33,006 nt of DNA, from the NCBI GenBank assembly GCA_023954415.1, contig JAMLIB010000014.1:1-33006 (forward strand), written 5' to 3'. Shown here in pieces: positions 1 to 33,006 of the stretch. The translations under genes and the position numbers were made by a program. The stretch's first letter is position 1. Each line of letters opens with the position of its first letter. The notes beneath the pieces were generated by a model. It did not search any database. It was not told the DNA's origin and saw only the letters and a program-made list of their open reading frames with translations. This DNA is from Trueperaceae bacterium. GTDB lineage: Bacteria > Deinococcota > Deinococci > Deinococcales > Trueperaceae.

Positions 1-56
1 TCCCGCACCGGGCGGCTACGCGCCAGGGACGCCGTCGAGGCGCGCGCCGGCGCCGG

Positions 57-548
57 TTACCCCGCGCGGCGCGCGGCGACCCAGGCCGCGTAGGGGTCGA
101 CGCCTTCCAACCGCACGGGCAGGTGGGTGAACCGCATCGCGCGTTCGGTGGCCGGCTTGGCGAGCTCGGCGTACACGTGCTCGGTAGACAGGCCGAACGG
201 CCGGCCTTCCTCGTTCGAGTACGCGTAGTACACGGCGCCGACCCCCAGCATGAGCATCGCCCCAAGGCACATCGGACAGGGGTGACCGCTGGCGTACATC
301 ACGTACTCCCCTTGCCCACCCAGCGCCCCCCGGCCGGCCGCCGCGCGCAGCGCCTCCAGCTCGGCGTGGGCCGTGGGATCGCCCGTCGCCAACATCGTGT
401 TGACGCCGGTGGCGACCTCCTCGCCGTCCCTCGTCAGCACCGCTCCGAACGGTCGACCGTCGCTCTGGAGCACGTTCTCGTGCGCCAGAGCGACGGCCTT
501 CCGGAGGTGCTGTTCATGACGTCCTGCGCCTGCTGCTTCGCAACTCAT
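57..548 (-). CDS. Guanine deaminase-like nucleoside/base deaminase
   Basis: This 163-residue protein belongs to the cytidine/deoxycytidylate deaminase fold, which hydrolytically deaminates bases in the cytoplasm. The zinc site is visible as TAHAE (His61, Glu63) and PCPMC (Cys91, Cys94). The DPTAHAE context, the CPMCLGA motif and the C-terminal FGLS..VY.EL.KP..ER and DPYAAW segments resemble bacterial GuaD more than TadA; this comparison is from memory of the family. The ATG at 548 has a GAGGTG ribosome site 7 nt upstream and follows the preceding gene's stop by 18 nt, so it is the last visible gene of the transporter/M24 operon. Its place there suggests the imported compound or a breakdown product carries an amino-substituted ring or amidine group. 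A related base deaminase specificity is possible. Confidence 0.85.
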   Translation of the reverse strand: MSCEAAGAGRHEQHLRKAVALAHENVLQSDGRPFGAVLTRDGEEVATGVNTMLATGDPTAHAELEALRAAAGRGALGGQGEYVMYASGHPCPMCLGAMLMLGVGAVYYAYSNEEGRPFGLSTEHVYAELAKPATERAMRFTHLPVRLEGVDPYAAWVAARRAG

Positions 549-566
549 CGTTGGGCACCTCGCTTG

Positions 567-1700
567 TCAGTTGTCGAGAACGTACGGTTGGGCGACCGCG
601 AAGCCCGAGTCGGAGAGCTCTACCCCTGCCTCGGTCATGACACCCCTGAGGCTGACCACGAGACCGCCTCGCACCCGCGGCTCCACCACGAACTCCATGC
701 CGGGCTCGAGCCGGTCACGCGACGCCGGGGAGAGCAGCGGCATGTCCTCGAAGTCGAGCGAGACGCCGTGCCCGACGACCGGCTGGACGCAAGCCAGGCC
801 GGTGGCGGCCAGCCGCTCGTGGACCGACCGCGCGGCCTCGGCTGCGGACATCCCGGGCCGGAACCCGGCCACGCTCGCGAGCAGCGCCTCGTGCTGCCTG
901 GCGTACTGGTCGGCGACGGCCGCGTCGGGAGCGCCGACCACCACCGTTCGTGAGAGGTGCGCCGCGTACGGACCGAACGAGCACGTGTCGTCGAGGACCA
1001 AGACGTCGCCGCGCGCCACCGGCACCGCCTGCGTCGATACCAGGGGCACGATCCGTTGGCCGGCGGCCTCGATCCCACCACGCCCAGTGTCGGTGCCCTG
1101 CCGCAGGATCTCCCGCATGATCCGGTTGTGGATCTGGACCCGGGTGTCGCCGGCGCGAGAGGCCGCCAGGCCTGACCGCAGCGCGGCGCCGAGGCGCTCG
1201 TAAGCCCGGGCGGACTCTGCCAACTGCCGAGCGTCCTTACGCACGCGCAACTCGTCGATCAGACCCCCGAGGTCGCGGAAGGTGGCCTCCGGCATGGCGC
1301 CGATGAGGTGGCGGTACTCCTTGTCGGAGACGTAGTCCAACTCGACGCCGATGGTCCCCCGCGCGAGCCCCTTGGCCTCGAGCACGTCCGCCACCGTGTG
1401 GAAACCGGATTGGGCGAAGTTGCGGAACCTCACCACCTCGTCAGACCAGGCGAGCTTGGAAGCGAGGCCCGAATGCCAACGGCCGACGACGAGAGCGGAG
1501 TCGCCGTCACGCGTGCCGACGGCCAGGGCCGCGCCGGGACCGCCGGGGCGCTGGCTGGAGCCGACCCTCGGGTGCCCGGACATGTACCAGACGTTCTTGG
1601 CGGACTGGACGACAGCGGCGTCGAGCCCGGCCCCCTGCAGCGCGCTCGTCAGCGCGCCGCGCTCCAGGAACCGCGTGGCCCGCTTCAGGTCCTCTACCAT
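567..1700 (-). CDS. M24/creatinase-fold protein, second tandem copy, metal ligands missing
   Basis: This 377-residue protein has the two-domain M24 (aminopeptidase P/prolidase/creatinase) layout: a creatinase N-domain (about 1-150, including SAKNVWYMSGHP) and a pita-bread catalytic domain (about 160-377). The five metal ligands of true M24 peptidases would fall at Asp237, position 248, His311, Glu340 and about 350. Position 248 is His instead of Asp and position 350 is Ser instead of Glu. Creatinase is a known metal-free member, so hydrolysis of a C-N bond in a non-peptide substrate is plausible. The ATG at 1700 overlaps the upstream gene's TGA (TGATG), which implies translational coupling. 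It is a diverged paralogue of the neighbouring M24 gene. The substrate is unknown. Confidence 0.85.
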   Translation of the reverse strand: MVEDLKRATRFLERGALTSALQGAGLDAAVVQSAKNVWYMSGHPRVGSSQRPGGPGAALAVGTRDGDSALVVGRWHSGLASKLAWSDEVVRFRNFAQSGFHTVADVLEAKGLARGTIGVELDYVSDKEYRHLIGAMPEATFRDLGGLIDELRVRKDARQLAESARAYERLGAALRSGLAASRAGDTRVQIHNRIMREILRQGTDTGRGGIEAAGQRIVPLVSTQAVPVARGDVLVLDDTCSFGPYAAHLSRTVVVGAPDAAVADQYARQHEALLASVAGFRPGMSAAEAARSVHERLAATGLACVQPVVGHGVSLDFEDMPLLSPASRDRLEPGMEFVVEPRVRGGLVVSLRGVMTEAGVELSDSGFAVAQPYVLDN

Positions 1701-2842
1701 CAGCGCCTCCCCTCGATGACGAACAGTTCGTCGGTGTCGAAACGATCGGACAGGAGCACGTTCCCGCCCTCGCGGATGAGGACCAGGTCTTGGACCGTGT
1801 AGCGCTGCGTCGGCGGCAACATCGGCTCGATGGCGATGATGTTCCCGTCGCGCAGTGTCATCTCCTCGTCCTCGGTGATCATGGGGCGCTCCTGGTAGCC
1901 GAACCCCAGGCTGTGGCCCACGATGACGGCCGAGTGCTGCATCCCGTACTCGGCCACGAGCTCTCGGCAACGCAGGAAGACGTCGCGGCCGGTGACGCCG
2001 GGACGCATGTACTCGATGAGGGCCCGCTCGACGTCGACGGTGATCCGGTACATGCGTGCCTGCTCCTCTGACGCTTCCCCCACGATCGCGTGGCGCGACT
2101 GGTTGGAGGGGTAGCCGCCGAGGAAAGTGGCGTGGTCGGCGAAGATCAGGTCGCCGTGCCGGATGGGTCGCTCGCCCACGCCTTTATGCGGCTCACCGTT
2201 CTCCTCCACGATCATCAGACCGCCGCGGCAGTACTCGGCGCCGAGCTCCAGCGCGTTGCCGAGGATGGCCGAGTGCAGGTCCCACTCCGTGTCGCCTTCA
2301 CGCGCTTCCGCGAAGGCCTGGATCATCGCGTCGTCTAGGATGTCGGCGGAGCGCTTGATCATCGCGATCTCGCCAGGGGTCTTGAGGCTGCGCATGAGGT
2401 CGAACGCCTCGTCGACGGGTGTCAAGCGCAACCGGGGCAGGAGCGCTCTCAGTTCCCGGCAGGCCGACGCGGTCATCCCCTCCGACTCGTAACCGACGAT
2501 GCTCTCCTCGAAGCCGTGCGCCTTCAGGTAAGCCGCGAGCGCCCCGATGGCGGAGCCGTCCTCGCGGTTGAACGCCGTGACGGGCGCCCATGCCAACTCA
2601 CGGCTGACGGCGAGGTCGGCCTCCTCGACGAAGAGCAGCGAGCTGCCGTCGGGCTGGACGAGGGCGACGCCGCATGACGCGGCGGATGGCGTGTACCAGG
2701 GCAGGAGGTGGATGTCCGGGATGGCGGTAGGGCTGCCGGTGAGGTAGAAGACGTTCTTCGGCGAGCTCGCGACCAGGACCTCCACCGCCGTGTACGCGAA
2801 CAAGGAGTCGAGGGCTTCCCTATTGACGAAGTCTTGGAACAT
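1700..2842 (-). CDS. M24/creatinase-fold protein, first tandem copy, metal ligands altered
   Basis: This 380-residue protein has a creatinase-type N-domain (SSPKNVFYLTGSP near residue 27) and an M24 catalytic domain. The expected metal ligands are Asp236 (present), Asn247 in place of Asp (YPSNQSR), His310 (VGHSLG, present), Glu339 (IEPM, present) and Gln351 in place of the last Glu (VQDLVL). Two of five acidic ligands are neutral, so a normal two-metal peptidase site is unlikely and a creatinase-like mechanism or altered metal use is more probable. The ATG at 2842 is preceded by AGGAGG 5 nt upstream, which excludes longer in-frame readings. The gene lies 59 nt after the second permease gene and is coupled to the next M24 gene. 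Role inferred from context: cleavage of the compound brought in by the transporter. Confidence 0.87.
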   Translation of the reverse strand: MFQDFVNREALDSLFAYTAVEVLVASSPKNVFYLTGSPTAIPDIHLLPWYTPSAASCGVALVQPDGSSLLFVEEADLAVSRELAWAPVTAFNREDGSAIGALAAYLKAHGFEESIVGYESEGMTASACRELRALLPRLRLTPVDEAFDLMRSLKTPGEIAMIKRSADILDDAMIQAFAEAREGDTEWDLHSAILGNALELGAEYCRGGLMIVEENGEPHKGVGERPIRHGDLIFADHATFLGGYPSNQSRHAIVGEASEEQARMYRITVDVERALIEYMRPGVTGRDVFLRCRELVAEYGMQHSAVIVGHSLGFGYQERPMITEDEEMTLRDGNIIAIEPMLPPTQRYTVQDLVLIREGGNVLLSDRFDTDELFVIEGRR

Positions 2843-2901
2843 GCTGCCTCCTGTTGGCTCGTGAGATCGCTCGGCTCGGCTCCCACGAGGTGTAGCGCCT
2901 G

Positions 2902-3870
2902 TCACTGGATGCCCCGCAGCCGGGGGTCGAGAAAGTCGCGCAGCCAGTCGCCGAGCAGGTTGAAGGAGAGGACCGTTAGCGCTATCGCCACGCCCGGGAA
3001 GACCGCGAGCCACCACCTGCCGGCGAGCAGCTGATCGCGGCTCTCGGCGAGCATCCCGCCCCACGTCGGCACCGTCGGCGGCACCCCGAGACCGAGGAAG
3101 GACAGCGACGCCTCGGAGAGGATGACGCTGGAGACGTTGAACGAGGCGATCACGATGAGCGGGGCGAGGATGTTGGGCAGTACCGTCCGGAACACCACGG
3201 CGAGCGTCCGCGCGCCGAGGGCCCTGGCCGCCTCGACGTACTCCTTCTCGCGCTGGGAGATGGTCTGCGCGCGGGCGATGCGGGCGTACGTGACCCACTG
3301 CCCTACCCCCAGGATGAGGATTAGGTTCCCGATCCCCGGCTTCAACACGACCAGGAACATGATGGCGAGCAGGATGAACGGGAAGGCCAGCTGGATGTCG
3401 GCCAGACGCATGATGATGCTGTCGAGCCGACCGCCGAAGTAACCCGCCGTCACCCCCAGTGACGTGCCGATGAGGCCGCCGATGAAGACGGCGCTGAACC
3501 CGACTATGACGGAGACCCTGGCACCGTAGAGCAACCGGCTCAGGACGTCGCGCCCCAACCCGTCGGTGCCGAGGTAGGCGCTCACCTTCCCCGTCCTGTC
3601 CGGCTGCATCGGGGGCTGAAGCCGGGCGACGATGTTCTGCCTGTTCGGGTCCTTCGGCGCGACCCGGGGGCCGATCAAGGCCGTCACGGAGACGACGACG
3701 AGGATCACGAGGGCGAACAGCGGCCACTTCGCCCGCAGCAGGCTCTTGAACACTCGCCGGGCGGTGGAGCGCCGGCGAGCGCGCCTCAGGTCGCCCACCG
3801 GCGAGGCGGGAGCGGGTTGGCCCGGCTCTAGCGACACCGATGCAGGTTGCGTCGGCACGTCGTCATTCAC
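2902..3870 (-). CDS. ABC transporter permease, DppC/OppC type
   Basis: This 322-residue inner-membrane permease belongs to the dipeptide/oligopeptide (nickel) import family. A proline-rich cytoplasmic N-terminus of about 45 residues precedes a first membrane segment (WPLFALVILVVVSVTALIG). The DppC-type N-terminal motif LGTDGLGRDVLSRLLYGAR follows, then several membrane spans and the EAA loop for ATPase contact (EYVEAARALGA). The C-terminal LSFLGLGVPPTVPTWGGML is typical of the family. The GTG start at 3870 overlaps the TGA of the upstream permease as GTGA; the nearby ATG is out of frame. The coupling fits a heterodimeric DppB/DppC channel. No ATPase genes lie in the window, so the pair must use ATPases encoded elsewhere or beyond the left edge. 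Confidence 0.93.
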   Translation of the reverse strand: MNDDVPTQPASVSLEPGQPAPASPVGDLRRARRRSTARRVFKSLLRAKWPLFALVILVVVSVTALIGPRVAPKDPNRQNIVARLQPPMQPDRTGKVSAYLGTDGLGRDVLSRLLYGARVSVIVGFSAVFIGGLIGTSLGVTAGYFGGRLDSIIMRLADIQLAFPFILLAIMFLVVLKPGIGNLILILGVGQWVTYARIARAQTISQREKEYVEAARALGARTLAVVFRTVLPNILAPLIVIASFNVSSVILSEASLSFLGLGVPPTVPTWGGMLAESRDQLLAGRWWLAVFPGVAIALTVLSFNLLGDWLRDFLDPRLRGIQ

Positions 3871-4844
3871 CCCAAGCGCACGCGCGGGTCGAGCCGGGCG
3901 TAGAACAGGTCGACGATGAGGTTGAGGAGCACGAAGACGAGCGCAAAGATGACGACGGCAGTCTGGACCAGCGGGATGTCGCGCTGGTTGATGGCGTTGA
4001 ACACCAGGCGCCCGACGCCGGGCCAGGAGAAGATCGTCTCCACCACCACGACCCCGGACAGCAGGAAGCCGAACTCGAGCCCGAACATCGTGACCACGGG
4101 CAGCCAGGCGTTCCGAAGCGCGTGCCGCACGACCACGGCCGGCACGGCCAGGCCCTTGGCGCGCGCGGTCCTGACGTAGTCCTGCGACAGCACCTCGAGC
4201 ATGGAGGAGCGGATAAGGCGGGCGTTGCGAGACAGCGAGAACAACGCTATCGTCACGCTCGGCATCAACAGATACTTGACGGCTGACGGGACGTTCTTGA
4301 GCGCCGTCGCCAGATCGCCAGCCAGGAACGGCTGGATGACGGCGACGTGTCCAGATATCGGGAGCCACCTGAGGCCCAGGCCGACGAAGAGGATCAGCAT
4401 GATGCCCAACCAGAAGCTCGGCATGGACTGGCCGATCATGGCGAAGATCATGATGCCGCCGTCCACCGTCGTACCGCGCTTCAGGGCGGCGAAGACGCCG
4501 AACGGTATGGCGAGCACCGTGGCGAACAGCATGGCGAAGACGGTCAGTTCGAGCGTGGCTGGGAACTGGCCGAGTACGACCCCGAGGGCGGGCTCCCTGT
4601 AGGTCAGGGAGTTGCCGAAATCGCCCCGAGCGAGGCCGCCCAGGAACGAGAGGTACTGCTCGTAGAGCGGTCGGTCGAAGCCGAGCTTCGCTCGCGTCGC
4701 GGCGATGGCCTCCTCACTCGCCATCTCCCCGATGAAGAGGTAGGTCGGGTCGCCACCCAGATGTAACGCGAGGAACGTGATGAGCGTCACGCCCAGGATG
4801 ACTATCAGGCTCTGCGAGAGCCGCTTCGTTATGTAGGCCAACAA
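3867..4844 (-). CDS. ABC transporter permease, DppB/OppB type
   Basis: This 325-residue permease has the family's usual N-terminal helix (YITKRLSQSLIVILGVTLIT), a periplasmic loop with GDFGNSLTYREP, about six membrane spans, the EAA-type loop (DYVRTARAKGLA) and a C-terminal YARLDPRVRLG. It forms half of the import channel with the coupled DppC-like partner. The start is an unusual TTG at 4844, chosen because AGGGAGGTGA lies 6 nt upstream on the minus strand and no ATG fits that spacing. A 15-bp hairpin stands between this gene and the binding-protein gene upstream, so it is probably expressed at a lower level than the binding protein. Confidence 0.93.
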   Translation of the reverse strand: MLAYITKRLSQSLIVILGVTLITFLALHLGGDPTYLFIGEMASEEAIAATRAKLGFDRPLYEQYLSFLGGLARGDFGNSLTYREPALGVVLGQFPATLELTVFAMLFATVLAIPFGVFAALKRGTTVDGGIMIFAMIGQSMPSFWLGIMLILFVGLGLRWLPISGHVAVIQPFLAGDLATALKNVPSAVKYLLMPSVTIALFSLSRNARLIRSSMLEVLSQDYVRTARAKGLAVPAVVVRHALRNAWLPVVTMFGLEFGFLLSGVVVVETIFSWPGVGRLVFNAINQRDIPLVQTAVVIFALVFVLLNLIVDLFYARLDPRVRLG

Positions 4845-4880
4845 GTACGGTCACCTCCCTTTACGTTCTGGACCGTCGCT

Positions 4881-4918
4881 ATCGTGCAGGTCGGCCTTGA
4901 CGCGCCGACCTGCACGAT
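4881..4918 (-). promoter_or_regulatory. 15-bp perfect inverted repeat between binding-protein and permease genes
   Basis: Arms 4881-4895 and 4904-4918 pair perfectly around an 8-nt loop. The element sits just after the binding-protein stop and before the permease ribosome site. No T-run follows on the minus strand, so a simple rho-independent terminator is doubtful. A hairpin here usually protects the upstream mRNA or partly attenuates transcription, giving more binding protein than permease. That role is inferred from position. Confidence 0.75.
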
Positions 4919-4949
4919 TGCGTCCGCGGGGTCTTACGAGGACGGGAAC

Positions 4950-6515
4950 CTAGTTGACGACGAGATGGACCGTGAACGGGTCGATGCGGTCGTCGCGGCG
5001 GGGCGTCCAGTCGATGCGATCGCTAACGCCGTAGAAGCTCGGCAGGAAGTAGAGGAGGATCCAGGGCGGGTCGTTGTAGAAGATCACGAGCATGTCGTTG
5101 ACGATCGCCTGGCGCGCCTCGGGGTCGCGCTCGGCGAGCATCTTCTCGTACAGCTCGAACCACTCCGGGTTGTTCCAGTCGTTGTAGTTGTTGTTGGCCT
5201 TGAAGCTCGCGTAGAGCCCCATGTCGCGGATCGGGCTCCACGTGCCGCCGCCGATGCTGTTGATGAACAGCGGGCCCGCCTCGTGCGACTGCAGGAGGGG
5301 GGTGAAGACCGACGCCGTCTCCATGACCTCGACGGCGGTGGGGATACCGACGTCCTCCAGGTACTGGGCCACCGTCAAGGCGAGGTTGACGTCGTTGGCG
5401 AACAGGCCGTTCGGGGTCTGGAGGTTGAGGGTGAAGCGCACCCCGTCCGCGCCGCGCGGGTAGCCGGCGTCGTCGAGCATCTTCTCGGCGAGCGCCGGGT
5501 CGTACGGGTACGGCTCGAGGGCGGGGTTGTCGTTGGGCGGGTTCACGAGCGTCGTCATGCGCTTGCACTCCACTCCGAGGAGGTTGGCGCAGATGGACGG
5601 CACGTCGATCGCGTACTGGATGGCGCGGCGCACATCGACGGACTGGATGGCCGCGGCGCCGGGGCTCGACTGCGCCATCTTCTCGTTGAAGCTGAACCAG
5701 ATCGAGATGCGCCGCGTGCCCATCACGGGCTTGACGGTCGCGGTGCCGGAGTTGTTGATGGCGGCGACGTGGTCGCTGACGACGCCGGCCACGATGTCGA
5801 CGTTACCCGCGATGAGCTCGGCCGCTTGGGTGGACGCCTCGGGGATCGTGCGCCAGACCAACCGTTGCCAGCCGCCCTGGCCTTTCTCTAGGGGGTAATC
5901 GGCGACCTTCTCCAACACGACGCGGTCACCCCTGACGTACTCGACCACTCGGTAGGGACCGGAGCCGATCGGGTTGTTGGCCGCCTGGTCGAGGCTCATC
6001 TTCTCGTAGGCGTCCTTGCAGTGGACCAGGATGTCGGCCATGAAGGCCACCGCGGCCGGGTTGTAACGGCTCATCACGACCGTCAGTTCCAGTTCGCTGT
6101 CTACCCGCGCATCCACGTAACCGATGTTCGGGAACACGAAGTTGACGATGTTGCCGGTGAAGGCGTTGGCGGGATCGGCGGCGCGCTTGATGGTGTATAC
6201 GACGTCCTCCGCCGTCAACGGTTCGCCGTCGTGACACTGCAGGCCTTCGCGGAGCTTGAAGCTGACCTCGGTGCCGGTCTCCGAGACGGAGTAGCTCTCG
6301 GCGAGGGACGGCGTCACCTTGCCGTCAGCGTCGATGTCCACGAGGCTGGCGAAGACGAGGCCCCTGGTGATGTTGAAAGTGGCGGCGTCGCTGATGGCCG
6401 CGGGGTCGAGGGTGGACGTGCTGCGGCTTTGAGCGATGACCAAGGTGTTGGCGTCAGGGGCTTGGGCCAAAGCCACTGCTCCTAGAAATAGCGCGGCGAC
6501 CAGTAGGTACTTCAT
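4950..6515 (-). CDS. Peptide-type ABC transporter substrate-binding protein (SBP_bac_5 family)
   Basis: This 521-residue extracytoplasmic solute-binding protein belongs to the DppA/OppA family. It starts with a short signal peptide (MKYLLVAALFLGAVALAQA) and shows no obvious lipobox Cys, so a signal peptidase I site after ALA or AQA is likely. Family hallmarks follow: the mature start NTLVIAQSRSTSTLDP, the VSFKLREGLQCHDGEPLTAEDVVYT block near residue 90, the IGSGPYRVVEYVRGD block, and the DVRRAIQYAID block near residue 285. The ATG at 6515 has AGGAGGAG 6 nt upstream. It is first in the operon under the promoter at 6644-6671. The ligand cannot be read from the sequence; peptides or peptide-like amides are the family's usual cargo. 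Confidence 0.94.
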   Translation of the reverse strand: MKYLLVAALFLGAVALAQAPDANTLVIAQSRSTSTLDPAAISDAATFNITRGLVFASLVDIDADGKVTPSLAESYSVSETGTEVSFKLREGLQCHDGEPLTAEDVVYTIKRAADPANAFTGNIVNFVFPNIGYVDARVDSELELTVVMSRYNPAAVAFMADILVHCKDAYEKMSLDQAANNPIGSGPYRVVEYVRGDRVVLEKVADYPLEKGQGGWQRLVWRTIPEASTQAAELIAGNVDIVAGVVSDHVAAINNSGTATVKPVMGTRRISIWFSFNEKMAQSSPGAAAIQSVDVRRAIQYAIDVPSICANLLGVECKRMTTLVNPPNDNPALEPYPYDPALAEKMLDDAGYPRGADGVRFTLNLQTPNGLFANDVNLALTVAQYLEDVGIPTAVEVMETASVFTPLLQSHEAGPLFINSIGGGTWSPIRDMGLYASFKANNNYNDWNNPEWFELYEKMLAERDPEARQAIVNDMLVIFYNDPPWILLYFLPSFYGVSDRIDWTPRRDDRIDPFTVHLVVN

Positions 6516-6598
6516 CGATCACTCCTCCTGTTACGAGCTGGCTCGCGTCCGCTGGGACGCACGGTAGGTCTACCAGGACTGATGAACGGGCCTCCTTC

Positions 6599-6696
6599 AT
6601 ATGCGCAGCCAACCGGCGCTAGAATGCCGAGAACGATAGAAGGATTATATCTAAGCTGTTGATTCTGTCAATCCATCCGGCTGTCACTGCGCATAT
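6599..6696. repeat. 10-bp inverted repeat flanking the operon promoter (candidate operator pair)
   Basis: ATATGCGCAG at 6599-6608 and its exact reverse complement CTGCGCATAT at 6687-6696 flank the TTGACA/TATAAT promoter in the divergent intergenic region. The half-sites are about 88 bp apart, roughly eight helical turns. Lrp/AsnC proteins form octamers that wrap or loop DNA between spaced sites, so these are candidate operators for the adjacent regulator. That assignment is an inference. Confidence 0.6.
6644..6671 (-). promoter_or_regulatory. Consensus sigma-70 promoter for the transporter/M24 operon
   Basis: On the minus strand TTGACA (6671-6666) and TATAAT (6649-6644) are both perfect and separated by 16 nt. 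Transcription would start near 6637, giving a leader of about 120 nt before the binding-protein ATG. A box this close to consensus would be strong unless repressed, which fits control by the divergent Lrp-type regulator. Confidence 0.85.
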
Positions 6697-6746
6697 CGTG
6701 AAGGGGTATACTGCACGGACTACGCCAGGACACAGGAGGATGAAAG

Positions 6747-7280
6747 GTGTTTCTCAACGATGAACCCGCAGGCCCCTCGACTCCGCCCGCCGGGGCCCTC
6801 GACGACCTCGATAGGAAGATCGTCACGCAGCTAGCCGAAGATGGTAGGCGGTCGTATCGCCATATCGCCCAGAACTTGGGGATAGCCGAAGGAACCGCGC
6901 GGTTCCGAGCGAACCGCCTCATGGAAGAGGGCTACATCCGGGTGACGGCCGTCGGGAACGCCATGCGGTTCGGGATCACGGTGATGGCCCTAACGATGTT
7001 GCGTGTGGAGCCGGGTCACGTCACGGAAGTCGCCGAGAAGCTGGCGACCTACCGCAACGTCCGCTTCGTCGGGATGTCCTTCGGCTCCGCGGACGTCATC
7101 ATCCAGACCCTCCACCGGTCTCAGAAGGACCTCCACCGGTTCCTGGTCAACGAGGTGCCAGCGGCAGCACCAGCCATCAAGAGCATGGAGACCTTCCAAC
7201 TGGCCGAAGTGGTCAAGAGCTCATGGGACTGGGAAGCGTGGCTCAACCTCGCGAGCACCCCGGTCGCCGCCGCGGAGTAG
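6747..7280 (+). CDS. Lrp/AsnC family transcriptional regulator
   Basis: This 177-residue regulator has an AsnC-type winged helix at about 18-75 (LDDLDRKIVTQLAEDGRRSY, then the recognition region around IAEGTARFRANRL). A ligand-sensing RAM/effector domain at about 80-150 follows. The GTG start at 6747 is preceded by AGGAGGA 6 nt upstream; the ATG overlapping that site reads into a stop after seven codons. It is transcribed away from the transporter operon and sits 5 nt before a gamma-glutamyltransferase-like gene, the usual layout of a local regulator controlling a divergent catabolic operon. The likely effector is an amino acid or the transported compound. Confidence 0.9.
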   Translation: MFLNDEPAGPSTPPAGALDDLDRKIVTQLAEDGRRSYRHIAQNLGIAEGTARFRANRLMEEGYIRVTAVGNAMRFGITVMALTMLRVEPGHVTEVAEKLATYRNVRFVGMSFGSADVIIQTLHRSQKDLHRFLVNEVPAAAPAIKSMETFQLAEVVKSSWDWEAWLNLASTPVAAAE

Positions 7281-7285
7281 TCGTC

Positions 7286-8869
7286 ATGAACTTAGCCGTC
7301 ACCTATCCGACTCGCCGCTCCCCCCTCCTGGCGGGCAACGTCGTCGCGACCTCGCAGCCTCTCGCCGCTCAGGCGGGCCTCCGCATGCTCCTCGCGGGCG
7401 GCAATGCCGTGGACGCCGCCATCGCCGCGGCCATCACCCTCACGGTGGTGGAGCCGACCAGTAACGGCATCGGTAGCGACGCCTTCGCCATCGTGTGGGA
7501 CGGCACGCAATTGCGTGGCCTCAACGCTTCCGGTCGCTCGCCCGCCGCCTTGAGCGCGGAACGCTTTGCCGGTATGACGTCGATGCCCCTGCGCGGTTGG
7601 GACAGCGTGACGGTGCCAGGCGCCGTTTCCGCCTGGGTCGAACTCCACGAGCAGTTGGGGAGCCTCCCCTTCGAGCGGCTGTTCGAACCCGCCATCGGGT
7701 ACGCCCGGGACGGGTTCCTGGTCGGAGCCATCACGGCCCGGCTGTGGCAGCGCGCGGAGGCGACGTTCAGCAACTTCCCGGAGTTCAACAGGGTGTTCCT
7801 GCCGAACGGGCGCGCGCCGGCGGCCGGTGAGCGCTTCCGCAACCCAGACCAAGCGGCCACGCTCACGGAGATAGCCTCCACCCGAGGGGAGTCCTTCTAC
7901 CAGGGCGCGCTCGCGGAACGGATCGCGGCGGAGGCCCGGCTCGGCGGCGGGGCCATGACCGAAGCGGACCTGGCCGGCCACAGGGCGGATTGGGTGGAGA
8001 CCATCTCGACCCCCTACAGGGAGCACGAGCTGCACGAGATCCCACCGAACGGCCAGGGCCTCGCGGCGCTCATGGCGCTCGGCATCCTCAGGCACTACGA
8101 CATGGCGTCCGTGCCGGTCGACTCGGCCGACTCCCTACATCTTCAGATCGAGGCCATGAAGCTCGCGTTCGCCGACTGCTACCGGTACGTGGCGGACCCC
8201 GAGCACATGGAACTGCCCGTCTCATCCCTTCTCGACGACGACTACCTGGCCGGCAGGGCGAGGTTGATAGACATGCGGCGCGCCGGCTCGCCGCAGCATG
8301 GGGTGCCCGGACCGGGAGGGACCGTCTACCTGACCGCGGCAGACGAAACGGGCATGATGGTCTCTTTCATCCAGTCGAACTATCACGGTTTCGGTTCCGG
8401 GGTCGTCGTTCCAGGCACTGGGATCTCCCTACAGAACCGCGGAGCCGGCTTCGTGCTGAAGTCCGGTCACCCCAACTGCGTGGCGGGAGGAAAGCGGCCC
8501 TTCCACACCATCATCCCGGCCTTCCTCACCAAGCAAGGCGCCCCTCTGATGAGTTTCGGAGTCATGGGCGGCCCGATGCAGCCCCAGGGCCACACCCAGA
8601 TGGTCGTCCGGGTCGTCGACCACCAGCAGAACCCTCAGGCCGCCGCCGACGCCCCACGTTGGCAGGTACTGGGGGGCACCAAGGTGGCGGTAGAGGCAGG
8701 CTTCTCCCCCACCGTGTTGGCCGAGCTGGAGGCGCGCGGACACATCATCCAGGAGTCGAGCCTCGGCGCCGACTTCGCGTTCGGAGGGGCTCAGCTCATC
8801 TATAGGGCCGATGGCGGCTACGTGGCGGGCACTGACCCCCGGAAGGACGGGCAGGCCGTCGGGTACTGA
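7286..8869 (+). CDS. Gamma-glutamyltransferase family protein (YwrD-like)
   Basis: This 527-residue N-terminal-nucleophile hydrolase proenzyme belongs to the gamma-glutamyltransferase family. The N-terminal half has ASGRSPAAL, VTVPGAVSAWVELHEQLG and NGQGLAALMAL. The self-cleavage site is the GGTVYLTAAD segment, where Thr346 would become the nucleophile of the small subunit. SFIQSNYHGFGSGVVVPGTG and LQNRGAGFVL follow, as in the YwrD-like branch. No signal peptide is seen, so it is probably cytoplasmic, unlike classical periplasmic GGT. The ATG at 7286 lies 5 nt after the Lrp stop with GGAG upstream; the longer reading frame starts inside the regulator and is not used. It may release glutamate or an amine from the imported substrate. 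Confidence 0.9.
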   Translation: MNLAVTYPTRRSPLLAGNVVATSQPLAAQAGLRMLLAGGNAVDAAIAAAITLTVVEPTSNGIGSDAFAIVWDGTQLRGLNASGRSPAALSAERFAGMTSMPLRGWDSVTVPGAVSAWVELHEQLGSLPFERLFEPAIGYARDGFLVGAITARLWQRAEATFSNFPEFNRVFLPNGRAPAAGERFRNPDQAATLTEIASTRGESFYQGALAERIAAEARLGGGAMTEADLAGHRADWVETISTPYREHELHEIPPNGQGLAALMALGILRHYDMASVPVDSADSLHLQIEAMKLAFADCYRYVADPEHMELPVSSLLDDDYLAGRARLIDMRRAGSPQHGVPGPGGTVYLTAADETGMMVSFIQSNYHGFGSGVVVPGTGISLQNRGAGFVLKSGHPNCVAGGKRPFHTIIPAFLTKQGAPLMSFGVMGGPMQPQGHTQMVVRVVDHQQNPQAAADAPRWQVLGGTKVAVEAGFSPTVLAELEARGHIIQESSLGADFAFGGAQLIYRADGGYVAGTDPRKDGQAVGY

Positions 8870-8941
8870 CGCGCGCGCGGATACCGCCCAACGCCGCCTG
8901 GCCCTCTGACCCGCCGACGGCCCTTCGCGAGCCCCGCCTAA

Positions 8942-10024
8942 TCACCCGCGCCGCGCGTCGTTCGGGTAGGTGATGCCCACCTGCCGCCGCACCTCGTCGA
9001 ACAGCCGCATGGTGGCGAGCGTCTGCTCCAGCGGCATGGCCGGACTCTCGTGCAGGCCGGCCTGCACGCAGCGCGTCACCTCGCGGAGCTGGAAGGCGTA
9101 GGGCGCGTCCGTCAGCTCGAACTCCTCGGACCGGCGCGCGGCACCCTTGACGACCGTGAAGCCGTTCGGGCGGCTGAGGGACGGGCCCGTCTCCAGGCAC
9201 CCCTCGGTGCCGACGATGCGCGCCCTGCGCGTCGAATCGGAGACGAACGAGACCACGACCTGGGAGTGCGCGCCGCCCGCGTGCGTCAGCGCGAGGGCGC
9301 AGAGCTCGTCGACGCCGTCCCTGTTCACGTTCCCTGTCGCCCGCACGCCGGTCGGGAGACCGAGGGCGCCGATCACCCAGCAGAGCGGGTAGACGGCCAG
9401 GTCCAGGAGCGCGCCGCCACCGTCCACGGGTGCCCAGAGGCGCGTTCTGGGGTCGCGCTCGGCCATGAAACCCATGTCGGCCTGCACGTAGCGCACGCGG
9501 CCGAGCTCGCCGCTCTCCAGGACGTCCATAGCGGCCACGTACGTGGGGAGGAAGCGCGTCCAGACGGCCTCCATCAGGAACAGACCGCGGTCGCGCGCGA
9601 GGCGTACGAGGTCCTCGGCCTCGGCCGCCGTGATCGCGAACGCCTTCTCGACGAGGACGTGCTTGCCCGCGCGCAGCATGGCGCCGGCGACGGCGTGGTG
9701 CTGGCCGTGTGGGGTCGCGACGTACACGACGTCCACCTCGGGGTCGGCGGCAAGGGCCTCGTAACCACCTGCGCCGCCGTAGGACGCACTGAAGCCGTAC
9801 TGGGTGGCGAAGGCCGCCGCCTTGGTGGCGTCGCGGCTGCTCACGGCCTGGAGCCGCGCGTCCTCGAGGAGCGCGAGCTGGGCGGTGACGGTATGCGCGA
9901 TCTTGCCCGTGGACACGACGCCCCAGCGCAGGGCGAGGCCGGTGGCGGCGAACGGGTCGGGGGCCGGCCGGCCTCCGTGGGGCTGCGGTGGCGTCGTGAG
10001 CGGTCTGGCGACGTGGCGTTCCAT
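8942..10024 (-). CDS. Gfo/Idh/MocA family oxidoreductase
   Basis: This 360-residue NAD(P)-dependent oxidoreductase has a Rossmann start at about residue 33 (LRWGVVSTGKIAHTV, a GxxxxGxIA-type loop). The VDVVYVATPHGQHH segment and the family motif GKHVLVEKAF (Glu-Lys-Ala in place of Glu-Lys-Pro) follow. The C-terminal domain contains GGGALLDLAVYPLCW, typical of the dihydrodiol dehydrogenase-like subgroup acting on sugars or diols. The N-terminal 30 residues are a Pro-rich extension. No ribosome site is seen before the ATG at 10024, but TACCCT lies 5 nt upstream, so a leaderless transcript is possible. It is convergent with the gamma-glutamyltransferase gene and divergent from the MFS gene. The substrate is unknown. 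Confidence 0.88.
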   Translation of the reverse strand: MERHVARPLTTPPQPHGGRPAPDPFAATGLALRWGVVSTGKIAHTVTAQLALLEDARLQAVSSRDATKAAAFATQYGFSASYGGAGGYEALAADPEVDVVYVATPHGQHHAVAGAMLRAGKHVLVEKAFAITAAEAEDLVRLARDRGLFLMEAVWTRFLPTYVAAMDVLESGELGRVRYVQADMGFMAERDPRTRLWAPVDGGGALLDLAVYPLCWVIGALGLPTGVRATGNVNRDGVDELCALALTHAGGAHSQVVVSFVSDSTRRARIVGTEGCLETGPSLSRPNGFTVVKGAARRSEEFELTDAPYAFQLREVTRCVQAGLHESPAMPLEQTLATMRLFDEVRRQVGITYPNDARRG

Positions 10025-10029
10025 GCGTG

Positions 10030-10136
10030 AGGGTAGCGCGTCAGCGAGCCGCTAGGGGCGTTGCCCTACGCGCTCCGCCCGGCGCCGTTCCGGTAGCGCA
10101 GCGCCCCGCGTGGTCAGGTCGCCCACCTGATACGCT
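10030..10136. promoter_or_regulatory. Divergent promoter region with two possible leaderless -10 boxes
   Basis: TACCCT on the minus strand (10035-10030) ends 5 nt before the oxidoreductase ATG. TACGCT on the plus strand (10131-10136) ends 7 nt before the MFS ATG. Neither gene has a Shine-Dalgarno site. TANNNT boxes at this distance mark leaderless promoters in Deinococcota and actinobacteria. Matching -35 boxes are not clear. Confidence 0.35.
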
Positions 10137-10143
10137 TCGCGCC

Positions 10144-11475
10144 ATGAGGTTCCACGGCTGGCGCATCGCCTGGGCGTTGGCCGTCACGCAGACCGTCGGT
10201 TACGGGGTCCTCTACTACGCCTACAGCGTGTTCACGGTGCCGATGGAGGCCGAGCTCGGCTTCACGCGCGCCCAGACCTCTGGCGCCTACTCGCTCGGGC
10301 TGCTCCTGTCCGGCCTGGCCGCCATGCCCATCGGGCGGTGGGTGGACGCGCGCGGCGCGCGCGTGCCCATGAGCGTCGGCTCCCTGCTCGGCGCGGCGTG
10401 CGTGCTCCTGTGGTCGTACGCGAACTCACTGACGGGTCTGTTCCTGGCACAGGCAGGCATCGGCCTGGCGATGGGGCTCACGCTCTACGATGTCGCGTTC
10501 ACGGTCCTGGCGGCGTGGTTCAGGCGCGACCGCATCAAGGCCATGCTGGTCGTGACGATGGTGGCCGGTCTCGCGAGCACGATCTTCGTGCCCGTCGCCA
10601 CGGCCGCCCTGGAGGGGTTCGGGTGGCGCGTCGCCCTGCGGCTGCTCGCCCTGGTCCTGGCCGTCGCATGTGTCCCGTTGCATGCGCTCGTGCTGCGCGA
10701 CCACCCGCGCCGGCTCGGTCAGGAGCCGGACGGACGCGCGCCGTCCGGCTCGGGGGCGGCGCCGGCGACCGGGTCCGGGACGGGCGCGGCGCCGACGTCG
10801 GCGCCCGGCACCGCGTCCGGCTCGGCGACCGCGTCGGCGCCCGGCATGGCGCCCTCGCCCCCCACGGAGCCCGCTACGGGCGCCCGCGAGGCGCTGCGCT
10901 CCGGCCTGTTCTGGTGGCTCACGGCGGCGTTCGTGGCCGACCGGCTCGCGATCGTCGCCGTCGCGGCCCACTCGGTGCCGCTGCTCCTCGAGCGCGGCTA
11001 CGCCCCGGCCCTGGTGGCCGCCGTGGCGGGCTCGATCGGGCTCGTGCAGGTCGTCGGCCGCGTCGTCTTCGCGCCCGCCGCGCGCGTCTTCAGCCTCTAC
11101 ACGTTGGCGGTCGGTACGTACCTGACGCGCGTCCTCGCCCTCCTCGGGCTCCTCGCCCTGCCGGGTGGGGTCGGCCTGTGGGTGTTCGCGGCGCTGTTCG
11201 GCCTCGCGAACGGGGCCAGCACCCTGGCGCGGGGCGGGCTCGTCGGGGAGGCGTTCGGCTCCGCCAACTACGGCGCCATCAACGGCAGCATGGCGACCTT
11301 CATCGCGGCGTCGCAGACCGTCGCGCCGCTCGGCGTCGGGCTGCTGCACGTGCGCACGGGCGGCTACGACGCCGCTCTCTGGCTGCTCGTCGGGGCCGGC
11401 GTGCTCGCGGCGTTCGCCGCGCAGCGGGCGCGGGGGGCGGCGAAGGCGCGGGGCGTGGTGGGCGGCGCGGCCTAA
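10144..11475 (+). CDS. Major facilitator superfamily transporter
   Basis: This 443-residue inner-membrane transporter has about 12 membrane spans in two halves. Span 1 is near residues 5-30 (WRIAWALAVTQTVGYGVLYY), and the motif A-like loop PIGRWVDARGAR follows span 2. The halves are joined by a cytoplasmic linker of about 50 residues (about 200-250) made almost only of Gly, Ala, Pro, Ser and Thr, unusually low in complexity. It resembles the MCT/oxalate-formate antiporter-like branch, which exports or exchanges small organic anions; the substrate is not determinable. The ATG at 10144 is chosen because the hydrophobic protein begins there; the upstream in-frame extension is Arg-rich and implausible. 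The gene ends about 80 nt before a strong GC hairpin. Confidence 0.85.
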   Translation: MRFHGWRIAWALAVTQTVGYGVLYYAYSVFTVPMEAELGFTRAQTSGAYSLGLLLSGLAAMPIGRWVDARGARVPMSVGSLLGAACVLLWSYANSLTGLFLAQAGIGLAMGLTLYDVAFTVLAAWFRRDRIKAMLVVTMVAGLASTIFVPVATAALEGFGWRVALRLLALVLAVACVPLHALVLRDHPRRLGQEPDGRAPSGSGAAPATGSGTGAAPTSAPGTASGSATASAPGMAPSPPTEPATGAREALRSGLFWWLTAAFVADRLAIVAVAAHSVPLLLERGYAPALVAAVAGSIGLVQVVGRVVFAPAARVFSLYTLAVGTYLTRVLALLGLLALPGGVGLWVFAALFGLANGASTLARGGLVGEAFGSANYGAINGSMATFIAASQTVAPLGVGLLHVRTGGYDAALWLLVGAGVLAAFAAQRARGAAKARGVVGGAA

Positions 11476-11553
11476 CCGGCGCGGCGCGTAGTCGGCAGCC
11501 GGCGCGGCGCGGATCGCTCCGTGCCGCCCCCCCCCGGGGGCGTCCCAAAGGGC

Positions 11554-11580
11554 GAGCCCCGCGTGGGAGGCGCGGGGCTC
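11554..11580 (+). terminator. 10-bp GC-rich hairpin after the MFS gene
   Basis: GAGCCCCGCG (11554-11563) pairs perfectly with CGCGGGGCTC (11571-11580) around a 7-nt loop. It is well placed to end the MFS transcript. No T-run follows, so it may be a weak intrinsic terminator or act with Rho. A smaller 7-bp hairpin (GAGGTAA/TTACCTC, 11601-11622) follows. No gene is seen between 11476 and 12018. Confidence 0.6.
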
Positions 11581-11777
11581 AGATCGGAAGAGGATGGGAG
11601 GAGGTAATGGGAGAGTTACCTCGAATCCACGACCACAGCCTACGGAGAGGGCGTCACGGGATTCTTACAAGGTCTCTTACTATTACCGCCACCGCCTTGA
11701 TGCTAGCCACACCTTCCAGCGGCGGCTGGCCAAGCGATCGGCGACGCCAGGAGGGCTTTCACGCGCACTAGGAAGTG

Positions 11778-11843
11778 AACCAAGGTTGGTCGGCAACCTT
11801 AGCCACGGAGTCCGCCATCTAAGGTTGCCGGCTAACCTTGGTT
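11778..11843. repeat. 25-bp imperfect inverted repeat with nested AAGGTT motifs
   Basis: Arm 11778-11802 matches the reverse complement of arm 11819-11843 at 23 of 25 positions, around a 16-bp spacer. Each arm is itself a smaller inverted repeat of AAGGTT and AACCTT, so four such half-sites occur at 11782, 11795, 11821 and 11834. The element lies in the gap between the convergent MFS and rep genes. It could be the rep terminator, a multimer-resolution or recombination site, or a protein-binding cruciform. No T-run favours simple termination. Confidence 0.65.
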
Positions 11844-12018
11844 GAGAACCTATGGCGCTCGAGACAGACTGGGGGACGTATCGAGCCCGCGCGAGGCAAG
11901 GTGACGCCCCCACCAGCCGCTCACGCGTCGTCGACAGCCCACCGAGTTCACGCGAGGTGAGGCGGCACCTCTCCCCTATCCGGGCTGGCATGCGATCGGG
12001 TCGTCTAGGCGATCTCAG

Positions 12019-13506
12019 TCACTGGGCGTCCTGCAACTCGGCGAGGATCTTCTCCCGGTCAGCTTCCCCGTACTCCTTCAGCGGGTCGACGGCCTTCAGG
12101 TAGGCGGCGACGTCGAGGAGGTGCGGCGGCAGCGTCATGAGGCCGTGGGTCGTCATGACGTCCATGCGGCTCGTCTCGTAGAGGGCGCCCTGCCAGCCGT
12201 CGGCCTCGATGCGCTCGAGGGTGAACCTGTGGACGGTGGCCTGCATGAGCGTGTGGACGAGGTCCCGCTGGTCGGGAGACAGGGCCTCCCAGGCGTCCGC
12301 GGCACGTTGCCTGCGGGCGCGGTGCAAGGCGTCCGCGATGGTCGTGGCGATGCTGCGCGCCTGCTCGCGCGTGAGCGGTTGCGGACCGCCGTTCTCCGGC
12401 TCGTCCTGCCTGGGCGGCTCGACGCCCTGTTGGAGCAGGCTGTTGACGAAACCGCCGAGGTTGTAGATCGGCCTGCCGCCCTGCTCCGCTCGCGCCTGCA
12501 GCACGCGCGCGTAGGCGACCAGGTCGAGGACCCGCTGGGCGCCGTAGCGGGCAACGGACCGCTCAGGATCCTGGCCCCAGCCGATGTCGCGCAGCGCGTC
12601 GGCCGCCTGGAGCTCCTTGAGGAGCTGCTCCTTGTCGGCCTTCTGCGCGACGCGCTTGGCGAGGCTCGCAGGCAGGCGCACACGCGGCTGGAAGACGTCG
12701 TTGCGCCTGATCTGGAACGACACGCGCTGGAACTTACGGCCTACCTTGTCCGGCTCGTAATCGAAGGTCAGGCACGTGTAGGCGCCGAACTCCTCCTGCG
12801 CCTTGTCGAGGACGTAGCGGAAGTCTTTGAACCGCTCGTACTTCCCGTCGAGGCCGAGACGGAGCTTGAGGTCGTCGACGTCGAAGATGAGCTGCGAGCG
12901 CTCGCCGGCGTAGCTGGCCGTGTAGAGCACCTCGAACAGGCGCATGCTGTTGAAGCTCTCGAACGACAGGAGCTGCTCGGTGGGGATGATGCTGAAGTCG
13001 CGCCTGAGCTGAAGGAGGTAGGGCTTGAGCCTCGGGTGGATGTGGATCTCGATGGCAGCCATCTCGCCGCTGTCGCGCCCGTTGTCGTAGCGCGCCTCCG
13101 AGACCCACTGGAACATCACCCAGTCGCCGTTGGGCTCCTTGATCTGGATGGTCTGCTCCAGGAGCTCCCTAGCCGACTCCTCGATCCGCGAGTAGATGCT
13201 CTTGCCGCTGATGTTGAAGAGCTGGGCGTACTCCCAAGCGGTGATGCGGATCGGCTCAAGCGTGAGGTCTTCCTTGGTGATGTCGGAGAGCGCGAGGACG
13301 AGCAACCGTTTCGTGAGGATGCCCATCTCCTGCCGGCTGAGCGCCAAGGGGTTGGCCTGGGTGATGGAGAGAGACGGACCGTAGCTCCTCCGCTGCGGCG
13401 CACGCTGCTTGCTCTTGGTCCGTTGTGAGCGGGGTCTGCCCGCCGGTTGCGCCTGACGCGCAGCCGTCCTGCCGACCGCCTCGCCGAAAGGTGTCTCTTC
13501 GCTCAT
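12019..13506 (-). CDS. repA: Plasmid replication initiator, Rep_3 (RepA/RepB-like) type
   Basis: This 495-residue protein has the two-winged-helix initiator layout. A basic N-terminal tail precedes a first winged helix with ITQANPLALSRQEMGILTKR (about 48-67), EYAQLFNISGKSIYSRIEES and YLLQLRRDFSIIPTEQLLSF. The second part contains SMRLFEVLYTASYAGERS and a DLKLRLGL segment. Such initiators bind iterons upstream of their own gene and melt an adjacent AT-rich block. Both kinds of element occur just upstream here (13.66-14.16 kb). The C-terminal 200 residues are longer than in small-plasmid Reps and of unknown role. The ATG at 13506 has GGAGAGG upstream. The gene marks the region as a self-replicating or once self-replicating molecule. 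Confidence 0.85.
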   Translation of the reverse strand: MSEETPFGEAVGRTAARQAQPAGRPRSQRTKSKQRAPQRRSYGPSLSITQANPLALSRQEMGILTKRLLVLALSDITKEDLTLEPIRITAWEYAQLFNISGKSIYSRIEESARELLEQTIQIKEPNGDWVMFQWVSEARYDNGRDSGEMAAIEIHIHPRLKPYLLQLRRDFSIIPTEQLLSFESFNSMRLFEVLYTASYAGERSQLIFDVDDLKLRLGLDGKYERFKDFRYVLDKAQEEFGAYTCLTFDYEPDKVGRKFQRVSFQIRRNDVFQPRVRLPASLAKRVAQKADKEQLLKELQAADALRDIGWGQDPERSVARYGAQRVLDLVAYARVLQARAEQGGRPIYNLGGFVNSLLQQGVEPPRQDEPENGGPQPLTREQARSIATTIADALHRARRQRAADAWEALSPDQRDLVHTLMQATVHRFTLERIEADGWQGALYETSRMDVMTTHGLMTLPPHLLDVAAYLKAVDPLKEYGEADREKILAELQDAQ

Positions 13507-13657
13507 CGCCTCTCCCCTACCCTACCGGAGCCGTTCGCCACCACCGTCTCGCGGAGGCAGGCGCGGGCCGAAGCTCCAGTGGTCGCGCGGGCTGCTTGAC
13601 TACGTGCAGACCTCCGCGCCTCGAAGATGATACGGCCAGTGGGGATGATGGGTCAAC

Positions 13658-14156
13658 GTTTCCCCTATTATTCCCACCATCCGCGGGGCGCCGTGCTTAG
13701 TTCCCCAGTTTTCCCGCTCCGGTACCCGCGTCCTCCCCTTTGGTACCCGGCCCTTCCCAGACGCGTACCCCGCTTGTCCCCACCGGGTACCGCGCACGTC
13801 CCGCCGCGGTACCCCGCCTCACCCGCTCGAACCACGAAACGCACGTGAGGAACGCGATCCGCCCGCACTCCATTAAAGAGAATGCTAAAGCTTTTGAAGA
13901 AAACACCGCAATGCCCTGATGCTGTGACCAGAGTAGAGCTCAACCCAGTAGCGGCATGGACGCCGGGGCGCCACTGCCGAGCGCCACCACCTCCGACAGC
14001 TACCTTGGTCCCACGGTGTCCCCTTTTCCGGGCTGGAGCCGCGGCCGGTACCGCTCTCTTCCCACACGACGTTCCGACCGCTGCGGGACCATCGCCTCTG
14101 ATCCTAGTACCCCCGCTTCCCTACTTCGCCGTCCAGTACCCTGTCTTCCCCGCCCT
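13658..14156 (+). repeat. Iteron-like array, cluster 1 (GTACC..TCCCC units, forward)
   Basis: A 21-22-bp unit with consensus GTACCCCGCnTnTCCCC is repeated head to tail at 13700 (degenerate GTTCCCC start), 13722, 13743, 13765, 13787 and 13809. Start-to-start spacing is 22, 21, 22, 22 and 22. A more degenerate copy lies near 13658. Further single units in the same orientation start at 14048, 14107 and 14136. The array lies directly upstream of repA, where Rep_3 initiators normally have their binding sites. This is the likely replication origin. Confidence 0.85.
13869..13908. other. AT-rich block beside the iterons (candidate DNA unwinding element)
   Basis: About 40 bp, including CATTAAAGAGAATGC and AAGCTTTTGAAGAAAAC, stands out as AT-rich in a very GC-rich context. 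It starts roughly 40 bp after the last regular iteron. Iteron plasmid origins usually have the melting region in this place. I saw no clear DnaA box (TTATCCACA). Confidence 0.55.
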
Positions 14157-14508
14157 ACCTACCCGCTCGGCGTCCGCTTCCGAGTCGTCGGCTACCAGGC
14201 GGACTACGTGGCCGATGGGCTTGGCAGAAACACTCATGGACTCCCATCGCACGGGCCCTGCTCCGAGGACGGCGTGACGACCGTCGCCTCGTCGGGTCCT
14301 CGTCGTCCTGGTCGCGACCTTTCGCGTCGTTCTTGCGCCAAGGTATTACCGTGTGGGTTCTCGCGGTTGACGGCGAGTGGCGATGCCGCTAGCTGGGATT
14401 CCACCCTGTAGACGCGGGACGGGGCTAGGAGCCGAGGTGCTATTTTCCTCGTCCTCGTCCTCTTCCCTGCCCCGGGTCGCCCCGCTCCGCCTGGCGAGGT
14501 CCCGAAGC

Positions 14509-14591
14509 GCATGTGGGGATGTGGCGGTACTCGTCCGGGCGGTGAATGGCACTTGAGGGTCATTCGCGGCTAAGTGGGGGAAGATCGGTAC
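14509..14591 (-). repeat. Two inverted iteron-like units
   Basis: Units in reverse orientation end with GTAC at 14527-14530 and 14588-14591. Each reads, on the minus strand, GTACCG followed after 6-7 nt by TCCCC (GTACCGCCACATCCCCACAT and GTACCGATCTTCCCCCACTT). They lie in non-coding DNA between the repA origin and the parS-like palindromes. The remaining DNA from 14160 to 14800 shows no gene and no other structure I could support. Confidence 0.6.
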
Positions 14592-14802
14592 CGGCTGGGC
14601 TATTGAGCGTGGCCGTGGTCAGGCACGTCTCGGGAGCTTCTCGGGCGCCTACGCCTTCCTTCCGAGCTCCTATGGGGCGTGCGCGGCAGGGTGTCATGCG
14701 ATGCGCCGATGCGGACATGCGTCCGCGAGTCCGAGGCGTGCGACCGCTTCTATTGAGGGTTGTCACTGCGTCTCGATCGCGTCCAGGACAAGAGGTCTCG
14801 CC

Positions 14803-14818
14803 GCCATAACGTTATGGC
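14803..14818. promoter_or_regulatory. Perfect 16-bp palindrome, copy 1 (candidate parS)
   Basis: GCCATAACGTTATGGC is a perfect 16-bp palindrome and recurs exactly at 14931-14946. Two identical palindromes upstream of parA in a non-coding region are the pattern expected of ParB centromere sites, which are 14-16-bp palindromes in the chromosomal ParB class. The sequence differs from canonical chromosomal parS (TGTTTCACGTGAAACA), as expected for a plasmid-specific ParB. Confidence 0.7.
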
Positions 14819-14929
14819 TAAACCACCTTTCATCGTGGAGCGCGTCCTCTTGGCATTGCGCGGCAGGCCTGCGGAAGCTAGTGGAAGCTCGGCGTTGCGA
14901 GGCTAGTCGAGAATCGCGGCGTGCGTGAT

Positions 14930-14947
14930 CGCCATAACGTTATGGCG
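14930..14947. promoter_or_regulatory. Perfect 18-bp palindrome, copy 2 (candidate parS)
   Basis: The same 16-bp palindrome as at 14803 is extended by a C/G pair to 18 bp. Centre-to-centre spacing from copy 1 is 128 bp, and parA begins about 285 bp downstream. It is a candidate ParB binding and nucleation site. Confidence 0.7.
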
Positions 14948-15085
14948 TGATCGACACGATGCGAGTGCGGCGCGCTCGGTTACGACCCACGCGGCTACGT
15001 TGCGGCCGCGACCACCATGGCAGCCTTCGGTTCGTCCCCCCTTCGCGCCCATCATCATGCCCGGCGCCACGTCGGCACCACGCCC

Positions 15086-15180
15086 GCACCAGGTTCGGCA
15101 CCAGGTTCGACACACCGGTTCTCGCCGGCTCTCGTCCGTGCGCGCTGGCGGTCGTCGCGCGTAACCGCGGAAGGTACAAT
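15086..15180 (+). promoter_or_regulatory. parA upstream region: tandem 12-bp repeat and -10 box
   Basis: GCACCAGGTTCG occurs twice in tandem (15086-15097 and 15098-15109), followed by a degenerate third copy. A TACAAT -10 box lies at 15175-15180, about 50 nt before the parA start; its -35 is weak. Tandem repeats just upstream of a par operon promoter are often operators for autoregulation by ParA or ParB. That role is inferred. Confidence 0.4.
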
Positions 15181-15230
15181 CGACGGGCCGGCATCTTCGA
15201 GTTGCTGGTCCTCAGGAGGCGGGTGGCCGC

Positions 15231-16034
15231 GTGAAGGTGCTGACGTTCTTCAACCATGCAGGCGGGGTGGCCAAGACCAGCACGGTCCGCGACGTCGGCT
15301 ACGTCCTCGCCGAGATGGGCAGGCGCGTGCTGCTCATCGACGTCGACCCGCAAGCGAACCTCACGCGCTGGCTGGGCGTCGAGGACGACATCGCCTTGTC
15401 GCAGACCATCTACCCCGCCGTGCTGGGTGATGCGGACAGAGATAGCGATCCCGGTGCGCGTGCGGGAGACGACGATCTCGTGCTACCCGAGCCCCTCGCC
15501 GTTCACGGCATGGGGCTCATCCCGAGCAACCTGAACATCGCCATCGTGGAGCGCGAGATCCTCAGCGTCTTCATGGGCGTCGTCAGGCTGCGCGAGGCCG
15601 TCAGGCGCCTACAGGGTTACGACTACGTGCTCATCGATCCGCCGCCCAGCCTGGGGCAGCTATCGGCGCTGGCGGTCGTCGCCGCCGATAGGATCGTCGT
15701 GCCCCTACCGACCAACCGCAAGGGCCTGGACGGGATCCCTACCGTCATCCGGATGGTCCGCGAGTACCGCAAGGCGGCGCGCAACCTCGACATCGCGCTC
15801 TTCGTGCTCACGCAGCACGATAGGCGTACGCGCCACGACCGTGACAGCTTGGAGATCATCCGTGAGCAGCTGGCGGCCGTGGCGCCCGTGTCTACGCCGT
15901 TGGCGTCTAGGCCGGCGTACTACTCGGATGCGCAGGTTCAAGGCATGCCCATCCCGGTGTACGCTCCTGGCAGCGAGGCGGACCTGGAGGTCAGGCGCGT
16001 GACCGCGGAGTTGCTCGAACGACTGGAGGGGTGA
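15231..16034 (+). CDS. parA: ParA-family partition ATPase
   Basis: This 267-residue ATPase drives segregation of the replicon by dynamic binding to the nucleoid. The P-loop is NHAGGVAKTS (residues 8-17), followed by the LLIDVDPQANLTRWLG Walker A' region and the hydrophobic Walker B region VLIDPPPSLG. The signature lysine of the deviant Walker A motif (KGGxxK) is replaced by Ala (AGGVAK), a variant I recall from other Deinococcota ParA proteins. There is no N-terminal DNA-binding domain, so this is the short chromosomal-type (Ib/Soj-like) form. The GTG start at 15231 has AGGAGG upstream. It is followed after 4 nt by parB. Confidence 0.92.
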   Translation: MKVLTFFNHAGGVAKTSTVRDVGYVLAEMGRRVLLIDVDPQANLTRWLGVEDDIALSQTIYPAVLGDADRDSDPGARAGDDDLVLPEPLAVHGMGLIPSNLNIAIVEREILSVFMGVVRLREAVRRLQGYDYVLIDPPPSLGQLSALAVVAADRIVVPLPTNRKGLDGIPTVIRMVREYRKAARNLDIALFVLTQHDRRTRHDRDSLEIIREQLAAVAPVSTPLASRPAYYSDAQVQGMPIPVYAPGSEADLEVRRVTAELLERLEG

Positions 16035-16038
16035 AGCG

Positions 16039-16992
16039 GTGGCGAAGAAACGGAAGAACGAGCTCGACCGCGCCGCCGTGTTCGGCGCCATCCTCGGTGA
16101 GATCGAGACGAGTGTCGAGCAGCAGTCCACGACGGGTATCGGTTTGGCCGACCTGCGCTACAACGATAGTCAGCCGAGGAAGCATTTCGACGGAACAACG
16201 CTGAGCGACCTGGCGGAGAGCATCCGCGAGCGCGGGGTGTTGGAGCCGATCATCGTGAGGCGCGTCGGCACGGGCTACGAGGTCGTGGCCGGGGAGCGCA
16301 GGGCGCGCGCTGCGCGGATGGCAGGCTTGAGCGAGGTGCCCGCCGTGATAGTCGAGCTCGACGACCGCGAGGCGCTCGAGATCGCGATAACGGAGAACCT
16401 CCAGCGCGAGGACCTGAACGCGGTGGAGGAGACCGAGGCCGTGCTCGGCCTCCTAGAGCTAGTCCTCGAGGCGCCGCGGGCCGATGTCGTCGCGTTCCTC
16501 CAGGCGCTCTATGGCGAGGAACGGGGCAGAGGCGGCTCGCGGCCGATCGATCGCGCGCGACGCGAGCAGACGTTGGGCATGTTCAAGCGTCTGGGGCGGT
16601 TCAGTGTGTCCTCCTTCGTCAGCAACCGGCTCCCCATCCTCGAGTTCCCTTCAGAGTTGCTCGACGCGGTCAGGAGCGGGCAGTTGGCCTTCACCAAGGC
16701 CCAGGCCATCGCCCGCCTGGACGATCGCCGGGCGCAGCGGCTCTTGCTCGCCGAGGCGGTGGGGGAGGGCCTGTCTCTCAGCCAGATCAGGCGGCGGATA
16801 ACGGAGCTGCGTCAGGGGGATCACCGCGCCGTTGCGGCGGCTGCGGCTGGCGTCCCCGTGGACGCCCAACGGCTGGTGGCAAGTACCAAGCGCCTACTCA
16901 ACAGACGCAGGCTCGCCGGCCTCGGCCCGAGCAAGCTCGGGCGGGTCACGGAGCTGCTCGACGAGCTCAACCGGTTGCTGATCGAAGACTGA
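16039..16992 (+). CDS. parB: ParB-family partition protein
   Basis: This 317-residue centromere-binding protein and CTP switch has an N-terminal ParB/Srx domain (about 38-130) containing RERGVLEPIIVRRVG, the GERRARAARMAGL box and the TENLQREDLNAVEE motif. A helix-turn-helix region follows (about 170-260; FVSNRLPIL, LAFTKAQAIARLDD). The C-terminal part is probably the dimerisation domain. The GTG start at 16039 is 4 nt after parA's stop, and the GGAGGGG within the parA end serves as ribosome site. It probably binds the 16-bp palindromes upstream of parA. Confidence 0.93.
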   Translation: MAKKRKNELDRAAVFGAILGEIETSVEQQSTTGIGLADLRYNDSQPRKHFDGTTLSDLAESIRERGVLEPIIVRRVGTGYEVVAGERRARAARMAGLSEVPAVIVELDDREALEIAITENLQREDLNAVEETEAVLGLLELVLEAPRADVVAFLQALYGEERGRGGSRPIDRARREQTLGMFKRLGRFSVSSFVSNRLPILEFPSELLDAVRSGQLAFTKAQAIARLDDRRAQRLLLAEAVGEGLSLSQIRRRITELRQGDHRAVAAAAAGVPVDAQRLVASTKRLLNRRRLAGLGPSKLGRVTELLDELNRLLIED

Positions 16993-17078
16993 GGTCTCGC
17001 GCTGATTGCTGAGCCACGCGGCACGCGATGCGTGGAGGAGCGCCCGGCCGGGCTAGGCTTGGAGCCGGAGGTTCTACC

Positions 17079-17555
17079 ATGCTCCAAGTCGGCGACAACG
17101 CTCCCGATTTCGCGCTAAGCGATCAAGACGGCAACGTCCACAGGCTCTCGGATCAGAGGGGTTCGTGGGTGGTCGTGTACTTCTACCCGAAGGACGACAC
17201 GCCCGGGTGCACCACGGAAGCGTGCCAGTTCCGCGACGCGCTGCCCCACTTCGGGAACATCGGCGCGAAAGTGTACGGCATCTCGGCGGACGACCGGGCC
17301 AGCCATGAGGCCTTCGCGGAGAAGTTCGACCTCAACTTCCCTCTGCTCACCGATCCGGACATGACCACCATCAACGCGTACGGGGCTTACGGTGAGAAGG
17401 AGGTGGGCGGAGAGAAGCGCATGGGCATCCTCAGGCAGTCCTACCTGATAGACCCGCAGGGTCGGGTAGCGCATGCGTGGACGACGGTGGTTCCGGACGG
17501 CCATGCCGATGAGGTCAGGCGCGTGCTGGAGGGGTTCCGGGCCGGGGTGGCCTGA
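17079..17555 (+). CDS. bcp: Thioredoxin-dependent peroxiredoxin, PrxQ/Bcp type
   Basis: This 158-residue thiol peroxidase reduces hydroperoxides using thioredoxin. The PKDDTPGCTTEAC block holds the peroxidatic Cys44 and a second Cys49 five residues later, the spacing that defines the PrxQ/Bcp class. The ATG at 17079 is preceded by GGAG 8 nt upstream; the longer in-frame reading begins in unlikely sequence. It follows parB by about 86 nt, in the same direction, and lies between the partition genes and the second iteron cluster. A peroxide-defence gene inside a replication/partition core is unusual and may be an integral backbone gene of this replicon. Confidence 0.92.
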   Translation: MLQVGDNAPDFALSDQDGNVHRLSDQRGSWVVVYFYPKDDTPGCTTEACQFRDALPHFGNIGAKVYGISADDRASHEAFAEKFDLNFPLLTDPDMTTINAYGAYGEKEVGGEKRMGILRQSYLIDPQGRVAHAWTTVVPDGHADEVRRVLEGFRAGVA

Positions 17556-17584
17556 CCGACGGGCAGCGCATGGATGTGGCGGCT

Positions 17585-17967
17585 CGTCGGGGGAGACGTG
17601 GGTACTCGCTCGCTGAACCGGGAACTCTAGGGTACTGGTTCCGGCGTGAAGTACTTCACCTTCGCCTCCGAGAGCCGCCGACTGGTGGGGAGACCGCGGT
17701 ACCAGCCGCGATAACTGGGGAATCGTGGGTACTTCTTGACGGCCTGATCATCCCGGCGGGCAGATTGCATCCGCCGGGATGACCGTTGTAGCCGGGCTGA
17801 CCAGCTCGCCGTTCGTGCCGCTGCTGGCGAGCGGGCGGCCGGAGATAGGCCGGTGGGAGCCGAAGGCCGCCGTGGGACCGGGAGCCCGGTTCGAGCGGGA
17901 AAGGAACGGTACTTTAGCTCCGGTGACGTACCCCTGGTGCTCTCGGTACCCGCGTTTCCCCACCAGC
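17585..17967. repeat. Iteron-like array, cluster 2 (mostly inverted units)
   Basis: Units matching cluster 1, but on the minus strand, end with GTAC at 17602-17605, 17632-17635, 17699-17702, 17729-17732 and 17909-17912, with a degenerate one at 17651. A forward unit starts at 17946 (GTACCCGCGTTTCCCCACCA). Two pairs have an exact 30-bp spacing (17602/17632 and 17699/17729), unlike the 22-bp period of cluster 1. The cluster fills the gap between the convergent bcp and polymerase genes, which shows no coding sequence. Second iteron sets often control copy number and incompatibility by handcuffing. Confidence 0.75.
17749..17781. terminator. 11-bp perfect hairpin between convergent genes
   Basis: CATCCCGGCGG (17749-17759) and CCGCCGGGATG (17771-17781) pair perfectly around an 11-nt loop. 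It lies between bcp and the oppositely transcribed polymerase gene, so a bidirectional terminator is plausible. No T-run is present on either side. Its position inside the iteron cluster also leaves a protein-binding role open. Confidence 0.5.
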
Positions 17968-18021
17968 TCTAGGAGGAGACGCCACGCTGGCGCGGCGCGG
18001 TGCGGGGTAGGGGAGAGGCCA

Positions 18022-21000
18022 TCACCCGAAGTGGTATCCCCGGACGGAGATGGGCGAGGGCAGGCTGGCCAGGGTCGACGCCTTGAGGGTCACTTGATAG
18101 CCGGTGTCCTCCACGACCGCGTCGGCCACCAGGATGGCGGCGTCGCGCACCATCACCCGGTGCGACTCCCACAGGTCTGGCGGGATGATGAGCTGCGCGC
18201 GCACCGGACCGTCCTCGAGGACGTAGAAGGCGAATCCCTTGGCGGTCGGCGGCTTCTGCCTGCTCACCACGAGGCCGGCCGTTCGAACCGTGGCGTGGCG
18301 GGGTCGGCGGCGTAGGCTGGCCAGCGGGACGCACTCCAGCTCGCGCAGCTGGCTGCGCATGAAGTCGAGCGCGTGGACCTCCAAGGGGCTGAAGCTCATG
18401 GTCTCGTGGTCCCACGTGAACTGCTTCTCGAGTTCGAGCGTTGCCAGCGGCGGGGTGTCGGGGGCCGCCGTGAGGAGTTCGAAGCCTCCGCTCGCGTGCG
18501 TGTTGGAAAGCGCGCCGACGCGGAACAGCGCGTCGCGACGGTCCTGCAGGGAGTCGAAGGCGCCGGCGCGCACGAGCGCCTCGAACTGTTCCTGCGCCAG
18601 GGAGAGGCGCCTGTGGGCGTCGTCCGCGCTCGCGTACGGCCCGCGTTGCAACCGCTCGTGAAGCACCTTGACGGCGGTCGCCTCGGTGATGCCTTTGACT
18701 GTCGAGAGTGGCGGCCGCATCGCTTTGACGGTCTTGCCGTCCAAGCGGACCCTCTCACAGTAGAAGCGCGTCGCGCCGCTAGCGCTGATGTCGAGCGGCA
18801 GGACGGGCACCCCCCAGGTGCGCGCTTCTTGCCGCTTCGTCGAGTGCGACCACATGCCGGGCGCGTCGTTGAAGACGGCGGTCAGGTACTCGGCCGGGTA
18901 GTTGATGCGCAGCCAGCCGCTGGCGTAGGCGTGGATGGCGAAGGCCCAGGCGTGCGACTCGGCGAAGCCGAAGCCCTGGAAGCCCTTGACAGCCTCGAAG
19001 ACCTTCTCGGCCTGGGCGCGCGTGGCGTCCGAGTGCCGCATGGCGCGGGCGACGAAATCCTCGCGGTGCGGCTCGATGTCCTCGAAGTCGCCCCAGCCGG
19101 AGACCTTCTTGCGGAAGCGGTCGGCCTCGACCCAGTCCATGCCGGCGAAGCTCACGGCGATGCGCAGGACGTCCTCCTGGAACAGGAGCACGCCGTAGCT
19201 CTTCGCGAGGATCGGTTCTAGCTTCGGATGCCAGTAGGTGACCTCCTCGAGTCCCTGGCGCCGCTTCAGGTACGGATGCACGGTGCCGGATTGGATGGGT
19301 CCGGGACGGATGAGGGCCACCTGATGGGCCAAGTCGTGGAGGTTGCGGCTACGCATGACGCGGCTGGTGTGCTGCTGGCTCGGGCTCTCCACCTGGAACA
19401 GGCCCATCGTGGAGCCCTCGGCCATGAGGTCCCAGACGCGGGCATCCTCGGGGAGGTTGCCGAGGTCGAGCCACACGCCGTCGAGCCGCATGACCTCCTC
19501 GCGTGCCCATCCCAGCGCCGCGAGCATGCGGAGGCCGAGAAGGTCGAGTTTGACGAGCCCTAGCTCCTCGGCGTCGTCCTTGTCGAGCTGCAGGAGCTTG
19601 GAGCCTCCGCTCGCGTGCTCCGTGGGGGAGTAGTGAGAGAGGGGATGGTGCCCCAGCACCACACCCCCGCAGTGCGGCGCCAGGTGCCGGGCGTGCCCGG
19701 GTTCCATGCTGCTGAGCAGCTTCAGGAAAGTGAAGGCGACGGGGGCGTCTCCTAGCACCTCGGCGAAGGCCACGGCGGCGTGGGCGGCGTAGCGCGGCCA
19801 TAACCCACGGAAATCGCGTCCCAAGGCCTTGGTGAGGCGGTCGCGCAGCTCGGGCGGCAGGCCCAGCGCGCGCCCGAGATCCTGGATGGCCAGGGGTAGG
19901 TGGTAGGTGATCTTGTTGCAGACCATGGCGTGGGTCTCGGCGCCGAAACGCTCCTCCACCCAGTCGAGGACCTCCTGGCGGCGGTCGGACGCGATGTCGA
20001 TGTCGATGTCGGGCATGGTCTTCATGCCGGTGTGCATGAAGCGCTCAAAGAGCAGGTCGTTCGCGAGCGGCTCGGTCTTGGTGATGCCGAGCAGGTAGCA
20101 GACGATGCTGGCGGCCGCGGAGCCGCGCCCGGCCGCCATGATGCCTTGGCGGTCGCAGAAGTCGGTTATCTCGGCGGTCACCAGGAAGAAGTCGGCCATC
20201 TTGTGCTCCCCGATGATGGCTTTCAGCTCCGTCTCGAAACGCGCTTCCGCCTTGGTCAAATCGTCGCCGGAGTAGCGCTTCAGCAGCGCCTTCCGACACC
20301 GCGCCTCCAGCAGTTCTATCGGGGCCTCGTTGCCCCGCGCGAGCCGCGACCTGGGCGGGGTGATGAAGCGCCGCCCGGTCTGGTCCTCCGAGGCCAGCTC
20401 GAAGCAGGCGCGCTCACCTACCCAACCGGTGTTCAGCGCCGCGTCGGGGAAGGGGAGGCGGTCGAGCACCTCGGCGGGGCTCGGCAGCGCCTGACAGGAG
20501 TTCTGTGGTCGGTTGGCGTGAGGTTGCTGCACACTGATCCCTAACCTGGCGCAGGTGAGGGCGTCGTAGAGCCGGTAGTCGTCCGGGGTAGCGTAGCGGA
20601 CCTCCGGCGCGCTCACCGCCGGCAGGCCGAGGTGTTTAGCGAGGTTCCTGATGACGCGCGCGCGCCTTTCGTCCCAGCGGTAGCGGTCGTGGAAGAGCTG
20701 CAGGTAGAAGCGGCCGTGGAACGCCTCCTCGACGCGCTTCAGCAGGTCTTGCAGCTCCGTGATGCGGCGTCGCGCCAGCAGGTTCGCCACGACGCCGTCT
20801 CGCGGTCCCGACAGGAGGATGACGTCGCGGTTGTGCGCGAGGAGTTCCGACAGGAGCGCGGCGCGTTCCGCCCTCGCCAGGGCGACGGTTATCAGCTCGC
20901 AGATGGTGGCGTAGCCCTCTCGCGACGTGGCGATGAGCACGAACGGGTACGCCTCGTTGCCGATGCTCACGGGGACGGTGGCGCCGATCAGCGCCCGGAT

Positions 21001-21192
21001 CTTGTGCTCCTCGGCAGCCTTGAACAGCTCGACCACGCCGGTGACGTTGAGGTCGTCCGTAAGCGCCAAGTACTGGTAACCCAGCGCGGCGGCCCGTTCG
21101 ACCAGCGTGGTCGGGCTCGCGGTGCCCGCCCCGAAGCTGTAGTACGAGTGCACGTTCAGGAGCGCGCTCAGTCGGTCGTTCTCGCCACCCAC
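18022..21192 (-). CDS. dnaE2: Error-prone DNA polymerase III alpha-like subunit (DnaE2/ImuC)
   Basis: This 1056-residue C-family polymerase is used in damage-induced translesion synthesis. It starts with a PHP domain (NVHSYYSFGAGTASP from residue 13). The palm carries the catalytic PDIDIDIASD motif near residue 395, followed by fingers with GFGFAESHAWAFAIHAYASG and a C-terminal OB-fold (VRTAGLVVSRQKPPTAKGFA). It lacks the long C-terminal tau-binding tail of replicative DnaE. The GTG at 21192 is chosen because GGGAGGGAG lies 7 nt upstream and the frame further upstream is Arg/Ala-rich shadow sequence. It overlaps the end of the preceding DUF6504-like gene by 25 nt, implying coupling. imuA and imuB, its usual partners, are absent from the window. 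Confidence 0.92.
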   Translation of the reverse strand: MGGENDRLSALLNVHSYYSFGAGTASPTTLVERAAALGYQYLALTDDLNVTGVVELFKAAEEHKIRALIGATVPVSIGNEAYPFVLIATSREGYATICELITVALARAERAALLSELLAHNRDVILLSGPRDGVVANLLARRRITELQDLLKRVEEAFHGRFYLQLFHDRYRWDERRARVIRNLAKHLGLPAVSAPEVRYATPDDYRLYDALTCARLGISVQQPHANRPQNSCQALPSPAEVLDRLPFPDAALNTGWVGERACFELASEDQTGRRFITPPRSRLARGNEAPIELLEARCRKALLKRYSGDDLTKAEARFETELKAIIGEHKMADFFLVTAEITDFCDRQGIMAAGRGSAAASIVCYLLGITKTEPLANDLLFERFMHTGMKTMPDIDIDIASDRRQEVLDWVEERFGAETHAMVCNKITYHLPLAIQDLGRALGLPPELRDRLTKALGRDFRGLWPRYAAHAAVAFAEVLGDAPVAFTFLKLLSSMEPGHARHLAPHCGGVVLGHHPLSHYSPTEHASGGSKLLQLDKDDAEELGLVKLDLLGLRMLAALGWAREEVMRLDGVWLDLGNLPEDARVWDLMAEGSTMGLFQVESPSQQHTSRVMRSRNLHDLAHQVALIRPGPIQSGTVHPYLKRRQGLEEVTYWHPKLEPILAKSYGVLLFQEDVLRIAVSFAGMDWVEADRFRKKVSGWGDFEDIEPHREDFVARAMRHSDATRAQAEKVFEAVKGFQGFGFAESHAWAFAIHAYASGWLRINYPAEYLTAVFNDAPGMWSHSTKRQEARTWGVPVLPLDISASGATRFYCERVRLDGKTVKAMRPPLSTVKGITEATAVKVLHERLQRGPYASADDAHRRLSLAQEQFEALVRAGAFDSLQDRRDALFRVGALSNTHASGGFELLTAAPDTPPLATLELEKQFTWDHETMSFSPLEVHALDFMRSQLRELECVPLASLRRRPRHATVRTAGLVVSRQKPPTAKGFAFYVLEDGPVRAQLIIPPDLWESHRVMVRDAAILVADAVVEDTGYQVTLKASTLASLPSPISVRGYHFG

Positions 21193-21476
21193 CAGCTGTC
21201 TCCCTCCCTGAAGAGCTCGAGCTGCGCGCCGTCGTCGAGCTCGAGCAGGTAGTAGCCGCGGCGGATCTCGAGCGCTTCCCACCAGCGCCCGGCGCAGCGC
21301 CACCGGTCGATGACGTTGACGACCCGCCTGGGGGGCAGGGGACGCCTCGGCGCGCGCCTGGCCGGCGCGCCCTTGGGAGCGGGGGAGGGGAGGCCGGCCG
21401 GCGCGTCCCACTCGACGGATACGGGCGTCTCGTCGTCGGAGAGTTCTACTCGGGCTTGGGTCATCAGTAGGCGCAT
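21168..21476 (-). CDS. Small DUF6504-like protein coupled to dnaE2
   Basis: This 102-residue protein has a Pro/Arg/Ala-rich N-terminal half and a compact C-terminal half (VVNVIDRWRCAGRWWE, GYYLLELDDGAQLELFR, SWWVARTTD). The Trp-rich strand pattern resembles DUF6504, a small domain found beside or fused to Y-family/ImuB-type polymerases; I assign this from memory of the pattern. The ATG at 21476 has GAGG 6 nt upstream. Its end overlaps the dnaE2 start. It may stand in for part of the missing mutasome as an adaptor between polymerase and clamp or DNA. Function unproven. Confidence 0.65.
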   Translation of the reverse strand: MRLLMTQARVELSDDETPVSVEWDAPAGLPSPAPKGAPARRAPRRPLPPRRVVNVIDRWRCAGRWWEALEIRRGYYLLELDDGAQLELFREGDSWWVARTTD

Positions 21477-21516
21477 GGGAGACCTCGTCTGGTGGGGTGG
21501 TGCTGGGGGCTCTCTT

Positions 21517-21546
21517 TGCCCTCGGTAACTATGCCCTTGGTAACTA
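21517..21546. promoter_or_regulatory. Tandem 15-bp repeat upstream of the polymerase operon
   Basis: TGCCCTCGGTAACTA (21517-21531) is followed immediately by TGCCCTTGGTAACTA (21532-21546), with one mismatch. The pair lies about 40 bp upstream of the DUF6504-like start. It is placed like an operator for the damage-response operon. It does not match the deinococcal RDRM palindrome or common LexA boxes, so the binding protein is unknown. Confidence 0.55.
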
Positions 21547-21659
21547 AGGGTAAGAAAGGATAGGGCTAGGACGGGCCGGTGTCAAGTGGTCGGCTGCGCG
21601 TCCGATGCCAAGACTTGTCTCCTCGGTTCCATCCCGGTCATGGCATCGAAAGTAGGCAC

Positions 21660-21688
21660 TTCACAATCATGTGATAATCTGGTAATGT
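21660..21688 (+). promoter_or_regulatory. Likely promoter of the Xre-RES toxin-antitoxin operon
   Basis: TTCACA (21660-21665) and TAATGT (21683-21688) are separated by 17 nt and would start transcription near 21695, just before the AGGAGG site of the antitoxin. Two related motifs, GTCATGGCATC (21638) and GTCATATGGCATC (21687), flank the promoter and could be operators for the autoregulating antitoxin. Confidence 0.45.
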
Positions 21689-21711
21689 CATATGGCATCA
21701 AGGAGGCGCGA

Positions 21712-22170
21712 GTGGCAACACTGACCTGGGTCCCAGAAGTCGTACCGGAAGCCGGCCCTGCTGGTCGCACCATCGAGCGCCTGCTGCGCAGCAAGGACGT
21801 CAGCCTGGGGGCGGCCAGTCGCCGCATCGAGGAGGGGCTGCCGTTCAGGGTCTTCGCTGAGCTGTGCGCGGGCCTGCGCCTGACGCAAGGCGAGTTCGCC
21901 ATCCTGCTGCAGATGAGCGGGAGCACCCTCTACCGCCGCAAGGGGAGCGGGCGCTTCGAGGCCACGGAGAGCGATCGCCTCTGGCGCTACGTCGTCCTCT
22001 ACGCCCGCGCCATGGACGTGCTGGAGGCGCCCGACGCGGCGGTCGAGTGGTTGCACGCGCCCAACCAGGCGCTGGAGGGCAAGACCCCGCTGGCGAGCAC
22101 CAAGGACGGCCCTGGCGCCCAAAGGGCCCTGGCTGTGCTCGGCCGCATGGAGCACGGTGTCTTCGGGTGA
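21712..22170 (+). CDS. Xre/MbcA/ParS-type antitoxin
   Basis: This 152-residue antitoxin has a central helix-turn-helix (LCAGLRLTQGEFAILLQMSG, about residues 55-85). A C-terminal toxin-binding MbcA/DUF2384 domain follows, with ESDRLWRYVVLYARAMDVLE, the AVEWLHAPNQALEGKTPL motif and the ending GRMEHGVFG. It neutralises the adjacent RES toxin and probably represses its own operon. The GTG at 21712 is preceded by AGGAGG 5 nt upstream; an upstream in-frame ATG at 21685 would lie inside the -10 box and is rejected. Its TGA overlaps the toxin's GTG start (GTGA). Confidence 0.9.
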   Translation: MATLTWVPEVVPEAGPAGRTIERLLRSKDVSLGAASRRIEEGLPFRVFAELCAGLRLTQGEFAILLQMSGSTLYRRKGSGRFEATESDRLWRYVVLYARAMDVLEAPDAAVEWLHAPNQALEGKTPLASTKDGPGAQRALAVLGRMEHGVFG

Positions 22171-22634
22171 CGAGCGGCTGGCGCATCGTCAAGGAGCGCT
22201 TCGCCGCCACGGCGTTCGACGGGGAGGGCGCGCGCCTCTACGGCGGCCGCTGGAACTCGCCGGGCAGGCCGGTCGTCTACCTGGGCTGCACGCCGGCCAT
22301 CGCGGCGCTCGAGATCCTCGCGCACAACGCCAGGCTGAACCTGCTGGAGACGAGTTATGTGATCGTCGAGGCGCGCGTGCCGGACGACGCCGTGCTGGAC
22401 TTAGGTCCAGCCGGGCTACCCGAGGGGTGGAACGACCCCGCCGACCCCGGCGGCGCCGCGCGCGTGGGCGACGCCTGGCTCGACTCCGGGGCGAGCCTCG
22501 CGCTACGCGTGCCGTCTGCCGTCCTGCCGCTGGAGTTCAACCTCGTGCTGAACGTCGGGCACCCGCGGATGGGGGAGGTTGAGGTGCGAGAGGCGGTGGC
22601 GTTTCGGTTCGATTCGAGGCTTGGTGGGACGTAG
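22167..22634 (+). CDS. RES-domain toxin (NAD+-consuming)
   Basis: This 155-residue RES-family toxin has the conserved Arg-Glu-Ser features: the ARLYGGRWNSPGRPVVYLG block (Arg28), AALEIL (Glu49) and LRVPSAVLPLEFN (Ser117), then LNVGHPRMGEV. Members such as MbcT deplete NAD+ by hydrolysis or phosphorolysis. The GTG start at 22167 overlaps the antitoxin stop by 4 nt, the usual coupling. All key residues are intact, so the pair is probably active and could stabilise the replicon by post-segregational killing. Confidence 0.9.
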   Translation: MTSGWRIVKERFAATAFDGEGARLYGGRWNSPGRPVVYLGCTPAIAALEILAHNARLNLLETSYVIVEARVPDDAVLDLGPAGLPEGWNDPADPGGAARVGDAWLDSGASLALRVPSAVLPLEFNLVLNVGHPRMGEVEVREAVAFRFDSRLGGT

Positions 22635-22677
22635 CACGGTAGTGGTCACATCACGACGGACGGTAGGGCCGATCGCA

Positions 22678-22944
22678 TCAGAGACCCTCTAGGTCCTTGA
22701 CTAGCACGAACAGGTGCAACGGGTCAGTAGGAGGCGGTTGGAAGTCGAACTGGGCGTAGAACGTGCGCGCTGCGTTCTTCCTAACAGAAACCACATGCGC
22801 GCCTGCGCCTGTAGATGCCAATAGTCGGCGCGGAGGACGATTGCGCCGATTGTCGTCGGAGAAGACGTCCGGTTCGCTTAAGAGCGTGCGCAGCCGAGGC
22901 AGATCGTGTGTGAGAGCGTTCAGGGAGACCGTGAAGGCCTCCAA
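22678..22944 (-). pseudogene. Remnant of a GNAT (TacT-like) acetyltransferase toxin
   Basis: The last 45 residues of this 88-codon frame (SVRKNAARTFYAQFDFQPP and DPLHLFVLVKDLEGL) match the C-terminus of TacT-like GNAT toxins, which acetylate aminoacyl-tRNA. The usual protein has about 160 residues. The N-terminal half, including the acetyl-CoA-binding Q/RxxGxG/A loop, is missing or unrecognisable. The remnant lies downstream of a decayed DUF1778 antitoxin. The product is almost certainly not a working toxin. Confidence 0.6.
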
Positions 22945-22959
22945 ACGGTCGGTGTGGAG

Positions 22960-23116
22960 CCGAAGACCGCGGGCATTTCTGCTCTAGCCCAGCCGAGAGC
23001 GCTCTGGAGTACGAACTCGCTCAACGGGCGGTGTTGCGAGTGCGCGGCCACGACCAGGATGCCCTTATCATCGACTGCCATTCGAGTATCTCGGTGCGAG
23101 TGATGTGTCTGGTCAT
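22960..23116 (-). pseudogene. Frameshifted DUF1778 (TacA-like) antitoxin remnant
   Basis: On the minus strand an ATG at 23116 (ribosome site AGGAAG) opens MTRHITRTEILEWQ and stops after about 31 codons. A different frame then carries AAHSQHRPLSEFVLQSALGW, typical of the C-terminal part of DUF1778 ribbon-helix-helix antitoxins (HxSLSEFVLESAL). The frame change and shortened core show decay. It precedes the GNAT remnant in the gene order of TacA-TacT loci. The rest of 22635-23295 shows no gene. Confidence 0.5.
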
Positions 23117-23295
23117 GGTGGTGCTTCCTGGAGGTGTCCTAATGGCAGCGGCCGGCCACAATCCACATAGCCTGAATCATTCGTGCGTTCCGGCGTCCTG
23201 GCTTCGGACGTAACGTTTCTTCGTGCCTTGAGTCCTGGCTTGAGCAGGCGAAGCCACCCGTGACTATGCTTCTGTTCCTCACGACCAGGTCGGGG

Positions 23296-23934
23296 CTACC
23301 AGTCTTCCATCACACTACGAAGGCGGCTATCGCTCCACTTCGCGTAGACTCTGGCTGTCTCTAGGTTCGAGTGTCCGAGATGGCGGGCAACTGCCTCTAG
23401 GTCGCCGAGTTCCCTCATGATTTCTGTACCTGCATAGTGTCGCAAAGCGTGAAGCCCGCGTCTAGGCACGCATGCGCGATCGCACAAGCAGTACATAACC
23501 TTGGCAAGATGAGAATAGCTTCGAAAAGGAATAACATATCCGGTCGCCGAGTCTGAGGCACTCAGAATATTCACTAACGTGGAAGAGAGAACAACGGATC
23601 TCGACTTGCCACCCTTGCCCTTACGAACAGTCAGCTCGCGGTTGCCGATAGATACGTCAGGCCAGGAAAGCTGCAGAATCTCGGACGCACGCAGGCCAGC
23701 ATGCGCCCCTAACAAAGCGATCAATCGCTCTGTGGGTCGCGACGCGCTTAGCAGCGCCTTTAGCTCTGCTCGTGTGTATGGGGAGCGCTTGTCCCATGGC
23801 GCTGTCGGGTCAAGCGGAATCCGAACATCCTGGAAGGGGTCCGCTACGGTTGCCGCCGACCACCTCAACGCTCGGTAGAGCTGCCTCGCAGCAGTGATGC
23901 GGACACCTATGGTGGAGGGCTTGAACCCCTTATC
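23296..23934 (-). pseudogene. Tyrosine recombinase/integrase lacking its N-terminus
   Basis: About 212 native codons encode the catalytic domain of a phage-integrase/XerCD-type recombinase. The first catalytic Arg is in AHAGLRASEILQLSW, the beta-hairpin Lys region is RKGKGGKSRSV, HxxR is in LHALRHYAGT, and the final His and Tyr nucleophile are in RHLGHSNLETARVYAKW. The N-terminal SAM-like core-binding domain is cut by the IS end at 23935. The frame continues into the IS, giving a hybrid start of about 13 IS-derived residues (GTG near 23973). Base composition is visibly less GC-rich than in the replicon core. It may be the remains of an integrative element's integrase. Confidence 0.85.
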
Positions 23935-23991
23935 TGAAGCGTCCTGGGTTCGGTAGAGACTCTTTTCTCCCACGATTGGAGAGAATGGGTC

Positions 23992-24312
23992 ATGGCGAGC
24001 AAGTACGATCCCGAGACGCGAGAACGAGTGATCAGGCTCTTCAAGGAGCGCCGCGGCGAGGCGCCCGAGGAGTCAGCTACGGCTTCGTTCCGGCGCGTTC
24101 ATGAGTTGGTAGGCATCCCCATCGACACCATGCGCGGCTGGGTCAGACGCGCCGAGGTCGACGCCGGCGAACGAGCAGGCGTGACGAGCAGCGAACACGA
24201 GGAGCTGAAGCGCCTCAGGCGCGAGAACGCCGAGCTGAAGCGCGCTAACGAGATTCTCAAGACCGCTTCGGCGTTTTTCGCCGCCGCGGAGCTCGACCGC
24301 AAACTGAAGTGA
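23992..24312 (+). CDS. IS3-family transposase OrfA
   Basis: This 106-residue DNA-binding subunit has a helix-turn-helix in the first 60 residues (YDPETRERVIRLFKE, VHELVGIPIDTMRGWVRRAE). A leucine-zipper-like coiled coil follows (EELKRLRRENAELKRANEIL), then the typical LKTASAFFAAAELDR end. orfB lies in the -1 frame and overlaps the orfA stop as GTGA. A GTTTTTC stretch at 24273-24279 could allow a -1 shift to make OrfAB, joining near ASAFF; the first base of the slippery site is not ideal. Intact. Confidence 0.92.
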   Translation: MASKYDPETRERVIRLFKERRGEAPEESATASFRRVHELVGIPIDTMRGWVRRAEVDAGERAGVTSSEHEELKRLRRENAELKRANEILKTASAFFAAAELDRKLK

Positions 24313-24932
24313 TCGTCGCGTACATCGATGCCTACAAGGCTTCGTTCGGGGTCGAGCCGATTTGCCGTGTCCTTAGGGACCACGATTACCAGATCGCCCC
24401 CAGCACCTACTACGCCTTCAAGAAGAGACCGCCCTCGGCTCGATCACTGTCCGATGAGCGGCTGCTGGCCGAGGTCAGGTGCGTGTTCTACGCCAACTAC
24501 GAGTGCTACGGCGTCCGCAAGGTGTGGCAGGAACTCAGGCACAGGCGCGTGGCAGCGGGCCGCGACCAGGTGGCGCGCATCATGCGCTCAGCCGGCCTCA
24601 GGGGCGCCACGCGCCTGAAGCGCGTGCGCACCACCTACCCGGAGGTAGGCGCTGCCCGCGCGCCTGACCTGGTGCAGCGCAACTGGAGCCTGGAGGCGCC
24701 CGACACGGTGTGGGTGTCGGACTTCACCTACGTCCCCAGCCGCGAGGGCACGGTGTACGTGTCGTTCCTGCAGGACGTGTTCTCCCGGCGCATCCTGGGC
24801 TTCACGGTGGCCACCAGCATGGGCGCGCAGCTCGTTACCAAGGCGCTGGATCAAGCCATCAGCATCAGGAAGCGCACGAACCCCAGCTTCACCGGGCAGG
24901 GCGTCATAGTTCACAGCGATGCCGGCAGTCAA

Positions 24933-26420
24933 GGCGGATTCAAGTGGTCGTCGCAACACCTCGGTTGTGGAGGTGCTAGATGGGCCAGTCGAGGAAGCAG
25001 GTGCCTGAGGTTCCGGTTGGGGCGCGGCGCCAGTGGGCGGCGGATCGGGCTTTACGGCCGCCGATGCGGTCACCGGGTCGGCCGGAGCCGTCGCGTGCGG
25101 TGCAGCGTGAGTTCTGGCGCCTGATCGCGTCGGGGATCACGACGGTCGAGGCGGCGGCGGCGGTAGGCGTGTCATCGCCGGTAGCGGTGCGCTGGTTCCG
25201 GCATGCTGGTGGCATGCCGCCGTTGAGCCTGGTTGAGCCCTCGAAGCGTTACCTGTCTTTCGCTGAGCGTGAGGAGATCGCGCTGTTACGCGCACAGGAT
25301 GTGGGTATTCGTGAGATCGCCCGCCGTATCGGGCGTGACGCCAGCACCATCTCACGGGAGGTGCGCCGTAACTCCGCGACCCGCGCCGGGAAGCCCGAGT
25401 ATCGGGCGCTGGTGGCTCAGTGGAAGGCGCAGCAGGCCGCCAAGCGCCCCAAGGTAGCGAAGCTCGCGGTCAACACCCGGTTGCGGGAGTACGTGCAAGA
25501 CCGGCTCAGTGGGGCTGTTCGTCGGCCTGATGGCACGAGCGTTGCCGGACCCACACCGCCAGCGTGGAAGGGGTTGAACAAGCCGCATCGGGCTGACCGG
25601 CGCTGGTCACTCTCGTGGAGCCCGGAGCAGATCTCTCAACGGTTGAAGCTCGATTTCCCTGATGATGAGACCATGCGGATCAGTCACGAGGCGATCTACC
25701 AAGCCCTGTTCATCGAGGGTCGCGGCGCGCTCAAGCGGGAGCTGGTCGCGTGCCTGCGCGCCGGGCGAGCGTTACGGCGACCGCGAGAACGATCACGCAA
25801 CAGGCCGCAGGGGCATATCACTGCGGATGTGGTGATCTCCGAGCGGCCAGCGGAAGCATCTGATCGCGCCGTTCCCGGGCATTGGGAGGGAGACCTCCTC
25901 ATCGGCACGGGCCGCTCCGCCATCGGCACCCTCGTGGAGCGCAAGAGCCGGTCCACGCTGTTGGTGCACCTACCGCGGCTGGAAGGCTGGGGTGAGAAGC
26001 CCGCGGTGAAGAACGGGCCCGCCCTAGGCGGTTACGGCGCGGTCGCCATGACCGCAGCCCTAACCGCGTCGATCACGAAGTTGCCCGATCAGCTCCGTAA
26101 GACGCTCACCTGGGATCGCGGCAAGGAACTAACGGCGCACGCCCAGTTCACCCTGGCCACCGGCACGAAGGTGTACTTCGCCGACCCGCACTCACCCTGG
26201 CAAAGGGCCACGAACGAGAACACCAACGGGCTGCTAAGGCAGTACTTTCCCAAAGGCACCGATCTATCGAGGTGGTCAGCGGAGGATCTGGAAGCCGTGG
26301 CCTTCACGCTGAACAACCGCCCCCGAAAAGTCCTCAACTGGAGAACCCCTGCAGAGGTATTCAACGAGCAGCTACAATCACTCCAACAAGACGGTGTTGC
26401 AACGACCGATTGAACTCAGA
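24933..26420 (+). mobile_element. IS30-family insertion sequence nested in the IS3-family element
   Basis: The 1488-bp element is bounded by a 3-bp CAA duplication (24930-24932 and 26421-26423). Its 28-bp terminal inverted repeats match at most positions; the inner parts share GGTCGT or GGTCGTC-type sequence followed by GCAACACC, and 19-20 positions agree overall. Deleting the element plus one CAA restores the IS3 orfB frame exactly, which fixes the boundaries. It holds one transposase gene. Confidence 0.92.
24980..26413 (+). CDS. IS30-family transposase
   Basis: This 477-residue DDE transposase has an N-terminal helix-turn-helix region (TTVEAAAAVGVSSPVAVRWF), then the IS30 HTH signature (LSFAEREEIALLRAQ, IREIARRIGRDASTISREV). 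The catalytic domain has HWEGDLLIG (first Asp), LTWDRGKEL (second Asp) and the Glu in TNENTNGLLRQYFPKGTDL. NNRPRKVLNWRTPAEVF ends the family block. The ATG at 24980 has GGAGGTG just upstream. All catalytic residues are present and no stop interrupts the frame, so it could be active. Confidence 0.95.
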   Translation: MGQSRKQVPEVPVGARRQWAADRALRPPMRSPGRPEPSRAVQREFWRLIASGITTVEAAAAVGVSSPVAVRWFRHAGGMPPLSLVEPSKRYLSFAEREEIALLRAQDVGIREIARRIGRDASTISREVRRNSATRAGKPEYRALVAQWKAQQAAKRPKVAKLAVNTRLREYVQDRLSGAVRRPDGTSVAGPTPPAWKGLNKPHRADRRWSLSWSPEQISQRLKLDFPDDETMRISHEAIYQALFIEGRGALKRELVACLRAGRALRRPRERSRNRPQGHITADVVISERPAEASDRAVPGHWEGDLLIGTGRSAIGTLVERKSRSTLLVHLPRLEGWGEKPAVKNGPALGGYGAVAMTAALTASITKLPDQLRKTLTWDRGKELTAHAQFTLATGTKVYFADPHSPWQRATNENTNGLLRQYFPKGTDLSRWSAEDLEAVAFTLNNRPRKVLNWRTPAEVFNEQLQSLQQDGVATTD

Positions 26421-26658
26421 CAATACACCAGCTTGGCCTTCAGCCAGAAGCTGCTCGATCACGGCATGGCCGGCAGCATCGGTAGGGTCGGCACCGCCTA
26501 CGACAACGCGCTAATCGAGAGCACCATCGGGCTCTACAAGGCGGAGCTCATCCGCCCCGGCGGCCGGGCGTGGACCTCCCGGCAGGAGATCGAGACCGCC
26601 ACCACGGCGTGGGTGGCGTGGTTCAACGAGCGCCGCCTGCATTCGAAACTCGGTTACC

Positions 26659-29600
26659 TCAGCCCCGTGAAGTACGAGGCTGCTTACAATCAGAACCTGG
26701 ACCTGCCGAGGCAGGCCGCGTGAGAGAAGACCCTCTACGAAACCCAGGACGCTTCAGGTAGCCGCAGGTGCTGCAGATGATGGCGCGTCTGCTGGCGATA
26801 GACTCGTCTTCCTTGTCCGGCGATAGACTCACCCTGGTGACCCTGTACTTGGACCCCTCGTGATAGATGAGGGCCCGCGGACCGAACTCACTGATCGCGA
26901 GGAAGCGCGGGCGCTGCACGAACTCGTCGTTGCCCATCCCGAGGCGCCTCCCCGGAATGTATGCGGCCAGCGGCAGACGGGGGAACGAGTAGCCTGGCAG
27001 GAACCCTTCGCTCGCGAAGTAGCGGTAGCTGTAGAAGTCGCCCTGCATGCTCGTGCCATTGTCGGTCAGGAGGCCCATCTGGTTCTCGGCCTCGGCGCGC
27101 AGGCGCTTGGCCTGGGCCTTAGCGCCTGTATCCTTCGTGGCGTCCGCTACCGTCTCGTTGGCTGCGTTGAACTGTGCCTGCGCGGTGCGGTAGAGGTCAC
27201 GCCAACGGTCGCAGGCGCGGTCGAAGCTCTCGATCGCGTTCATGAGCGTGTCGTTCAACCATGCAGCGTGGTACCAAGCAGCACTTTTTAGCGCCGGGAG
27301 GTCGTCCTTGAGGAGATTCTCCACCCGCTGGGTGGCCCTGCGCCGCGCATGGGGGTTGTCGAGTTCAGCGCGGATCTGCTCGCTCAGGGGAAGCGACTCG
27401 TTCTTGATGTCCAGGATCTCCTTAAGTGAGCGACCCAGCTCGACACCCGTCTCAGAAAGCCAAACGGAGTGCACATGCGCCCGCACGAGATCCTCGTTCG
27501 CGAGGTCGAGTCGGGGAGGTTCGACGATGCCAGCGACCATGCGCTCTGGCCTGGCGAAGTAGTACTGGTCGTGGCCGCTTCCGGTCGTGCAGTAGGTGAA
27601 CACGAGGGCTGGTTGCCCACTGCGCCCAGCACGGCCGGAGCGCTGAGCGTAATTGGCCGGCGTGGGAGGGACGTTGCGGAGGTTGACGACGTTCAGTTCC
27701 GCGATGTCTACCCCGAGCTCCATGGTGGGGGAGCAGTAGAGGATGGGCAGCTTGGCTGTGCGGAACTGCTGCTCGCGTTCCTCACGCCATGCGCTCGGCA
27801 CTTGGGCGGTGTGCTCACGTGCCTCGAGGCCGCCCAAGTGCATGGCCGTCTCTTGGTAGAAGCGGCGGAAGAATGGGTTCACGCGGCCGGCATCTTCGTC
27901 GTGCACCTTTCTCAGGGGGTCATAGAGCGGGCTTTGACCGTCGCCAGCATGCCACCGCATCGCGCTGGGGCGTAACCGATAACCCGCGACGTCGCTCGGG
28001 CGCGTCGGCGCCTGCACGATCGCGAGGGTTCCGTAGCTTGCGAGGCGTTCTAGGAGGTTAGCGATGATCGCCTCTGAGTCTTCTACGGTGAGGCTGTTCA
28101 TCTTGGGGAACGTATTCGCCCGCCGGAGGTACGCAGCGTACTGGCTACGACCGGAGAGGTAGATGTTCTTGCCACGCTCGTTCTTGGTACTCGGGCGGGG
28201 GTAAGCGGTCGTGTGGTACACGAGGCTCTCGCTCTCGTCCAAGCCCCAGCGCCCCTTGAGATAGTCGCGGCTGCGCGTCTTCATCTGCTCCTGCCGCTCG
28301 GGGTCGAGCCACTCGCTCTCGATCGCGAGGTTCCGTCGCAGGTGGTCTAGGAGCACGCGCATGGCCCCGTGACGTTGCGCCGGCGTGGCGGTGACAAGTG
28401 CTTCGTGGGTCCCCTGCCACAGCCCGTCTTGCTTGGACGCGTCGTCCAGGTCGGGATAGCGAAGGTCCAGCAGGCCAACCTGCTCGAGGTTTGGGGAGGT
28501 GAGGCGCCACCCGCGCTCGAGGTCGCGAAATAGGCGATAGGCGAGCACCTCGCGAAGCATGTTCGCAGCTTGGTTCTTGACCGCGGTGCCGACGAACTCT
28601 CCTACGTTGGCGGCGTAATCGTGGAGGTCGAGGTCCAACGCGGCGAACACGCTAGGGGCCACTTCGGAGAACCCGAGGCCGGCGGCTCCGGCGTCGTGGA
28701 CGGCCTTGTAGAGGGCTCCGCGCAGGAGTCCGACTTCTACGAAGTCGTTCAAGTGACCAGCCTGGAGGCTGGCGTCCTGGCGGTTGTCCGTGAAGCTGAG
28801 GATCTTCCGCGCTTCCTTCGGTAGATCTTCCGTGCCCTGGAGCTGCCTTACCGCCGAGAGCGAGAGCACCGTTGTAGCTGTGGATCGTCCGCCCGTGCCC
28901 AAAACGCCGAGGGTGGTGTACTCGCTCGCGCCGGCTGGGTAGTGCACGCCGCAGTGCAGGCAGAAGCTGAGGTTGGCGGGCACGAAGTGGAAGGGTGTAC
29001 CGGCGGGGGTCTCGGTGCCGTCCGGCTGTACCGTGACGGCGGTGGGGACCTTCTTGCGGCGGTCGTACTTGACCCTCAGCTCGCCGTGCCTGACCTCGAG
29101 CCAATCGTTAGGCAGACTCTCCAGTTCCTCCATTGATCCGGCTTCGGGCCAGGGGCGCCGCATGCTGAAGTAAAGGTAACCAGGGGTACCCTTGTCCTCG
29201 GCCTGGCGTTCGCCGAGGCTGCGCGGCGTGTACTTGGGTGCTCCATCGCCCTCGGAACGCCAGACGGTGTAATACTCATGCCCGCATTCGCGGCAGAACG
29301 CCAGGGGCATCAGCACCTTGCCTGGTTCGTCCGGTACCAGGCGCTGCGCCTTCAATGTCAGATGACGGACGGTAGGTAACTCGAGGGACGAATAGACCGT
29401 CTCGCCGCGGTTGTAGAACTGATGCAGCCTGAAGGCGAACGCCCGCAACGGGCGGCTGGCTGCCGGGTCCTCGACGACCTCGTAACCGGCGGTGAGGAGG
29501 CGTTTCAGTGGGACCTCGCAGCTGCCTGTGTGGAGGCCGGTGAGGCGCTCCAGCTCCGCCGCCACTCCGATCGGTCCAGTGAGTCGTTGCGGTGACTGAC

Positions 29601-30693
29601 GCACCAGAGTGTTGCTCTCGGGATCCATGCGCACCCCGAGCGTAGATTCCACCCAACCGCACAGAGGATCCTGCACGAACTCAGCGAACGGCTTCTTAGT
29701 CAGCGACTCAATGTTGCTAAGGCTAGCTTTTAGGCGTGTTGGTAGTGCCGGGTCGGTCAGATCCACCGGAGTGGTCACGCGTCGGAGGGTTTCGCCTACT
29801 ACGTTGCCGGGTGCGACCGGCGCGCCGAAGATGGTGCTCGCTACGCGAGCCACCTCGTGACGCTGCTCACTGACGGTGCCGCGGCTTCCCATCGTTGCCG
29901 AGGTGCCGATGCACTGGAGGTCAGAACCCCCCATGCGGTCGCGGGCGCGGCGGATCAGCATGGCCACGTCGGCCCCTTGCCGGCCGCGGTACGTATGCAA
30001 CTCATCGAACACGATGAAACGCAGACTAGCTGCAGAATTCACCAGAGTTTTATCATTGCCACGTGTGAGTATTAGTTTAAGCATCACGTAGTTGGTCAAA
30101 AGAATGTCAGGAGGATCCGTCTTGATGCGAGTGCGTGTGGCCTCGTCATCTTGCCCTGTGAAGCGCGCGTAACTGACTGGCGGCCGCCCGCCGAAGCCGT
30201 GGTCTAGGAATTTCTCCAGTTCACCCGCCTGGCTGTTGGCGAGGGCGTTCATCGGGTAAACGACGATCGCCTTTATCCCGTTACCAGTTCCGACCCGGAG
30301 AACGTGGTCGACGATCGGGATCATGTATGTGAGGCTCTTGCCCGAGCCGGTGCCGGTGGTGACAACATAGTTGGAGCCCGTCTTGGCGATAGCAATGGCT
30401 TCGACCTGGTGCTTGTACAGGTCGAGCGGCACTCCCGGGTTCTTGTCGGTCTTGCCGTGCCTGAACACCTGGGCGCATACCGAATGCAGTGTGCCTGCCT
30501 CAACTAGGTCGGGGATGCCGGCTCCCGGCGCGAAGGCAGGGTTGAGTTGCACTAGAGGTTCCGGCCAGAGAGCATTAGCCCTCAGCTCGCCTTCGACCCG
30601 AGCACGTACGTCCGGTGTCGAGACGTTGATGAAGCTGCGAGCATACTCGGTGTAATCGGTCGTCAGTTTGTCGCGGAAGGCGAAGATGTCCAT
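26659..30693 (-). pseudogene. Large DEAD/DEAH-box helicase of the DUF1998/DruE-like kind, 3' truncated by the IS
   Basis: About 1312 native residues remain, followed by some 32 residues read from the IS end (26756-26659). Motifs in order are Walker A TTGTGSGKSLTYM, DELH Walker B (FDELHTYRGRQGAD), SAT motif GTSATMG, zinc-type pairs CRECG and CLHCG, and the second RecA domain with SPTMELGVDIAELN and motif VI YAQRSGRAGRSGQP. The opening (MDIFAFRDKLTTDYTEYARS, WPEPLVQLNPAF) recalls the large helicases of anti-phage systems such as Druantia DruE and DISARM-type proteins; exact membership is uncertain. The native part stops at CSTCGYLK, the first half of a four-Cys DUF1998-type cluster, so the rest is lost. 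The ATG at 30693 has AGGGGA upstream. No recognisable defence partners adjoin it. Confidence 0.85.
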
Positions 30694-30849
30694 GGGTCCC
30701 CTAAACGGCAGGCCTGCTCATTGATATCTAGCGCACACAGATAAGGCTAAAATTAGTCGGCGCTGCTACAAGCCTTCTCTTCTGGCGCACCGGTTCGTAA
30801 TGCATTTTATCGCTATCCTTGAGATGAGCATGCCGTGTCTAATCCCCTA

Positions 30850-30993
30850 ATGCCGTTGGGCTCCTTACCTCACGGATTCTTTGGGACGCATAAGGTCTTC
30901 GACCTCCTTGTGCGACTAGGCGTCTCCAACCACAAGCAGAGGAACTTGGCAGTGTTCGCCTTCGAGCGTTACGAGGACGCATCGCTGCTATAG
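30850..30993 (+). other. Short open frame of uncertain status (47 codons)
   Basis: The ATG at 30850 opens 47 codons (MPLGSLPHGFFGTHKVFDLL onward, ending in YEDASLL). The composition looks protein-like, but I do not recognise it. It lies upstream of a frameshifted Xre gene in the same direction, so it could be the remains of a partner toxin gene; LPHGFF slightly recalls the HGFFKK segment of HigB/Gp49 toxins. No convincing ribosome site is seen. The surrounding 30694-31040 otherwise shows no gene. Confidence 0.25.
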
Positions 30994-31039
30994 ACGGGAA
31001 TGGAGAGCCACGAGGCCCCAACCCTGACTCTACTAATGA

Positions 31040-31396
31040 CTTGTCACCAGGCCACGCTCACCGCACCTCGACGTCCGTGTCGGAAACGACCCTGAGTTTG
31101 GCTCGGCTCTTGCGCGACTCGCTCAACGCGTAGATCGGCAAGTCTCTACGAGAAACGTGCGCTCATGCGGGCAAGTCGCAAGCTGAGGTGGCTGACACGC
31201 TGGGGGTCACTCGGCCGCGTATCGCTCAGATAGAGGCGACTGAGGGCTCTGTGTCCTCACTCGCCATGCTCGCTAGGTATCCCAGCCGTCGGTGGCGATA
31301 ATCGTGGTCGCGGACGTATCACCGAGACAGGCACACGGGGTGCGAGACGAGTCGCCCTCCGGCAAGGCGCGACCGCGGGCGGCGATCGCCCCCAAC
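31040..31396 (+). pseudogene. Frameshifted Xre-family (HigA-like) antitoxin remnant
   Basis: Three successive frames together spell one Xre protein: NDPEFGSALARLAQRV (frame 2, from about 31085), then SQAEVADTLGVTRPRIAQIE plus SVSSLAMLARY (frame 0, 31134-31301), then AIIVVADVSP (frame 2, from 31295). The middle part is a clear Cro/CI-type helix-turn-helix with the SQIE-like recognition end. A TAG in the middle frame just upstream and the two frame changes show the gene is dead. It was probably the antitoxin of another toxin-antitoxin pair. Confidence 0.6.
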
Positions 31397-31420
31397 CCGT
31401 AAGCCACCTATCCGACCCGA

Positions 31421-31849
31421 TCACGCCACCAAGCCTCGAAGCGGGTGCTCGCTCTTGAGGACGTTCTCGAAGATCCGGAACCGCGTGAGCATGTTGATGG
31501 GTATGAGGCCTCCGCCGTAGTTGATGTCGGAGTCGAAGAAGACGCCTCGCGCGCCCGAGCTTCTCCTCACCGTGTACGCTCGCGCGACGGCGTAAGCCTC
31601 GTTGAAGTCGTTGACGGCTTGTAGGACGTCCGCGTGGGCGGCGTCTTCTCTCAGGGCGAAGGCCGCGAAGAACCTCAGCCGGTTGGAAGGTTGGTCGAGC
31701 ATGACCCATACGTCGAGGCCCTCGCTGTGCACGACGACGTCGCCGTCCTCGTCGATGGTCGTGCGGTACTGCGCGACGGCGAAGACGGCCTGTAGGAACC
31801 CGGTCGACACATCCGGGGCAGAGACTGCCCCTGTGAGAACGTCCGCCAC
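31421..31849 (-). CDS. YbjN-like small protein
   Basis: This 142-residue alpha/beta protein has no signal or membrane segment. TTIDEDGDVVVHSEGLDVWV followed by LRFFAAFALRED, VNDFNEAYAVARAYT and GVFFDSDINYGGGL has the pattern of the YbjN/type III chaperone-like fold, whose members are regulators or chaperone-like proteins of unclear function. The GTG start at 31849 is preceded by GAGGAGG 8 nt upstream. A small unknown gene lies 66 nt upstream in the same direction. The family call rests on pattern only. Confidence 0.65.
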   Translation of the reverse strand: MADVLTGAVSAPDVSTGFLQAVFAVAQYRTTIDEDGDVVVHSEGLDVWVMLDQPSNRLRFFAAFALREDAAHADVLQAVNDFNEAYAVARAYTVRRSSGARGVFFDSDINYGGGLIPINMLTRFRIFENVLKSEHPLRGLVA

Positions 31850-31915
31850 TGCGTTGCCCTCCTCGTTAACGTGGCCGAATGATAGCGGTCCGGGATGCTC
31901 GACGCCGGCGCTCGC

Positions 31916-32194
31916 TCACCCGGCCCGTATCCGCCCGATGAGCGCCGCCATCGCCCGCTCGAAGTCGCCGCTCCCGCGCAATCCGAGGCTCGCGGCCGCC
32001 GCCGGTCCGAGCAGCTTACGCAGGTTGGCGGTGTCTTGCTCGGCCGTGTCGTGCTCCGCGGCGCGCCCGAGCGGGACCGCCGCGATGCGGCGCACGAGCT
32101 CCTCAACCAGGTCGACGAGCTTCGCCATCTTGTCGTAGTCGAGAGTGTCGGGCGTGTCACTCAGGAGCTGGGTGACGCCGGACGGAGCGTACAC
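31916..32194 (-). CDS. Small hypothetical protein
   Basis: This 92-codon frame starts at GTG 32194, and I do not recognise it. Residues 23-45 (MAKLVDLVEELVRRIAAVPL) form an amphipathic helix, and the end (GDFERAMAALIGRIRAG) is helical too. A helical oligomerising or accessory protein would fit. No Shine-Dalgarno site precedes either the GTG or the internal ATG (Met23), so the start is uncertain. It may share a transcript with the YbjN-like gene. Confidence 0.4.
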   Translation of the reverse strand: MYAPSGVTQLLSDTPDTLDYDKMAKLVDLVEELVRRIAAVPLGRAAEHDTAEQDTANLRKLLGPAAAASLGLRGSGDFERAMAALIGRIRAG

Positions 32195-32293
32195 AGCGCT
32201 CGCGGCCGGGGTCGGCTAGTGGCCCTCACCCGCTTGGCAAGCTGGATGCGACGATCTCGCCGGTGTCCGGGTGAAGTAGCACTGCTATCCCTC

Positions 32294-32317
32294 ACGCGTC
32301 ACGTGACGCGTTACAAT
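32294..32317 (+). promoter_or_regulatory. higBA promoter with perfect 18-bp palindromic operator
   Basis: ACGCGTCACGTGACGCGT (32294-32311) is a perfect 18-bp palindrome. It abuts a TACAAT -10 box (32312-32317), which itself ends 6 nt before the higB GTG. A repressor on the palindrome would block the promoter, matching HigA autoregulation. The short distance suggests higB is translated from a leaderless mRNA; no Shine-Dalgarno is present. The -35 is poor. Confidence 0.7.
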
Positions 32318-32323
32318 CGGTGC

Positions 32324-32605
32324 GTGATCAGGTCATTCGCTGACCGACGCACCGAGAGGCTGTTCCTCACAGGCGCCCTGGGCGAGCTGCCGCCCGACAT
32401 CGTTTCGAGAGCCAAGCGCAGACTGGAGTACATCCATCTGGCCAGGAACCTTGGAGACCTTGCTAGCCTTCCCAGCAATCGGTTGCACCGGCTGACGGGT
32501 GACAGGGAAGGGCAGTACTCGATCTCCATCAACATGCAGTGGCGCATCTGCTTCCGATTCGTCGACGGCGACGCGTTCGAGGTCGAGATCACCGACTATC
32601 ACTGA
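32324..32605 (+). CDS. higB: HigB-type mRNA interferase toxin
   Basis: This 93-residue RelE-superfamily toxin cleaves mRNA on the ribosome. It starts IRSFADRRTERLFLTGAL and has the family's RLEYIHLARNLGDLASLPSN block. Its core reads LHRLTGDREGQYSISINMQWRICFRF, of which HRLTGDREGQYSI and QWRICF are diagnostic, and it ends VEITDYH with the C-terminal His. The GTG at 32324 is supported by the promoter just upstream and by normal family length. It precedes its antitoxin by 21 nt, the reversed gene order typical of higBA. It appears intact. Confidence 0.93.
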   Translation: MIRSFADRRTERLFLTGALGELPPDIVSRAKRRLEYIHLARNLGDLASLPSNRLHRLTGDREGQYSISINMQWRICFRFVDGDAFEVEITDYH

Positions 32606-32626
32606 TCGCGGTACATGAGGTGAAGG

Positions 32627-32956
32627 ATGAGCATAGAGAACGCTGGTATCCGGACGGTTCGACCGACGCACCCTGGCGAGATCCTCCGTGAGGACTTCAT
32701 GCCTGACTACGGCCTCACGGTGGCGTCGCTCGCACTTGCCGTTGGCGTTTCGCGTCAGACGATCAACGACTTGTTGCGGGAGCGGCGGGCGGTTTCGCCC
32801 GAGATGGCGCTGCGCCTCGCGCGCCTGTTCGGGACCAGCCCGGAGTTCTGGGTAGACGCGCAACGGGAAGTCGACCTATGGGACGCCAGTCGTGCCCTGG
32901 CGACTACCCTGGAGCGGATCGAACCGCTTCCGACACCGACCGCACCGGCTCGTTGA
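32627..32956 (+). CDS. higA: HigA-type antitoxin
   Basis: This 109-residue antitoxin has an Xre helix-turn-helix. It includes the HigA opening RPTHPGEILREDFMPDYGL, the recognition region VASLALAVGVSRQTINDLL and the MALRLARLFGTSPEFWVDAQ block. It binds HigB and represses the operon, probably at the palindrome at 32294-32311. The ATG at 32627 has GAGGTGAAGG directly upstream. The C-terminus ends in a short Pro/Thr tail. The last 50 bases of the window hold no gene. Confidence 0.94.
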   Translation: MSIENAGIRTVRPTHPGEILREDFMPDYGLTVASLALAVGVSRQTINDLLRERRAVSPEMALRLARLFGTSPEFWVDAQREVDLWDASRALATTLERIEPLPTPTAPAR

Positions 32957-33006
32957 CCGTTCGGCTCCACGCACGCCGTCACCGCCAGGCGACCCTCGCC
33001 TATGTC

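Follow-up and report, generated by a model that had tools for sequence, protein, structure and literature searches.

We found that a plasmid-borne gene block in a Trueperaceae genome encodes two adjacent M24/creatinase-fold proteins, P1 and P2, both of which lack two of the five metal ligands of M24 metallopeptidases. The branch of this known fold to which they belong is small, rare and uncharacterised, but it is not a new kind of system, and what distinguishes them is a clade with the ligand pattern D-N/H-H-E-Q together with an unusual, asymmetric tandem arrangement. Our preferred reading, held tentatively and somewhat short of even confidence, is that the pair belongs to an import-and-degradation operon in which P1 would be a non-prolidase hydrolase, P2 its non-catalytic partner, and a neighbouring deaminase would act downstream. 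We found no report of this gene arrangement in the literature.

The window, the stretch of DNA analysed here, is a whole 33-kb contig (G000:C14) from a 3.2-Mb genome that has a Trueperaceae MAG as a near relative. The pair and its neighbours are encoded as follows:

57-548, minus strand: CDA-fold deaminase, guanine-deaminase-like, 163 aa (Pfam PF00383)
567-1700, minus strand: P2, M24/creatinase-fold protein, 377 aa, with L220 where the catalytic His is expected
1700-2842, minus strand: P1, M24/creatinase-fold protein, 380 aa, keeping H219 (creatinase His232 position)
2902-3870, minus strand: Opp/Dpp-type ABC permease (OppC-like), its start placed by comparison with the sister copy
3867-4844, minus strand: Opp/Dpp-type ABC permease (OppB-like)
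4950-6515, minus strand: family-5 extracellular solute-binding protein (PF00496) with an N-terminal signal-like segment
6747-7280, plus strand: Lrp/AsnC-type regulator, divergent from the importer/M24 run
7286-8869, plus strand: Ntn hydrolase of the gamma-glutamyltransferase (GGT)/cephalosporin-acylase family (PF01019, 511.7 bits), without an obvious signal peptide
8942-10024, minus strand: Gfo/Idh/MocA-type oxidoreductase, kept beside the block in the sister species

The minus-strand run reads solute-binding protein, permease B, permease C, P1, P2, deaminase. The co-directional P1 and P2 genes overlap in a stop/start TGATG, 18 bp separate P2 from the deaminase, and purine-rich, ribosome-binding-like stretches precede both P1 and P2. 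The original prediction, made from the sequence alone, had paired the two proteins with a dedicated importer and a guanine-deaminase-like enzyme. The importer claim was borne out in part: binding protein and permease genes lie in the same run, but no ATPase gene was seen between 6515 and 57. In the PDB, the solute-binding protein matched binding proteins for oligopeptides, opines and nickel. The best PDB match of the deaminase is guanine deaminase (E 2e-28), and it contains TAHAE and PCPMC, the zinc-site pattern HAE...PCxxC; judged by its sequence, it is guanine-deaminase-like, as had been proposed. Whether the Gfo/Idh/MocA oxidoreductase is functionally linked to the M24 block is uncertain. 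Past its gene lies an MFS transporter that weakly resembles the oxalate/formate type.

The closest solved structure to the GGT-family protein is 2nlz, a "cephalosporin acylase" (E 4e-149). Relatives about 60% identical to the GGT-family protein are carried on proteobacterial plasmids, with hydantoinase/oxoprolinase or tripartite transporter genes nearby. In five such plasmids no M24 gene neighboured these relatives, and thus the GGT gene is no marker of the system.

P1 and P2 are 24% identical, and each scored above the Pfam cut-offs for Peptidase_M24 (105.5 bits for P1 and 79 for P2; cut-off 23) and Creatinase_N (43.8 and 57.6 bits; cut-off 22). M24 metallopeptidases bind two metals through five residues, D-D-H-E-E. 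We read these positions from an alignment with about 30 other M24 proteins, in which the motif blocks are free of gaps. P1 has D236-N247-H310-E339-Q351 and P2 has D237-H248-H311-E340-S350, and neither carries the five-ligand set of an M24B metallopeptidase. The residues predicted to replace the second Asp, Asn247 and His248, were numbered exactly, and the last Glu is Q351 in P1 and S350 in P2, where Gln351 and approximately Ser350 had been proposed. The His and one Glu said to persist in both proteins do so (H310/H311 and E339/E340), and the first Asp, which the prediction had left unmentioned, is also retained. Elsewhere in the pocket, the second substrate His of the HE motif is replaced by Q317 in P1 and E318 in P2, the His of the Pro-His motif is H219 in P1 and L220 in P2, and the position of creatinase Glu262 holds S249 and S250. 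In the sequence alignment we found no substitute acidic residue at the motifs near the lost ligands and nothing acidic beside N247 or H248; D352 is the normal Asp following the lost Glu and not a replacement ligand.

The best database names for both proteins are Xaa-Pro peptidases, as would be expected if this were an ordinary prolidase pair with its ligands hidden by an alignment error. We rejected this explanation as highly improbable: the motif blocks are gap-free and the ligand pattern recurs both in the sister species and among more distant relatives, and therefore neither chance nor misalignment is the cause.

AlphaFold2 models of P1 and P2, built from a five-row alignment, were of moderate confidence (pLDDT 78 and 72, respectively). 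At that confidence both showed the pita-bread fold with its N-terminal domain, which together with the Pfam scores agrees with the prediction of tandem M24-fold proteins. Pocket loops of low confidence span residues 216-220 in P1 and 311-328 in P2. The P1 model matched prolidase (Z 34.7), creatinase (33.5-33.6) and ectoine hydrolase (33.3), and the P2 model matched X-Pro aminopeptidase (30.4), prolidase (29.4), creatinase (29.1-29.6) and ectoine hydrolase (29.2). Because prolidase, creatinase and ectoine hydrolase are matched about equally, the modelled fold separates none of the functional alternatives.

We then compared the pair with characterised M24-fold proteins. Creatinase, which hydrolyses its substrate without metal, reads N249-A260-H324-E358-H376 and additionally uses His232 and Glu262 (the reference sequence was confirmed to be identical to 1chm). 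It shares the two-domain fold with the pair and its metal ligands are replaced too. The suggestion that the pair is creatinase-like holds insofar as creatinase His232, His324 and Glu358 all have counterparts in P1 (that of His232 is missing from P2), but a Glu262 equivalent is absent and P1 reads D-N-H-E-Q where creatinase has N-A-H-E-H. In the tree creatinase stood apart from the P1/P2 clade, though as a long branch and with weak backbone support.

Ectoine hydrolase (DoeA/EutD) likewise works without metal and has E-P-Y-M-T at the ligand positions; its first-position Glu (Glu255 by count) is presumably its nucleophile. Using S. meliloti EutD as the reference (537 bits to 6twk), we found the same fold and a comparable setting: DoeA/EutD is an M24 protein whose target is a non-peptide C-N bond and whose gene lies in an import-and-degradation operon. 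The Pro-His motif of DoeA is kept by P1 and not by P2. In contrast, P1 and P2 have Asp where DoeA has Glu, share only 20-24% identity with it, and scored 32-39 bits against the NCBIfam EutD/DoeA models, far below their cut-offs of 613 (TIGR02993) and 575 (NF038259). No eutE, eutB or eutC was seen near the pair in the window. Ectoine clusters often include an AsnC/Lrp gene (PMC13188858). Since its ligand pattern matches neither enzyme, P1 would, as far as sequence can tell, belong to neither family. The solved sequence closest to P1 is prolidase of Deinococcus radiodurans (5giq/5cdl; about 27% identity, same fold), in which D-D-H-E-E and the second His are intact, whereas P1 and P2 have each lost two ligands and the sister P2 three. 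The DMSP lyase DddP also combines the M24 fold with non-peptidase chemistry; it has kept all ligands and a binuclear iron site (PMC4108388), whereas P1 and P2 have not kept theirs.

Relatives of the pair were scarce. A genome-wide scan with P1 matched nothing beyond the sister MAG and one Chloroflexaceae peptidase of canonical type. With P1, P2 and a haloarchaeal relative as queries, no further P1/P2 pair was found in 111 Deinococcota genomes, nor was the pair found in the other genomes of the same family and phylum that were searched. When the domain was sampled with sets of 390 and 386 genomes, only three genomes matched (G247, G390 and G402, all from one bacterial phylum of 18 genomes), each with a single M24 relative reading D-H-H-E-Q. 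The haloarchaeal relative is one M24 protein on a plasmid of Salinigranum marinum; it reads D-N-H-E-Q, and its gene adjoins a complete Opp importer together with genes for an amidase, a GGT and an OFA-type MFS transporter. The G247 and G390 genes lie beside an Opp binding protein, permeases and an M28 peptidase; the G402 contig is short, and a search of it found no importer. The neighbourhood of the G247 M24/Opp genes (L064, 1579-4925) also includes, with the M28 peptidase, an arylmalonate-decarboxylase/Asp-Glu-racemase-like gene and a PLP enzyme gene, an arrangement partly conserved in G390.

P1, P2 and these relatives formed one supported clade (99/94, or 96/96 with creatinase included). The six P1-like members keep the first Asp, the His and the Glu, with Gln at the last ligand and Asn or His at the second. 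The original prediction had read the ligand changes as parallel loss in two copies. This did not hold up: all eight clade rows lack both the second Asp and the fifth-position Glu, and for this reason the loss was probably inherited, a single ancestral loss being the simpler account. From their 24% identity, P1 and P2 appear to be old copies. Topologies placing P1 and P2 as sister copies and grouping the clade with DoeA received p-AU values of 0.29 and 0.145, respectively, and neither was rejected. The position of H219 is Tyr in the other clade members, and thus this His is not a clade-wide catalytic residue.

Loss of ligands is not itself rare in the family, as many M24 proteins are ligand-poor. 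The same genome encodes two with G-E-H-E-S and a creatinase-like Glu (L007 and L009) and one with D-C-H-E-E (L008), and plasmids carry others with A-Q-H-T-V (L034) and E-G-H-E-K (L036). L007 and L009, along with L051 from another genome (G028), make up a subfamily reading G/Y-E-H-E-S with Glu at the creatinase Glu262 position; by sequence, these may be the nearer creatinase-like enzymes of those genomes.

In the sister species, represented by a Trueperaceae MAG (L030, CALMXZ010000014.1; also G021:C14), the block is present in colinear form at 90.4% nucleotide identity. The sister P1 and P2 are 97% and 90% identical to the window proteins, and every ligand position is unchanged except for Ala at E340 of P2; beside the motif blocks, the sister P2 also differs by D238Y and D316G. 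Between window and sister, dN/dS (NG86) was 0.058 in P1 and 0.177 in P2; the deaminase gave 0.142, the importer genes 0.06-0.15, and two canonical M24 genes common to both genomes 0.147 and 0.208. P1 and P2 are therefore both under purifying selection, and P1 is unusually constrained, among the tightest genes of the block. Within the active-site blocks there were no substitutions at 41 positions in P1, one and two of 41 in the canonical pairs, and six of 41 in P2 (p = 0.008 when P2 is compared with the other three combined, with small counts and uncorrected for overall divergence). The overall dN/dS of P2 (0.18) resembles that of the canonical M24 genes (0.15-0.21), and thus only its pocket looks relaxed. 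We conclude that P2 is kept as a protein whose pocket has no special protection.

These comparisons bear on two alternatives. P1 and P2 could both be pseudoenzymes with binding or regulatory roles, like eukaryotic Spt16 and Ebp1. The loss of pocket residues from P2 (E340A, D238Y, D316G) would fit such a role, there is eukaryotic precedent (PMC3888471), and Spt16 structures were among the matches in the fold comparison; the unchanged pocket and strong constraint of P1 and the catabolic operon setting speak against it, and we consider it improbable. About equally improbable, by the narrowest degree less so, is that each is an enzyme in its own right, the two working on successive substrates in a single pathway. 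Uncharacterised Thermodesulfobacteriota clusters described in a 2026 survey, "usually with two eutD homologs", set a precedent for a catabolic cluster with two M24-fold genes (PMC13188858), and P1 is as distant from P2 (24%) as from the Salinigranum M24 protein (28-29%). Against this, P2 lacks the catalytic His and has lost a third ligand in the sister species.

The block is plasmid-borne in both species, as indicated by a Rep3 initiator gene on the M24 contig and a shared backbone. The relevant plasmid genes are:

12019-13506, minus strand: Rep3 initiator
15231-16034, plus strand: ParA
16039-16992, plus strand: ParB

The window genome and the sister genome each have one Rep3 gene, both times on the contig with the M24 block, and the two contigs are alike from 55 to 22642 save for a sister insertion of about 1.5 kb after 10042 and smaller gaps. 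The apparent divergence after 10042 had suggested a mobile island of 10 kb; we rejected this idea because the shared plasmid runs on to 22642. The plasmid also carries a DNA polymerase III alpha gene (18022-21411, minus strand; PHP, NTPase, finger and HHH domains), possibly DnaE2-like. Two adjacent transposase-like genes in overlapping frames (24309-26413, plus strand; HTH_21/rve and IS30-like) may be a nested insertion, and a DEAD-box helicase of 1344 aa that includes a helicase C domain (26659-30693, minus strand) is possibly of a defence type.

In our preferred reading, the operon running from 6515 to 57 would serve uptake and breakdown of a small nitrogen-containing compound, peptide-like or an amide or amidine. 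The family-5 binding protein and the two Opp-type permeases would import it, borrowing an ATPase from elsewhere. P1 would be the catalytic member, retaining the pita-bread pocket, H219, the first Asp, the His and the Glu. Because the charge-neutral N247 and Q351 stand where a two-metal prolidase needs acids, P1 should be unable to build the normal dinuclear centre. Instead it would most probably hydrolyse a non-prolyl C-N bond, either metal-free, like creatinase and ectoine hydrolase, or with one metal. P2, lacking the catalytic His, is more plausibly a partner than a second enzyme: it would stabilise or regulate P1, hold at most a remnant metal site, and possibly take the place of one half in the "embracing" dimer of M24 proteins. 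The deaminase, linked to the pair by adjacency in two close species only, may then act on the amino or amidine group of the P1 product. Consistent with this reading, relatives with D-N/H-H-E-Q sit beside Opp importers in Salinigranum, G247 and G390; counting against it, neither Glu262 of creatinase nor the second His of prolidase (Q317 in P1) is retained. In a stricter version, which we consider unlikely, the two proteins would form an obligate heteromer: P1, its D-N-H-E-Q site unlike those of prolidase, creatinase and ectoine hydrolase, would hydrolyse an imported compound at a non-peptide C-N bond, and P2 would be a pseudoenzyme subunit dedicated to it, giving a bacterial enzyme/pseudoenzyme pair of this fold with an importer and a deaminase of its own.

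The strongest alternative, although we regard it as rather unlikely, is that P1 and its clade are still metalloenzymes, with one metal on N/H247, H310, E339 and Q351, working as specialised amidases or peptidases on imported peptides. The residues at all kept or changed ligand positions of the P1-like proteins are able to bind metal, the importer is of the oligopeptide type, and the relatives' neighbours include an M28 peptidase and an amidase. Both bridging acids are lost, however, which by established M24 chemistry is expected to abolish the two-metal site, and the best-studied ligand-poor relatives are metal-free.

Members of this clade carry Xaa-Pro peptidase annotations despite their incomplete metal sites. 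If P1 is a non-peptidase hydrolase, it would represent a third M24 ligand pattern for non-peptide C-N bonds, beside those of creatinase and ectoine hydrolase, and a few genomes (Deinococcota plasmids, a haloarchaeon and one small bacterial phylum) would be marked out for an uptake pathway that can be tested. As an asymmetric pair, P1 and P2 would offer an accessible example, in bacteria, of an enzyme teamed with a pseudoenzyme.
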